A stretch of 64,000 nucleotides of DNA, taken from positions 673,501 through 737,500 of the forward strand of contig JAOTON010001574.1 in assembly GCA_034440635.1 (NCBI GenBank), read 5' to 3'. The DNA is from Lepas anatifera. Its lineage: Eukaryota > Arthropoda > Thecostraca > Lepadidae. Shown in pieces: positions 1 to 64,000 of the stretch; position 1 is the stretch's first letter; the number at the start of each line of letters is the position of its first letter. Position numbers and translations under genes: made by a program. The notes beneath the pieces are model-generated. The model did no database searches. It was not told the origin of the DNA and saw nothing but the letters and a program-made list of their open reading frames with translations.

Positions 1-60
1 CAATGCCTTTAAACGAAGCACTTTCGGCACAAGTGTGGGCGAAATGACCGTGGTCATCGC

Positions 61-109
61 CTCGCCGCGCAGCGAGTCTCGCCGCGCAGCGAGCCTCGCC
101 GCGCGACGG
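61..109. repeat. Short GC-rich tandem repeat, 17-bp unit
   Basis: Three head-to-tail copies of a 17-bp unit beginning CTCGCCGCGCAGCGAG. The first two differ at one position and the third diverges at its end. The unit itself holds the inverted pair CTCGC/GCGAG, so each copy could fold. No function can be assigned. Confidence 0.8.
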
Positions 110-1528
110 ACGATGTACCGTTTCGCCAGCATACATGGTGGTGGACCGTGATTTCCGACGATTAGAGTCACTATACATCACAAGCGATAAATCCACACTG
201 TCAAATGTAGCCTCCACCAGCCATCATTACAGTCGCGGCCGCGTCCGGCTGTTCCGAAGAGTAAAACTCGAGGACAACAGTGAGTGCATTCAATACGCCT
301 CACACATGTCCCCACCGCCAAACCAGACCCCATCTCCTCATCTGAACACACTGCGAATGTCAAAGCTTCCGGAGCGCGTCCGCCCGATTCATCTCTCTGG
401 AAACGTATCAGGGTCGATCCTCGACAAATGTGGCCTTTTCATCAGTTCACCAACAGGCCCCACCACCTGGTCACAAGGGTCGTCCCCGAGTCGGAACTTT
501 CACTCACCGGGACCTGAATTGCGTTTTAGAGGTTCCCAATTGAGCACGGAGAGACGCCAGTGGCTCCCAACTCAGCGTCGCCACGGAGAGTGGCTGACGC
601 ATTGGAATGCAGTTCGGAATGTCCGGGCTTTGGTGAAGATGAAGGTGGTGGAGTGAGTCCAGGAAACTACTGTAGCCGAAGGTCGTGTGGCTATGTAGGA
701 TTATTAATGAGTAATAGTGAAATGTACCGAGTGTGGCTGAAATATTGATGAAGGCGTGACAGCACAATTAAAACCGTATTCTAGTGCATGCACACTCAAC
801 GCTTAGGAATGCTTTGAATCTGCTGCTTCACTAGCAGTGATATCCCGAAGCCTTTCAGCTTCAGCCAAAGACAGTATTGATGAACAAAACCACTTAAAGC
901 CATCCTGAAAACAGGGACGTCAATCTGCCCCTCCCTTTCCACGGTCGTTCAACCTTCTCCGTAAGACAACAACCAACCAACCACGTTAATGACCACTTCA
1001 ACCCAGTCGAGGAATCATCTGCCCCTGCCCTGCCGCTCACGAAGCGGTCCGACCTCATTCCATCGCTCTCAACAATCAGTGCTGGAATGTGCCCCACCAG
1101 CAGCCACTTGCCCCACCAGAGCGGGAAAGACTCACCACGCTGGAGAGGAGCCGATCGGAAAAACCCCGCTGAGAAAACCACAAGTTGGCGCAAAATATTG
1201 CGACAATTTCAAGAGACATTATAACAAACACGCAGAAAAGACTGGATCTGCTTCCAAATACTTCGAAAAATCCTATCAGAACGCCAGTGGGATATCGAGA
1301 GGGTCCTTGGGGCCATTACACCTTAACGCCAGAAGTGTCCCTGTCAGGGCAGTGCACCCTTCCCCGCTCCCTGCCACCAGCAAACGTGTCTCAAGACAAG
1401 ACAAATGCCGTCAGCTTGTAATCTACTTCGGGGGTGTTCCGGAGACGAGGGCTTCCCCTAAAGGTAGCCCCTGATTCCCCGTGGTGTCTATTTTGATCCC
1501 TCGTCTGTGTTCTGGGCGCCATCCAGAC
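110..1528. other. Spacer, nothing recognised
   Basis: Open frames here are short, overlap on both strands and show no motif I recognise. No TIR element, SINE or satellite was seen. Confidence 0.5.
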
Positions 1529-1985
1529 TTAGTGGGAATGTGACACCTTGGTCGAATCCTGGAATTTAGTGCAATTAGGCGTACTTTTAGCCGAAAATAA
1601 TGAAACCACTCATGATTTATATGAAAAATGTACAATAAGCTCAATATTTTGATTTTTAAAATACTCCTCTGGAAAAAGAAATAAATATCAGCCTGTGGAT
1701 AATGTCACGATCTGACAACCATTACCATACTTGAAACGCTTCAAGAGCTTCGATTGGCTGATGCTCATCGTGACGTCAGCATATGTCGTCACACCAGCAG
1801 CTCACAACAATGGCCGCCCGGTGAGGGGTTGATGAGGGGTTGGTGTCAGGTAGGTTTTAGCTTTTTTCTACGGAAATATCGAGTTCCAAGACAAATGATA
1901 TATGGAGTACCGGGTTCTACGACTTGCTTTACAACTTGGCTATCTCAATTAAAATCACTTTATGGAGGTGCCACATTCCCTTTAA
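1529..1985 (+). mobile_element. TTAA-ended MITE, copy 1
   Basis: Non-autonomous DNA element of about 457 bp with inverted termini. The consensus terminus is AGGGAATGTGGCACCTT, seen well at the right end and mutated at the left (GTGGGAATGTGACACCTT). The two intact copies at 28.9 and 43.5 kb have TTAA at both ends; here the left TTAA has decayed to TTAG. The interior aligns along its length with those copies. It includes the palindromic CRE octamer TGACGTCA at 1771-1778 and a CAACAATGGCCGCC stretch. TTAA targeting is known for piggyBac and Sola3 elements; which of these applies is inference. No coding capacity. Confidence 0.88.
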
Positions 1986-3997
1986 TGTAGTCGCACGCGC
2001 GCAGCTGGGTGGGACACATATAACCTCAGGTCTGCTCCTAAAGCTGTCTGATTTACTTACTTTGTACACAGGAGGAAAATATGTTGCCTTAATTGAATTA
2101 GGAAAACCTTTAAGCTCAAAGGCGTTGCCGTCAAATACGTCCTTTTTCTCCCAGAGGAGTTCCAGAAAACATTTTCAGACAACCTGATGTTTGCTTCTAA
2201 AGCCCTATACAAGGCACCATCTCTTAATCAGGAGAAAACTCTGATTTCTTTATTAGATATTTGAGCCCTCTCAGTCATCACAGGTGCCTCTGTCTGTTCT
2301 CTTCCGATCTTCTGCTTTCTTTGATGTGTGAGAGCTTGGCGAATTAACTAATAAGCGGGAACTGAAAGCATCCAATTAGCTTCCCTCCCAACCAACCCGG
2401 GGCGCCTCTTAGTCCTCAACCAAACCCGTACCTTCCAATTAGCTTCATATGGGGGTTTGGTTTTGTTAGCTTTTGTGATGTGAATGTAGTTGAGCACATC
2501 TCCAAAAATTTTATATCAGCAACTAATGGGTCAATCGAGCAAAATGGTGCATGCAGGGTTTGTTTCAGACTAAGAATTCAACCATATGAATTTTAACATG
2601 CAGGTTTTACGTACATGCGCAGTAGGCGCATATATTTAGTGCGGAATATGTCAAGAACTTACAGCATAGCCTTATCAGTTGGTGCCTCGTTACTCCCCGT
2701 CCTCTCAACTCATAAAAAATTACCAATCGAACCCGACAGAAGTTTTTGCACTGAATTAGTAAGAGGTATCAAATGCAACTAAGACAGCGCATGTGTATGG
2801 AAGCTACTGCACATGCACAGAAGTTCATTTAACATGAAAAACAGCCTGCGGTCTACCGGTGCTCTTAAAAGCGTCGTAGAACTGAATCTGCACTGAAGTT
2901 ATACCAAGTAGGCGTCAGAAACGCATTCACCAATGGATGAACAGATGAGTGAAAAAAACGGAAAATGTCTGCCTGAGTTAAGCACACGGCGAATATTGAT
3001 TGACTAGGTTCTGATAACGTACATAGTTCGTCGGCCACCCTATTTTGGTCTCGAACAAAGCATGCGTTGCAGGCAAAATTCGCTTCTTCTTCTTCTGGCA
3101 TCAGTGAATACATTTTTTGTTCGGAAAATCCAAACCGAACTTGTACTCCGTCGAATTTCCCGAATTCCAACAGTACGTCCTCTGCGTTAGGTACGACCAA
3201 AAAGTTCAGACTAGAAATGAGTCCAGAAGTAGCCCACAAGGATCTCGTCTAGCTGGAAAACATGATCGCCTTTTCCCTTTCATCAGTATGCTATCCACAC
3301 TGTGCAGCCCGGCGTCGACCCCAAATAACACCATTCTCTTCGTTGCCGTTCTGACCCTGAGCTGCACGGGACCCGGTACGATCACACAAGTGCACTGTAA
3401 ACGTAGCACCACACATTTCCAAAGGAAATCGTCCAGGCATTTCTCACACAGGTACGCTACAGTGGTATTCATTACTTTACAGGAGAAGGGAACAGTCTTA
3501 AATGGCTGAAAACAAGTCATGTAGTTTTAGTATAGAGAATCTAGCGGCTGGCGCACAAATAGAATCACGCTGTTATCTACTGAAGATCAACAGAATGGCA
3601 GTCAAATGTTTTTTGCTGAGGCATCGACAGGCATCTTGAACCGAATAAGGCAGGCACTCGGCTTTATGATGTATTTGAATGTTTTATGGATCAATGAACA
3701 AGACAAATGCCCGCTGAATATCTTAGTCATTTGAAACGCTCCCTCCTAAAAGAACCTTCTCAGGTCATTCATTCCGATACCAAAGATGTAAGGGGCATTT
3801 AACGATCATTCATCTTCCTGTCTGTATCGCCGCTCGTCATTAGGAATTCCAGCTGCGTCCAAGGTGACACCAGGTATCCTGACAGCGTGCAGAAGCACCA
3901 CCGAACACGGAAACCCTCTCCACCGAGCAAGAACCGGAGTAGGCAAGGAAAAGTCAGACACCCAACTCTTAAGCCAGTAGAAAGTGCTCTCTCCCCC
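1986..3997. other. Spacer, nothing recognised
   Basis: AT-moderate sequence with no recognisable exon, TIR or tandem repeat. The opposing frames at 2865-3239 and 3206-3520 overlap other frames and carry no recognisable domain. Confidence 0.45.
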
Positions 3998-4127
3998 TCT
4001 GTCTCTGTCTCTGTCTCTGTCTCTGTCTCTGTCTCTGTCTCTGTCTCTGTCTCTGTCTCTGTCTCTGTCTCTGTCTCTGTCTCTGTCTCTGTCTCTGTCT
4101 CTGTCTCTGTCTCTGTCTCTGTCTCTG

Positions 4128-4211
<84 letters not shown>
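3998..4211. repeat. Compound microsatellite (TCTGTC)n then (TC)n
   Basis: About 25 near-perfect hexamer units (TCTGTC) run from 3998 to about 4146, followed by about 32 CT dinucleotides to 4211. The hexamer is a TC tract with regular G substitutions, so it probably grew from the dinucleotide tract by slippage and homogenisation. All six frames are open, giving false ORFs of Ser-Leu, Ser-Val, Arg-Glu and similar repeats. Confidence 0.97.
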
Positions 4212-4213
<2 letters not shown>

Positions 4214-4917
4214 CATACACACACTCCTCGCGCGCAGGTCAGGGGCCAAGGCAGTCAAACTAACTAGCATATCATTACCATCTACACTGGATTCACATGG
4301 TAAACAACCCACTTCCCCGGCACAATTACCGGTCTTGAATACATATCACGACCCAAGCCCGCTTATCCCCAGCTTTCTTGTACTGCAGCACTCGTATGCG
4401 CAACGCTAAATTATATCGGGCAGAGAGGTTTATGACGTCATAAAGTATGGCGGCGGCCGCGGGCGGCGCTGCTTCTACCTGTGCATTGGGAGGCCATCAG
4501 CTGGCATCCCATTGTGATCCGTGCCTGACACCGCGGGCAATCGTAATTGGCTCATACAAAGTCGATCAGTAGGGTGTTGCAGGTAATCGAGGCTTCCCCC
4601 CGGCGAGTACACGATGTGATCGACTACCTGAAAAGCTCGAGGGAAGGCCGGGACATATAATGTGCGGCTAAGCTAATTTCTTAGATTTATCAGCAAATTG
4701 AAATGAGTGCCCTGTAGGGAACTGCAACTGGATAGACACATGAAAAACAGTTATCCTTTACAGCCACAGCCTGAATGATAAAACCACAGAGCATGGAGAT
4801 AGAAGAGATGTGACTTGAATTCGAACACAGAAATGATCGCTGGCGAGCAATAGCTAGAAACCTTCACGTTCAGCAGGGTCTGAACTCTTGGGGTTTTACA
4901 ACGAATAAACTGCTGAT
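4212..4917. other. Spacer, apart from the CRE patch
   Basis: Apart from the CRE/GC-rich patch at 4431-4480, nothing is recognised here. An ACA-rich flank borders the microsatellite. Confidence 0.4.
4431..4480. promoter_or_regulatory. Candidate promoter-like patch with CRE palindrome
   Basis: A perfect CRE octamer TGACGTCA (4433-4440) sits in a wider palindrome, TTATGACGTCATAA. It is followed immediately by a GC-rich ATGGCGGCGGCCGCGG stretch. CRE plus a GGCGGC-rich downstream stretch is common at animal promoters, but no gene is recognisable on either side, so this is a weak call. Confidence 0.25.
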
Positions 4918-5038
4918 GGCACGCTGTCACCCTGTTGGAAGGGTACACTGGGATCAGCTAGTCCTTATCCAATATTCCCTCCCGGGATTCGAAACCAGGC
5001 CAGCAGCGTGGAAAACCACTGCGCCACCGCACCCTCTC
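4918..5038 (-). mobile_element. tRNA-derived SINE remnant
   Basis: Read on the minus strand, the right end gives a tRNA-like head. An A-box-like TGGCGCAGTGG is followed about 30 nt later by a B-box-like GGTTTCGAATCCC, which are the internal RNA polymerase III promoter elements. The body ends with CTTCCAACAGGGTGACAGCG, which aligns with the body of the better SINE copies at 38.1 and 39.0 kb. The tail is lost. This is an old, truncated member of that family. Confidence 0.65.
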
Positions 5039-7440
5039 AGTGGGCCCTGAAGTCCCTGGGAATGCACTCCGTCGGACATTCGGACACCAGAAGCAGCCAT
5101 CTTACCCTGAAAAACAATGTTCTCCCAAATGAAATTCAGAATTATGCAAATCGTATGCAAATAGGAGGTGATCAATTTGTTTGTAGCTTGTTCGTAGATC
5201 TCCGTCCTGTTTGCCTTGTCGGTTTTTGCTATTTCGACAGAACTAGCCGGATTGCTAACACAAGCCAAACTTTGTTTATTGGATTTCTGAGACGACGCTT
5301 TGAAGTGCTCGCTGAGCTTACCTTCATTATTTATGAGTCCGACAGAAGGTCGTATTGATCTCCAGTCCCAATTTCCAGGGCACAAACGTAGGTAGGTCCT
5401 AGCTTCAGCGTCGATTTGACAGTCGTTACGTGGACTGAATCACAAATACCTATCAGCGCACTTAGCCACGGTGTTGACAGCTGTGAGACGAGGCCTACCC
5501 AATGGCCGGCGGCTGGACCACTGCAGAGCCAGGTGAACATCTTCCGACATCTCCCAGTGTGCCAGCTCATCAAAACTTGGGCTGAAACGACAGCTTTGTA
5601 CGGCCGGATCGGCCGATCTCAGCCCGACCGAGGAGGAAATGTCGCCATTAAATTACCAGCTTCCGCATCAGCCAGTGGTATTTCCAACTAAAAGAATATT
5701 GCTAAACTTTGAAGCTTCTTGAGGCGCCCGGATAGAAAAGTTTGCAAATGTCTTTAAAGATAGATCCACATCTAGCCCATATTTGCGCAATATTCGGGGT
5801 TATAAGGCATGAAATTAATCACATTTGCCGCGCAAGTTTAACGATAGAGCCAGCTATTCAGCCCTGATCAAGAAGCTATTCGCATGTGTATCAGGGGCAT
5901 AATTCACTTTTATTTCAGCGTTTCAGCAAGATGAACTAACTTTAAAACAGCTCTCAGCTTCTCAGAACACCGTCATTAAGGCCGCGCCCCATTCCAGCGT
6001 GCCAGTGCATTCGTTTGCTCCATGATAAGGATAGTGGTACTGAGAGCAAACCCAAGGTATGCAAGTAGTGGCCCCTTGTCTTTTACGGTCAAAGATGGAA
6101 GAAAACCGATATAAATTGTTGTGTTCGGTGGGTAGCCTACTGTCCTTTTACCCCTCTACAAGCTTGTAAACACGAATTAAAGCGGGTTTGAGGTATAAGT
6201 CGGGCGACCGCCTTCTGCAGTCATCAGGCTGGTCCCAAGGGCCCCTGAGAAGCCCTTAGTCGCCCTGTCCATACTCAATGCACTTGGGGAACGTGGGCAC
6301 TCCGGCAGGGAGTGGTGATAATGCCAACCGATAGCCAATCAAACAACACCTTCGAGACCAGTTTCGTTTCCTCCCTTCTCCTGTTCGCGAAAACTGCGGG
6401 CTCAGAGCGTTGCGAGATGTGGAGCGTACCCGCGTCAGTGCACGCTCGAGATCTACCGGCGGGGAGTTCGGCGGGACTGCACGCGACTGAGCGTCACGTG
6501 CAGGCTCGTCACGCCCGACCGTGTCACTCTTGTAACGTGTCACACAAGTGGTGACTGTGTTAGCCGACAACACACGGTGTACAATCACAGAAAATCGGTG
6601 TTTGTAGCGTTCCCTTCTCTGCGTGAAAGGGAAAAGGAGTTGCGGCTGTTGCAGCTGTTGCGAACAGCTGTAGTTGGATACAGTTTTCAAAGCAGCAGTT
6701 TTGTATCAGCCACAACAGTTGGAATGCAACGAGGATGAAAACACTCTGAACTTAATGGATACCAAGGGACGGCTCTGACATGCACGTTCACACAGAACAA
6801 TTCAATTGCATTCAAAGTGGTAACATAAAAACGCAATCCAGTAGTAGCATTCAAGCGAAGAATGCACCAGGACCCAAGCCTCCGCGACTTTCAAAGAACT
6901 ATTCAATACAAGAATGATAACCAATATCAGAATTAAGATCAATACATACCCGAGCTTTCTTCTGTTTAATTTCACTCTGCAAAAATCACTGCCCGGGCAC
7001 AACCGTTGGCTCCGACTGGCTTTGCACGGCACTGAGTGCAGGCTTTGCACGAAGCGCTCTGTCAAACACGTCACGTTGAACATGCTCTTCATTTTCCTGA
7101 GCTGCATCCAAGTCTGATGGGCGGGCGCTGGCTGCCTGACCTAGCCACCCCAGCATGCATGACGAAGAGGACTACCCCATCAGTGCACCGGGTTTTTCGG
7201 CTCCGTGTCCAAAAAGGCACCGGGTCGTGCACAGGAACATTAGCGTCTGCATTAAGGCCCAACACAGGGGCAGAAGCAAATCGCCTGATGCTGACTGACT
7301 AGTGGCGACGTGTACCTGCACGAACATTACCTTATATATGAATAATCATGCATCATCGATAAAGCGCATGCACAATTTGCTAGAAAAGACATCGATATGT
7401 GGTATGCGGATCCTTTGGATTACCGCTAGACCGATACAAT
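5039..7440. other. Spacer, nothing recognised
   Basis: No exon, satellite or TIR element was recognised. Open frames on both strands (for example 6256-6690 minus and 7302-7730 plus) overlap one another and lack domains. Confidence 0.4.
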
Positions 7441-7490
7441 CCTGCGACTACACGGCGGCAGCTCGTGAGCAGCTTCTCACGTCACGTTTC

Positions 7491-7700
7491 CAAAATGACG
7501 TCACTCAGAGTCAGCTGAGCGCGGGTACAACTGTATCACAGGACTCGGCTCTCTGGGGACAACGGCGCGCCGCGCCGCCCGGCGCTGCGTGGCGTGGGAG
7601 CGCCGCGAACGTCGCCAGCCCCGGGCGCGCCAGGATGGCCACTTACCGGCCCAGAGATGGACGAGATACTGCGTACCGACGCGTCGCAGCGCCGCCAACA
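7491..7700. promoter_or_regulatory. CpG-rich patch with CRE octamer
   Basis: A CRE palindrome TGACGTCA at 7496-7503 is followed by a CpG-dense stretch from about 7560 to 7690, including GGCGCGCCGCGCC and CCGGGCGCGCC. The flanks are AT-rich, so composition jumps sharply. This could be a promoter or first exon of an unrecognised gene, or a decayed GC-rich element. Confidence 0.25.
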
Positions 7701-9385
7701 GTCTGTTTATTCTTCAACAATGTGTGGTAGTGCGCCAGTGTTTGACCCTTTGACAGAATAAACGGCATTGCATTAAGGTGCACGGCCACGTGCAGTGTAA
7801 CTTTCCAGTCGGGTGGAAGTGGCTGTTTGCTGCAGTGCAGCCAGAATGTGACCGTCGGACCCGCCTTTTAAGAACTGGACTTTTAATCTTCCGAGAACTG
7901 CTATACTGATCAACAGAATTGCCAGGCCAACAAATGTACCGTTCCTTTCGTCAAGCGCTTCCGATATGGGGAAACTTCCACCGGATTAACGACCGTTCTG
8001 TCGTCCCGTGACTTCATTTGTCTCTTGTGTAGCCTCACCTCCCACCATTGCCCCTGAATGTCACCCACGCCGAGGTATCAGCGTTGGTATTCGCCTCCGA
8101 TGCCATTTCCATACCATCACCCCTCTCTGCGCGGGAGAGGGTACAGAGATCACCACCCATCTCGTCAGAAGCAGCTGCAGCGGAATCCTGCATTTCTGCA
8201 GTTCGCACTCTCTTCTGACTGCTGCAGTGGCCGGGAGAGCGTCACTCACTCACCGAGCCTCTCTTCTGGCAGCCAACACGCACACTAGAGTATATCATGT
8301 CTTCTATATATCTGAATAGATATCCAATCAAAATCCAATCCGTTGGCGATTGGATTGTATCGGCCAGACAATGCTAGTAGTTTTAGACCTAGTTACGGAT
8401 CTTGAATCCGATTTTTATCCATTAAATCGTATCTTTTTTAACATAGATTAGATGTGGACTGGTAATTGACCTGGCAAACAGACTGACCTGACTTTGCCGA
8501 GGTAGCCTGAGATAGGGGCTGAAATGGATCGGAATTGTCTGGCCACGAATCACTCTAACGCACACACGCAAGTGCGCGTGTGCAACGCGGGAGTGCACTG
8601 ATACGGCCGGCTCGAGAGCTGACGTTAAACATAGCCGCGATCTGGCTCGTGACAGCTGAACAATAGCGCACGCGAACAATGTCGGCTGATCTCGATCAGA
8701 GCAGAGGGCCTGCCAGTGTTTGTTAAATATTACTCGGAAGCTGGATATTCAGAATTTGCTACTTTTTTAGCCGCTGGAAATGCAACTTTTTAAATAACAG
8801 CAACATCATGTATAAGCATGAACCACAATATCATCCAGAGAAATATAAGTATGGATATGACGAATATCACACGAAAGAATATGAAAAGGTGAAAATTGGA
8901 TATTATTGTTTCGCCAGACACCGCCAAAACCGAAAATTTTGAAAATAATGGATAGATCATATTAGTTCACTAACTCAGCTCTATTTTTTATTTTCAAAGC
9001 CACAGCAAAAAATTAGCATATGATCTACCAAAAAGCGAGGAAATGGGTCCCATCCTCTAATAAGCTTGTAATTTCCGAAAAACTAGCCTAGCTCGGGACA
9101 CCATTCCCTTGCCCTCTCACACTGTTCGAGGCCACCACCACGTGCGCCAATCGATTGAGACTCTGCAGTCGTGCCCACCACTAATCATGGACGGATCCAG
9201 GAGAGAAAAGCACGCTGTCGTCCCGAAACAGACCCAAGTTCTTAGCCGGATCTTTCACGTCACTTGTACTCCCAGAAACAGCGGTCTTGCCGCGCCTCTG
9301 CCACGAACATTCAGCACCACATCGGCTGCATTAAGGCTACGCGTGAAGACGACGGCGTCCACCGACAATTCCTCGTGTCTGCGTG
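7701..9385. other. Spacer, nothing recognised
   Basis: Mixed sequence. A lone CATGGACGGATCCAGG at 9185-9200 resembles a hAT-type terminus but has no partner end. Around 8320-8430 there are short AT-rich repeats of the GGATT/CCAATC type. No gene was recognised. Confidence 0.4.
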
Positions 9386-9500
9386 CCAGTGACCTGCGCG
9401 GCCGCCGAGCGCGCGGACTGGAGGCGCCAGTGGCGCGCCGCGTCGCGGCCCGGCCCACTAGAATAGCCCAGATTGACAGCGATTGTGCGCGCAGAATGGT
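9386..9500. promoter_or_regulatory. CpG-rich patch
   Basis: Dense CpG stretch containing GCGCGGCCGCCGAGCGCGCG and GGCGCGCCGCGTCGCGGCC, in otherwise balanced sequence. Frames are open on both strands, as expected for GC-rich DNA, so this is not evidence of coding. A promoter role is speculative. Confidence 0.2.
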
Positions 9501-9830
9501 CCAGATTGGCGCGCATTGAATCGATGATTCACCAGAAATAGTCAATGTAGCTGTGAGTTTTGTTGAAACCCATCGTCGTCGGCGCCGAAATGAGGCTAGT
9601 TTCACATCGGCAAGACGGCAAATCTACTCAGAATGGCATTTCGGTATTGAGTGGCGGGGAAAATAATCGGCGTTAAAACTTATGATTCGTTTCAAAGTCA
9701 CGGGTTTAAATGCAACTCTCGTAACTTGACAGAATATGTTTGGAGATGCTGGTGCTTTGGTTGGACTTGACATATGGTAAACTATGCATGTAGTTAGCTG
9801 GGTCCTATCGTTTAACGAGCGAAGACAGAA

Positions 9831-9835
<5 letters not shown>

Positions 9836-9881
<46 letters not shown>
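9836..9881. repeat. (GA)n microsatellite
   Basis: An uninterrupted run of 23 GA dinucleotides. Confidence 0.97.
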
Positions 9882-9884
<3 letters not shown>

Positions 9885-10837
9885 GCGTTGGCATAGATAT
9901 CGCACGCACCACGAAGCAGCATAAGTATGATAAAGGAAGAGGGGGAGGAGAGAAAGCCCGGTACCGATCTGGCTCACAACAATACGCACCGACATCAATA
10001 GGCTTTCACTTGGTGGCCCTATCCCACATCCGAATTCCTCCATCTGAGAGTGATTAAAACATGCGCCAATACACGTTCAAGGCATCTGACATCGCATATC
10101 CCACGCTGGCGACTAGTACTCTACCCCTCTCCCTCTCGGAAACTCCACCGCAGCCCTGGTGTATTTTTTGCGGCGACCTTTTTGTCGGCTGCGCGAGGGT
10201 AACTGTCGAGTAAGGAGCAGCTGGTCATGTCTTCTGTACCACAGAAAACAGCTGCTCACACACAGAAACTGCACCGGTGTGAGCATCAGACGACCTGTCA
10301 CGCTGCAGCTGCCACACGGGGGCAGCACACACGCTCCGGGGGCCGCAGCACGCGGCTCATCGCTGAAACCGGCCGCAGCTTCTCTGCCTGAATTAATACA
10401 TCCTCAAATGTTTATATCACTCGGAGCGTGTATCTACCGCACCGTTGTGGCCATGTCAAAGAGCAGGGCTGACAACAGAAATAATTAAAGATTGAGTGTC
10501 CGCCCAGAGCGTGAGTGACATGATTAAGGAAACACTTAACGGTGGCGATAAATTCAGCACCAAGAATTTCGGGCGGGACCATTCGAATATATCATAAGTT
10601 AAAGACCTCTGCCCTCACGTTATGATGCATGCAAAGAAGGTATAACGTTACTCTTTAATGACCCTAGTTCTTTGTTCTATGTCATTTGATATCCACTTTG
10701 CGTACATCAATCCTACCTTTCCGGGAAATTTACATAGCAACGTCGCGGTGGGAAAATTGGGCCCATTTACCTTCTCTATAGAAAAGGACGGATGGAAGGA
10801 AAATCTGCAGCTGGAGTAGGGAAAATAGTTACACTCC
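9882..10837. other. Spacer, nothing recognised
   Basis: No motif, repeat or coding signal was recognised. Confidence 0.4.
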
Positions 10838-10997
10838 CAGCGGTGGCGGGTCCAGGAATTTATTCCGGGGTGATGGCTAGGGGCTAGAGTCTCCCTGCCA
10901 TTGACTCGGAACTGCTTCCGACTGTGTACTTAGGCACTCTGACACTTCGGAGTGGGGGGGGGCTTGAATCTCCTAGCCTCCCCTCTATCCGCCACTG
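10838..10997 (-). mobile_element. hAT-like MITE, family B copy
   Basis: Short element of about 160 bp. The left end is GGTGGCGGGTCCAGG and the right end TATCCGCCACTG, which are inverted relative to each other. The interior shares the family's phrases: GCCATTGACTCGG, an ACTCTGACACTTCGG block and a GGGGGGCTTGAATC block. No convincing target duplication was seen, so the outer ends may have eroded. No coding capacity. Confidence 0.75.
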
Positions 10998-11451
10998 CAT
11001 CCTGGGTAAATGAGGCCACATATACCTACATTCCCTTCAGCGCGGCGAGGGTTATGATTTGGAGTTACGAAAGCGGAAGTGCATGTGCCATGTGCACGGG
11101 CATACTGAGTCAGTGTGTGAAAGCACAACAGCCCAGTCAGAAACTAGCTGCACATCGCCGCCATCTTGTTTTTGAGCTCATTTAGCTGGGGCTCTACCAT
11201 GTTTGAGGAACGCACTCCTTTGGCAGCATTGGAAAGGCATATGTGTCTTAATTCCACCATAACATTATAGTTCGCGACACTAAGCTGAAACCTACCTTAA
11301 ATTAACCTTAATACGAATCTTAGACAGGCCTGGAGGTCTAGAACATACCAGAAAAGTATGTTTGCAATGAGAGCAGCAGCCTCTTTAACCACAGATATGC
11401 TGCTGCAGGCTCCAGGATGCATCAGCTTCTTCGACTGCATACAGTGAAACG

Positions 11452-11598
11452 CAGTGGCGCATCCATGACTTCATTCGGGGGGGTGGGGGGGGCTCGAGCT
11501 TCTCCTGTCATTGCCTCGAAACAACATCCGGCTATGCGTTAACTATAGGCACTCTGACATTTCGGGGGAGCCTCTCGCCCCCCTTGTATCCGCCGCTG
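11452..11598 (-). mobile_element. hAT-like MITE, family B copy with target duplication
   Basis: The element starts CAGTGGCGCATCC and ends GTATCCGCCGCTG. It is flanked by GTGAAACG (11444-11451) and GCGAAACG (11599-11606), an 8-bp duplication with one mismatch. 8-bp duplications and CAG-type ends are diagnostic of hAT transposons. The interior carries GGCTCGAGC, AACTATAGGCACTCTGACATTTCGGG and a G-run. It is internally deleted and non-coding. Confidence 0.9.
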
Positions 11599-11606
11599 GC
11601 GAAACG

Positions 11607-12546
11607 TATTCCTGACAGCGCTTCCGTCGAAATCGTGATGCAAATCTGAAACCGCATCGGGAACCACGCGTACCTTCAGACCGTGCACTGGCAACCATTA
11701 ATCACACCATTGCTGACCACGGTCTCTCAACACTGGAATCATTCCAGGTGACCGCACAATTTTTTATTTTTAGTACCATCGCGCAAAGGGCCCCTCGAAG
11801 TGCGCCCAACAACACCAGACACGTGCCGGTCCTTGAATTCCACATTGTAAATAAGCATGTCCCTCATGAATTTTTACTCGGTAAGTGCATAACTGGTTCC
11901 AGGTAAGGTATATCTGAGATGGTAACTGTGCATACGTTTGCCGACCAGGCTTTCTACAGCTACGTTCAAGTCCTGCACCAGCTTCGGCAGGCAGATCCGG
12001 TAGTAGCCAGATAGAAAGCAGGCTCTTTTCTGTGACCTGAATCAGACGGCCGACATTTCCGCTCATTGAATTTGATCTGATCGCACTCTGAAGTCATTGT
12101 CCGCTGTAACGAGACAGTCAAACAAGGGCATTCAGTCAAAATCACTCTGCCCAGCAATTATAACGGCTTCAGTTTCGGCTCCGGTCTGTTCCCGAACTTA
12201 CACAGATATCGGGGCAGACTCAGAGCATTGGTGACTGAGATGACGCGGAAGATCTATTGACATTATTAGAATAGGCGACAAAAAGCCAGCAGGAATACAC
12301 CCTATGAGAGCAGTCACTGTGGATCTTCGACTTTCATTTATTATCAAAACTCAGCTGCAATCAGCTTGCTGAGTGGCGTTCCACTTCCTGGCTCAGATTG
12401 CCCTCAGTCCTATTTTGGTTAGTTTTTTACGAACGCCTGTGGACCGCTCTGGAGTATTACAAGCCGTCAGAGTACAGGTCACCTGCTGATAACTACATGC
12501 ATTGACAAATAACATCACTGTTGCTGATATACATAATGGTCTCTGG
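11607..12546. other. Spacer, nothing recognised
   Basis: Frames at 11770-12066 and 11966-12157 (minus) overlap each other and show no domain. No repeat was seen. Confidence 0.4.
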
Positions 12547-12690
12547 CAGTGGCGGATACGAGGCGACCAGGGGCCCAACCCCCCCCTCCCCAGATGTCAG
12601 AGTGTCTATAGTAAATGCATAGCTGGGGACTACCCATAGCCAACAGCGGGGGAGGCTCGAGACCCCTATGAACTTCTGGATCCGCCACTG
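12547..12690 (+). mobile_element. hAT-like MITE, family B copy
   Basis: Ends are CAGTGGCGGATACGAGG and CTGGATCCGCCACTG. The interior reads in the orientation opposite to the 11.45-kb copy, with ATGTCAGAGTGTCTATAGT, AATGCATAGCTG and GGGGGAGGCTCGAG blocks. The flanking octamers match only about half, so the target duplication is not demonstrated. Confidence 0.82.
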
Positions 12691-12849
12691 CTATCGGATG
12701 CATTCTCGGACAGCCTTATTCATTATCAATGTGCATAATAGTTCAATAAATACTTCATTCCTCTTCTAGGAACTGATGATGATGCCGAATTTTAGTACTG
12801 AAGCTCTGAAGAATAGTCTTTGTTTCCAATAAATGCTTTTGAAATATGC

Positions 12850-13066
12850 ATCAGGAAATAGGGGTAGGGGAGCCGGCCCCTCCCCGCCCACTTTTCATAG
12901 AAAAATTATCGTTTTCACCCAAGTTGGAAATAAATAGAAAAATTTTGTAGCCAGTACGTTGGTGTGTAGCGACCCAAGTCCACTGAGTTTCTGTTTCTGG
13001 GGGAAGTTTCTCCTCAGCAGCAGGATGAAGGTCGACTTCCCCCTTTTATCGCTGGCGACACTTATG
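12850..13066 (+). mobile_element. hAT-like MITE, family E copy 1
   Basis: The right end is CGCTGGCGACACTTATG. The left end is diverged (ATCAGGAAATAGGGGTAGGGG). The flanks AAATATGC and ACCTATGC agree at 6 of 8 positions. The interior is related to the element at 14545-14783: both have a CCCCTCCCC block near the left and a CAGCAKCAGG-type block before the right end. This is the more decayed of the two copies. Confidence 0.65.
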
Positions 13067-13074
13067 ACCTATGC

Positions 13075-13773
13075 ATTTCTCTCCGACAGCTTTTGGCGAC
13101 GGCATGATGTGATCATTGTTCTGGTCTTTTTGTAATCATTTTTTCCACAGCAAATGAAAGGCTCGACTTCCTATAGAGACAGAAACAGTCACTCGGGCCG
13201 GGGCGCCCGCGGACGGGTCACTTTTGAACAAAGACACATGTCGGGGAGCCAATCTTGAGCCTTGTCCACGCCAGCTGAAAGTGAGCGTGCTGGAACTAGT
13301 GGCTCAACAATTGAGAGTGACGCCTCAGCTTTACTCCCTTATTTCTCTTAACATGGAAAATTAATCCAAAAGGAAAACAACGCCAAGTCAAAGCTGACCC
13401 GTGCACAAGAACTGACTGTACTTCCCAGTCAGGAGATGGCATCTCTAAGGCATGCCCCGAGGCGTTGTGTGACGCCACATTCGGCCATGCAGCGCGGGGT
13501 GAGCCAGCAGGGTCCCCTGAAAGACCTCCGACGCTGTTCCCCCACTCGCTACAAAACAGCGGCGCCTGGATACAGCAGGGCCGGACACAGCAGGGGAAAC
13601 CTTCATTATGACCTAATTACCACAGTTACCACCTTGCGCCATGAATGAATGAACTGCGTCAGTAACGCCAACATTTCTATGGTATGGTATCCCTGTGTGT
13701 AGTGAACTAACTCTCTTTATGAATGCACCAAAAATTATTTATATGAAGGGAATTCCTTCCTTCCTTTTACAGA
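13075..13773. other. Spacer, nothing recognised
   Basis: GC-moderate sequence without recognisable genes or repeats. Confidence 0.4.
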
Positions 13774-14081
13774 AGCCCTGTTCCAGCTGTCAGCACAGTT
13801 TTGTCAGCAGGACCTCCAACCTCTCCTCCAGAAAAGTAACATCAGCGCCATAATCACCTCTTGTTTGTGCTAAGCAAAGGGAACTCAAATCTTTAAACCA
13901 TTAAAAAATATTAGGCTGCACTTCGTGCACTTACGGTTTTTCATCAGCACAAACAGCAGGCCGTCAGCCCGTAAAACCTCTAGAACTAGTTCCCGGGGAG
14001 AGGCTACAGTCCTGTGACGTAGGCGCAACGCGGCCCGCTGATTGGTGCTGACAAAACTGTGCTGATAGGTGGAACAGGGCT
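13774..14081. mobile_element. 308-bp element with roughly 36-bp terminal inverted repeats
   Basis: The left end begins AGCCCTGTTCCAGCTGTCAG and continues through CACAGTTTTGTCAGCA. The right end is its reverse complement, with only a few mismatches over about 36 bp. I find no clear target duplication next to these ends, so the superfamily is open. The interior includes CTTCGTGCACTTACGG and a GC-rich GCGCAACGCGGCCCGC block. No coding frame. Confidence 0.75.
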
Positions 14082-14536
14082 AGAGACCTTTTCACAGTAA
14101 AAGAAATGGTCAAATTAATCAGATATAGACCAATAGACTTAAATAATTTCCTGCGACATAAGTGCTGAAAGACGAAACTTTCCCCAACGGATATTATTGC
14201 GTCTTAAATGTTTACAAAACAGTCCCAAGCTTGACATTTTTAGTGATTTAGATTGGTAAAGAGATAATCTGGAGCCCTGATAACGTCACAACATGGCGAT
14301 CCGTGACCAGGGGCTGCCCAGCGGGGTAGAAGGAATGGCAGCTGTCACTCCCTAAGAAAGATCTTGGATTGACCTGGGGATGGCTCGTTACGATCCCAAG
14401 GCGAAGACGGTTCAAAGAGCCTGAATGACGAACATATTAGGATGACAGAATATAAACAAAGAACCAGCCTGAGCGACGAGACTAAAATAAAGTTAATTTG
14501 TTTCTTTATCGAAAAAGCATCTCAATCCGTAAGTAT
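14082..14536. other. Spacer, nothing recognised
   Basis: AT-rich, no recognisable feature. Confidence 0.4.
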
Positions 14537-14544
14537 GTCACACG

Positions 14545-14783
14545 CATAAGCGTCGGAAAAGGGGGCCAGGGGAGGCCTGCCCCCTCCCCACTTTTTGGCT
14601 AACAATTTCCTGATCTCAATCAAAATGGGAGAAAACCGGACATTCTTATAACCAGCCGCTGCGGAAGGCAACGAGGAGCCGAAATTCGAACAGTTTTTGG
14701 TCCTGACGTGGAAAGTTTTCTTGTCAGCATCAGGTTGAAGTTTGGCTGCCCCCCGCGCTTTTTTGCCGATGCCGACGCTTATG
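14545..14783. mobile_element. hAT-like MITE, family E copy 2, with target duplication
   Basis: Perfect 12-bp inverted termini CATAAGCGTCGG and CCGACGCTTATG. The flanks are GTCACACG (14537-14544) and GTCACACC (14784-14791), an 8-bp duplication with one mismatch. The 239-bp body is G-rich at the left and holds no reading frame. CATAAGCG ends differ from the CAGTGGCG ends of family B, so this is a separate hAT-derived family. Confidence 0.9.
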
Positions 14784-14861
14784 GTCACACCCATCAAAAC
14801 ATGCATGATCCCAAATGCAGAGTGTCATCCCGTGAGTTCGTATGACACAACCCAATGACTT

Positions 14862-15036
14862 AGGATCTCGTTCGGACTTCCTCCACAAGAAGATATTGGG
14901 GGTCGGAGCTTTCGAACTCTATTACAGTGCTTCGTCAGCGATGCTCGTTCGGAATATAGTTGACGAAGCACTGTAATACAGTACGAAAGCTCCGACCCCC
15001 AATATCTTCTTGTGGAGGAAGTCCGGACGAGATCCT
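14862..15036. repeat. Foldback: 76-bp inverted repeat, 23-bp spacer
   Basis: Arm 1 (14862-14937) starts AGGATCTCGTTCGGACTTCC and ends CAGTGCTTCGTCA. Arm 2 (14961-15036) is its reverse complement at 73 of 76 positions. The 23-nt spacer is AT-balanced. A transcript would form a long, almost perfect hairpin. The paired CTTCGTCA / GACGAAGCACTGTAAT and CGAAAGCTCCGA phrases recall 3' regions of some retroelements such as Penelope-like ones, but only by general resemblance. Confidence 0.93.
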
Positions 15037-18000
15037 ACGAAAATCGATTCCACAGTATGACATTTAAAGGACCCAATGGCCTGTCACGCATGTCTTTCTG
15101 TTGGCCTGAGCCCGAATCACGACCGATTCAGCACCAAATGCTGTTGCATGAGCAAGGCTATAACTCTGGAGTGGAACCTTTACCTAACCAACGCTGAGAT
15201 ATACATATTTCCCTGATAGGAAGATCGTAAACCAGTTGTTATGGCGCTCTCCTTGCCTGTCATAGACATGGAAAGTCCAGCCATGCATAATCCCAGCTTT
15301 CAGCAACTTTATTTCAATAGCTCCTACTCCAACAGTAGCTCAAACAACAGTTCTATTATCAAGTCCCCACGGACCTGGCTCTCGAGGTACATTTCCGCTA
15401 CAGCCTGCTGTGGTGCGTTTTAGTGAGTGAGCGACTTGCTATGTCCTTGGAAAGACCTCAGGCCTTCGGTGAGAGAGGGGAGGGGCTGTGAATGCACTAA
15501 CTCAGAAGAAATATCACCTGAAACCAAACAGCCGAAGACGAATTTTAAAGTCTGCCCACACCAGTCTCCCAACATTTCGGTGGGCTCTTAATAATGTCAA
15601 CGCACCACCAGCTTGACAGGTCCTAGAAAGACGAACAGCAGAGGCACGGAGATGGGCCACGCAAAGATGGCCGCCGAACTCGCATTCCCTCTCCAGTTTA
15701 TCGACGGAGCGCCCTGAAAGAGCGCGGGGGAGGGAGAGAGAGGGAGTGGGAGGGTGCCACAAAAATAGAAACAGGAGATGTGAATGTGACTGGCAGCAAG
15801 ATAACACGTTGGAGCGAGCAGTAATAAACGAAACAGGGAGGGATAAAAAGAAGTGAGGAGCAGCGCTTACAAAGAAACCAGTTTACGACTGCGTGCTTGA
15901 AAGCACTAAATGTAGAAAAGGGATGAATGAAAAGGTAAGAAAGAGACATGTAAGAGGGTCCTGTTACCTTACACTATCTCAGAAAAATTCATCACTTACA
16001 GAGGGAAGTGTACGCAATGTACAGCACAACTTACATTTAGATTATCCGGATTATGACACAAAATCGGACCTGAAGTCCGAAGCACCAACAAAAACAAACA
16101 GCTCCTTCACGTTCCGTTAGTCCAAATCCGCTCCAGTTGTGAGCACTTTGCTGGAGATCGGTATCGTCGTAAATGGTTGGAGCCAGACACGCATTCCTGC
16201 GACCGTATCGTAAGACCCGCGCGGGGCTGCCGCGGAGGGGAGGGGCGGGTCGGGGCGGGAGGGGCGCCTTGTTCCGCAGAGGCCCGTTCCGGTGATGTCA
16301 GACGTGCCCCATTCATGGACCGAGTCCCACCGAGTTCAGGACATGGTTTCAAACCACGATATATTCGTTTCAACCTGAAGTGTTCAAGACAGTTTCAACG
16401 CAGTTTACAATCGGTCAACAACAATCGAGTAGGGTCTCTCAAACAATGAACCATGGTCGCACGAGAACGATTTTCTCGGCAGTCCAGGGTAAAAAGTTTG
16501 ACACGGTAACCTGCGGTACCGGCTGAGAGGTGGCATTCACCTCGATGAGAGCGCTCGCCCTGCCGTTCACATTCCGCACGACAAAGACTCATCGCTCCGT
16601 CAGCGCCCACGTTTTAGCGCTTTACGAGCGACTCAACGACAGTGGGCCTGTTATGGGGGTGGCCGAAACGGGATGAGATTCGTGTATGACATCACTGTGA
16701 GCAGAGCTAATTGGGGAGTTCAATACTGTGATATCATGGCTGGCCTGATTCTTGATGGTTTCCCGGCACAGGATGTGGCCAGCGTTAATGGCGAGCCGAG
16801 ACCGGGATGAAATTATTAATGCTTGACTCGCGGAGACAACCGTGAAATGACTACCTGAGAGAGAATCGAACATGTTTTCTGACAAGATGTTAGGTCTAGG
16901 GAGATTAAATTGAAGTAAGATCACCAGCCGCACGTCGTTTGCTTTTAATTTACTTTTACCGCAAAACACTGCCTTCAGGTGAAGTACACTCTCCACTTCC
17001 ACTTCGTTCACAAAAATACGACATCGTCTCATCGTAATGTACAAACACTCTCTTGGTTTTAAGATTAAGCTTTCCCACCATGCTTCTGTGGGTGAACCAT
17101 AGCGCCAACAATATACTTCAATAATTTCACCGTCATATAGCGTGATCTTGGGTTTGAGACACGTAGATAGGCCTCTGTCTATCGTAATAGGTCTTCCTGT
17201 AAATGTCAGCCTTTATAAACACATAAATTAGACTGAATGTCAAGTCTTGATAAGCTGAAGCCCTGCACACTTAGCAAAGTTTGATTTCATTCCTTTCAGC
17301 GTGGAATTGTGAACCTATATAAGCCTTTCGGAGGCCACGAGCCAGAAAATGTTTGGGACAGCAAACCGTAACTCCAAAAAGCAATGTGCAGTCTCAAACC
17401 GCATTTGAATGCACGATTTCCGATAAAAAGGATCCCACGACAGTCAGCCTCTTCAGAATGATGATTTCTTACAAAAGACGCACACAACCGTCTGCGACAA
17501 TGGCAGGCGAAGTGTTGACAGTCGCGGAGAAAAATTGACGCCTTGATGAAGTACGGTGTGGCTGGCCTGGGGCGCTCTGCCACGGTGAGCTAACGGTACG
17601 TCCGCTCCGCCGACTCGTGCGCACCACCGGAACGGTTCGTTTCCACAACAACGGCGCTTTTTCCGGCGGAGCTAACGGACACCGGAGCTCGGCCCGCCTC
17701 CCTCCCTGTCGTCCTCCGCTCCTGCAACGCCACTCTGTCCAGCATCGTGTTCGCCAATCATTGCCTTATCTTGAAACGGTGGCGGACAGGTAGCCTTTGT
17801 GCACACATTGTCACGTACCCACTCATGGTTCGTGCAAATCATTTGGGGGGTGCTCAGGTGTCGCTACAGCAGTGTTTGCCGAGTGTACGCGTTGCAGATG
17901 TGTGCACAGATTCGCACGCCCCAAGCTCGCTAACAAACACGTAGTTTGCTGACTCACGGAATGTTCGGCGGCTGCACAACCCAGCTGGGAGTGAAGGAGG

Positions 18001-18246
18001 GCAGGACGGGTGATCTAGAGATTGAACGCCACCTTTTCATATGCATTTTTGTGGAATCAAAATGGAAGCCAGTCATAAACTGATTCGCAGGCTGTTACAT
18101 GTTATCTCTGGGTAGTGATCTGGGAAAAATTAAATTTAAATAAGAAAAAGCTCTGAACTATCTTATAATAGCATGGATAGAAGCATTATTGGCTGATTGA
18201 CCGATGTTGCTTCATCATTCCCAAGAATTGGAAGAGCAAGTTCTGA
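15037..18246. other. Spacer, nothing recognised
   Basis: Includes purine-rich sequence around 15700-15860 and a G-rich patch at 16200-16270. No coding exon, SINE or TIR element was recognised. Frames at 15514-15807 and 16622-17044 (minus) lack domains. Confidence 0.4.
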
Positions 18247-18600
18247 GACATTAAATTTTCGTATTTATCAGAGGCCGTAAAGACGAAACCACGAGTAAAA
18301 GTTTATAGGGCTGGCTAGGAAACGCAAATATTGGCATATTTCACCGTAAGCTACATCATTAAAATTATTGTATTAAATCGGGACATCAAATCATCGTAAT
18401 TATCAGAGGCCGTGGTGACGTAACCATATGCGCAAACGTTTGTGGAGATAGTTAGGAAAGGCCAAAATTAACATATTTCACGGTACACTAAATCATTAGT
18501 CATCTTATATGTCGGAGGTGGTGAATATGCGCAAAAAAATGTGGAAATAGGAAATGCCAATATTTACATATTGCAAGGGAATTGGAAATTCCGCTTGTCA
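18247..18600 (+). repeat. Degenerate tandem repeat, about 135-bp unit, about 2.5 copies
   Basis: Unit landmarks recur in order: GACATYAAAT, TTATCAGAGGCCGT, a GACG..ACCA block, GTTWGGAAA and AACATATTTCACSG. The first two copies start about 18247 and 18382. A third, shorter copy (TCGGAGGTGGTGAATATGCGC) begins about 18490. AT-rich and non-coding. Confidence 0.7.
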
Positions 18601-19869
18601 GAAGCCTGCTAACAAGTCGGGGCGCATTTGCCGAAGAAGATATTATATGCCAATATTTGTGATTGGAATTTCATGCTTTAAGCGTTATTGATATTTCGTG
18701 TATTGGGCAGCCCTGATATTAAAATCTAAACGAATATAGGCACCTATCTTCAAAAATATTCACATCAGAATTGGATGACTAACCAGGAACTACGGTTGAA
18801 GTATACTGCACAACACCGCTCTATTAAATCACAATCCCATACCATAACATCAACACTCGTTTTTTACAACAGCCACAAAACGCAGCATCCAAACCGCGAC
18901 ACAGCCGCAGACCAATGGCACCGCACCAGTCCTCTACTTACCTTGTAGAGATAGCCGTCAAAAATCCGATTGTTGTGGTCAGCACCAACACAAAACGTCT
19001 CCATGGCAACACGTGGCGTCACCGGGCCACCTTCCCGCCGCACGTGGGCACGTGCCGACACACACCGCTGCCACGTGACAGCCCGGTACTACAGATCGTC
19101 TCTTGTCCATGCAACTCACGACCGGCGAGACCAGACCGATCCCCCACCGTTCCCGCGCGGCAACTGAGCGCCGCAAGCGCCGCCAGCGACGAACAGCTCG
19201 GCGGCGTACGCGCGCGGCGGGGAGGCGGCACGCAGCGGCGAACAGCCTCGAGCTAGGTCGGAACTCGGTGTTTCGACGCAATCTATGGAACACGGAACGG
19301 AAATGTGTCGAGTGTGTTCAGATAGTGGAGTTATGAAAAGTCTGTACAAAGGGAGGGGTTCGTGGAGGAGGAAATGTGCGGGCCGGACGTTCAGGGAAGT
19401 CGGAAAGATTATTACTGCTGCTATCAATTCATCCTAGTTTCTTATTTTGCCGGTAGTTTTCAAAAAGTGAAATTATTCAATTGACGTTAATAATCGAGCA
19501 GAGAGCTTTCAAATAAGCTCTGGTTTTACTCTGGATATCCGACAAACACACAATTAAATCCGGAGCACAATGCTGATGTTAATTATTTAGGAAACGTGTT
19601 GTAGGTAACTGGCCTTCGGACACACGCACGGCACTCAACGTGAAATTGCAGTTACTTATTTAGGAAATGATAACCGCCTATCATTTTGGGTTTTGAATCG
19701 TCAAACACGTGTCCCCCGGCACTGACGAACTAACCCACAACGACAAAAAGGCATCCCAAACTTTCTAAAAATGCATACCTATTTAAAAATGGGCATACAA
19801 CCATCCGCCTCCGCAACCATGCAGTGCCCGCAGCTGGAATTTGGGTTGAATGTATAGCGTATGATACGA
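18601..19869. other. Spacer apart from the CpG/E-box patch
   Basis: AT-rich at first, then the CpG-rich patch at 19021-19260 listed separately, then AT-rich again. No gene was recognised. Confidence 0.4.
19021..19260. promoter_or_regulatory. CpG-rich patch with three CACGTG E-boxes
   Basis: Canonical E-boxes CACGTG occur at 19041-19046, 19049-19054 and 19072-19077, three within 37 bp. CpG-dense sequence follows to about 19260. CACGTG is the site of Myc/Max-type, USF and clock bHLH factors. The clustering and CpG density make a promoter or enhancer plausible, but no transcript evidence is visible. Confidence 0.35.
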
Positions 19870-19877
19870 AGTCAGTG

Positions 19878-20094
19878 CATTGGCGGACGCAGGGGGGCCA
19901 TTCCGGCCATGCCCCCAAAGCGCTGGAGGGGGCCAAACTAACTTTTGCCCCCCAAACGCCGGATAAAATTTTTGGAAAAGGTGTGTTTACACTAGGCCTG
20001 TAGAGCAAAGAAATATTCGCTCCCCCCCACCCCCCCGAGGAGAGGCAGACATGGGTTTCCCCCCGAAAAAAACTCGGGTCTGCGTCCGCCCCTG
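19878..20094. mobile_element. hAT-like MITE, family G, with perfect target duplication
   Basis: The left terminus CATTGGCGGACGCAG and right terminus CTGCGTCCGCCCCTG are inverted copies with two mismatches. AGTCAGTG flanks both sides exactly (19870-19877 and 20095-20102). The 217-bp interior has GGGGGG/CCCCCC blocks near both ends and an AT-rich core. Non-autonomous; no coding frame. Confidence 0.93.
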
Positions 20095-20102
20095 AGTCAG
20101 TG

Positions 20103-20613
20103 GTTTGTGACCGAGCGGTTGTATCAGGACCGTAAATTTCAACATTGGTCGGGCTTTTATTTGCCGACAACGAACCGTTTGAATGTCAATCAAGCAAAGA
20201 GGATCAGCTTGGAATAAATCAGATTGTTTCTTCCAAGAGCAGTTGTGGATTCAAAATCGCAACTTTCTAAATGTTCGTTTCATGTTTTGTCTAACTTATA
20301 CGGCCTTCGTTGCGAATCGTGTGATATGTAAGGAAAATTAAAACCAACTACAACAAAGTAAAAATTATATTAATATTAAAAAACGAATACGTGCTTGAAA
20401 GTAATGGTGTTCAGATCTTGGACGATATAGACAGAGTAAAGTTGACAGGATGTTAAATGGCATGCCTCCTTGAGTCCTGCAGTCAAAATGGACCTAATAC
20501 ACTGGGATTATATATTCGGGCAAAACCCTTCATCGGAATCGAATAATACAGCAGGTAAAATCACAAATTCTACGTCATAGTGTAGCAAGACCTCAAATTG
20601 AGACCTATTGGGA
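20103..20613. other. Spacer, AT-rich, nothing recognised
   Basis: AT-rich with no motif or repeat that I can support. Confidence 0.4.
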
Positions 20614-20796
20614 CAGTGGCGGATATAAAGGGAGGCTAGGGGACTCAACCTCCCCCCCACCCCCACCCCACCCCAAACAAATGTCAGAGTGACTAAAGTT
20701 AATGCATAGCTGAAGGCTGTTCCCAGGCAATTTCTGGGGACACCTAAGCCCCCCAGCCCCCTCCCCTCCCGAAATGCTGTTCTGGATCCGCCACTG
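20614..20796 (+). mobile_element. hAT-like MITE, family B copy
   Basis: Ends are CAGTGGCGGATATAAAGG and TCTGGATCCGCCACTG. The interior has ATGTCAGAGTGACTAAAGT, AATGCATAGCTGAAGGCTG and TTCCCAGGCAAT, all shared with other family B copies, plus a CCCCCCACCCC expansion. The flanking octamers match only partly, so the duplication has decayed. Confidence 0.85.
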
Positions 20797-23700
20797 CATC
20801 AGGGGATGACCTCCGTTCACCCGCCCCACCTCCTGTTTCTATGGTTTTACCAGATGCTTTCCATAAAATGGGATTAAATAATAGTATTAAGAGTGCAGCA
20901 CAAAGACTGCTCTCCCTTCAGCCAAGTGGAAATAACGTTTGTCTCGTTTGAAGCGCCCTTTCTGGAGGGCTCAGAATAGTCTGAGCGCGAGTCGTTGGAA
21001 GGGCAACGAACTGCAGCCCCCGCTCTCTGCTGGGGGAGCACCCCTCTCAGCGGCCCTCACCGGCCATTTCGTGTTTGGATCTGGTTTCAATGACGCCACC
21101 AGAGAGAGCAGGTCAGACAATAAACTCTGAATTAGCAGCCACTTCGGTCGAATCTTCAGCGAGTTCTCCGTTGGCATCAGGGCGCCGTTTCGGCCGCTGA
21201 ACAAATCCCTGGAGACAGGATTAGTCTGTTAAAACTGGTCCAACTGCCAGAACAAAGTAATTGGTCCAGATAATTGAGCGTTGGCGGCCAGAAACTAACC
21301 AACTACTAGATAAAAGGCTGATTTCGCGAGACCGCCGGCGGGTCCACTCTTGGTTCTGATGCCCCAGACCGGAACTAGCGGTCGGGGACTCCGACTGAAG
21401 AACTTGTTTCCTGTAACACCCGAGGCTATCGCAGTGCGCACACAATCAGGGCATGTGGATCAGGGCACACCTCGCGCATGCGCAGACGCTCGCCACGTGC
21501 GGTGGCGGTGCGGGCGGTGTGCGGTTTACCGGGGTTGGGTGGAGTTGCCGCCTTGCGTGCAACACCGGCGTCAGGTTAGATACGTCAGGTTTGCCAGCTA
21601 CTCGGGGTTTTGGGGCGTATCAACTGCTATAGGCCTCCGTCGCTGCGTCGGGTCGCGCACCACTAATGAGTGCAAGACGAGGAGGGGTCAACAAACTCCG
21701 CAGTATTTTCAGGAAGGGAGCATAACGCTGTGGGCTCCATTGAATTGTATAGAAGCGGAGGTGATTGTCCAGCACGGTATATGTTTGTGCTGGGAGTGTG
21801 AATATATGGTTATCACCACTTTTACGAGGACAAAGTCTTTGTCAGTCGGCCAATTGGACCGAAAATGAATGGACATCATCCATCACACTGTCATTTACAG
21901 CGATGTCACCAATCAAGAGGCGCCATGCGAGATCGCGGATCTGACGACTATCAGTTGTTTCAATTTGCACTAAAGCAGTGTCCGCTCATTTTTACAGGAC
22001 GTATTTGGCCTTTCCCGCTGACTGCGCCGGCCAACACTTCTCATTGCTCGCAACAAGCGTCTTAACCCGGTGGTGTGCCCAAACTGTTACAACAAGCTAT
22101 GTTTGCTTAAACTCACTTTTTGTTTGTTTCCCATCGAACTTAATCCCTGCTTCATTTCTCATCTCGACAGAAGTAACTATTTCAAAGCTAAAGAGAAACC
22201 TTCCCCGAAAATAAACACATCGGAAACACCCGGTCCAACACAGCACCGCTGTCACCATGAACTTCAGCTGAGCCAAGCCGACTGTCAGCTCGCATGTAAT
22301 CACCCCACTGAGCGGGGCAGCCGGGACCTCGCCACCTCGGTGTCTGCGGGCGGCGGGAGGCCGCGGTGGGCTGGGACGCCCGCTGCGGGGCGGGCACCAG
22401 CCGAGTGTAGCAGTGTAGCAGTAGCGTGTATCAGGGGCACGCGCCGCCGACTGGCGTGACCACTGCAGTCGACCGCTGTGACCACACGCTGAATCCGCAG
22501 CTAAACCCCACACCACCGCTGGTTATCGGCTCAACAGAAGAAGCGCCGGGGTGGTCACAACAGTTGTCTGGTTCAAAGGCGGAGGCGGAACTGAAGTCTA
22601 TGGACACTGAAAGATAATTGAGTGGTGAGAAACAATGTTTTTTATTGATAATGATATAGATTAGCGCTAAAGAAATATATATGATTGTTTGAAATACATC
22701 CACCTTTATGACCAACGTACCTGTGCTAAGGCATGCTTCATAAGGCCGAAATTATATTACAAAAAAGTGTCTCACATCATGCAAATGCTATACAGCTGCT
22801 CAACAAAAATTTGGAAGACGATGTGCCTCTTATGGCTGGAGGTGAGGCTTAGCCGTATTATGAAACCACAGATAAATCGACTACATTCTCAGGAACGAGG
22901 ATGAGTCTATGAATACATTGAGGGCCTATGAATACATTCTTGCGCAATAAATCTCGCCATAAAAGCTGGCATCCTGTTCCTCAGGCTGTACCAGTCGGGA
23001 ACATTTCCCGGCCATCCGCACACGTTGTGAAAATACTGGATGGCTCTTATCAAGGCCGTGTGAAAAACAGAATATTGTCGTTTTAGATAGCACCACGAAA
23101 AACAATGCGCGGGTGTAATCTAAGCAGACGCGCAATCTAAGCAGACGGCTACCTCACACGGAATACCTAGGCAAAATAAGCAGAAAGAAATTTGGCTTAA
23201 AAATACAAACGTGGACATGAACCAGAGTTCCAGTACCGTTTTTCAGTATTTTCATATTGGTCTTTAGGGTGATATTTGACTGACATGTGAGAGAAAAAAA
23301 ATTATTTTGACCCGACCTTTAGGTCTAACCACTCATCTAGAACATCTGTCCTTATATAAAAAATGAGGAGAGAATGAGGAAATATAGGTATAAAATGTTA
23401 CATACACATAAACCTTGAACTATAAATGCAATCCTGATGAAACGACACCATATTGATAGGGTTTATCATCCAGTTACCAAACATACGCTGAGAGTTCACC
23501 AGTCTATCGGGTCTGTGGCACAAAAAAATCGATGTTGCCACATACAACTAGCTAGTTTTATTAATCTACTTCCACACCGCACATAATGCAAGTCTCCATG
23601 TCCTGTCGCCGCTCTCGCCTGGCAGTTCAGTTCGGAAAACTCAGATCACCAAATGGATAATTTATCTCGCAGTCCAATCACGTCTGTACATAAGGCTGGA

Positions 23701-25144
23701 CGTGGGTACGCCAACTTTGGCGTCGCCATTGGTGAGCCATTTCCCAGAAGTTGGACTGTGTCTTCGCTCAGATCACCAGAGCAGTCCCCTCCCCCTCCTG
23801 CCCCAGGCTTTCATGACAGGATCATCAAATTGGACAAAAGGTGAGAGGTCACCGCGCGCTTCGCACAGCTCTGAGGTAGGGCTTATTGGAAACGCTGACG
23901 TCATTGCATCGGCTACAGATGACAGCACAGGTTTTGTCGGAGGTAAGCTCCCTTCAGAATAGCTCGGCAAAAGCCTTTCGCCTACTGTTTGCACGAGCCT
24001 CCTCGAATCGGCAAGTTACCAGTTCTGTGCATGGATGGATCGATGGAACAAAGCGGGACCGCCCCCCCCTCATCCGATCGAACGTTTGGCGCTCACGCTG
24101 GGGCGCTATATAACCGGAGGAGGCTTGTGCGCCCGCAAACCCATATCAACAACCAACTCGGCGTCCCCCGGCGGGCATGGGGCGTCCCCAAACTGTGAGT
24201 CAACCCCCCTGAAACTATGTTTCAAAGTGCAACCACCCCCAGCCCCCTCAATGCGAGAACAAGCGTCTGTGCGCCACAATTCGGCGCTTCCTTTGTAAAC
24301 CGTGAGACGAACGTTTGCCAACCCTTAAGTGTCAAATAGTGAGCTCCTCAGCGACCCCCTCCCTATTACAATATCCTCGATAGGTCTACGTATATTATTT
24401 TTGGCGATTTCCATAAAAAACTGCGTTCAGAACATTCAGAAGGCTAGATAGACTGTTTCGGATACTGCTCTTCAAGGAAATGACAACCCCGATGCCGCAA
24501 TTTACTGACAAAAAGGGCAATTAATGTATTTACTCCACGCTGCCAAAAAATTAGCACATTTCTCGCAATCACTCGTTTACATCATTTAGACCCAAATGTT
24601 CATACCCAGTTTCATAATTCGCATTACTACCCTAGTAATAATTCATCAAATAGATCCATTTCCCAAATTATCACTATCGATCATTTCGCCGATCTATACA
24701 CCCCCTGCCGGACAGAGGACAGGTGCCCTCCGGCAATTCCAAACGGGAGACCATCACAAAACGTCCATCGTGTCGCTGCTGATGCCGATCCTGATATCGC
24801 GCTCCTCCAACACGGCACGGCTATTGAAAGCCGAACAATGCTCACAAGCACAGCGGAACACGGCTCTCCCCGCTCTGCTGGAAACAGAATCGGACAGACA
24901 CGCCACCACTGCAGTGGCATCTGTTGGTGAGGGCTGGAACTAGACTGACGTCCGATCTCGTTGCCTCTCCGCGTCACGAGAGTTCACCTGCCGCGCGGAT
25001 GTAGCGTTTTTGCTGTGGATCTAGTCATGAGAACCTCGGCTACGTCGGGCAGAAGTGTGACTGCATCAAATGTTGGGAGTCTCACTCACGAGACAGTTAA
25101 CTCTTAATGAGGATGTATAAATGCACGCTCGCACAATTTGCATG
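20797..25144. other. Long spacer, no gene recognised
   Basis: Contains a CRE octamer TGACGTCA at 23896-23903 and a CpG-rich patch at about 22311-22400. No exon, SINE or TIR element was recognised. Frames at 21350-21868 (plus), 22070-22459 (plus) and 22097-22516 (minus) lie in GC-rich DNA, overlap each other and carry no domain. Confidence 0.4.
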
Positions 25145-25302
25145 CATATACCTATTGCATCTAGGGATTGAATTTCCAATGTATGCAATAGTATATACCA
25201 GGTGTTCAATTAACAAAAAATGCATTAACATGTATATGCTGCATCTAGGGAATAAATTTTGAATGTATAAAATGGTACATAGCAGGTGTTCAATTAACAA
25301 AA
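25145..25302 (+). repeat. Tandem duplication, about 84-bp unit
   Basis: Two successive copies share TATA..TGCATCTAGGG, an AATGTATRMAATRGTA block and end with CAGGTGTTCAATTAACAAAA. The TGCATCTAGGG landmarks are about 84 bp apart. The copies have diverged, so this is an old local duplication. Confidence 0.85.
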
Positions 25303-26093
25303 TACATTTCCAGAACAAAGTCAGCCACTGGAGCCATTCTTGAAACAGCCTTAGTTGGCAAAAATAGTAATCTTCCTTTCCATCCGCGCGGAACCGCAAA
25401 CTTAAATTCACCTGAAACTACCTTTATACGGTGCCTCGGCAACATCCCGATCACGGTTCGGCCCACCAATGTTTCTCCGCTAAGTAATTCCCTATTGCTC
25501 ATATGACCGAATGTTTCAGCGCACAACTCCTTTACGGCGGCTAAATAGCCGAACATGGCACTTAGCTGCGATGTCGCCAGCGAAACTTGGCGCTCGCTGT
25601 CGTCTTTAAAAGAGGTAGTTTTCCCCTGCCTCCAACGCAAGTGAACCACTTACAGCAGCCGAAACGCGTCCGCGTTGAGTGAAACGGCCGTAGGGGCGGG
25701 CTCAGAATAAGTGAGTGACGCTGAAAGAGGTTCAGGTCTGCTTATCCAGAGGGCCCGAGAGCAGCTGGAGTCTGCTCCGGCGGGTGTCGGTTATGTTTTT
25801 CAGACCAGACAGCTACGTCAGCTGCTGGTCACGTGACCCAGGGGTCGGTAATAAACGTGTATGTATGTTATGACGTAATGTAATAATGGGATGCCTGTAT
25901 GCATTAAATATGTGCGCTTAATTCGCCCACTTCCTTTTTATACATGGGCGGTGAATGTGAAAATTAAGTAAAACAGATTGTATTTTATATGTAGGTAAAT
26001 GTAAAATGAAATATAAAATAGTATTTTCAGTTAGAGACTTTCAACATAGGTGAGAAGTTGAATCTATCAAACCTGATGACTTGAGGAGCTAGA
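25303..26093. other. Spacer, nothing recognised
   Basis: Minus frame 25290-25649 has no domain. A palindromic GGTCACGTGACC occurs near 25827. Confidence 0.4.
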
Positions 26094-26248
26094 TAGTGGC
26101 GGATACAAGGGGGCATTAGGGGGGGTCAAGCCACCGCCCCCAAAATGTCAGTGCCTATAGTAAATCCTAGGCGGAGGCTGATCCGAAATAATGCCGGGGG
26201 AGGCTCGAGCCCCTAGCGCCCCGTAATGAAGTCCTGGATCTGCCACTG
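26094..26248 (+). mobile_element. hAT-like MITE, family B copy
   Basis: Ends are TAGTGGCGGATACAAGG and CTGGATCTGCCACTG. The interior has ATGTCAGTGCCTATAGTAAAT and GGGGGAGGCTCGAGCCCCTAG. The flanks GAGCTAGA and AAGCTAAC share AGCTA, which may be the remains of an 8-bp duplication. Confidence 0.82.
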
Positions 26249-27592
26249 AAGCTAACTCACGAGCATCGACTCTGAAGGGACTTCCTGGTTGCCCAAAGAG
26301 GCCGGGCTCTGACACATTCTCCATGGAGCTGCTTTAGCGCTACAACTGTCAGAACCCTGGCACAAAGTTGCACTGATTCTACAGGATACTTTCACTGCAG
26401 CATATTGCAAAACCTGCAGCAGTGTCCCAGCCACTTATGCACGCACCACTGCAGCGCTTGTACAGCACGAGATCGCTTCCGACAGTGAAGAATAGACCGG
26501 CCATCCAGCACTCACTCTGGTATGTATACAGAGGACATTTACATGCAAATACGCATGTAGTCTGGAAATCAAATGCGGGTACACTTGAGGTCGGCTGGAT
26601 TACATTTAAAAAGCGGGTGGTGCAGAATCACGGCTTTAACCAGTGCAGCAGCAGCCAGTGCGAGCTCCCATTGAGAACCACAAACTACACCATGACTTGC
26701 AAAGTGGTGGCCGAGTTGACGGGTCATGGCTGCAGTTACTACAGGGCTTGGAAAAGTGGACCAAAGGCGGAGACAGAAATATTTGGAGACACCGCACATA
26801 CTTGGAAGGTGTAATCGAAATCGCAAAGAAAAGTGGGGCATCTTCGACGCCCAGAAAAAAACACTTCCCACTGAAAATGGTACCATATCTTCAACCTTTT
26901 CAATAGACCATCCAGCTTGTTAGAATAACGAAGCTGTTAAAAATATGCAGCCTCTTCAGATATAAAAGACGAGTTTCTGCATAGCTTTTGAGACTAAATT
27001 TCAAAAGACCCAAGAATTTTATCCTGACGAGAAATAAGCCATCGCAAACAGTAGGTAGACCAGTTTACAAAGTATTTAGATCAGGTTTCCCCGTGTAAGC
27101 CTTGGCTTTGGGCCGTAGACATTCATTAAACAAAAAAGTAGTCTTAGGAATTTAATTTTCTCTAGCACAAGTTTAAACCCCATGAATAGGTGTGAAATTA
27201 ACCTAAAAAAGCTGAACTCCGTCCCCGTCAGTATTTTCTCCAGCAGCAAAGCCACAGCCGGTCATTAAAATATATACACTACTGAGATTAGAGACCATTC
27301 GCAGCTCGCAATAGTCGTGAGGTTTTACAACCATCATTTAGCCATCACAAATTAATTCACAGTTGACTGCTGCCGGTCCCAGAATCGATATTACATATTT
27401 TTACAATTGAAAAAAGCTTGATGAAAACTGACAAGAACTGAAAAATTAAGGATAAAAGTAAGCACTTTGAAAACATACCAGATATTTATTTTGCGGGAAC
27501 GGATAGGACAAGGTCGATATTTAGTCAGAACTTTTTATGAAAACTACGCGGGCTTACAGCCTTCATTTTGTGTAGATAATATAAGCGCCTAG

Positions 27593-27594
<2 letters not shown>
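26249..27594. other. Spacer, nothing recognised
   Basis: No recognisable exon, repeat or regulatory motif. Confidence 0.4.

Positions 27595-27630
<36 letters not shown>
27595..27630. repeat. (TC)n microsatellite
   Basis: Eighteen CT dinucleotides without interruption. Confidence 0.95.
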
Positions 27631-27634
<4 letters not shown>

Positions 27635-28340
27635 ATTGAACAAATAACTTGGGTCCCAGTGCTCCGCCCTCGGTAACGAATTTCTGGTCATGCCACTCCA
27701 GTGTGAGTCAATACTGCACGAACAGCTAAGTACGTCAAAGAACCATACCTCGGAGCAGTGCGCAGTCATTTTCATTGTTGATCCACGCCTCCGGCCATTT
27801 TCCTCCCTCACCCTACTCATCACCGTAATTGCTCGATGTGTAACGCATCTATACAGGAGCGGGTTTAGGGCCGGCAGCTGGGGGTTCCACTCCACCCCTC
27901 CTCCGGATCAAAAAGGATGGTATCCTTCCATTAGAGATGCAGTGGAAACAACTCGCATATCTAGCTTAGAATACAACTCGATTCTAGGGGAAATAGTGCC
28001 CAATAGGTAGTCTAATGACGAGTGAAGTTAACCCTATGCTTAAATGAGGCATCTATGAAGTCTAGAATGGGACGTTGTCAAAGAGAAAAGTGTTTCAAAA
28101 GAGAAAGAAACCAAGATGAAAAGAGGATAGGCATCCACTGGGAGCTATAGCCCCCTTAGAACACTGTTTCCCTGAAGGCAGCAACCGCTCTCAAGAAAAT
28201 CCTGAATTCGCCCATGCAAATGCGTTCTCTTTTGAATATAACGTCTGATTGAAGACATGGCAGTAAGAAGCTGTTTAGCCAGTCTCCTCTAATCCTGGAA
28301 GGAAAGGTGAGTACAATGAAGGATTCACGAGCAGCGGAAT
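27631..28340. other. Spacer, nothing recognised
   Basis: No feature supported. Confidence 0.4.
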
Positions 28341-28440
28341 CCTATCGGAATACTCAGAATGCCTTTCTGAGTACTATATCCTTATTATGAGTACAATAGC
28401 CTTTCTGAGTAGTATATCCTTTCGGAATACTCGGAAGGCC
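28341..28440. repeat. Local direct and inverted repeat cluster
   Basis: CCTTTCTGAGTASTATATCC occurs twice (about 28362 and 28400). CGGAATACTCRGAAKGCC occurs twice (about 28346 and 28423). The inner CTGAGTA and outer TACTCAG phrases are also inverted relative to each other, so the block can pair in more than one way. Probably a small rearranged duplication. Confidence 0.7.
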
Positions 28441-28939
28441 GCAGTATAAGTCGGACACATGCCATCTCATGACAAACGGTACAGACTGAGTTCCATACAG
28501 AGACTCTGAGTGTTACATTTTTAAAATCAAAGTTCGTATTGAAAATCTGATGGCAGAATATTTCATCATCTGATAATCATGCTGTTTGCGCAGCCTATCT
28601 GTTTCTAAAGTCGCTGATACCGTGGGAATGTACAACAGGGAACGAACTATTCAATTTTGTCATGACTCACATAAATGTGTCACACTGTAAAAACTTTATT
28701 GGTGCAATAATTTGCAACGCAGCAAAGGACCACCGCCTAAATTTGGGATAGGTAAAACAAATCAAAGGTCATCTGACACTTTGCTTCGACAACAAAAATG
28801 TTCGGGTTTTCCGAACATTGCAATGATATACGAGATATCACCGAATATGATACATACGCTTGTATTACCATGACATGAATTTATCCGTGACGAATTCAAA
28901 ACTGGTGTGGCTCATAAATATAAAAATGACAGAAATGCA
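28441..28939. other. Spacer, nothing recognised
   Basis: AT-rich; nothing recognised. Confidence 0.4.
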
Positions 28940-29397
28940 TTAAAGGGAATGTGGCACCTTCACAACGTGATTTTAACTGAGATAGCCAAGTTGTAAAGCA
29001 GGTCGGAAAACCCGGTACTCCATATTTCATTTGTCTTGGAACTCGATATTTCCGTAGAAAAAGGCTAAAACCTACCTGACACCAGCCCCCTCAGCCCCCC
29101 GTCGCCGGCGGCCATTGTTGTGAGCTACTGATGTGACGACATATGCTGACATCACGATGAGCACCAGCCAATCGAGGCCCTTGAAGCGTTTCAAGTATGG
29201 TAGTGGTTGCCAGATCGTGACATCATCCACAGTCTGCTATTTATTTCTTTTTCTAGAGGAGTATTTTTAAAAACCAAATATTGAGCTTACTGTACATTTT
29301 TTCAGAGAAATCATGAGTGGTTTCATTATTTTTGACTAAAAGTACGCCTAAGTACACTATATTCCAGCATTCGATCAAGGTGCCACATTCCCTTTAA
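28940..29397 (-). mobile_element. TTAA-ended MITE, copy 2 (inverted)
   Basis: Intact at both ends: TTAA then AGGGAATGTGGCACCTT on the left, and the reverse complement followed by TTAA on the right, 458 bp overall. It is the same family as the copies at 1.5 and 43.5 kb but in opposite orientation. The CRE octamer of its sisters is mutated here (TGACATCA at 29147-29154). Non-coding. Confidence 0.93.
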
Positions 29398-29544
29398 ATT
29401 CCTCACATGGTCGGGTGCCGCTGCAACCCACACAGAAAAGGAGCGTTATGAGAGAAGCAAGCGAATCTAGAAATACTTACAGGCTAACTTCAGAGATACG
29501 TCATCTATTAAGCCGGGGATAGATATGAAGAGAGCAAACAAAAA

Positions 29545-29626
29545 TCCAAGAGCGAGAGAGCGAGGGAGCGAGAGAGCGAGAGAGCGAGAGACAGAGAGAG
29601 AGGAGAGAAAGAGAGAGAGCAGAACA
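29545..29626 (+). repeat. GA-rich imperfect repeat
   Basis: GAGAGAGCGAGAG-type purine-rich sequence with scattered C interruptions. Frames through it are low-complexity Arg/Glu. Confidence 0.85.
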
Positions 29627-31610
29627 CACGAAAAAGACTCAGGGGTGGTAACAGACAATGGCAATAGGTGTGTTACAAATAATGAAATCGACGCAGATGC
29701 TGCCCTGCTCTTGTCAAAGACACAGCTTGCTAAAAGATGCAGCGGTGGTGTGGCCCTTTCTTGCGGATTTCTTTGAAATTAGTGAATGGAATTAGGTTGC
29801 GACAGGTGGAGCAATGCGTAAGTAAAGGCTTGATAATAAAATATAAAGCAATGCTTACTTTAGTGAACGTTTTTGTGTTTGAACTGATGTTTAGCGATGG
29901 ACATGTTCTTATCCTGGAGTATGTATTCATGCTTATCATGGATAAATAACCTTTTATTTATTGGGGTAACACTACACAAGCATCTCTCCCGCAGTGAGCA
30001 ATGGACGCTGCAACATGCAACTGGCTCAAGGGCAGCTAAAAGGTGAGCTATTTCCTCTGTTGAAATGACTGTCTTCTCAGGAGTAGGTACTCACCGCGCA
30101 GGATGTGAAGATATGAAGCTCAACGGAACCGCACCTGAGGAAGAATCATGATCATTTTAACAGGAAACGTGGCCACAGACAAAAAGATAGAGGTCAGGCG
30201 AGCCACCGGTGAAACCTTAACTCCTCGCTCAGAGGACAATCTCCCCTTGAATCCAAAAGCATCTCGAATGTTTACCCCTTGAACATTTTGACAAATACTC
30301 AGAGTGAAATTTTACGCTTTTATCAGAGCTCGGCTGAGAGATTTTTCGAGCAAGAAGAGACCTGGCTTTATAAGAAAACGAAGGAGAAAAACCCACGTAA
30401 TAAGCAAACCAGATTCCTTTCTTAGCCCTACCCACGTTAGGTGTCCAAAAATATATCATATTTGTCTGTTTTGATTCACGGAATTGAGGTAGGTAATTAT
30501 GTATTTATGTAGTAGACGGAAATAGTTCACATCGCAGGAAAAATAGTACACACAAGGAGGCCTGTAGTCTTGGAGGAACCCGACTGGACATGTAGACATT
30601 TTCTTGATCATAAAATCTAAAGCAAAATCTATTTGAGCTGAAATTAGCAGCCAGGATTCCTGCTCACATATATTCATGTTCACCAAAACTCGTGCGAAAA
30701 AAACACGGGGACATCTCTGTACACAATACACATCATTTCCCCAAATTCGGTCAAGTTCACAAGACATCCTTTCCGCTTCCAGGCACCTTCCGAATGCCGG
30801 GTCCCCGCGGCCGCGCGGTCCGCCGTCACACAGCGACATCTACAACGGAGGATGGCGCCGAGCCCGTCGCCTCGGGGCACGCGCGGCACTTTCCCGGAGA
30901 GCGTGGGAGCGCGGCTGGGCCCCGCACGGCTCGGTCGCCTGTGGCCACTGCTCTGGTGTATTGCCGTCGGGACATTACCGCGGTCCGCTCCAGACCCCAA
31001 CAACATGGCTCTGTGGTCTCTCCGAGAGGCGAGAAATCAAAACGCGCGGCAAGAATACGTTTCCAAATGTCGCGACAAACTGTAGGCAGGTAATAAATTG
31101 CAGCACAAATGGTTTTCACGGAACTGGTATTTCGTGTGTGGTAAGCTGACAAACCTATTATCCCCCACAGCAGAATCTGCGATAGGTCTGCAGAGATCTC
31201 ATCACCAAAGCCTTTGAATGTCTGACTAGATAGTTCTGCCGTCAGGAGCTTTCCTCTTTGAAAACCAGCCCCTCGAACCTGAGTCATTTGCGCCGTGGAT
31301 AGGGAGGGGTCAATGGCCGAGGCCTGAAACGCGTCTATGAAAGTGAGGCTGGTCCGTCTGAGAGCGTCCAGTCCTCCTCTATTTCTCTTATGCTGGCTCG
31401 CCTGCTTCGTGACATTGACCTTCACAGTGAGTGGTGTTTAAGCAGGTAGGTTTTATCTGGTGTTTGTTTAGCATACTCTGGAAAAGCTCTTAGTTTTGTA
31501 TATGTTCTGGCTCCGAGATATGTTGATTAAGTGATGATAACGTATATGAAACATACCCGTGGATGCCACCAAACTTCCTTGTGATGTCTCTTAGCCGTTG
31601 CATGACCCTT
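29627..31610. other. Spacer with one CpG-rich patch
   Basis: Frames at 30676-31149 (plus) and 30826-31425 (minus, 199 aa) overlap the CpG-rich patch and each other. I see no domain in either, and they are most likely chance frames. Confidence 0.4.
30796..30960. promoter_or_regulatory. CpG-rich patch
   Basis: CpG-dense stretch including GTCCCCGCGGCCGCGCGGTC and GGGGCACGCGCGGCAC. It begins and ends abruptly in AT-richer flanks. It may be a promoter-type CpG island or an exon of an unrecognised gene. No splice or domain evidence. Confidence 0.25.
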
Positions 31611-31952
31611 CAAACGAAAAAGCTCGGGGCAAAACTACGGTTTTGCCCCCAAAGCTGTCGACCTCCTTTTTGCCCAGATTCCTTTTTAGTTTATAAGCAA
31701 GGTTTTGGTGCTTCAACTAACTTCAAACATAGCCAGTCAATTTCAGTGTAAAAATTGAGCCTTTGATCGCAAAGCAAGCATCTTGTGGTCATACGTTTGA
31801 CCCGGTGACATTTTTTGCTTATTGACACTTGGTTGACCCTGAAAAGCTACCGTCTAGTCAAATTGTGGCATAAGCTCACCTCGTGCCGTTTTTTGGTTTT
31901 GTTTGTTATCAACTTTAGCTTGCCCCCAAACCTACCGGCTAGATCCGCCACG
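31611..31952 (+). mobile_element. hAT-like MITE, family D, left end lost
   Basis: From AAAAGCTCGGGGCAAAACTA onward this aligns with the intact family D element at 35210-35593, through GTCGACCTCCTTTTTGCCC, TTTGGTGCTTCAACT, CCGGTGACATTTTTTGC and ACCGGCTAGATCCGCCAC at the right end. The left terminus (CAGTGGCGGATCCAGG) is missing or unrecognisable. Confidence 0.85.
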
Positions 31953-33924
31953 ACATACGGACAGCTCAGGAGGTAACCGTAGTCCTCAGCACACGTTACT
32001 TATTCTCCACTCACTTTAGGAAGGGTTTCTCATAAAACCTATATGTAAGTGCCGGAACATAATGAAGGTGATTGCGGGGGATCAGGGGCTTTGGGCTTAT
32101 TTGGAACCATTTCTGACAACAAGTTTGCAGCTTTTTATTTTCATGATGTACTAGCACTTCCATAAGGCTTAATTTCACAGAATTTCTGCTTCTTGGACGA
32201 TCGTTAGGTACATACGTTCCATGTCTGAAATGGCCAACATAATTCTCCTAAACTTAGTTAACTTCCATGTTTTGAGAACACAACCAAAAATATCAATACT
32301 GTTCACCATTTCTAGAAAGGACAAGCGGTGTCATTTCCTCCCCGTCTGATGCTTTAACTCAGGTGGAAGGTGTCCTAACGATGAGTCATAGCCCCCTTAG
32401 GAATCACAGAACCAATCTATGGGAGTCACGGCAGTCTGCGATGTTGAACCACGAATGCATGGTAAGAAATCGTGGGCCAATCTTGAATTGATTTAGGCTG
32501 CCTGATTCGGGGCATACTTTGTGAGACCTTGAAGATGTTGCTGCACGTATAGAATCAATTAACTGGTAGGAGGGATTACCCAAAGACCGATTTTCCACAA
32601 CAAAATTGCCACAACTATGATCTTTTTTCATCATTTCCTGTAGGCCTAAAATTCGTATTTTTATAGAAAAAGAATGTGTCTTATACATGTCGTCGCTCAG
32701 TATTTCTTTCTAGTGCGAGGAGCAGTGTTTGCCAAACAAAAAAAAAGTAAAAAGGTGAACCCTACATGACAAAACAACTAAACAACTAAATTCTAACATT
32801 CTAATCCGTCTTTCCAGGGTGGCGTAAAGCAGGCTTCTGACCGTTAAAGGGGTCATCAGGTCGGCACAGCCGAGAAACACTGAATTGGATCATATGACCC
32901 ATGCACTTGACTCTGGACGACCTTGGGCGTATCTTTATATGCAGAAATTTAAGCGCAACTGTGAAGTAGATATTTTAACCGATGCATGACGATGTCTCAA
33001 GACGAGGGAATTTGTTGGCAGTGACGACTTCTTGTATAATCAGGAAGCAAGCCATATAAGCTTGCAGAATTCGATTTCTGCTGCGTCAGCTCCGGCAGCA
33101 ATGTTTCAGATTAGCTGTGGCAGCTCGGTGGCTCGGGTCTGATAATATATCAGAACCCTGCAGGATTCCGTTTACCGAGTTGTGCAATCCCAATTACTAA
33201 TACATGAGAGGCCATCCTGGTCTGGGTGATTTCCCCAGTAAGAGCGTTGAGGCATGTACGTACATAAAAGTGTCCTGACTAAAACAAATGCTGGAAATTT
33301 ATTGCAGCGCAACCATGCATACCTACCCAGCTTTTTCGCCCCAGAGAGATGTTGCGATAGCTTAAACCTTCCTCAAAACATTACTTTTGAGCGATTGAGT
33401 TCAGGCTAGAAACTGATCTGAACAACTCATGGAAAGTATAAGGTAGCAGGAAATCAGAGGTTTCAATTGACTCCTGTCCTCGAATCATGGCTTCTATAGG
33501 GGAGCCTAGCGAAAAAAGCAAAAAATGGTGGAAAATAGTGTTTTAGTAAACCGAAAGTAATTGGGGGGGGTAGACATGCACATTATCTCACTATCTCACT
33601 CAATCCGCTATTGACTATCTGCATTATACAACGGATCGAATACTCTTTAACGTTCCCAGCGTTGAAGACGTTTCTACGCCCATGAGTTGAGTAACCGGCA
33701 TCATTAGGTACTGAATGACAGACTTTAAATCATGCTCACCATAAATGAACACATTAAATTCAATTTTGACATCGTAACCTCCTTCAATAATAAATACCGT
33801 AACACACTACGGTGAAACCAGGCTGCGACCGATCCTACTCCGAGTCACACGGAATAAATTAGGCGTGCGTGTCTAGGAGGTTTTGATTGTGTAATCCGAC
33901 CGCTAGGCTTCCGCCCGGCAGACG
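31953..33924. other. Spacer, nothing recognised
   Basis: AT-rich. A small palindrome GGTCTGATAATATATCAGAACC lies near 33135. No gene was recognised. Confidence 0.4.
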
Positions 33925-34000
33925 CGGCCTGTGACGTCATCCTTCATAAATGCCCCGCAGCCAATCAGCGCGCGGCTTGCATCACGCGATATTTCCACGA
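33925..34000 (+). promoter_or_regulatory. Candidate promoter: CRE plus CCAAT box
   Basis: A perfect CRE TGACGTCA (33932-33939) is followed about 20 bp later by AGCCAATCAGCG (a CCAAT box, about 33959-33970) and CpG-rich sequence. That spacing is typical of CRE/CCAAT promoters in animals. No downstream coding exon is recognised (the next frames have no domain), so this is tentative. Confidence 0.35.
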
Positions 34001-34380
34001 AGTTCTCACAGCCACTGTTCCACACCAAATTACTACGCATGAGTGCCGCGGCGTATACACATTACACTGGAAGGCGGCCTGGGCCCGCAATTAGCGGTCG
34101 GCAGATATGCACGGGGTGCACCCGGCAGGGGCCGAGCAGCGTTGCCGATGGGTAGCACGGCCAGCCAGGGACCGTCTGAAAATTACCTAAAGCATATGTC
34201 TTTGGGGTTTGACCCCGCCCCTGCTCTATGTGACCATTTTTGACAACCTTGTGTAACGTCCGATGAAGCTGAGGCTGACTCCCGCACCCTCTTCATGTTA
34301 CGAAATTTACGCACGATTTCTTATCCCAAACCCAGTCCCGGTGGTATAAATCGATTTCTGCTTCTTGCGAGGGGCAGCAC

Positions 34381-34538
34381 CAGTAACGGATACAAGGGGG
34401 CGAGCTACAGGACTGCAGTCCCCTCCCCCGATAATTTCTAAGTGGCCAAGAAATCACATACTAACAGGATATTCGAGGTAAGAGTGGGGGTAGGGCTTGA
34501 GTCACCCTAGCCCCCCGAAATGTCTGGATCCGTCACTG
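34381..34538 (+). mobile_element. hAT-like MITE, family B-related copy, with target duplication
   Basis: Ends are CAGTAACGGATACAAGG and CTGGATCCGTCACTG. It is flanked by GGCAGCAC (34373-34380) and GGCAACAC (34539-34546), 7 of 8 matching. The interior shares only the terminal G-rich blocks with other B copies; the centre is different, so it may be a recombinant or diverged subfamily. Confidence 0.85.
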
Positions 34539-34546
34539 GGCAACAC

Positions 34547-34980
34547 CAGTGGCGGCTACAATGGGGGGGCTCGGGGGTCAAGCCACCCCAAATATCCAGA
34601 GTGTGTACAGTTAATGCATGGCTGAAGGCTGTTCCGAGACAATGGCGGGGGAGGCTCTAACCCCTTCATAGGCGGATCCAGGGGGCAAAGGGGGCACGTG
34701 CCCCCCCCGATCGACCCTCGGCGCCCTCTGAAATGGTCACGGCGCCCCCTGAAAGTTCGATGGCGCCCCCCTGAAATGTCGCTTCCCACCCCCCCAGAAT
34801 GCGAAAATCGGCGCCCACCAATAGGATTTGGCGCCAACCTAATAGGTTTTACCGGTCAAAAGCGGCGCCCCCTGGTCCGGATGGCGCCCCCCGGGAAGGT
34901 GCCCCCACCCCCGATCGGCAATCCTGGATCCACGTATGAGCCCCTTAGCCCCCCAAAATGTTGCCCTGGATCCGCCACTG
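34547..34980 (+). mobile_element. hAT-like MITE, family B, split by a nested element
   Basis: Starts CAGTGGCGGCTACAATGG, directly against the right target duplication of the previous element, and ends TGGATCCGCCACTG. Standard B interior blocks (AGAGTGTGTACAGTTAATGC, GGCTGAAGGCTGTTCCGAGA, GGGGGAGGCTC) precede position 34666 and resume at 34939. A complete family C element lies between. The bases after the right end (CCGCAACGCC) resemble the GGCAACAC on the left with a one-base offset. Confidence 0.88.
34667..34938 (+). mobile_element. hAT-like MITE, family C copy 1, nested in family B
   Basis: The 272-bp element starts CATAGGCGGATCCAGG and ends CCTGGATCCACGTATG. The flanks AACCCCTT (34659-34666) and AGCCCCTT (34939-34946) are an 8-bp duplication of family B sequence with one mismatch. 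The interior repeats GGCGCCCCCTGAAA-type motifs about every 20-25 bp, a subterminal repeat arrangement like that bound by hAT transposases. Non-coding. Confidence 0.92.
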
Positions 34981-35201
34981 CCGCAACGCCGTGACATTTC
35001 CTCAATATAGAAGTCGCCAGAAGGTGCAATGAAGGCAAATGGTCGGCCGGAGCCTTGTTGTTTGCTGGATTCGGCTCAGCGATGGATGCATGACTTCGGT
35101 GAGGGGAGGTGGAGAGTGAAACCTCAGGGGGACAGTCCACACCACCTTGGCATGCACCTTTTGTGCATTCCTCGTGGCATCCTCCTGGACAGTTTTGGGG
35201 G
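34981..35201. other. Spacer between MITEs
   Basis: Unique-looking sequence, nothing recognised. Confidence 0.4.
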
Positions 35202-35209
35202 CCTGGCCC

Positions 35210-35593
35210 CAGTGGCGGATCCAGGGGGGCAAAAAGGCAATTGCCCCCCCAAACGGAAAAGCTCAGGGCAAAACTATGTTTTTGCCCCCCCAAAGCGATC
35301 GACCTCCTTTTTCCCCGACTCCTTTTTAGCTTGTAAGCAAAATTTTGGTGCTTCAACTCTCAACTTCAAACAGAATTAGAGAAGTTCAGTGTAAATATTG
35401 GGGCTTGGATAGGAAAAAATGTATCTTGAGCCCATATATTTCACCCCGTGACGTTTTTTTTGCTTTTCGTCTCTAGTTCCCAAAATCCTACCGAAAAGGC
35501 ATATTGTAGCGCAATTTTTCACTTTGGGATGTTTCTTTTTGCTTTTCGAGTTTGGTTTCCCCCTCCCAAACCAACCGGCTAGATCCGCCGCTG
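35210..35593 (+). mobile_element. hAT-like MITE, family D, intact, perfect target duplication
   Basis: Starts CAGTGGCGGATCCAGG and ends TAGATCCGCCGCTG. CCTGGCCC flanks both sides exactly (35202-35209 and 35594-35601). It is 384 bp long with a CAATTGCCCCCCC block inside the left end and an AT-rich core with GGTGCTTCAACT. The 31.6-kb remnant is its relative. No transposase frame, so it would move only with a transposase made elsewhere. Confidence 0.95.
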
Positions 35594-35862
35594 CCTGGCC
35601 CTCTCCCTCCCCATTTCCAACGCGTAAGATGTGTGGATCAAATGAGCGGACCCAAAAACGTGTGAAATGAAGGACATCGCAAGAAGCAGGACACTATTTT
35701 CGGTGCAGTCAGACAACATTTCTGACAAAGGTCGCCACCGCGATCTCCAGCGCAAGCGCACGAACCCGGTCGCGTTCACAAACCACTGAGCGCGGGAGAT
35801 GAGTCAAAACGGCCATGGGTATGCTATGCAGGTATCCAGAGCCTTTTTACTGTGATTGTGTG

Positions 35863-36061
35863 CAGGGGCGCCGCCACGGAATTTTCGCAGGGGGGGACAG
35901 ACCCGGGCTGGTGCTGACCGGGGAGGCGAATTTTGAGCATATTCGGTAACTGACAGCATTAATGACCATTGACCCATTTTTTTTTTTTGGGGGGGGGACG
36001 TCCCCCTGGTTGGCCAACAGGGGGGACGCGTCCCCCGTCCCCCCCGCTTTTGGCGCCCATG
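35863..36061. mobile_element. hAT-like MITE, family H, perfect target duplication
   Basis: Ends are CAGGGGCGCC and GGCGCCCATG, inverted with one mismatch. ATTGTGTG flanks both sides exactly (35855-35862 and 36062-36069). The 199-bp body has GGGGGGGACAG and GTCCCCCCC as an extended inner inverted repeat and a T-run. Non-coding. Confidence 0.94.
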
Positions 36062-36069
36062 ATTGTGTG

Positions 36070-37838
36070 TGATTAGGAGTTGTTCGCTATTAGGGCACTT
36101 CCCCGTAAATGAACACAAAGGTGTCAGCTTACTCAAGCATATAGCTATTAAAAGGAGATACGCGAAAAATTTTATTGGCTAGATCAGAAGGTCACAAAAA
36201 ATGTTTCAAAAGTCCTTTTCTCATTTTTGCGAATTCGGCCTGCAAATGCCTTAAAATTGCTCTCAGAGTCAACATTTCTAGACGACTTTACCGGTACACC
36301 TCTTATCGATGTAAATGACGTACTCCCGGCTAAGGCTATCAAATTCTCTAAAAAAAAACCGGTCCCATTTTTCCTAAGCAGTGACTTGAAAGTTTAAAAC
36401 TATTAAATAAAAAGAAATTTTAAAAAAGCTACAGCCAAAAAAATTAAAACAAAAATATAGGACTTCTAAGAAATCACAATTGACCAATTAGAACGTACAG
36501 TCACCTCATAGGGGGGTCACGTGACCTTTCTGACGCAAACGTTTTGTCATCTTGGGGCTGAAGCAGAAAGCGACTCAAGACCCGAGGTACGAAACGGCTG
36601 AAGACTTGAGTAATGATGTTTTTTTCGTTTCTGGGGCAAACTAATTCATGTTGTATTTTTAAAGGCTTTGTAAAATTGATTCAAATAAAAATATAGGAAG
36701 ACAGACATTTGTATTACAAAAAAACAATACTTTTCAACTTTAAATAGTTTTCGAAAAGTAAGTGATGGGTGAAGGTTTCAGCATTTTATCGGAACTGTTA
36801 ACCTATTTCGATAATAAGTGAGTGGCCTCCCAAAATTTTGCCGAAGATACAAAAATAATTGACAGTTTCGTAATCAGGATTTTTCAAATAGCAAGAAACC
36901 ACAATAATAATTTTTCGCGTATCTCCCTTGAAACAGGTGGGCTTTTATTTGAACAGGCCGCTTTAGCCAACGCCAGTGTTCCAGCGAAGGATGAGGCATG
37001 CTTTAAACGGCTCTAAGTCACAATCTCCTTGCAATCATTCAGCTAAAGTTCAAAATTAAATGACCTAGGGACACGCGTGTGCTTAAGTACAACATACGTC
37101 ATTCGTCGACACCAGTGACGTCACGACACTGTTCGTTACCGTTCAATAGCCGCCAGGTGCGCCGGACACTAGGGTGCATCAAAATTCAATGCAAAAATTC
37201 CAAATAAAAATATCTAACTGTCTGGGCCCGCATTTCGTTTGACTGCACTTACTTATTATTTTGATGAAGTTTTGTTTGAATTCATGAATATTTAGAGGTG
37301 CAACCAAGCGTTGGAAATTTCAAAAATGCGTGTTTTGATGGCTTCTCTGCATATTGGGAGCGTTTAGAAACTGCAGGATATAATTGTTAAAGAACACGAT
37401 ACAGAAAGTTCAGAATATATATAATGAGCAAGACATATCAAATAGTGATGCAGGAAATGTTTCACCGATCGTGCTTGCATAACAAACTAACTGGAGATTT
37501 TCCTTTAGGTGCCGCCCACTCGCCGCGTCTGCTCCAATATCCTACGCGAGTTTGATAACAGGCTTGGAGAAGTAGCCAAAGCACTATTAGATATCTTTGA
37601 GCCTTTGTCTTACTATTTATCCAGCTTGCGCTTGTAGCACAAAATAGTCGGCTGTTGAGAACGGTGCTGCTTCACTGTTTGCAATACATTTTGCAGGTGG
37701 GCTTAATTATCAATGATATAAAAAATCCGTCTTGAGCTTGACGCCGTGCACAGCGTAATAATTGACAAAATTCACAGCGCATACATTATTTGCACTTGAC
37801 CTGCATGCTTCACTGCTAGCCCAATTGTGTACAACAAC
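36070..37838. other. AT-rich spacer
   Basis: Many A and T runs. It contains GGTCACGTGACC near 36517 and a CRE octamer TGACGTCA at 37116-37123. No gene or transposon was recognised. Confidence 0.4.
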
Positions 37839-38720
37839 CTAGAGAAATGCTGGACTGATGCACAGTTGATGGATGCCAAACCAGCAGCCTAGGTTGGCGA
37901 GGTCGGCCAAGCTGGTGCTGGATGAGAGGACTGGAAAGTTGGGTTTTCCGTAGCAAGTGCTGTAACGCAGCTGCGGGTCTCGCATACAAAGAACACCTGG
38001 CTCCTCCTTCAAGATGGCATCAGCCAGAGCCCTCTGCTCAGCAACTGGTACCTTACTGCTGAACGAAACTATTGGTTGCATCTCACCCGTGAGGTAACAG
38101 ACGTGTCTCTCCAGTGCCTTCAAATAATTGTTGGGGTTTAACGACGCACCAACTGCCAGGGTCATACGGCGTCGCCAACTCTTACCCTGTTGGAAGGGAT
38201 TTTGGGGATCAGATCGACTTATTCAGAGGCTCCGCCGGTACTTGAACCCGGGACCGGTGGCTTAGAAGACAAGGGTGCTATCCACTAAGCCACCTCATCC
38301 CCCTCTCCAGTGCCTTCATTGCTGATGCTGCGATGCCCTCATCGACAGCCAATGTGGTTAAGTGGTGGTATAGTTTGAGGTCATTCTATGCGGCATACAC
38401 GGATATGTCGCAGTTCAATCACCATGCGGGAGGGAAAGAGTCAGTGCTGTCACACTCGAGTTCCAGTATTCTTCAGTTGTCCCGCAGACGTGCAAACAAG
38501 GCAACGCCTGGTGGGCGGAACGTTTCTTCTTTGAGATCTGAGAACACGCATCCAATGAGCACTTCACCGATGTGGTGGCGGCACCCCAACCAGAGCAGAG
38601 GTCGTCCCAAGAAGAGCTGGATCGCAATGTATGCTGCCGTGGGGTGACCAGTGTTGGATGCCGTTGAGTCAAATGCCATGTTAATAATCTGGTCGGCACA
38701 GACCCAGAACGGGAGCAGCT
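37839..38720 (-). pseudogene. Decayed multi-copy-type (transposon-like) protein, split by a SINE
   Basis: On the minus strand one frame (38473-38679) reads INMAFDSTASNTGHPTAA then GRPLLWLGCRHHIGEVLIG. This motif pair (FDSTASNTG..., LLWLxCRHHIGE) is one I associate with a repeated, transposon-like protein family in arthropods and other invertebrates; I know no settled name. The frame meets a stop (TGA) after FARLRDN. In-frame similarity then continues, and the C-terminal part (37839-38110) encodes LKALERHVCYLTGE and PVAEQRALADAILKEEPG. At least one stop, a frame change and a 180-bp SINE (38123-38302) break it. It cannot make a full protein. The upstream part is not recognisable. Confidence 0.65.
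38123..38302 (-). mobile_element. tRNA-derived SINE with 16-bp target duplication
   Basis: CTCTCCAGTGCCTTCA flanks it exactly (38107-38122 and 38303-38318). Read on the minus strand it starts GGGGATGAGGTGGCTTAGTG, with an A box (TGGCTTAGTGG) and a B box (GGTTCAAGTACC). A body with CTTCCAACAGGGTAAGAG and a tail ending GTTAAACCCCAACAATTATT follow. Long exact duplications are typical of LINE-machinery insertion. The insertion interrupts the decayed protein above, so it postdates that sequence. Confidence 0.95.
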
Positions 38721-38993
38721 TGCATGTTCGCTAGACAAGGTGTTTCTCATGCCTCATCAGTGGCTTTCGTGTATGCTGGTGAAGCAAGCTGTTCTAATCG
38801 CTTGGAATGTCCATCGGCTACAGGTGGACGCTTCTACAATTGGCGCTTATTATGGAGCATAGGTTTCATCTTGGTATCGCAATTTTACTGGTTATAACGA
38901 AAACTTAGATGACTACCAATCAAAGCATCAAGAGGAGAAGCGTCACGGACAATATAATTCTAGTCGATTATGCATTATACCTACATTTTTGGA
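38721..38993. other. Spacer upstream of the pseudogene
   Basis: May hold unrecognisable N-terminal remnants of the pseudogene; nothing can be supported. Confidence 0.35.
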
Positions 38994-39008
38994 CTAACAG
39001 GGCACAGA

Positions 39009-39185
39009 ATAATGATTATTGGGGTTAAACGACGCACCAACTGCCAAGGATTTCGGCGTCGCCAACCCTCACCTTGTTGGGGGATTCGGGGGATCCGATC
39101 GAATTATTCAGAGGCTTCGCCGGGACTTGAACCCATCACCGGGGGCTTAGCAGACTTTGATGCAATCCAATAAGCCACCAATCCC
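39009..39185 (-). mobile_element. tRNA-derived SINE, second full-length copy
   Basis: Same family and orientation as the copy at 38123. The minus strand starts GGGGATTGGTGGCTTATTGG, has a B box (GGTTCAAGTCCC) and ends GTTTAACCCCAATAATCATT. The flanks CTAACAGGGCACAGA (38994-39008) and CTAACTGAGCACAAA (39186-39200) match at about 11 of 15 positions, an aged target duplication. The A box is slightly degraded. Confidence 0.9.
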
Positions 39186-39200
39186 CTAACTGAGCACAAA

Positions 39201-41712
39201 CATGATGTGTGCTTTTATGTCAGCCTCCAAAAAAGCTACCGTACTATTATTATTCATTTACCAAATCAGTGGCTTATAAAACCTAACGGTGAAAATCTCA
39301 CCCAGTATAGGTACTCCGGCGACCTGCTTTAGTTGCCCGCGTTCCCTGGTTCTCATAGTGCCAGCCTCCAGTAGACACTATTGGGGATTGATTTCTTCAT
39401 AGCATCATGTGTCACTCTGATCATGGAACTTTGTTGGCAGGGTAACAAATGCATGACCTTGTTTGCAGGAAGTTTTTTCCTGCCATGCGGCCTGTATTTA
39501 CCGACTCTAACCTACGTTTAGGTGTCAAAAGCTTGCAATCTTGGGCTGATAAAAAGGGACTCTTGCGAGTTTAGAAACAATAAATATATCTTAAACCGAA
39601 GATTTTACATTTTTCTTCGTGTTCCTTAAGCTAAAATCGACACCCGAAGCGTTCTTCGATGGATGGCACGGAAAAGTCCCCGACAAAAAGTTGGCACCAT
39701 TTCTAGCGTGGGTTCGAATCCAGGTAAGGACAGTTTTTACCACAAATCTTTAGATGCAAGGTTGCACCTAGTGTTAAGGAACGTTTCTATTACCCAGACA
39801 GCACAATATTTAGAAAATGTATATTTTGATGCACCCTACCGGACACCCTGCGTCTTCATTTCTCACGGAGCCGGAGCGCAGCACGTGACAGTTTGCGCGT
39901 GACAAGCTTCGCCGCTGCCCCGCCCCCTCCCCTCCCTCCGGCGACACCGATCAGCTGACTGGCCCGCGGTGTCGATCGGCGGCGGGCTGACGCCGAGATG
40001 CCCCCAGGGTGCGACGATGGGTAATGCGGGCGGCTCGCCTGCGTGAGGCTTCCAGGGCGGCTCTTCAGGCCCATTGACTTACGGGAAGAAACCAGGAGAG
40101 GTTACGTAATTATGGTAATGTAGGATATATGCATATGAAGTAAAAAGCCGGGTAATTATTTAAGGCGCCAGACGACCGGTTTTGTAAGGATATAAGACAA
40201 AGTAAAGGTGGGGTGGGGCTTCCAGGCAGGATGCTTCCTACAAATTAAATTTGAAATTTCGGCATACTTAAGCTTTAATTGAGAAACAATCGGAAGGTTC
40301 CCCCGACACATTTTGAAATCTTATCGTTACCGCACGTCAAAGCCCATGGGCAGCTATTTTACATATCGTTAGCAGTTAGACCGCAAAACAATCAGGTACT
40401 ATCATTTCATAAATACCCGGATTCAATCTAAAATCTGGGTAAAATCCTGCAGCGGTTCTCACGAAGTAATGAAGTAATTCCACGGATTGCCCCAGAACGG
40501 TCGACTTCAAAGCTATCAGTGAGTCAGAAGCCGACAACTCCAAAGATACCACATTGGCCAGGCGGAGAGAGAGCACGAGGCAGGGGCGAAGCAAGATTTC
40601 CGCCGGCGATCCTGAGGTGTATAAGCTTCATCAGTTATGCAAAGTAATCGGAGCCAACCGTGCGTGCCCAGCGCCGGGAAAATGAGCAGATCTGGCCAGG
40701 CGGAATTGAATGCCGGTTTCGACGCGGTCACTTGGGCTCGACGAGACGGGTTGGTGAAGCAAGCGGTATCCTGGTGGACGGTGTGGTCAGACTGGTGTTG
40801 TTTAATCATCATAGGGTACTGGAAAATGGAAGATCAAACGACGCTCTCTCTCTCGAAATTTCACCCGTAACTGGAGCTCATCCAGCCATCATTTCTCATT
40901 ATTGTTACGGGAACGGAGCTCCGACATAATTGTAAATTCATAGAGCAATAAATTCAAGTTTAATCATAATATTTGGTCGTCTATTGCTCGCTGGGGAGCT
41001 GACGGGAAAATGGCGAATCTCAAACGAGCTCTACTTTGTCATGATTACTTACGGACAGCAAATAAAATCGTGTGCAACCATCTGGAAAACAACACTTACA
41101 AACGCGCGTATGAAAATGTTTACCCACGAACCGCAAATCATAAAAAGACGACAGTCTCGCAGAATAGAGATGTTCGTTCCAGCTTTAAACGAGAGCTTGA
41201 GCACTTGAATCGTCAAGGTATGTAATAAAGGAATAAACAAATGGCAATAAAAAATGTGTATTGTTCAACCATTTCTGTGGCGGTTTTCTCCACAGTTAAA
41301 ATTTTACACCACAACGGAAGTGCATACACAGAGAACTGATAAGTTTGATCAGAAAAAATAGAGAAGGTATAAAAATGATGCAAGTTCAGGTGGAAGTAAT
41401 TATGTAAATGGCATGCTACTCGATCAGATCAATGATATGTTTTATAAAGGAAGGTCTTAGATAGCGCAACTAAGGAACAAGCTTGATTTTCATCAAGAAA
41501 GAGGGCACCTCAAACCTTTTTTATATCCACTTCATATCCAGCAAATAAGCTTCCCGGCTTCCCAGAAAGCTGAGCTTTTCTGAGGATGACTGCTCATTTT
41601 TTGTAATCAATTTTGTTCAAGTCATCTCGGGCGGCATGGCGGCATATTCTTCCTGCAGACGGATAAGCGGCCAATCAGTGATCTGAGGCATCGATTCCCG
41701 AAATGGAAGAAG
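39201..41712. other. Spacer, nothing recognised
   Basis: An isolated B-box-like GGGTTCGAATCC lies near 39710, without an A box. A CpG-rich patch occurs at about 39895-40060. No exon was recognised. Confidence 0.4.
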
Positions 41713-41720
41713 CTTGCAGA

Positions 41721-41880
41721 CAGTGGCAGATCAAAGACTTCATTTCGGGGTTAGGGAGTTGGAGGGCCCGAGCCTCTCCGCCATTGCTTCAGAACAGCCT
41801 CCAGCTATGCATTTACTATAAGCACTGACATTTCGGGGGATGGGGGCTTGAGCTCCCTAGTGCCCTTATGTCCAAAACGG
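41721..41880 (-). mobile_element. hAT-like MITE, family B copy, perfect target duplication
   Basis: CTTGCAGA flanks both sides exactly (41713-41720 and 41881-41888). The left end is CAGTGGCAGATCAAAG. The right terminus is mutated (TTATGTCCAAAACGG in place of GTATCCGCCACTG). The interior has GCCATTGCTTCAGAACAGC, CAGCTATGCATTTACTATA and TGACATTTCGGGGG. The intact duplication with a decayed terminus suggests the element can no longer move. Confidence 0.92.
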
Positions 41881-41888
41881 CTTGCAGA

Positions 41889-43513
41889 CCATCGTCTAAA
41901 GGCCATTTTTAACATATATCCAGCGAATAAGTTCAGCTGAGGGCATCATACGTATCTGTACGCTAAGCATCCGTTCCAGTTCCAGAGCAAAAATAATAAT
42001 TGCTCCTCTTAATCATTTAAAAACATAAATAGCGAACCAACACCACTTCCCATTACGAACCCATATAATTATGCTCAAACTGTACGTCAATCCTTAAAAA
42101 AAAACAAATCGAACAATCAAGTAAAGTGGGAAGGGTGAGGGGGCAGGAGTCGAGCAGCATCGCTCTTCTATCACCCACAAATAAAACACTTCCAGTCTCA
42201 CTTTACGTGCCTATTTCTGCTTGATGCCACAGAACAGCATACTAAGAATTGAAGTAAAAACCAGCACCTTGATTTGGGCCGGCGCGGGAGGCCATCACTG
42301 GCAGACCTCATCTTATCCAGCAGGCAACAATGTCCGTCCGCTCGTCCGCTCCTCCGTCTGATCTGGTGATGTCAAACGGGCACAGTCGACCACCAACCAA
42401 CCCCAGCTTCATGGAAACGAAGAATTCTGAAAAAAACATTGACTAAACTCTCTGTCACTATATCACCGGTGAATTTTCTGTATCTGAAGACAGCGGTTGG
42501 AACGGTTGAATTCTGAAGACGGCAGTGTTGGCGCTTGGCCTGAGAACACGGCGCGGGGTAGTCAGCAACTGCGGCACTCCGAGAGGCCGGCCGGCCACGT
42601 GGGGGGTCCCAGTCGGCCGGGCTCACACACTCCACCGGAGATAAATCCTCCACTCTCGGCACAAACACCGCCGGTGAATGCACTGTCTCTCAATGGGTGC
42701 AGGCAGCCGGAGCCGGGGTGCAGTTGCGATCCGAGTGAGCTGGCGGAGCCGATCCGGAGGGCGCCGACCGCGCGGCTGATTAGTACGTGGTGTGATCAGA
42801 GGCGCAGCTCGTCAGACTGATCTAGATTTGGATATTTGCCGAGCTGAAACAGACGATGAGCTCTGTAATGATCCTTGATCAAGGCCTGGCACTCAGCGGA
42901 GCGGGAAATGAACGCGCGACAACCTGCCCTCACGCGATGACGAGGAGGGTAAAGAACGATAACGGACATGTTAGAAAATAAAAAATAGAAAATGTCCTAC
43001 AGGCGGGTGTTTACTGATAATGGTATCAGCTAAATACTTCAAACTCAGGATAAGTCTATCAATATGACCGCAATGTCAATTTTGGACACAAAGCGTACAG
43101 TAGATCGTAGCAACAGCTAAGAAATAGGGGAGAGGGTGCCAGCGAGTTTTGCACATATGGATAAGAAGCATCCCTTAAACATTTTGTTGTTTATCCTCCT
43201 TTTAACCTTTGTTCATACATCCGATAAAAGTACGATCATATTCCTTATTTGATTAAAATGAAAGCATGTGAGGTGGAAAGTGATACCCCCGCACTCTGCG
43301 TCAATGGCAAAATCCTGATCATGCGTAAAAACGTACATTTTCATAGCTATTATACGATGAAAGATATAGTTGGGCCAGCATCGTTTAATTTAAAAGCGCA
43401 AAAAGATTTCCAAGACCACGCACCTGAGGAGCAATTGTCTTAAACATGCCAGAATTTATTCCGCCTCGAGGGTTATTTGGTATTCTTATTGCGAAAATTA
43501 TCATGTCTCTCGC
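41889..43513. other. Spacer with a GC-rich patch
   Basis: A GC-rich patch at about 42540-42780 contains a palindromic GGCCGGCCGGCC. No gene was recognised. Confidence 0.4.
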
Positions 43514-43972
43514 TTAAAGGGAATGTGGCACCTTGGTAGAATCCTGGAATTTAGTGTAATTAGGCGTACTTTTAGTCAAAAATAATAAAACCACTCATGA
43601 TTTCTCTGAAAAATGTACAATGAGCTCAATATTTGGTTTTTAAAAATCCTCCTCTAGAAAAAGAAATAAATATCAGACTGTGGATGATGTCACGATGTGG
43701 CAACCACTATTATACTTGAAACGCTTCAAGGGCTTCGATTGGCTGATGCTCATCGTGACGTCAGCATATGTCGTCACACCAGTTGCTCACAACAATGGCC
43801 GCCGGCGACGGGGGGGCTGAGGGGGGCTGGTGTCAGGTAGGTTTTAGCTTTTTTCTACGGAAATATCGAGTTCCAAGACAAATGAAATATGGAGTACCGG
43901 GTTTTCCGACCTGCTTTACAACTTGGCTATCTCAGTTAAAATCACGTTGTGAAGGTGCCACATTCCCTTTAA
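43514..43972 (+). mobile_element. TTAA-ended MITE, copy 3 (best copy)
   Basis: TTAA then AGGGAATGTGGCACCTT at the left, and the exact reverse complement then TTAA at the right, 459 bp. The CRE octamer TGACGTCA is intact at 43756-43763. It is followed by a CAACAATGGCCGCC stretch and a G-rich run. It aligns along its length with copies at 1.5 and 28.9 kb. It lies 348 bp outside the left end of the giant element. Confidence 0.95.
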
Positions 43973-44319
43973 AGCATAATTGAAAACTTTGTGATAATGG
44001 TGAGGAAAATGGCATTCATACTGAAACAACAATCTGACACTGAAAAAATTCAAGAGCAGGCTTCGGAGTTTTTTTCAATATCAGCTTCTTGGGCGAGGGA
44101 TGGTGTGGAAGGGTCAAAGAGGACGTACCAGACTGTAGCGCATTTTAGCCACTGACTTTCGGTCGAATACAGTCGACCACTGAGGACTCGATATTACCGG
44201 GAATCAGCGCAGTCATTTTGATGTTTGACAACTCACATAAGTAGCAAATTGTAAATCACAATTCTGGCTTCATGAGGGAAACAAATGCAGCCATTCATAT
44301 TTATTTATGTGACCCAGAC
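43973..44319. other. Spacer; left flank of giant element
   Basis: Nothing recognised except ACCCAGAC at 44312-44319, the left target duplication of the giant element. Confidence 0.5.
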
Positions 44320-44363
44320 CAGGGGCGGATCCAGGATTTTTCGCTAGGGGGCCGCAGCGCTGG

Positions 44364-44420
44364 GGGGCGCCACTTTCATGGTCAGGGGGCGCCATTTTTA
44401 GGCCGACTGGGGGCGCCAAA
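44364..44420. repeat. Subterminal GGCGCC motif repeats, left end of giant element
   Basis: GGGGGCGCC-type motifs with their GGCGCC cores at 44366-44371, 44388-44393 and 44412-44417 are spaced about 22-24 bp apart, just inside the left terminus. The same motif forms the core of the large minisatellite toward the right end and of the family C MITEs. hAT transposases generally bind repeated subterminal motifs, so these are candidate binding sites (inference). Confidence 0.6.
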
Positions 44421-44499
44421 TTTTATGTTCTTTATCCATTTACAATATTTTTGCGAGCTGAATCAGTTAACCTGCGTCCCGGTGGGCCTCCGAGTCACC

Positions 44500-45480
44500 T
44501 TCACCCTGGTGGGGGTGTTTGAACACCCCCTCTCGAACTCGGCTCCTAAGCAGGATAGCGAAAAAACGCGAACCCTGGTGGATAGCTCATACAAATTCAT
44601 GAAGACACTATATCAGTCACTTTTTGGCTCAGGTCAACATTGAGGTCATGACAGGTCAAAGAAGTTGGCATTTTGAGCAAAGCTGTTGGACTCTAGCGTC
44701 TGACAGCGTTGAGTTAGAATAATTTTGTATGCACTGTTTGCTCTCTCTCGTCACGGCGAATCGAATGATGTATAATATGAGCATATTAGGTCAAAACACA
44801 AATCACCTGACCCCAGGTCAGGTTAAGGTCACTTTTAGCTTAGCATAGTCCATATGACTATGAATCGACTGGCAATAGCAATCCAAACGCAATGGTATGA
44901 ACATAAAAGCTGTATCATCGTTTCATGCAAAGTTATTGACCTAAGTCTGAAAACTGCTTAAGTAGCTTCGGATGACCTCTCAAAGGTCACAGGCCAAAAA
45001 TTGCAGCATGAACCTTAAAAGGGGCCTAGGATACTTCAATTTAGAGAATATGAAGGTAAATACCTTAATAATATACCTTGATAATATTATCACCTTTATC
45101 TACACAAATACAGTCCATTTTCTGTATTCCTCTGTATTTCCAATGGAGAGGTCATGGCCCGTATTTGACCTTATGTCATCGATATGAAAAATCCCGGAAA
45201 TTTTTGGAGAACTCGGTGGGGCCATTGTGTGTTATAAGTTTCAATCCGATACATTCACCCATTTCCTACTTATGCCACCTTCAACATGTTTTGAGGTAAA
45301 GTTACTTGACCTGCACTGATGACCTGACCTGAGATGACCCAAGCTTAAAATTTTGGGAAAACTTGCGGAATCAATCAAGAAGAAGGTGTGCCAAGTACGG
45401 GCTTCGCGTCGCCGTTTTTTCCTTACCGCCAGAAAAATCGGAGGGGGTGTTCAAACAGCCCCCACTGGGGCGGGGCTCAG
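44500..45480. mobile_element. AGGTCA-rich TIR element (family F), nested copy
   Basis: The left end around GGTGGGGGTGTTTGAACACC (about 44508-44528) is inverted at the right end around GGTGTTCAAACAGCCCCCAC (about 45450-45470). The match is about 30 bp and weaker further in. The inside holds more than a dozen AGGTCA or TGACCT hexamers between 44631 and 45330. Its right third aligns with the inverted sequence at 63708-64000, which supports a real repeat family. Target duplication not found, superfamily unknown, no coding frame. Confidence 0.65.
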
Positions 45481-46560
45481 AGGTAATTAGCCTCATATAT
45501 TCTTTTGAAAAAAATTGGGAAACATCATAGCTTTGAATGTATCTAAAATACATCTCAGCAGTGCTAAAAAGTGAAAGTATCTCTTTGGCGTTTATTTTAG
45601 TGATGCACTGGGACCCACGGTTAGTAAAGACACTTTGAGACCCGGGGAGACTGCATGGGGACTATTTTCTCCCCAATCGGTGATCAAAATTATCTTCAGA
45701 AGCCTTAAACAGTTTGTAGAAGACCACCGAATATTAAGAATAGGCCCGTCTGTGTGCATTAGCACACAGGGCCTTAAGTAGCCATAAGGGTCTAATAAAC
45801 CACTAGGTCAGAGCAATGATCCCAGTTCCCTTCAATCTGAGCTAGCCAGCCACAAAGGATCTATGACCTAAGTTTATGGACTTTGGCTTACTTCAAGACC
45901 CCAGTTATTGTAAGCCTTTCTAAGGCTATATTCTAATATTATGCCCTCCGAAGACTTGACTAAGACAAGCAACTTGCCGTATTTCAATGTGGTACTTTGA
46001 CCTTCCGTGCGTAGCCACGCTCGACGTAGGACAAGCGTACCCGGGGTGCAAAGGGACCAGTACCGACCTAGCCTACGCAGAATATCAGAATGCCGATCTA
46101 AGGTGCGCACTACGATCACAATGCTGATTTGGCCCCACCTGCGCAGTGCGGGCGCATGCTGGAAATCAGAATAAAATATCGACGTGCGTGCGCCCATTCT
46201 TATGTATTCTTGGCATCATGATACGGCCCCTGGCGACCCTAAGGCAAGCAAAGGCCCAGTTTAGGGATACTCCACATCAGAGATCAACTCGGAAAAATGT
46301 GTTTGTGTCTCCCTTCAGCGGCATCTACCTGAATTTTTGCAGGAACTATAACTAGCTATAACCATATTTTGGCCGTTGTCCTGTCTTTGCTGTGCTCTGG
46401 CAGCGACATAGGACCCTCGACTGACCAAAGTGAACTCGAAGTCGTTCACAGTGTACACTTGTACACTTTCTGGCTTTCTCCAGGGGTTCGCTAACTGGCA
46501 AATTAGATCCTAATGGATTTAAGGTTCCCACCAGTCCCACTCACAGCAGTCAAAGACCGT
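45481..46560. other. Interior of giant element, unassigned
   Basis: Unique-looking sequence with no recognised frame or repeat. Confidence 0.4.
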
Positions 46561-46599
46561 CATGGATGGTTCCCCACTTGGATGCAGGGGGCCCAGCGA

Positions 46600-47210
46600 C
46601 TTCCCGATTATACCTCAGGTCACCTCATGACCTTCCACAAGAATATGGCAGGCCTTACTGGTCACGGAAAGACCTGTTGGGCTCGGAGTACCCTTTTTAT
46701 AGACTGTTCGTTCAGTTCCAAATATATATTTACGATACAGAGTGCTTTTATGGTCACCGAGGATATCGCCCTGTCCGACAAAAAAAGCATGCTGGCAAGA
46801 CATGGCCCGGACTGCGACCGAAAGATCTGCTAGTTACAGAGATTCCTGTTGACCTAAGATTGCCCTATTGACGAGGAGACTCCTGGTCCCAAAGGACCTG
46901 CTGACCGTAGAGTGCCCTACTTGTCACAGCATACCTCGCTGGCCACAGAGGGCATTCTCGGTGGCAGACAGAAGGCTCTTCTGACTGCATTGGGCCTTGC
47001 CGACCACGGAATGATGTGCTGGTCATGCTTGTCACAGAGGGCCCTGTTGAAACTGTTGAAAACAGGTGACCCACCTGATTAAAGAGTGTTCTTCTGCCCC
47101 TAGGGGACCCTGACGGTCACATATAGGGCGTCGCTTGCTGCAGAGGGTCACGCTTGTAACACCAAGTCATGCTGGTCCCCGAGATTTACGGTTGGTCATA
47201 GATTGGCGTA
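46600..47210 (+). repeat. Highly degenerate minisatellite, roughly 20-bp phrases
   Basis: Phrases like CTGGTCACAGAGGGCCCT recur with many changes: TGGTCACCGAGGATATCGCCC, CTGGCCACAGAGGGCATTC, CTTGTCACAGAGGGCCCTG, CTGCAGAGGGTCACGC. The period is about 20 bp or multiples of it. Frames such as 46513-46833 and 46566-46871 are products of the repeat rather than genes. Confidence 0.55.
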
Positions 47211-48690
47211 GCCCGGCTGTCCTTCGCGCGATCTTTTCCCTTCGGGTGCCTCTCATGCGACTGCGCTAGCCGCCCCACCCCTCTGCTACGTTTCTGTTCC
47301 TCCCTACTATAGTTTCATCACCCAATCAACTCTCCTTCCCCGATCACCAAGGCATTTTCCAGCTCTATCAAACCGGCCGCAAACTCAACCTATCCAAGGT
47401 GATGATGTTAGAGATCGCACCTGACCAACCCCCGTCTGCGACCTGGGCTAATGCCCCACCGGCGCAGGAGAGCCGCATGACAATGTGCTGAAAGCAAACC
47501 ATATTTCCTTCTCAATGTATCTCTTCATAAGCCTGTAAGTCAGTTGTATCATTAGTTTCTTTGAAATAACTAATAAAGAGCAGGCAGTCACTCCAGATTC
47601 GAACCGGGCCTCACTGATCAAGAGACAGGGCCTCTAATCACTATACCCCCGTGCCACACCATTCAACCTCCCACTAGCCGAACACCTGTGACCCGTCAGG
47701 AGGTCACTGGCCGGTACCAATCAGCCGACAATGTCGGGGCGCTGGCGGCGGATGCTGTGTTCGTCCAGAAAAGGCACGATATAAAGGTGCTTCTAGAAGA
47801 CGAACCAAACATTATTTTGGGCTGAAAATACTTGCATCGTCGGCCTAGGATCCTAAGCTAGCTTCATGCCAAATTTAATCCACTTCCATTGATTTTAAGG
47901 ACTTGAAACCATGGTGAGACACAAAGGTGGTCCGAGAAAATTAGCACCTTGAAATACCCTTTCAGACGAATTACTCAAAAGCCGTCGGAGATAAGCGCGT
48001 AGGGTGAATGAATGAAATGACTGCAATTAATTTTCCAATTCAAGCATGTCAATTCGGAGCTTGTGAGTGACATGTGCTTGGAACCTAGAAGCTAAAAATA
48101 AAAGGTTTTCTACTAAAATTATGTTTATACGTATAAAATAATAAATTTCAAAATCACGATATCCATCTCCAAATATCAGGCGTGAGCAATGTTCTTTCAT
48201 TATCTGAAATGACAAGTCAAATCGGCGCATTAGACCACGAGATATTAAGATTTGAATTAAATGTGCAAAAATGCAGTCCTCCGGCAGAATGGCAAAAACT
48301 AGGTCAGAATTTTACGTTTTCCACTGGAAACTATGCCTAAGCACAATCAAATTCACCTAGCTGCCTCCAGGTGGCTGTCTTTAAACTAACTGAAGCGTGC
48401 CTCCTGACATTTCGAGCTTTTAAGTCGGCCGTCAAATTTCAATAGCTTTTTTACTTGTATCAGAAATACTGCGTTTTGGCGTAATAATTATTGTCAGACC
48501 AGTTCGAAATTTTTATCTTAGGTGGCCTCTGTTGCTAATTCAAAAGGAGGAAAATTTCAAGTTGGTCGATTAGGAAATCAAAATGAGGAAAATGAAAAAT
48601 TGAAAATATTTGTTCCAAAATTTCTTAAAAACTATATTGAATTTAGATTCGGGGCCTTAGTTTGGGCGTCTAGCGTAAACGGGCTATCAC
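47211..48690. other. Interior of giant element, largely unassigned
   Basis: AT-richer toward the right. Apart from the tRNA-like segment at 47583-47657 nothing is recognised. Confidence 0.4.
47583..47657 (-). mobile_element. tRNA-like SINE head or tRNA pseudogene
   Basis: Read on the minus strand it has an A-box-like GGTATAGTGATTAGAGG and a B box GGTTCGAATCTGG at tRNA spacing. The would-be acceptor ends (GTGGCAC... and ...GACTGCC) do not pair, so it is not a working tRNA gene. It could be the head of a SINE of another family. Confidence 0.5.
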
Positions 48691-48750
48691 CTTACACAAT
48701 TACAGAGTCCTGACATCAAAGTTGATGTCAGGGCTCTGTAATTGTGTAAG
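48691..48750. repeat. Near-perfect 60-nt palindrome
   Basis: CTTACACAATTACAGAGTCC... on the left pairs with ...CTCTGTAATTGTGTAAG on the right. The 29-bp arms have one mismatch and only AG at the centre. It would extrude as a cruciform or form a tight RNA hairpin. The loop is too short for a typical microRNA precursor. Confidence 0.95.
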
Positions 48751-48856
48751 AGCCTCTGGAGAAATCGCAATCCGCTTCGCTCCATGAATTTTGTCATGCG
48801 GCTCTGACACTGACCGAGCTTACCTATCACTGATCAACAACCGAGAAGGCTGGGTA

Positions 48857-48900
48857 CATGGACGATCCAGGATTTCGATAAGGGGAAGCGACGTCTCCGG
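48857..48900 (+). mobile_element. Possible degraded hAT terminus
   Basis: CATGGACGATCCAGGATTTCG then ATAAGGGG closely resembles the giant element's left end, CAGGGGCGGATCCAGG then ATTTTTCGCTAGGGG. No matching right end or flanking octamer was found. It may be the remnant of a sister element inserted inside. Confidence 0.4.
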
Positions 48901-49680
48901 GGGCGGTCAGACTACGATTTGGGGTCAACCTTTGGTATCATGGATCTTTGTGATGCTAATTTTGCATATTTTTGATGCCATTTGAAAAAGCCGATTAAAA
49001 AACACGTTGCCAAGAAAAGGAAGAATTTCACAAAGTGCCTCTAGTTAAGCAAGCAACAATGAAACAGGGCACCTTTTACCTGTATTACGTTTTGAAGCAG
49101 ACTTTGCGCAGAGACGGCCTTTGGAGATTTTGCGAACCAGTCGTTGCATTTTACCCTGTGTGCGCAGAGCGGATAGTGATAAATCCATAATATTATACAT
49201 AAGGCGAAACTTTTTTGCTGTTTACACTCTTGTGGGAGAGGACGCAACCGAAATTCTGCAGGTGCCTCCTGCCGATCTCTCAATGTTTTTCTTACACAGA
49301 TGACGTGGGAATTTCGCATTGCTGTCTGGACACAGCCTTTCATTAGTGGCACTGCCAAAAAAACCCTCGGCAAAATAAGTAAATGATCGAAGTCAACAGC
49401 GTATAGGGTAATCAGTAGATCCAGAATGTTTTTTAAACACATTTAAGGGATATTGGTATATGTGCTCAAAATTTGTTTCACAAGAAACATTATTTTTACC
49501 AGTCCCCTATAGGTATTCCATCGTAGCATGTTCTTGTCGCAAAAGACAACACAACTACATATCAGACGGGCACACGACCACACATCGGATGGGCATGATG
49601 GAGCAAAGTGACACCGATCGGTACCCAAAACAAACATTAAAAGAACTCGGGGCAATTGTTACCACTCAAAGCTGAGAGCT
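48901..49680. other. Interior of giant element, unassigned
   Basis: AT-rich; frame 49041-49442 (minus) has no domain. Nothing supported. Confidence 0.4.
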
Positions 49681-51650
49681 GTCCATGTGCCATGGGAGTG
49701 CCATGTTTCAGTGGGATGCCCTAAGGCTGAAAAAGATCGGTTAATCGTGAAATTGGGGCACCCGAACACGAAGTAGAGGACATCCGAAGTTGAAGGCGGT
49801 ACACGTAAAAGTGGGGCGCCCCAAGGCTAAGAAAGAACAGACAATTGTGGAAAATGGGGGCGCAGTCATGCACTATAGGGCAGTCAAAAGTGGATGAGAG
49901 CGATCAATTTTACGGTGGGCCACTTTAGAGCTAAAAGGGACGGTCAATCATGATATAGGGGTTCTGAACCACAAAGTGGAGGGCGGCCAGAGATGAATGA
50001 GGGCAGTCCACGGTGAAGTGGGGTGCTCTAAGGCTGCACAAGACCGGCCAGCAGTGGAGAAGGTTCGCACAATCATACAGAAGAGAGCGGCTAAAAATGG
50101 ATGAGGGCAGTCCATGTTACAGTGGGGCACCCTAGGGCTGAAAAGCGGTTCAGTTGTAAAAACGGGGAGCCCAGTCACAAAGTTAAGGGCGCATGTAGGT
50201 AAATGACGGTGGTCCACGTCGCAGAGGTCCGCCAAGCGCTGAAAAAGGGTGGCCAAACGTGAAATATGGGGTTCTCTACCATAAAATAGAGAGCATCTGG
50301 AGGTGAGTGAGGGGTCCACATTGAAGTGAGGCGCCCTAGATCTGCAGAGGAGCGACCAATAGTGGAGAACAGGAGAACAATCATGAAGAAGAGGGCGGCC
50401 AAAGGTAGGAACGGGCGGTCCATGCTGCAGCTGGGTGCTCTGGAGCTAAAAAGGGCGGCCAATCGTGAAATATGGGCGCCTAACCATAAAGAAGAGGGCG
50501 TCAAAAAATCGATGAGGGAGGTTCACGTTGAAGTGTGACGCCTATTAGGGACCCGGGGGCATGATATATGAGGGGGTGCTTAGGTTTATAAATGAGTCCA
50601 GCGGTGATGCAGCATGGGAGTGCCAAAAGTTCAGTGTGGTACAGTGGTACACCCTGTGGGACGCCGGTGATCTATAGCCGGGGAAAGTGTGGTGAGTTAG
50701 TCAGTTAGTTATTTGGGCTTTCGGGGTGAGGGATGGTAATGGTGATAGTGCATCGGGGGGACGCTGATACTTCACCGAGGCGATACCGAGACTGGAGTTA
50801 TGGATACCGATGCTGCAGGCAAGGGGCGCCTGCGGTACATAGGCGTGGAACCGTCAGTTGAGCGTCTGTGGGAGCAAATAATCCATCATAGGGACACTGG
50901 TAGGGTAACAACAGGGTAGAAGGGGGTACACGAATAGGGCACTGGTTGGGCAACAGGGAGGAGAAGACGGTGCATGGAAAGAGCGCTGACAGCGCAATTT
51001 GGTCATCAAGGAGAAACCGAAGCTGAAGTTTGGAGCTTCCGGTGATACAGCTTGGGGGTACTTGCATTCAGTGAAATTTGTGGGAGCTGTCAAGGGTAGG
51101 CGCTGGTAAGACAACGGGCCACGTTTGGGATGCAAGAAATGCAAAGTAAAGAGAAGCTGCATGGGGTTTCTGGCAGGGATGTGTTTGGGAGGGGGTGCGT
51201 TCATGGAGCTAACGATAGGCACCCATCATGCACCATGGAGGCGGTGGAGGCACAGGGCATGCTGTCAAAAAATGGGGCGCCCATAGTGGCGCGTGGCGGG
51301 GGTAGAGGGGGAGTGCTGGGCGCCGGTAGAGCAAAAGTAAGATACCAATGATGCATCAACTAATCAGCAGAAATGTGTGAGCGCCTATAGTGAAGTGTGG
51401 GGGCACCAATGGAGTGACAGAAAAGCACCAATGTGTACCATGGGGGCCGCCAGACCGAGCAGTTTGTCGAAATTTGGGGGCACTCCCGATGAGCCCACGG
51501 CGGGAGATGAAGGCGCCGGTGGAGCATAGCACAGGTACCAATGATTCATTATGGGGGCGCCAGTGATACAGACCGATGTGTCAAAAGATGGTGGAAAGAG
51601 GCGGGGGAGGGCGCCCATAAAGCTAAAAGCAGACAACAATAATGCATCAT
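49680..51650 (+). repeat. Diverged part of complex minisatellite
   Basis: Recurring phrases such as GGGCRGTCCA..GTTGCAGTGGGG, GCCCTAGGGCTGAAAAG, GGCGGCCAAT..GTGAAAT and GGGGGCRCC appear every roughly 50-70 bp but with strong divergence. The pattern grades rightward into the well-conserved GGGGCGCC array after about 51.65 kb. All long frames through it (mainly minus strand, proline- and histidine-rich) are repeat artefacts. Confidence 0.75.
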
Positions 51651-53328
51651 AAGAGTGGGGCTCGAGTGGTATAGGAGGTGCTGTTGAAAGGTGAAGACCC
51701 CCTCAATGGGGCATGGGGGCGCAGTTTGAGATTGAAAAGAAACGCACCAATTATGCACCATGGAGGCGCCAGTGGTATAGAGGGGATTTTCCTAAGGTGG
51801 GGGCGCCCGTAGTGAAAAGTGGGGGCGCCGTTGGAGTGCACAGAAGACACCAATGATGCCCAATGGGGATGCCGGTGGTAGATGCGGCGTTTCAACACAT
51901 GGGGCGCCCACAGTGACGCGTGGGGGCGCCGTTGGAGCAAAAATGAGACATCAATGCTGCACCATGGAGGCGCCAGTGGTATAGAGTGGATTTGCCTAAG
52001 GTGGGGGCGCCCGTAGTGAAAAGTGGGGGCGCCGGTGGAGTGCAAAGAAGACACCAATGATGCCCAATGGGGATGCCGGTGGTAGATGCGGCGTTTCAAC
52101 ACATGGGGCGCCCACAGTGACGCGTGGGGGCGCCGTTGGAGCAAAAACGAGGCATCAATGCTGCACCATGGAGGCGCCAGTGGTATAGGGTGGATTTCCC
52201 TAAGGTGGGGGCGCCCGTAGTGAAAAGTGGGGCGCCGGTAGTACATCGTGGAATGCCACGAAGTGGAAGAGTTCACGATGAGGCTTGGGGGCGCCGGTGG
52301 AGTGAAGCGAAGGCTCCATGGTGCCCCATGGGGGCGCCAGTGGTATAGAGCGGATTTTTAGAAGGTGGGGGCGCCCATAGTAGGGAGTGGGGATCCAGTA
52401 GTACATAGCGGGGAGAGAGGGGCTCTACTTGTGTAAAACGGGTTGGTAAAAGATGAAGAACCCCTCGTTGATGCATGGGGGCGCCATTTGAGCAAAAAGG
52501 CACCAATGATGTACCACGGGGGCGCCAATGGTAAAGAGCGGCTCTAAAAAGCAGAGGCGCCCACGGTGAAGCGTGGGGGCGCGCCGGTGGAGTGCACAGA
52601 AGACACCAATGATGCCCAATGGGGATGCCGGTGGTACATGCGGGGTTTCAGCACATGGGGCGCCCACAGTGACGCCTGGGGGACGCCGTTGAAGTACAAA
52701 CGAGACATAAATGCTGCACCATGGAGGCGCCAGTGGTATAGAGCGGATTTTCCGAAGGTTGGGGGCGCCCGTAGTGAGGATTGGGGCGCCAATAGTTTAT
52801 AACGGGATGCCAAGAAGTGGGAGAGCCCACGATGAGGCTTGGGGGGCGCCAGTGGAGTGAAGCGAAGGCACCAATGATGCACCAGGGGAGGGGGAGCGAC
52901 GGTGGTATAGAGCATTTTGTTAGAGGGTGGGGGCGTCCGTAGTGGGGAGTGGGAATCCAGTAGTACATAGCGGGGAGAGAGAGTGGGGGCTCACTGGTAT
53001 AAAACGGGCTGGTTAAAGGTGAAACCCCCTCAGTGAGGCACGGGGGCGCCATTTGAGCAAAAAGGCACCAATAATGTACCACGGGAGCGCCAATGGTGAA
53101 GATCGGCTCTAAAAAGCAGAGGCGCTCACGGTAAAGCGTGGGGCACCGGTGAAGTACACAGAAGACACTAATGATGCCCAATGGGGGTGCCAGTGGTACA
53201 TGAGGGTACCAAAAGGTGGGGCGCCCACAGTGACGTGTGGGGACGCCGTTGGAGCTAAAAATGAGACATCAATGCTGCACCATGGAGGCGCCACTCATTG
53301 GACCACTTATTGCACCATGGAGGCGCCA
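51650..53328 (+). repeat. Conserved GGGGCGCC minisatellite, left block
   Basis: Monomers of about 45-65 bp each carry GGGGCGCC. They occur as recognisable variants: one with GGAGCAAAAACGAGACATCA, one with CACCATGGAGGCGCCAGTGG, one with AGAGCGGATTTTCCGAAGG, one with AGTGAAGCGAAGGCACCAATG. These are ordered into higher-order units; the ACGAGACATCAATG landmark recurs at spacings of about 204, 553 and 561 bp. The block ends where the LINE begins. Confidence 0.93.
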
Positions 53329-54333
53329 CCACCGGACCAGGACCTACTTATTGGACATCTCAACATTCAATCGCTTCGAGGACATCTTCCAGAACTTCGA
53401 AACGACATCAGCCAAACCTATGGATTCGACTTGCTGTATCTAAATGAAACCTGGCTGTCACCGGAAATTCCTGATCGCCTTCTTCAAATTGAAGGGTACA
53501 AAATTCTACGAAGAGATCGACCCACCAACTTGAAACTTCCGAAGGGGAAAGGCGGTGTCGCCGTATATGCCAACGACTCCCTACAGTGCGAACTGCTACC
53601 GACTCCGCGCACAGCAGTCCACGGCAGCAATCTCGAAGCTATTTGGACAACCGTCAAAGTAAGCAACAGTGTGAAGTACATAGTTTGTTCTGTTTACCGA
53701 GTGCCAAACAATACTCTTAATCAGCTGACAAAGGATTTAGACGATTTTGAGTCACAACTTCAGATCATGTTTGGGAAATATGTTGATTTCAAGTTTGTCC
53801 TCACCGGTGATTTTAACCACTGCTTGCGTAAGGAACAGCGTGAGTGTAGGCCTCAGTTGCGACAGTTATTTGAAAATTACGGATTCAGCATTGTTAATAC
53901 AACTCGTAATACTTACCGACCAGCTGGTACCATTCTTGATGTTATTGCCACAAACTGTCCTGAACGTGTCCGTCGGAGCGGCGTGACCAGGTGTCATTTC
54001 GGTGGACCGCATGACTTTACGCGCATTTTACTGCGCGGCCCCGACGCACAGACGCGACAAGTAGCTTGCAGGCAAAAGAAACGATGTTTAGCGCGCGTAG
54101 ATGTTGATGAATTTCAGGTGCGGATTTCCTCGATCGACTGGTCGCCTATGCTGATGTGTGCATCGCCTGATATTAAGTGGCAAATCTTTAAAAGAGCCTT
54201 TTTGCTTCAGTTGGATCGTGTTGCCCCCTCCGCTCTGTCCCGGCTCGTAAGCCGGTCGTGTTGCCACTCACACACCATACACGGCAGATCATTCACCAGA
54301 GGCAACTCGCACTGGTCCGGGGATCTCGTCTAG
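53317..54333 (+). CDS. LINE endonuclease domain (frameshifted at its end)
   Basis: Encodes the exonuclease-endonuclease-phosphatase (APE-type) domain that nicks target DNA for reverse transcription. Visible motifs counted from the ATG at 53317 are HLNIQSL (Asn 16), LNETWL (Glu 44), CSVYRVPN, LTGDFN (Asp 165) and LDVIATN. The closing SDH motif appears as GPHDF near residue 231, so the usual catalytic Asp before His looks replaced by Pro, which would impair cleavage. Meaningful coding ends at a C5 run (54224-54228), where the frame jumps to that of the reverse transcriptase; the rest to 54333 is out of frame. The ATG and first residues come from minisatellite sequence, so the true N-terminus is missing. 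Confidence 0.88.
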   Translation: MEAPPPDQDLLIGHLNIQSLRGHLPELRNDISQTYGFDLLYLNETWLSPEIPDRLLQIEGYKILRRDRPTNLKLPKGKGGVAVYANDSLQCELLPTPRTAVHGSNLEAIWTTVKVSNSVKYIVCSVYRVPNNTLNQLTKDLDDFESQLQIMFGKYVDFKFVLTGDFNHCLRKEQRECRPQLRQLFENYGFSIVNTTRNTYRPAGTILDVIATNCPERVRRSGVTRCHFGGPHDFTRILLRGPDAQTRQVACRQKKRCLARVDVDEFQVRISSIDWSPMLMCASPDIKWQIFKRAFLLQLDRVAPSALSRLVSRSCCHSHTIHGRSFTRGNSHWSGDLV

Positions 54334-56376
54334 AGTATAAACAATTAAACCGTTTAAGTAAATCTGCGATTCGGCGTGACTCGCGCGAATTTTTCCAACG
54401 CGAAATTTTAAGAAAAGGTCGTGCTCGATTCTGGCAAATCTTGAAACCCGTTCTGGGCAAAAAACAAACGGCCTCTATACTTCTCGACGTGACACCAGAT
54501 GTACTCAACGATTATTACGTTTCGGTAGGACCAACCACTGCTGCTTCCGTACCCGCCCCGACGATCCCCGTCCCAGTGCGACTGCCTCGCGTCACCACAT
54601 CCAGTTTCACCGTCCAGCCCATCGACATACAAACCCTACACGCCACTATACTCAGCATGAAGCCGTCCAACAACGCCGGAGGTGATGGGCTCAGCATGGC
54701 TATGTTCACTAAATTCTTTTCTTCAATTGGATTTCTCCTTCTAGATATCATTAATTCTAGTCTCCTCACTGGCCAAGTCCCAGCAGAGTGGAAACACGCA
54801 CTGATAACCCCAATTCCAAAAAGCAAATCACCAGCGAGCCCGGCCGATACGCGACCCATTACAATTTTGCCCCCACCCATGAAACTTGTCGAAAAAGTAG
54901 TCCAAATTCAACTTGTAAACTACCTCGAAAACACTCATTTGCTGTCCGATTCTCAGCACGGTTACCGACGAAATTATTCTACAGAGTCTGCTTTAAACGT
55001 GATCACTGACCGCGTCTATCGTGCCATGGACCAAGGTGAAATCAGTATTCTTGTTCTATTGGATCTGTCGAAAATGTTTGATGTGGTTCCCCACCACATC
55101 CTACTGCAGAAAATGACACTATACGGCATAGACACAGTCTGGTTTCAAAATTATTTGCAAGGCCATACTCAACAAGTTCAGATAAAATCCCCTCGTGACG
55201 GCACAATCATCAGATCTGGCTCAAAAAATAACAATATTGGAATTTTTCAAGGTGGAAGTCTCTCTTGTATACTCTGCATTCTCTTCACTAACGACCTCTC
55301 TCTTCACGTGGAAGACGACGTGACGATCACTCAGTTCGCCGACGACACTTCCGTTCTCATAACAGGCAAAAAACAAGACTTACAACATCTTATTCAACGC
55401 ATGGAAGCCATACTAAATTCCCTTCATCAATGGTTTTGTGCAAATGGCATGAAAGTAAACACGTCTAAAACACAGATGATGGTCCTGGGCACTAAAGCAA
55501 TGCTGCGAAATTTTCCTCCCGTTAGCCTCAAATTCGGAAATTCAACCATCATCGACTCGAAATTCGTGAAAAGTCTCGGCGTTCTGCTTGATCGCCACCT
55601 TGAGTTCGATCAGCACGTAAATTCAGTCACTAACAAAACCACGGGCCTTCTTATCGCCCTCACCCACATCCGCCATGTCGTGCCAGCTCAGCTCATGCCC
55701 CAAATTATTCACTCTCTAGTGCTTTCCATCGTTCGATACTGCCTCTGTGTTTACGGCTCTTGCAGCAACAGTCAGGTGCACAAAATTCAAAAAATAATCA
55801 ATTTCTGTGCCAGAGTCGTCAGCGGGCGCCGAAAGCGAGACCACATTTCCGACGTTGTTGAACGACTCAAGTGGCTGGACGCCAAACACCTCATCCAGTA
55901 TCACACTGCATGTTCCGTACACAAAATCATATACACTCGCACACCACCACAAATAGTACACACAATAGGTCCTCCACGCAGCACAATACACAGCCACGCA
56001 ACGCGCCGGTCAGCGGAGCTGTCCCTGCCGCGAATCCGCACGGAGGCAGGCCGACGTCGGCTTGCGTACCGGGGGGCAGCTCTGCTGAACGAGCTGGACA
56101 TCGGAGGGGACATGCCGTTCAAACCCACTTTGAGGGCCCTGCTAATAGAGAGGCAGTGGGGAGGCTTTCGTCAGCGCTAGTTTTATGTATGTTGTGCGCG
56201 GTTCGTGTGCCTGTGTGTGATCTGATCTTATTTTTATGGTATGCTTTTATCCTTTACTTTTATCGTTAATTTTACCTACCATGTCTTACCATATGACGTG
56301 GAAACGTGAAAAACCACCTACTTGTTTTACCAATGTGTGGACGTTTCCAAATACATTCTGATTCTGATTCTGATTC
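53329..56376 (+). mobile_element. Non-LTR retrotransposon (LINE), 5'-truncated
   Basis: About 3.05 kb with an apurinic-type endonuclease frame, a reverse transcriptase frame, a roughly 175-bp 3' UTR and a short tail (ATTCTG)3ATTC at 56355-56376. It lacks ORF1 and a 5' UTR: the endonuclease motif starts within about 35 bp of the left junction, so it is truncated. It interrupts the minisatellite. The right flank resumes mid-monomer at CAGTGGTATAGAGCGG, and only a CCA-sized overlap, not a longer target duplication, is visible. Domain order and tail suggest the Jockey/CR1/L2 group; the exact clade is not determined. Confidence 0.93.
54228..56180 (+). CDS. LINE reverse transcriptase
   Basis: Continues the polyprotein in a shifted frame, without its own ATG. 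Counting from the GTG at 54258 (640 codons to the stop), it shows a linker (HHTRQIIHQRQLALVRGSRL), the RT finger region (PADTRPITILPPPMKLVEKV), motif A LDLSKMFDVVPHHILL (Asp 269, 55062), QGGSLSCILCILFTNDL in place of the usual PQGSILGP, and the catalytic FADDTSVL (from residue 360, 55335). A thumb and C-terminal region without RNase H follow. The catalytic Asp residues are intact and there are no internal stops. The unusual IFQGGSLSC stretch may be private or degenerate. It would copy its RNA at a nicked target, but this copy is probably dead because of the upstream frameshift and truncation. Confidence 0.93.
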   Translation, partial: LRSVPARKPVVLPLTHHTRQIIHQRQLALVRGSRLEYKQLNRLSKSAIRRDSREFFQREILRKGRARFWQILKPVLGKKQTASILLDVTPDVLNDYYVSVGPTTAASVPAPTIPVPVRLPRVTTSSFTVQPIDIQTLHATILSMKPSNNAGGDGLSMAMFTKFFSSIGFLLLDIINSSLLTGQVPAEWKHALITPIPKSKSPASPADTRPITILPPPMKLVEKVVQIQLVNYLENTHLLSDSQHGYRRNYSTESALNVITDRVYRAMDQGEISILVLLDLSKMFDVVPHHILLQKMTLYGIDTVWFQNYLQGHTQQVQIKSPRDGTIIRSGSKNNNIGIFQGGSLSCILCILFTNDLSLHVEDDVTITQFADDTSVLITGKKQDLQHLIQRMEAILNSLHQWFCANGMKVNTSKTQMMVLGTKAMLRNFPPVSLKFGNSTIIDSKFVKSLGVLLDRHLEFDQHVNSVTNKTTGLLIALTHIRHVVPAQLMPQIIHSLVLSIVRYCLCVYGSCSNSQVHKIQKIINFCARVVSGRRKRDHISDVVERLKWLDAKHLIQYHTACSVHKIIYTRTPPQIVHTIGPPRSTIHSHATRRSAELSLPRIRTEAGRRRLAYRGAALLNELDIGGDMPFKPTLRALLIERQWGGFRQR

Positions 56377-57790
56377 CAGTGGTATAGAGCGGATTTTCCG
56401 AAGGTGGGGGCGTCCGTAGTGAGGATTGGGGCGCCAATAGTTTATAGAGGGATGCCAAGAAGTGGGAGAGCCCACGATGAGGCTTGGGGGCGCCAGTGGA
56501 GTGAAACGAAGACATCAATGATGCCCAATTGGGGCGCCGGTGGTACATGCGGGGTTCCAAAAGATGGAGCGCCCACAGTGACCCGTGGGGGTGCCGTTGG
56601 AGCAAAAACGAGACATCAATGCTGCACCATGGAGGCGCCAGTGATATCGAGTGGATTTTTAGAAGATGGGGGCGCCCGTAGTGAAGAGTGGGGCACCGGT
56701 AGTATATAGCGGGATGTCAAGAGGTGGAAAAGGCTTGGGGGCGCCAGTGGAGTGAAACGAAGGCACCAATGATGCCCAATGGGGGCACCGGTGGTACATG
56801 CAGGGTTCCAAAAGATGGGGCGCCCAAAGTGACGCGTGGGGGGCGCCGTTGGAGCAAAAACGAGACATCAATGCTGCACCATGGAGGCACCAGTGGTATA
56901 GAGCGGATTGTTAGGAGGTGGGGGCGCCCGTAGTGGGGAGTGGGGGGAGAGAGTGGGGGCTCACTGGTATAAAACAGGCTGGTAAAAGGTGAAGACCTCC
57001 TCAGTGAGACATGGGGGCGCAATTTAAGTAAAAAGGCACCAAAGATGTACCACGGGAGCGCCGATGGTAAATATCGGCTCTAAAAAGCAGAGGCGCCCAC
57101 GGTGAAGCGTGGGGCGCCGGCGAGTACATAGAAGACACAAATGATGCCCAATGGGGGCGCCGGTGGTACATGCGGGTTCCAAAAATGGGGCGCCCACAGT
57201 GACGCGTGGGGGCGCCGTTGGAGCAAAAACGAGACATCAACGCTGCGCCATGGAGGCGCCAGTGGTATAGAGCGGATTTTCCGAAGGTGGGGGCGCCCGT
57301 AGTGAGGATTGTGGCGCCAATAGTTTATAGCGGGATTCCAAGAAGTGGGAGAGCCCATGATGAGGCTTGGGGGCGCCGGTGAAGTGAAACGAAGGCACCA
57401 ATGATGCCCAATGGGGGCGCCGGTGGTACATGCGGGGTTCCAAAGATGGGGCGCCCACAGTGACGCGTGGGGGCGCCGCTGAAGCAAAAACGAGACATCT
57501 ATGCTGCACCATGGAGGCGCCAGTGATATAGAGCGGGTTTTTAGAAGATGGGGGCGCTTGGAGTGGAGAGTGGGGCGCCGGTAGTATATACCGGGATGTC
57601 AAGAGGTGAAAGAGTCTTGGGGGCGTCGGTGGAGTGAAACAAGGGCACCAATGATGCACCATGGGGGCGCCAGTGATACAGGGCGGGTTGTCAAAATGTG
57701 GTATTTGCATGCAGAGGAATTACCACGGGGCGCCAGTATTTCTGTTAGGCATACAAATGTGGAGCGAATGGAGGCGGCCCCCGAGGATGC
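56377..57790 (+). repeat. Conserved GGGGCGCC minisatellite, right block
   Basis: Continues the array after the LINE with the same monomer types and order. The ACGAGACATC landmark recurs at about 56611, 56863, 57232 and 57493 (spacings about 252, 369 and 261 bp). It ends about 70 bp inside the right terminus of the giant element, in a GGGGGGGCCGCGGCCCCCGC palindromic stretch. Confidence 0.93.
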
Positions 57791-57871
57791 CTTAGTGCCG
57801 AGGGGGCGCCTTACCAGCGAGGGGGGGCCGCGGCCCCCGCGGCCCCCCCTGGATCCGCCCCTGACCCAGAC

Positions 57872-58263
57872 CCACCCATTTCGTTAACGATCAAAAGAGG
57901 TTGTTTGCATCGCCCCAAATAGCCCAGTAAAGGTGAAAATTGCAGAATCAGATGGCAAAATGGCGTCTTCCTTTACCAAACCAGTGCAGATTCCGTTTTT
58001 CACCTCCCTACTCAGCTAATGCTGTGTATCTTCTCAGCGAAAAAATCCGTCCTCCCTCTTAAAAGAACTTTGGGCCCACATACCCAAGTTATCGCCCGGC
58101 CACTCATGAGACTGCCACCATGATTCGGCTTAGGTTCGTCTATCCGCCCGTTCAATCTTCACTTTGGGTATACAGCACGAAACTGAGCCAGTCTATACAT
58201 GGACCTATCTACCTAACCTATCTAACCCACCTATATAACCAAAGACAGGCAAGAGCAGCATCA
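57872..58263. other. Spacer right of the giant element
   Basis: Nothing recognised. Confidence 0.4.
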
Positions 58264-58520
58264 GAGACTGCGGCGTCCCGTGGAGCCGGCGGCGGGACAG
58301 CGCCGGGTGGCGTTACGCTGTACCTGACGTGCCGGCGGTGTTCCAGGCTCGACCGGGCGCCGTGGGAGGCCACGGCCGACACCGTTACACCCTGTAACAG
58401 AGCCCACTGACGACCACGCGTTTCCGGCGCCGCACAATGGCGGCGGCGACGCGCCGGCCCGGGCAGCGCGCTGCCGGCCGTCGCGACGTCTCCGACGCTG
58501 GCCGTGGTGCCCGACGGCCG
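58264..58520. promoter_or_regulatory. CpG-rich patch
   Basis: Strongly CpG-rich, with GGCGGCGGCGACGCGCCGG and GGCCGTCGCGACGTCTCCG and a small palindrome GTTACACCCTGTAAC near 58383. Frames are open on both strands because of composition. It could be a promoter, an exon of an unknown gene or a decayed element; no evidence discriminates. Confidence 0.25.
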
Positions 58521-58582
58521 GATGGTTTCTGATCGGGGGACGCACAGGGACGACGGATTCCGGGTAGCACACTGAAACAATT

Positions 58583-58880
58583 GACGGTGTGCAAGGGCAT
58601 ATTTTTGCACACCCGGTTTTGGCTTAGTCCAGGGAGGCGCCTCCCCATTCATCCCTCGGCTTTAACCGCGCCCCCGGCCGGCCAAGAGAAAATCAGGCCT
58701 AAACAGCGCCTACTTGAAGGGAAAAGAGTGAAATAAACAAATTTTTTCACATATGAATGGCGCCCCCTGACATCAAAACTGCCCCATGGAGAGCACATAC
58801 GCGCCCCCTCCCCAGGAGAGAAAAAACGCCCCCTCTGGATAGCATAGGCGCCTCCCTCCCGGAAATTTTGCACACCCACT
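58583..58880. mobile_element. GC-rich inverted-repeat element, hAT-like interior
   Basis: GGTGTGCAAG at the left is inverted as TTTTGCACACC at the right (about 58867-58879). A second TTTTTGCACACCC just inside the left end forms a small hairpin with the first. GGGAGGCGCCTCC occurs near both ends. Inside are GGCGCCCCCTGACATC and CGCCCCCTC motifs reminiscent of family C. Flanking octamers match only weakly, so boundaries are approximate. Confidence 0.5.
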
Positions 58881-59378
58881 GGAAAATGGAATCCACCGTC
58901 CCTGCCGAAGTACGATGTGGTGCAGCAGCGATGCCAGTTGAGCGACGTCTCAGATCAATATGGTGAGCTGCTCAACTGCGCAGTCAAAGACGTGGTGAAG
59001 GATAATTCAGGCCTTCGTCTACGAAACCGATTTCCTTTGGAACAGGTTTCTTACAATTCTGTTGAGTTCTCGCGTCAGATCCAGAGTTGTCTGAGCCCGG
59101 GCATCAAATCGATTGGTCCTGCAAGCGCTCAAATTTCAATATGAGGCAAAATCAATGCCAGGTGTATTAAAAACCACTCAACAACGAACATTACAGTCAA
59201 ATAGCCAAAAGTTCTATCGCAACGAATTCTCTCTAGGACCAAGAATGAAGGGAAATCAGTGAGACCTAGCACAATGCAACTTTCACGCGCTGGCTGGAGC
59301 CCTAAACCCCCCCCTAAAGAACTGACTGGAACGTTCCCCTATCAAACGTGACCACTGGCCCACCGGGGTAGGCTATCG
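58881..59378. other. Spacer, nothing recognised
   Basis: No feature supported. Confidence 0.4.
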
Positions 59379-59385
59379 TCCTGAG

Positions 59386-59675
59386 CATAGGCGGATCAAG
59401 ACGGAAACAAAGGGAGCACTTTCCTTCCGCCCCGATTGACCCTCGACGTCCCTTAAATGGCTACGGCGCCCCTGAAAGCTCGATGACGAACCCTTGAAAT
59501 GTTGCTTTCCACTCCTCCCCACATGTTGAGAGTGCGCCGCCCTCAAGATTTGGCGCCCACCTGATAAAATATTCCGTCCAAAAGTCAGTCAAAAGTTTTA
59601 TAACGCCCCTTGGTCTGGATGGAACCCCCGACCATAGCCCCCCTCCCCCACCAACAACCCTGGATCCGCCCATGC
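59386..59675 (+). mobile_element. hAT-like MITE, family C copy 2
   Basis: Starts CATAGGCGGATC and ends TGGATCCGCCCATGC. TCCTGAG flanks both sides (59379-59385 and 59676-59682), seven matching bases with an eighth mismatched. The interior aligns with the 34.7-kb copy (GATTGACCCTCG, GGCGCCCCTGAAAGCTCGATG, ATTTGGCGCCCACC, GGTCTGGATGG). Several GGCGCC motifs have decayed, so this copy is older. Confidence 0.92.
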
Positions 59676-59682
59676 TCCTGAG

Positions 59683-61056
59683 GCGGAGCCCCGTGAAGAA
59701 AATTTGGAGATTGCAGGAAGCGCATTGAAAAAGTATCTTACTTGATAGAATACATTCGAATATAGGACCATTTTGAAATTACCTTTACCATACACATTTT
59801 CGGCGTTGACACGAACATCATTCATTATTTGAGCGGTTTCATTCGAAGTTATCATATGCCCTCATCATTACGCACCATATGTGTTGACTGTTCTCATAAT
59901 GGACAAAAAGTAATTTCCAAACTTGATGGATTGCGCAGTTCGTAGTGCTCAGGCGAGAAGCACGATTATAAGATAATGTGTTATCGGCCTAACTTATCGA
60001 ATTCGAGATGAAACACTCACGATATCAATATCAGATTCAACGATCTAGGCCATTCAATATTATCAATTATTTTCCTATTTCACGCATATATCTGACATTT
60101 TATCGACCGTACGTTTTGCATAACGTTCTGCTCGACACATATACCATAGACGAAAGATGCATCACTTCTGACGATGGAAAAGTTGGATAAGATGCGCTAA
60201 GACCGGTGAAAAAAGCACACATTGGAGTGCTGCTTAGTGCAGACCAAAGAGACAGGCTTGCAATTATTGTGAGCCCACGTCGCGGGTTCCAACGCCGCTC
60301 AGGCGGGGCCACTGCCGTCCAGTATATTTCGAATGTGTCGGATAGAGAGGCTTAGGGAGGACACATGTATCAGGACAACAATAATCCACTCAGGGAAAAT
60401 TGTCTGTGATATGCTTTCTTTTGTTCTCCATGATGCATCTTAAATTACTTCAGAGCTGAAATAAAGTGTTTGGTTGTCAAGATTATATGCATCCCTTTGC
60501 TAGCCGATTTTTGGTAATTCTTGTGTTTCCCTTCACATACCTGATCTGGCCGATCATTTCCGAAAAAAAGACTTTTATTAGCACTGTGACAGTTTTTGCT
60601 ACTGGTATAATCATACTGTGCGGTTATACAACCAGAGAGGCAACAGTACATATTTGTACATCCATCACAAAAAAGAAGAGCATTTTTGCGGAGCCTGCCG
60701 GACCATCAAATCAATAACTAGGATACTGTATTAAGACATTCGGAGGTGGCGTACCTAAGGGAGAGGGTGGCATCGGGGCCATCCTCCCCTTCTTTGGTGT
60801 CTTTGGTGCTAAAGACTTTCCGGTCGGAACAGCCAAGCCCCGAAAGCGGCAAATTCGCTGGCTCAAAAAAGGTAACGCGGACGTCCCGCAAGCTTTGAAA
60901 AGGGAACGTTTCACTTGTTCACAATTATAAAAAGCAGCAGTTTTATGGACAAAAGAAGTCTGAAAATATTGAAATCATCCTCTTATTCCGCTATCAATTG
61001 CTAGAAACAAAAACTAGCATTTTTATTTCAAACTCGGACGTCATCAAAACAACAGC
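59683..61056. other. Spacer; one weak hAT-like remnant
   Basis: Around 60743-60881 a GGTGGCGTACCTAAGGG start and a GGTAACGCGG end faintly resemble hAT termini, but no duplication is visible. Otherwise AT-rich with no gene. Confidence 0.35.
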
Positions 61057-61196
61057 CTTCGGAGGGGAGGGCTAGGGGCTCAAGCCTCATCCATCATTGC
61101 CTCGGATCAGACTCCGCCTATGTATTAACTATCGGCACTCAGATATTTGGTGGGGGGGGGCTTGAGCCCTCCGAGTCCCCCTTTTATCAGCCACTG
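61057..61196 (-). mobile_element. hAT-like MITE, family B copy, left end lost
   Basis: The interior has ATCATTGCCTCGGATCAGAC, CGCCTATGTATTAACTATCG and GGCACTCAGATATTTGG. The right end is TATCAGCCACTG. The left terminus is missing, and the element becomes recognisable at about GGAGGGGAGGGC. The flanks share ACAGC only. Confidence 0.75.
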
Positions 61197-61216
61197 CTTA
61201 CAGCCATGACGAGGCA

Positions 61217-61443
61217 CATGGGTGTGGATTTATATCTTTGGGGGTGCCCGGACACCCATCATGAAACGTAGAATTAGTGTCAAAATATTTAACTGTGCGT
61301 GCTCTTCATTTCAAGGATTATATTTTCTTTTTGCTCTTCAACATACCCGAGAAAAGCTGAACACACTTTATATTGTGTAATCATTTTTTATCAGGGTGTT
61401 TTCAAATTTGGGAATCCCCAATCTTTACAAATCCACGCCCCTG
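61217..61443. mobile_element. hAT-like MITE, family I
   Basis: The left end CATGGGTGTGGATTTATATC and the right end (reverse complement CAGGGGCGTGGATTTGTAAA) match over about 30 bp with several differences. The flanks ACGAGGCA (61209-61216) and ATGGGGCA (61444-61451) agree at 6 of 8. The 227-bp body is AT-rich and non-coding. It lies 20 bp from the family B remnant. Confidence 0.78.
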
Positions 61444-61451
61444 ATGGGGCA

Positions 61452-62960
61452 CCTACTGGAAGCGGATGCCTAATCCTAAGTGTGCGTGGGTGTATGTGGG
61501 GGTACTCGGTTGGAAAATTTTCTCCTAAGGATATTACATGGCCCCCTCCCCCAAAATTGCCCCTCCCTGTTTTGGGACTATTGCATCCATTCTTCTCAGT
61601 GCATTTCAAAACAAAAACAAAAAGGGCAGCGTCAGAACAGATCCAGCGTTTAGCATGGCGGGACGGCCGCTCCCATTTTGCTGGCGCAGGTGCGTGCGTT
61701 TGATTTCCTCTTTGTTTAGCACCGTTCAGTACCTGGCACCATGTTTTTCCCAGGCCCGGTCCCTCTCCCCCTCCTCTTCTTCCAGTACCATTCAAAGGAG
61801 CCACAGTCCCCCCGAGCGAACGAATTCCGTCCGACGGTCTGGGTGACCTGAATCCCACACAAAACAGACAACGCAATGAAAAGGTTTCCTCACGATTTGA
61901 ACACGAACCGGGCGATCTATCATTCGCTTCCCCTTTCCACTTCAGTTAGCACCAGCAAAACAGAATCTCTTGAACCAGATTCTATGCGACGCCCTTTGCC
62001 AGCCGTTTCGGCTGGACGCAACATTTAGCCGCCGAACAAACCGAGCGCTTATCGACTTCTACTTCAATTGGGTGCAAAATCAGACAAGACATTTCTCTAC
62101 ATCACTACTCTTAAAAAGAAGACAAACATTCTTAGGGTGAGTAAAACATAGACGATGTTATTACGCGTCAAAAGTAAAAAAGGTTTCCGGTCCGAAGATT
62201 CCTCGGGGTCTTTGTGGCGAAAAATTAGCATCACTCCAGAGCTAATCAGCCAGCGCGGAATCCGGCCCGATGTCATTTACGACCGTTTGAATAGGAGAAA
62301 AGCCTGCGCTCCGATGAATTCTATACGAGTGCACCCTGACACCAAGCCTAAACCAGTTCTGATTCACAGCCGAATTCCTCAATCTAGCTCGCACTGAACA
62401 CGCCGACCCAGATAAGAGCCAACTCCTCCTCCCAAAGAAATCGTCAATACCAGTAAACCCAGTCTATTGGCAGTGGAATTTGATTGTGGATGTCTGACTG
62501 GCAGATACATCGCTAAGCATCATACGAGAACAAGCAAAATGCGCACCATCTATTCCAGTTCAATGCACTATGATGTAATGTACTGTCAATGTACTTCAAT
62601 ACACTATACCACTTCAATGTCTCCAAAATGGGCAGAAGTCAGAGTACACACTCTCCCTCACCGCCCCCTGACCAGAGCTAAATAATTCAACACGGACAGG
62701 ATACCCGGATGATGATCACACCCTACCCCCCCTCCACCCCTGAGGCCAAGTCAGAAATTCGTCAAGGAAATCCATGTGGCCTGTTCCAGCGTCTCCTTCA
62801 ACCCCTTAAGCTTTATCAAGAGAGTAGAATTATCTACTCGGACTTCCCATTGGTTGGTGGATGGCAGAGTTCGGCCTAGTCCTACGACTTTAGGAGAAGC
62901 TTTGGAGGTTGGATGAGGCGTTGGGGCAGGTCCAAAGCATGCCAACCCCTTCACTCCGGG
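61452..62960. other. Spacer, nothing recognised
   Basis: Frames at 61299-61703 (plus) and 61391-61876 (minus) overlap and lack domains. Confidence 0.4.
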
Positions 62961-63105
62961 ACTGGGTTAGCCTGGTGGTTAACACCATGCGCGTTCAGCC
63001 GGGACCGACGGATCTTGGGTTCAATCCCCCGCACGTTCACGAGTACCAGCTGACTCGGAGGAGCTCCTGGTAAAGCATCCCTAACCTGCACGTTCCTACC
63101 TCCTG
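62961..63105 (+). mobile_element. tRNA-derived SINE, plus strand
   Basis: The A box TTAGCCTGGTGGTTAACACC and B box GGGTTCAATCCCCC lie at tRNA spacing (about 62966 and 63017). They are followed by a body with GAGTACCAGCTGACTCGG and CCTAACCTGCACGTTCCTACC. The head differs from the 38-39-kb SINE family, so this is a second SINE family or a tRNA pseudogene with flanking repeat. No clear tail or duplication was seen. Confidence 0.65.
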
Positions 63106-63707
63106 TAAGAGGACAAATGGTCCGTGTGAGATGTGATAAATCTAGTAGGAAAATGTATGACAGTTGGATGCCAGATTGCCAGGGTCCAGCGAAAGATACA
63201 GCTATGTATGGGAAATCATAACTTTAAGGGAATGGACCGCCTTTTTTATAATGTTTGTCCCACGGGAAACACCACGGAGCGTATTCAAACAGGGTGCTGG
63301 ACCACAGACATGTTTAATATCCGTAACACGATAACGTGTTTTGAGTCTTTTTAGTTGATGAAAAGGTGAGAGTGACTAAAGAAATGAGCATTATTTTTGT
63401 GTGTCCCACGTGGGAACACCACGGTGAGGACTGACACCGGGTCGGAAACACTTGTTTACGATGATGAGGTGAGGGTGACTGAAGATGAGAGCATGAAATT
63501 TTGTATGCCAGGCCTTTTTGCGAGCTTTGTGCGAAATGAAATGTGCCAAAGGTCTTGACACGCTCTACAAAACTGGTATCTTAGTTGAAAACCCATTATA
63601 CAATTGGAACACTCCCTTTTAACGGAATGTGGTGCATTTTATGGCACCTGAACTGGCATTCAGTCTTGTAAAGCGGCATGGGCATTGGCCAGTGCGGGTT
63701 TTCTTTT
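63106..63707. other. Spacer with a loose local repeat
   Basis: CCCACGGGAACACCACGG / CCCACGTGGGAACACCACGG and GATGAAAAGGTGAGAGTGACT / GATGAGGTGAGGGTGACTGAAG recur at about 63240-63500 with a period near 140 bp, suggesting an old duplication. No gene. Confidence 0.45.
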
Positions 63708-64000
63708 AACCTTCGCCGGGGTGGGAGTCTTTTTAGATCCCCCTCGGGTTTTTCCAAAGTGACCGAAAAACGGCGGCGCGCAGCGCCGCCAAACTCAGTC
63801 TAGCTGTTCCTCCATCATGTTTACATCTTTCCTGAAAATTTTAGCACAAGGTCACTTCAGGGCAGGTCACCAGGCCAGGTGAAGTGACCTCCCCTAAAAA
63901 AATGCTTAGGACTGCATAACTATAAGAAGGGTTAATCGATCAAATTGAAACTCATACCACACATTGGGCCCACCAGGAGCTACAACATTTCTTCCGGGAT
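63708..64000 (-). mobile_element. AGGTCA-rich element (family F), partial inverted copy
   Basis: Reverse-complemented, this aligns with 45184-45475: GGTGGGCCCAATGTGTGGTA against GGTGGGGCCATTGTGTGTTA, then GAGTTTCAAT, a run of AGGTCA/TGACCT sites (63849, 63864 and 63885), CTAAAATTTT, a CGCCG...TTTTT stretch and a terminal GAGGGGGATC block. It runs off the right edge of the window. A perfect GGCGGCGCGCAGCGCCGCC hairpin lies at about 63772-63790. Confidence 0.75.

What the first reader, a model, noticed from the sequence alone, without database searches (positions are those of the whole stretch)
44312..57871. A 13.5-kb hAT-like transposon with perfect TIR and TSD but no visible transposase
Both ends carry the exact 16-bp inverted terminus CAGGGGCGGATCCAGG, and the exact octamer ACCCAGAC lies outside each. 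Non-autonomous hAT relatives in this window are 145-435 bp; this one is roughly 30 times or more larger and carries satellites and nested elements. If real, it is a giant non-autonomous DNA transposon that moved, or was expanded after moving, with a satellite cargo.
Basis: partly seen in the sequence, partly recalled or inferred. Interest (0 to 1): 0.88.

Follow-up and report, generated by a model that had tools for sequence, protein, structure and literature searches.

The report
Giant transposase-free hAT-like transposon family
This 13.5-kb stretch is one copy of a family of very large jumping DNA elements (8-16 kb in the copies read) in which no enzyme gene could be recognised, which sit at many places in this genome with exact target-site duplications, and which end in a long array of short repeats that likely serves as docking sites for an enzyme they would borrow from other elements.

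Summary
The element is 44320-57863, with exact 16-bp inverted ends and the exact 8-bp duplication ACCCAGAC. In the window's own 1.04-Gb assembly the 16-mer occurs 2104 times, control 0. I read 15 other copies. Of the 13 with both ends in hand (window included), 12 have a perfect 8-bp duplication, each different; 156 cross-pairings reach at most 6/8, and the flanks compared share no similarity. One other copy has clear empty paralogous sites with a single target copy, another a weaker case. The window's own target is single-copy, so no empty site could be seen. About 3.08 kb of the 13.5 kb is a later LINE, absent in 9 of 9 other copies checked there, so the unit is about 10.46 kb. The satellite belongs to the mobile unit: 15 of 15 other copies carry it. 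It is dense in GGCGCC (66 in 5.1 kb, 2.7 expected). No coding signal was found. Nine copies lie 0-0.54% from their majority sequence. Inferred, not shown: mobilisation in trans by a hAT transposase, with the array as binding sites. The partner transposase was not identified.

The parts
44320..57863 (+). whole element, 13,544 bp including a later LINE; about 10,462 bp without it
   Evidence: boundaries; LINE-free length
44312..44319 (+). left copy of the 8-bp target-site duplication ACCCAGAC
57864..57871 (+). right copy of the target-site duplication ACCCAGAC
44320..44335 (+). left terminal inverted repeat CAGGGGCGGATCCAGG
   Evidence: 2104 exact copies in the assembly
57848..57863 (-). right terminal inverted repeat CAGGGGCGGATCCAGG
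44360..44420 (+). left subterminal stretch with three GGGGGCGCC motifs about 22-24 bp apart
   Evidence: sequence; spacing in c1182a; 3 motifs left of the array in 14 of 15 copies listed, 2 in c1842
44336..49690 (+). left body, about 5.4 kb, no recognised coding sequence; 98.8-99.4% identical in the six other A copies that align over it in one piece
44504..45469. internal inverted repeat pair (29-nt arms, 86% complementary), probably an old nested element, within the stretch shared by all copies compared
48691..48750 (.). near-perfect hairpin, 29-nt arms, 2-nt loop
49691..53293 (+). right GGCGCC array, inner part (start chosen by eye; spacings of 22, 37 and 44 bp, periods near 102 and 204 bp)
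53294..56375 (+). LINE retrotransposon (endonuclease and reverse-transcriptase domains, ATTCTG tail) inserted later into the array
   Evidence: absent in 9 of 9 other copies checked
56376..57847 (+). right GGCGCC array, outer part, reaching the right terminus

Best explanation
It is one copy of a multi-copy family of very large DNA transposons (8.2-15.6 kb in the copies read to both ends) with 16-bp inverted ends and 8-bp target duplications in which no protein gene was recognised, so they are likely cut and pasted by a hAT transposase made elsewhere in the genome, with the long right-hand GGCGCC array predicted to act as a landing strip of transposase-binding sites. Shown: the unit with its array sits at unrelated places with its own exact 8-bp duplication in 12 of 13 copies, and one site is clearly seen empty in paralogues. 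Shown: copies are near-identical; a form with part of the left body inverted and part deleted is found at two unrelated places; every copy read to both ends keeps an array of at least 3.9 kb with at least 46 GGCGCC. Inferred: the mover is a hAT enzyme acting in trans; the array binds it and would offset the usual penalty of length; the array changes size by unequal exchange between transpositions.
For: Exact duplications in 12 of 13 copies against at most 6/8 in 156 cross-pairings, and no mutual similarity among the joined flanks of 12 copies. 18 of 40 right ends paired with a left end at 8.8-15.6 kb. Empty paralogous sites. Nine copies 0-0.54% from their majority sequence. The rearranged derivative c1686/c1327 is 99.8% identical over 8.83 kb with different duplications. 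No ORF longer than chance, no relevant Pfam or Rfam match. GGCGCC 66 in a 5,093-bp array against 2.7 expected, spacing recurring at 22 bp. The array is kept at 3.9-6.7 kb in the copies read to both ends, c1842 apart. The 272-bp relative at 34667-34938 has the same motif at 19-48 bp spacing. At least 150 hAT dimerisation domains in the genome, 12 of the 150 listed rows in open frames of 800 aa or more without a stop. hAT DNA-binding domains bind subterminal repeats and often prefer CGG or CGC (PMC8097297, passages).
Against: The partner transposase was not found: of six candidate genes read for 0.8 kb beyond the domain, one has a 13/16 match to the end and the other five reach at most 11/16, and no partner end lay in the 1.6 kb taken upstream of that one. 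The hAT target preference nTnnnnAn (recalled) is not evident: T at position 2 in 3 of 11 and A at position 7 in 5 of 11 octamers. The motif lies in the same direction at both ends rather than inverted, and the array is on one side only, unlike symmetrical subterminal repeats. Copy c528 has unequal octamers. ORFs of 60 aa or more number 11 against 7.9 expected, with none long. Binding of the array was not tested.
Confidence: 0.72

Rival explanations
1. The array is passive: a satellite that expanded by unequal exchange in an ancestral copy and has been carried along since without helping transposition.
For: Array size differs between copies through steps of the 204-bp unit and larger blocks, as neutral unequal exchange would give. 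Motifs point the same way at both ends.
Against: Both subfamilies, about 10% apart, and the deleted derivative all keep at least 3.9 kb of array while the left body is partly lost. The same motif at similar spacing is present in a 272-bp relative and at the left end.
Confidence: 0.38
2. The elements are moved by a transposase of another superfamily that also makes 8-bp duplications, such as a P-type enzyme.
For: Only the ends and the duplication length point to hAT; no partner was found; the recalled hAT target preference is not evident.
Against: CAGNG-type ends with 8-bp duplications are typical of hAT (recalled). The genome is rich in hAT domains in open frames, and one such gene is followed by a 13/16 end-like sequence. 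P-type transposases were not searched.
Confidence: 0.12
3. The element is autonomous and encodes an unrecognised or heavily spliced transposase in the left body.
For: The left 5.4 kb is 98.8-99.4% identical in six other copies; spliced genes are hard to see by ORF length.
Against: No Pfam transposase match in 6 of 6 frames at E up to 1; longest ORF at the random median; about 2 kb of the left body is deleted and 1.3 kb inverted in a derivative found at two unrelated places. Near-identity follows from youth alone.
Confidence: 0.05
4. Two unrelated short hAT ends enclose the stretch by chance or nesting.
For: Six short hAT-like pairs with duplications of at least 7/8 lie in the window.
Against: 12 of 13 copies at unrelated places with perfect, different duplications; 18 of 40 right ends paired at 8.8-15.6 kb; empty sites.
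Confidence: 0.01

Closest known systems
Non-autonomous hAT elements and hAT MITEs
   Same: short CAG-type inverted ends, 8-bp duplications, no transposase; the 147-384 bp relatives in this window are of that size class
   Different: 8.2-15.6 kb here, with a kb-long one-sided motif array
Tetris of Drosophila virilis (Foldback type; PMC4079207, passages)
   Same: non-coding, 8-9 bp duplications in the three complete copies, internal tandem repeats of about 220 bp that vary in number, autonomous partner not found, link to satellites
   Different: Tetris has the repeats in long inverted repeats on both sides and three complete copies; here the inverted repeat is 16 bp, the array is on one side, and 12 copies with perfect duplications were read
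Galileo (P superfamily; PMC3688188, passages)
   Same: repeated transposase-binding sites near the ends, proposed to offset the cost of length
   Different: long inverted ends on both sides and a known transposase of the P superfamily; binding shown there, only inferred here
ToxhAT, a 14-kb hAT transposon of fungi (search listing only, PMC12506042)
   Same: very large hAT-type unit
   Different: carries a gene cargo; no claim here of a gene cargo or of a fungus
Helentron-carried satellite-like arrays of oyster (search listing only, PMC7492417)
   Same: dispersed satellite-like arrays carried by a non-autonomous mobile element
   Different: rolling-circle elements, by established knowledge without 8-bp duplications and such inverted ends

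Membership tests
hAT superfamily (as a non-autonomous member) | 8-bp target-site duplication | tested here: met
   12 of 13 copies, 156 cross-pairings at most 6/8
hAT superfamily (as a non-autonomous member) | short inverted ends beginning CAG (recalled) | tested here: met
   CAGGGGCGGATCCAGG at both ends
hAT superfamily (as a non-autonomous member) | an autonomous hAT element with the same ends in the genome | tested here: inconclusive
   150 hAT-domain rows; 0.8 kb beyond six of them read, one 13/16 end-like match, no paired end found
hAT superfamily (as a non-autonomous member) | target preference nTnnnnAn (recalled) | tested here: inconclusive
   T at position 2 in 3 of 11, A at position 7 in 5 of 11
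MITE | length of a few hundred bp | tested here: not met
   8,167-15,614 bp in copies read to both ends
Foldback / Tetris-like | long inverted repeats with tandem repeats at both ends | tested here: not met
   only 16 bp inverted; no long inverted arms between the two ends; array on the right only
Independent satellite DNA | arrays existing apart from the element | not tested
   no genome search with the array alone was made

The most novel reading that the evidence does not exclude
A transposase parasite that won by growing: a one-sided landing strip of about 50-90 GGCGCC sites, often two helical turns apart, captures a hAT transposase so well that a coding-free 8-16 kb DNA multiplies as miniature elements do, overturning the rule that non-autonomous elements succeed by being short, while the same array spreads a satellite through the genome.
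Probability: 0.35. Interest if true: 0.75.

Novelty: new variant of a known kind. Interest (0 to 1): 0.62.

Why it matters
Cut-and-paste elements without a gene are expected to be short, because transposition usually falls with length (stated in PMC3688188, passages). Here two subfamilies of 8-10.5 kb units without a recognised gene have near-identical copies with clean duplications. If the array is what compensates, this is a natural system for testing how the number of transposase-binding sites trades against length, and a direct route from transposon end to dispersed satellite. Such units would easily be mis-annotated as satellites plus unrelated fragments.

Tried and rejected
Chance pairing of unrelated ends: rejected. 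Segmental duplication: not supported; the joined flanks of 12 copies show no mutual similarity. The LINE as part of the unit: rejected, absent in 9 of 9 other copies checked at that site. A hidden gene: no ORF longer than chance and no Pfam transposase. The Pfam matches at E up to 1 were DUF1899 (0.038) in the left body, and YAcAr (0.62 and 1) and GHL6 (0.55) in the array. Six of six frames of the left body were scanned, but only 4 of 6 frames of 49690-53290, and the outer array not at all. Rfam: no match at gathering score. A hAT-end-like sequence that I saw by eye near 48859 was considered as the true left partner and dropped, because its flank differs from ACCCAGAC. Viral contigs: an array 21-mer gave 0 matches; the 16-mer gave 11 stretches that I did not study. 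The autonomous partner was sought and not found. ORFs of 190 aa or more in the 322 kb of own-genome sequence then held were listed, with array-like ones filtered out, and only the window's LINE frames had been put to Pfam. The organism was not identified. Not done: array-only genome search; P-type transposase search; copy count of the left body (asked, unanswered).
Full report
OBSERVATION. The two 16-bp ends and the flanking octamer are as described. The mobile interval is 44320-57863. Pairing end-like sequences of the window by their flanking octamers gives seven pairs that agree in at least 7 of 8 bases: six of 147-384 bp, and this 13,544-bp unit with 8 of 8.

GENOME EVIDENCE. The window lies in an unnamed 1.04-Gb assembly of 2,126 contigs. 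A 200-base query from the left end gave 1,029 first-look candidates, of which 40 were scored, all hits; 16 of the 40 are 97-100% identical and 24 are 93-95%. 27 of the 39 other hits start exactly at the predicted terminus and 12 within 5 bases of it. The right end gave 494 candidates, 40 scored; 29 of the 39 other full hits end exactly at the predicted terminus and 10 at 1 base before to 5 after. 18 of 40 right hits lie on the same strand as one of the 40 left hits at 8.8-15.6 kb, window included; 22 do not. Both lists are capped, so unpaired rows are no evidence of solo ends: c798, unpaired in the lists, proved complete when read. The exact 16-mer occurs 1,095 + 1,009 times, control 0; only 100 of the 2,104 places are listed. 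Among neighbours in those 100, 7 convergent pairs span 7-16 kb, 2 more span 22-24 kb and none is below 1 kb. Three neighbour pairs are divergent (3.7, 3.9 and 8.3 kb) and 12 point the same way.

INDIVIDUAL COPIES. I read 15 other copies. Three (c1045, c443, c1005) were cut by what I took or by a contig edge. Of the other 12 plus the window, 12 of 13 have identical octamers on both sides. The exception is c528 (TAAGCAGG against GGTCTGAG), which also has a duplicated right module and may be a recombinant. Left octamers compared with right octamers of other copies (156 pairs) match in at most 6 of 8. The joined flanks of 12 copies (window included, c528 left out) show no mutual similarity.

EMPTY SITES. 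The joined flanks of c1833 align across the junction to two neighbouring repeat units in L029 (89% over 313 bp, 78% over 189 bp), each with one GGGAGTTG where c1833 has GGGCGTTG on both sides. For c1686 the evidence is weaker: two local repeat units beside the element itself (about 79-80% identity; the L028 and L043 rows are the same place) run through with one octamer-like stretch that needs a 1-base gap. The window's own joined flanks match only themselves in the assembly, as two pieces (query 1-151 and 141-299), so no empty site of this insertion is at hand.

ANATOMY. Without the LINE the window copy is 10,462 bp, like c1182a (10,463) and c1448 (10,526). The LINE (3,082 bp; endonuclease and reverse-transcriptase domains, the endonuclease ones just under Pfam's cut-offs; ATTCTG tail) interrupts an array that is continuous in 9 of 9 other copies checked. 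The left 5.4 kb is 98.8-99.4% identical in the six other copies that align over it in one piece; nine copies lie 0-0.54% from their majority, c528 at 0 of 5,410. A derivative (c1686, c1327) has 1719-2997 inverted and lacks 2998-5026; the two are 99.8% identical over 8.83 kb at unrelated places with different duplications, so the rearranged unit itself moved. Subfamily B (c1507, c513, c443) is about 90% identical to A and 98.7-99.4% to each other over the long aligned stretches; c513 and c1507 are 8.2 and 8.4 kb. c798 (9,633 bp) is about 96% identical to A.

ARRAY. From about 49691 (start chosen by eye) to the right end, LINE excluded, GGCGCC occurs 66 times in 5,093 bp of c1182a; a first-order random model gives 2.7 (maximum 9 in 200 runs). 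The rest of the window has 29 in 50.4 kb. Spacings of 22, 37 and 44 bp and periods near 102 and 204 bp recur. In the copies read to both ends the array is 3,866-6,735 bp with 46-88 motifs, apart from c1842, whose 10,234 bp include a 4.75-kb insertion. Left of the array there are 3 motifs in 14 of the 15 copies listed and 2 in c1842. The short relative at 34667-34938 has 7 motifs at 19-48 bp spacing.

CODING. The longest ATG ORF in the left 5.7 kb is 108 aa; random sequences give a median of 106 and a 95th percentile of 160. ORFs of 60 aa or more number 11 against a mean of 7.9. Pfam and Rfam gave nothing relevant.

MECHANISM. Shown: transposition as a unit with 8-bp duplications; near-identity, from which recent activity is inferred. 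Inferred: mobilisation in trans by a hAT transposase. The genome search listed 150 hAT dimerisation domains (1,241 candidates, 150 scored), 12 of them in open frames of 800-1,089 aa without a stop. I could read 0.8 kb beyond six of them. One (C1676, frame of 845 aa) is followed at about 380 bp by a 13/16 match to the end, and the others reach at most 11/16; no partner end lay in the 1.6 kb taken upstream. Inferred: the array binds the transposase. hAT DNA-binding domains bind subterminal repeats and often prefer CGG or CGC (PMC8097297, passages). Galileo's repeated sites bind its transposase domain and are proposed to offset the cost of length (PMC3688188, passages). The Tetris authors propose that early repeat expansion raises transposition and later seeds satellites (PMC4079207, passages).

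NOVELTY. Eight literature searches listed no title that I recognise as such a family. Searches required all terms and returned nothing. One search, with the end sequence, demanded two terms and returned nothing, so a paper with that string alone would be missed. Repeat libraries were not available, and multi-kb non-autonomous hAT elements may be listed there. I therefore call it a new variant of a known kind.

Noticed in passing
window 34667-34938 and 59386-59674: Two short hAT-like pairs with 7/8 duplications and GGCGCC motifs (7 and 2), miniature relatives in plan.
   Followed up: partly
window 45191-45354 and 63835-64000: Part of the left body matches an inverted stretch at the window edge at 71%, and 808-1100 of the element matches the insertion in c1842 at 80%: probably an older repeat inside the unit.
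   Followed up: no
c1842, element positions about 7224-11972 (L033, L034): A 4.75-kb insertion in the array with its own inverted ends beginning GGGGC, another mobile element nested in the unit.
   Followed up: no
G000 contig C54, 28551-29133: Five exact copies of the 16-bp end in the same orientation within 0.6 kb, three of them 26 bp apart: a tandem cluster of transposon ends.
   Followed up: no
c528 (L022, L023): The copy identical to the nine-copy majority in the left body has unequal octamers and a duplicated right module; perhaps a recombinant.
   Followed up: partly
window 53270-53340: At the LINE's 5' junction an array stretch (CACCATGGAGGCGCCAC) is repeated, as if copied from the target during insertion.
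   Followed up: no
window 3997-4210: A nearly perfect CTCTGT hexamer array, 35.7 copies.
   Followed up: no
G000, whole assembly: 150 listed hAT dimerisation domains, 12 in open frames of 800 aa or more: the genome seems to hold several possibly intact hAT lineages.
   Followed up: partly
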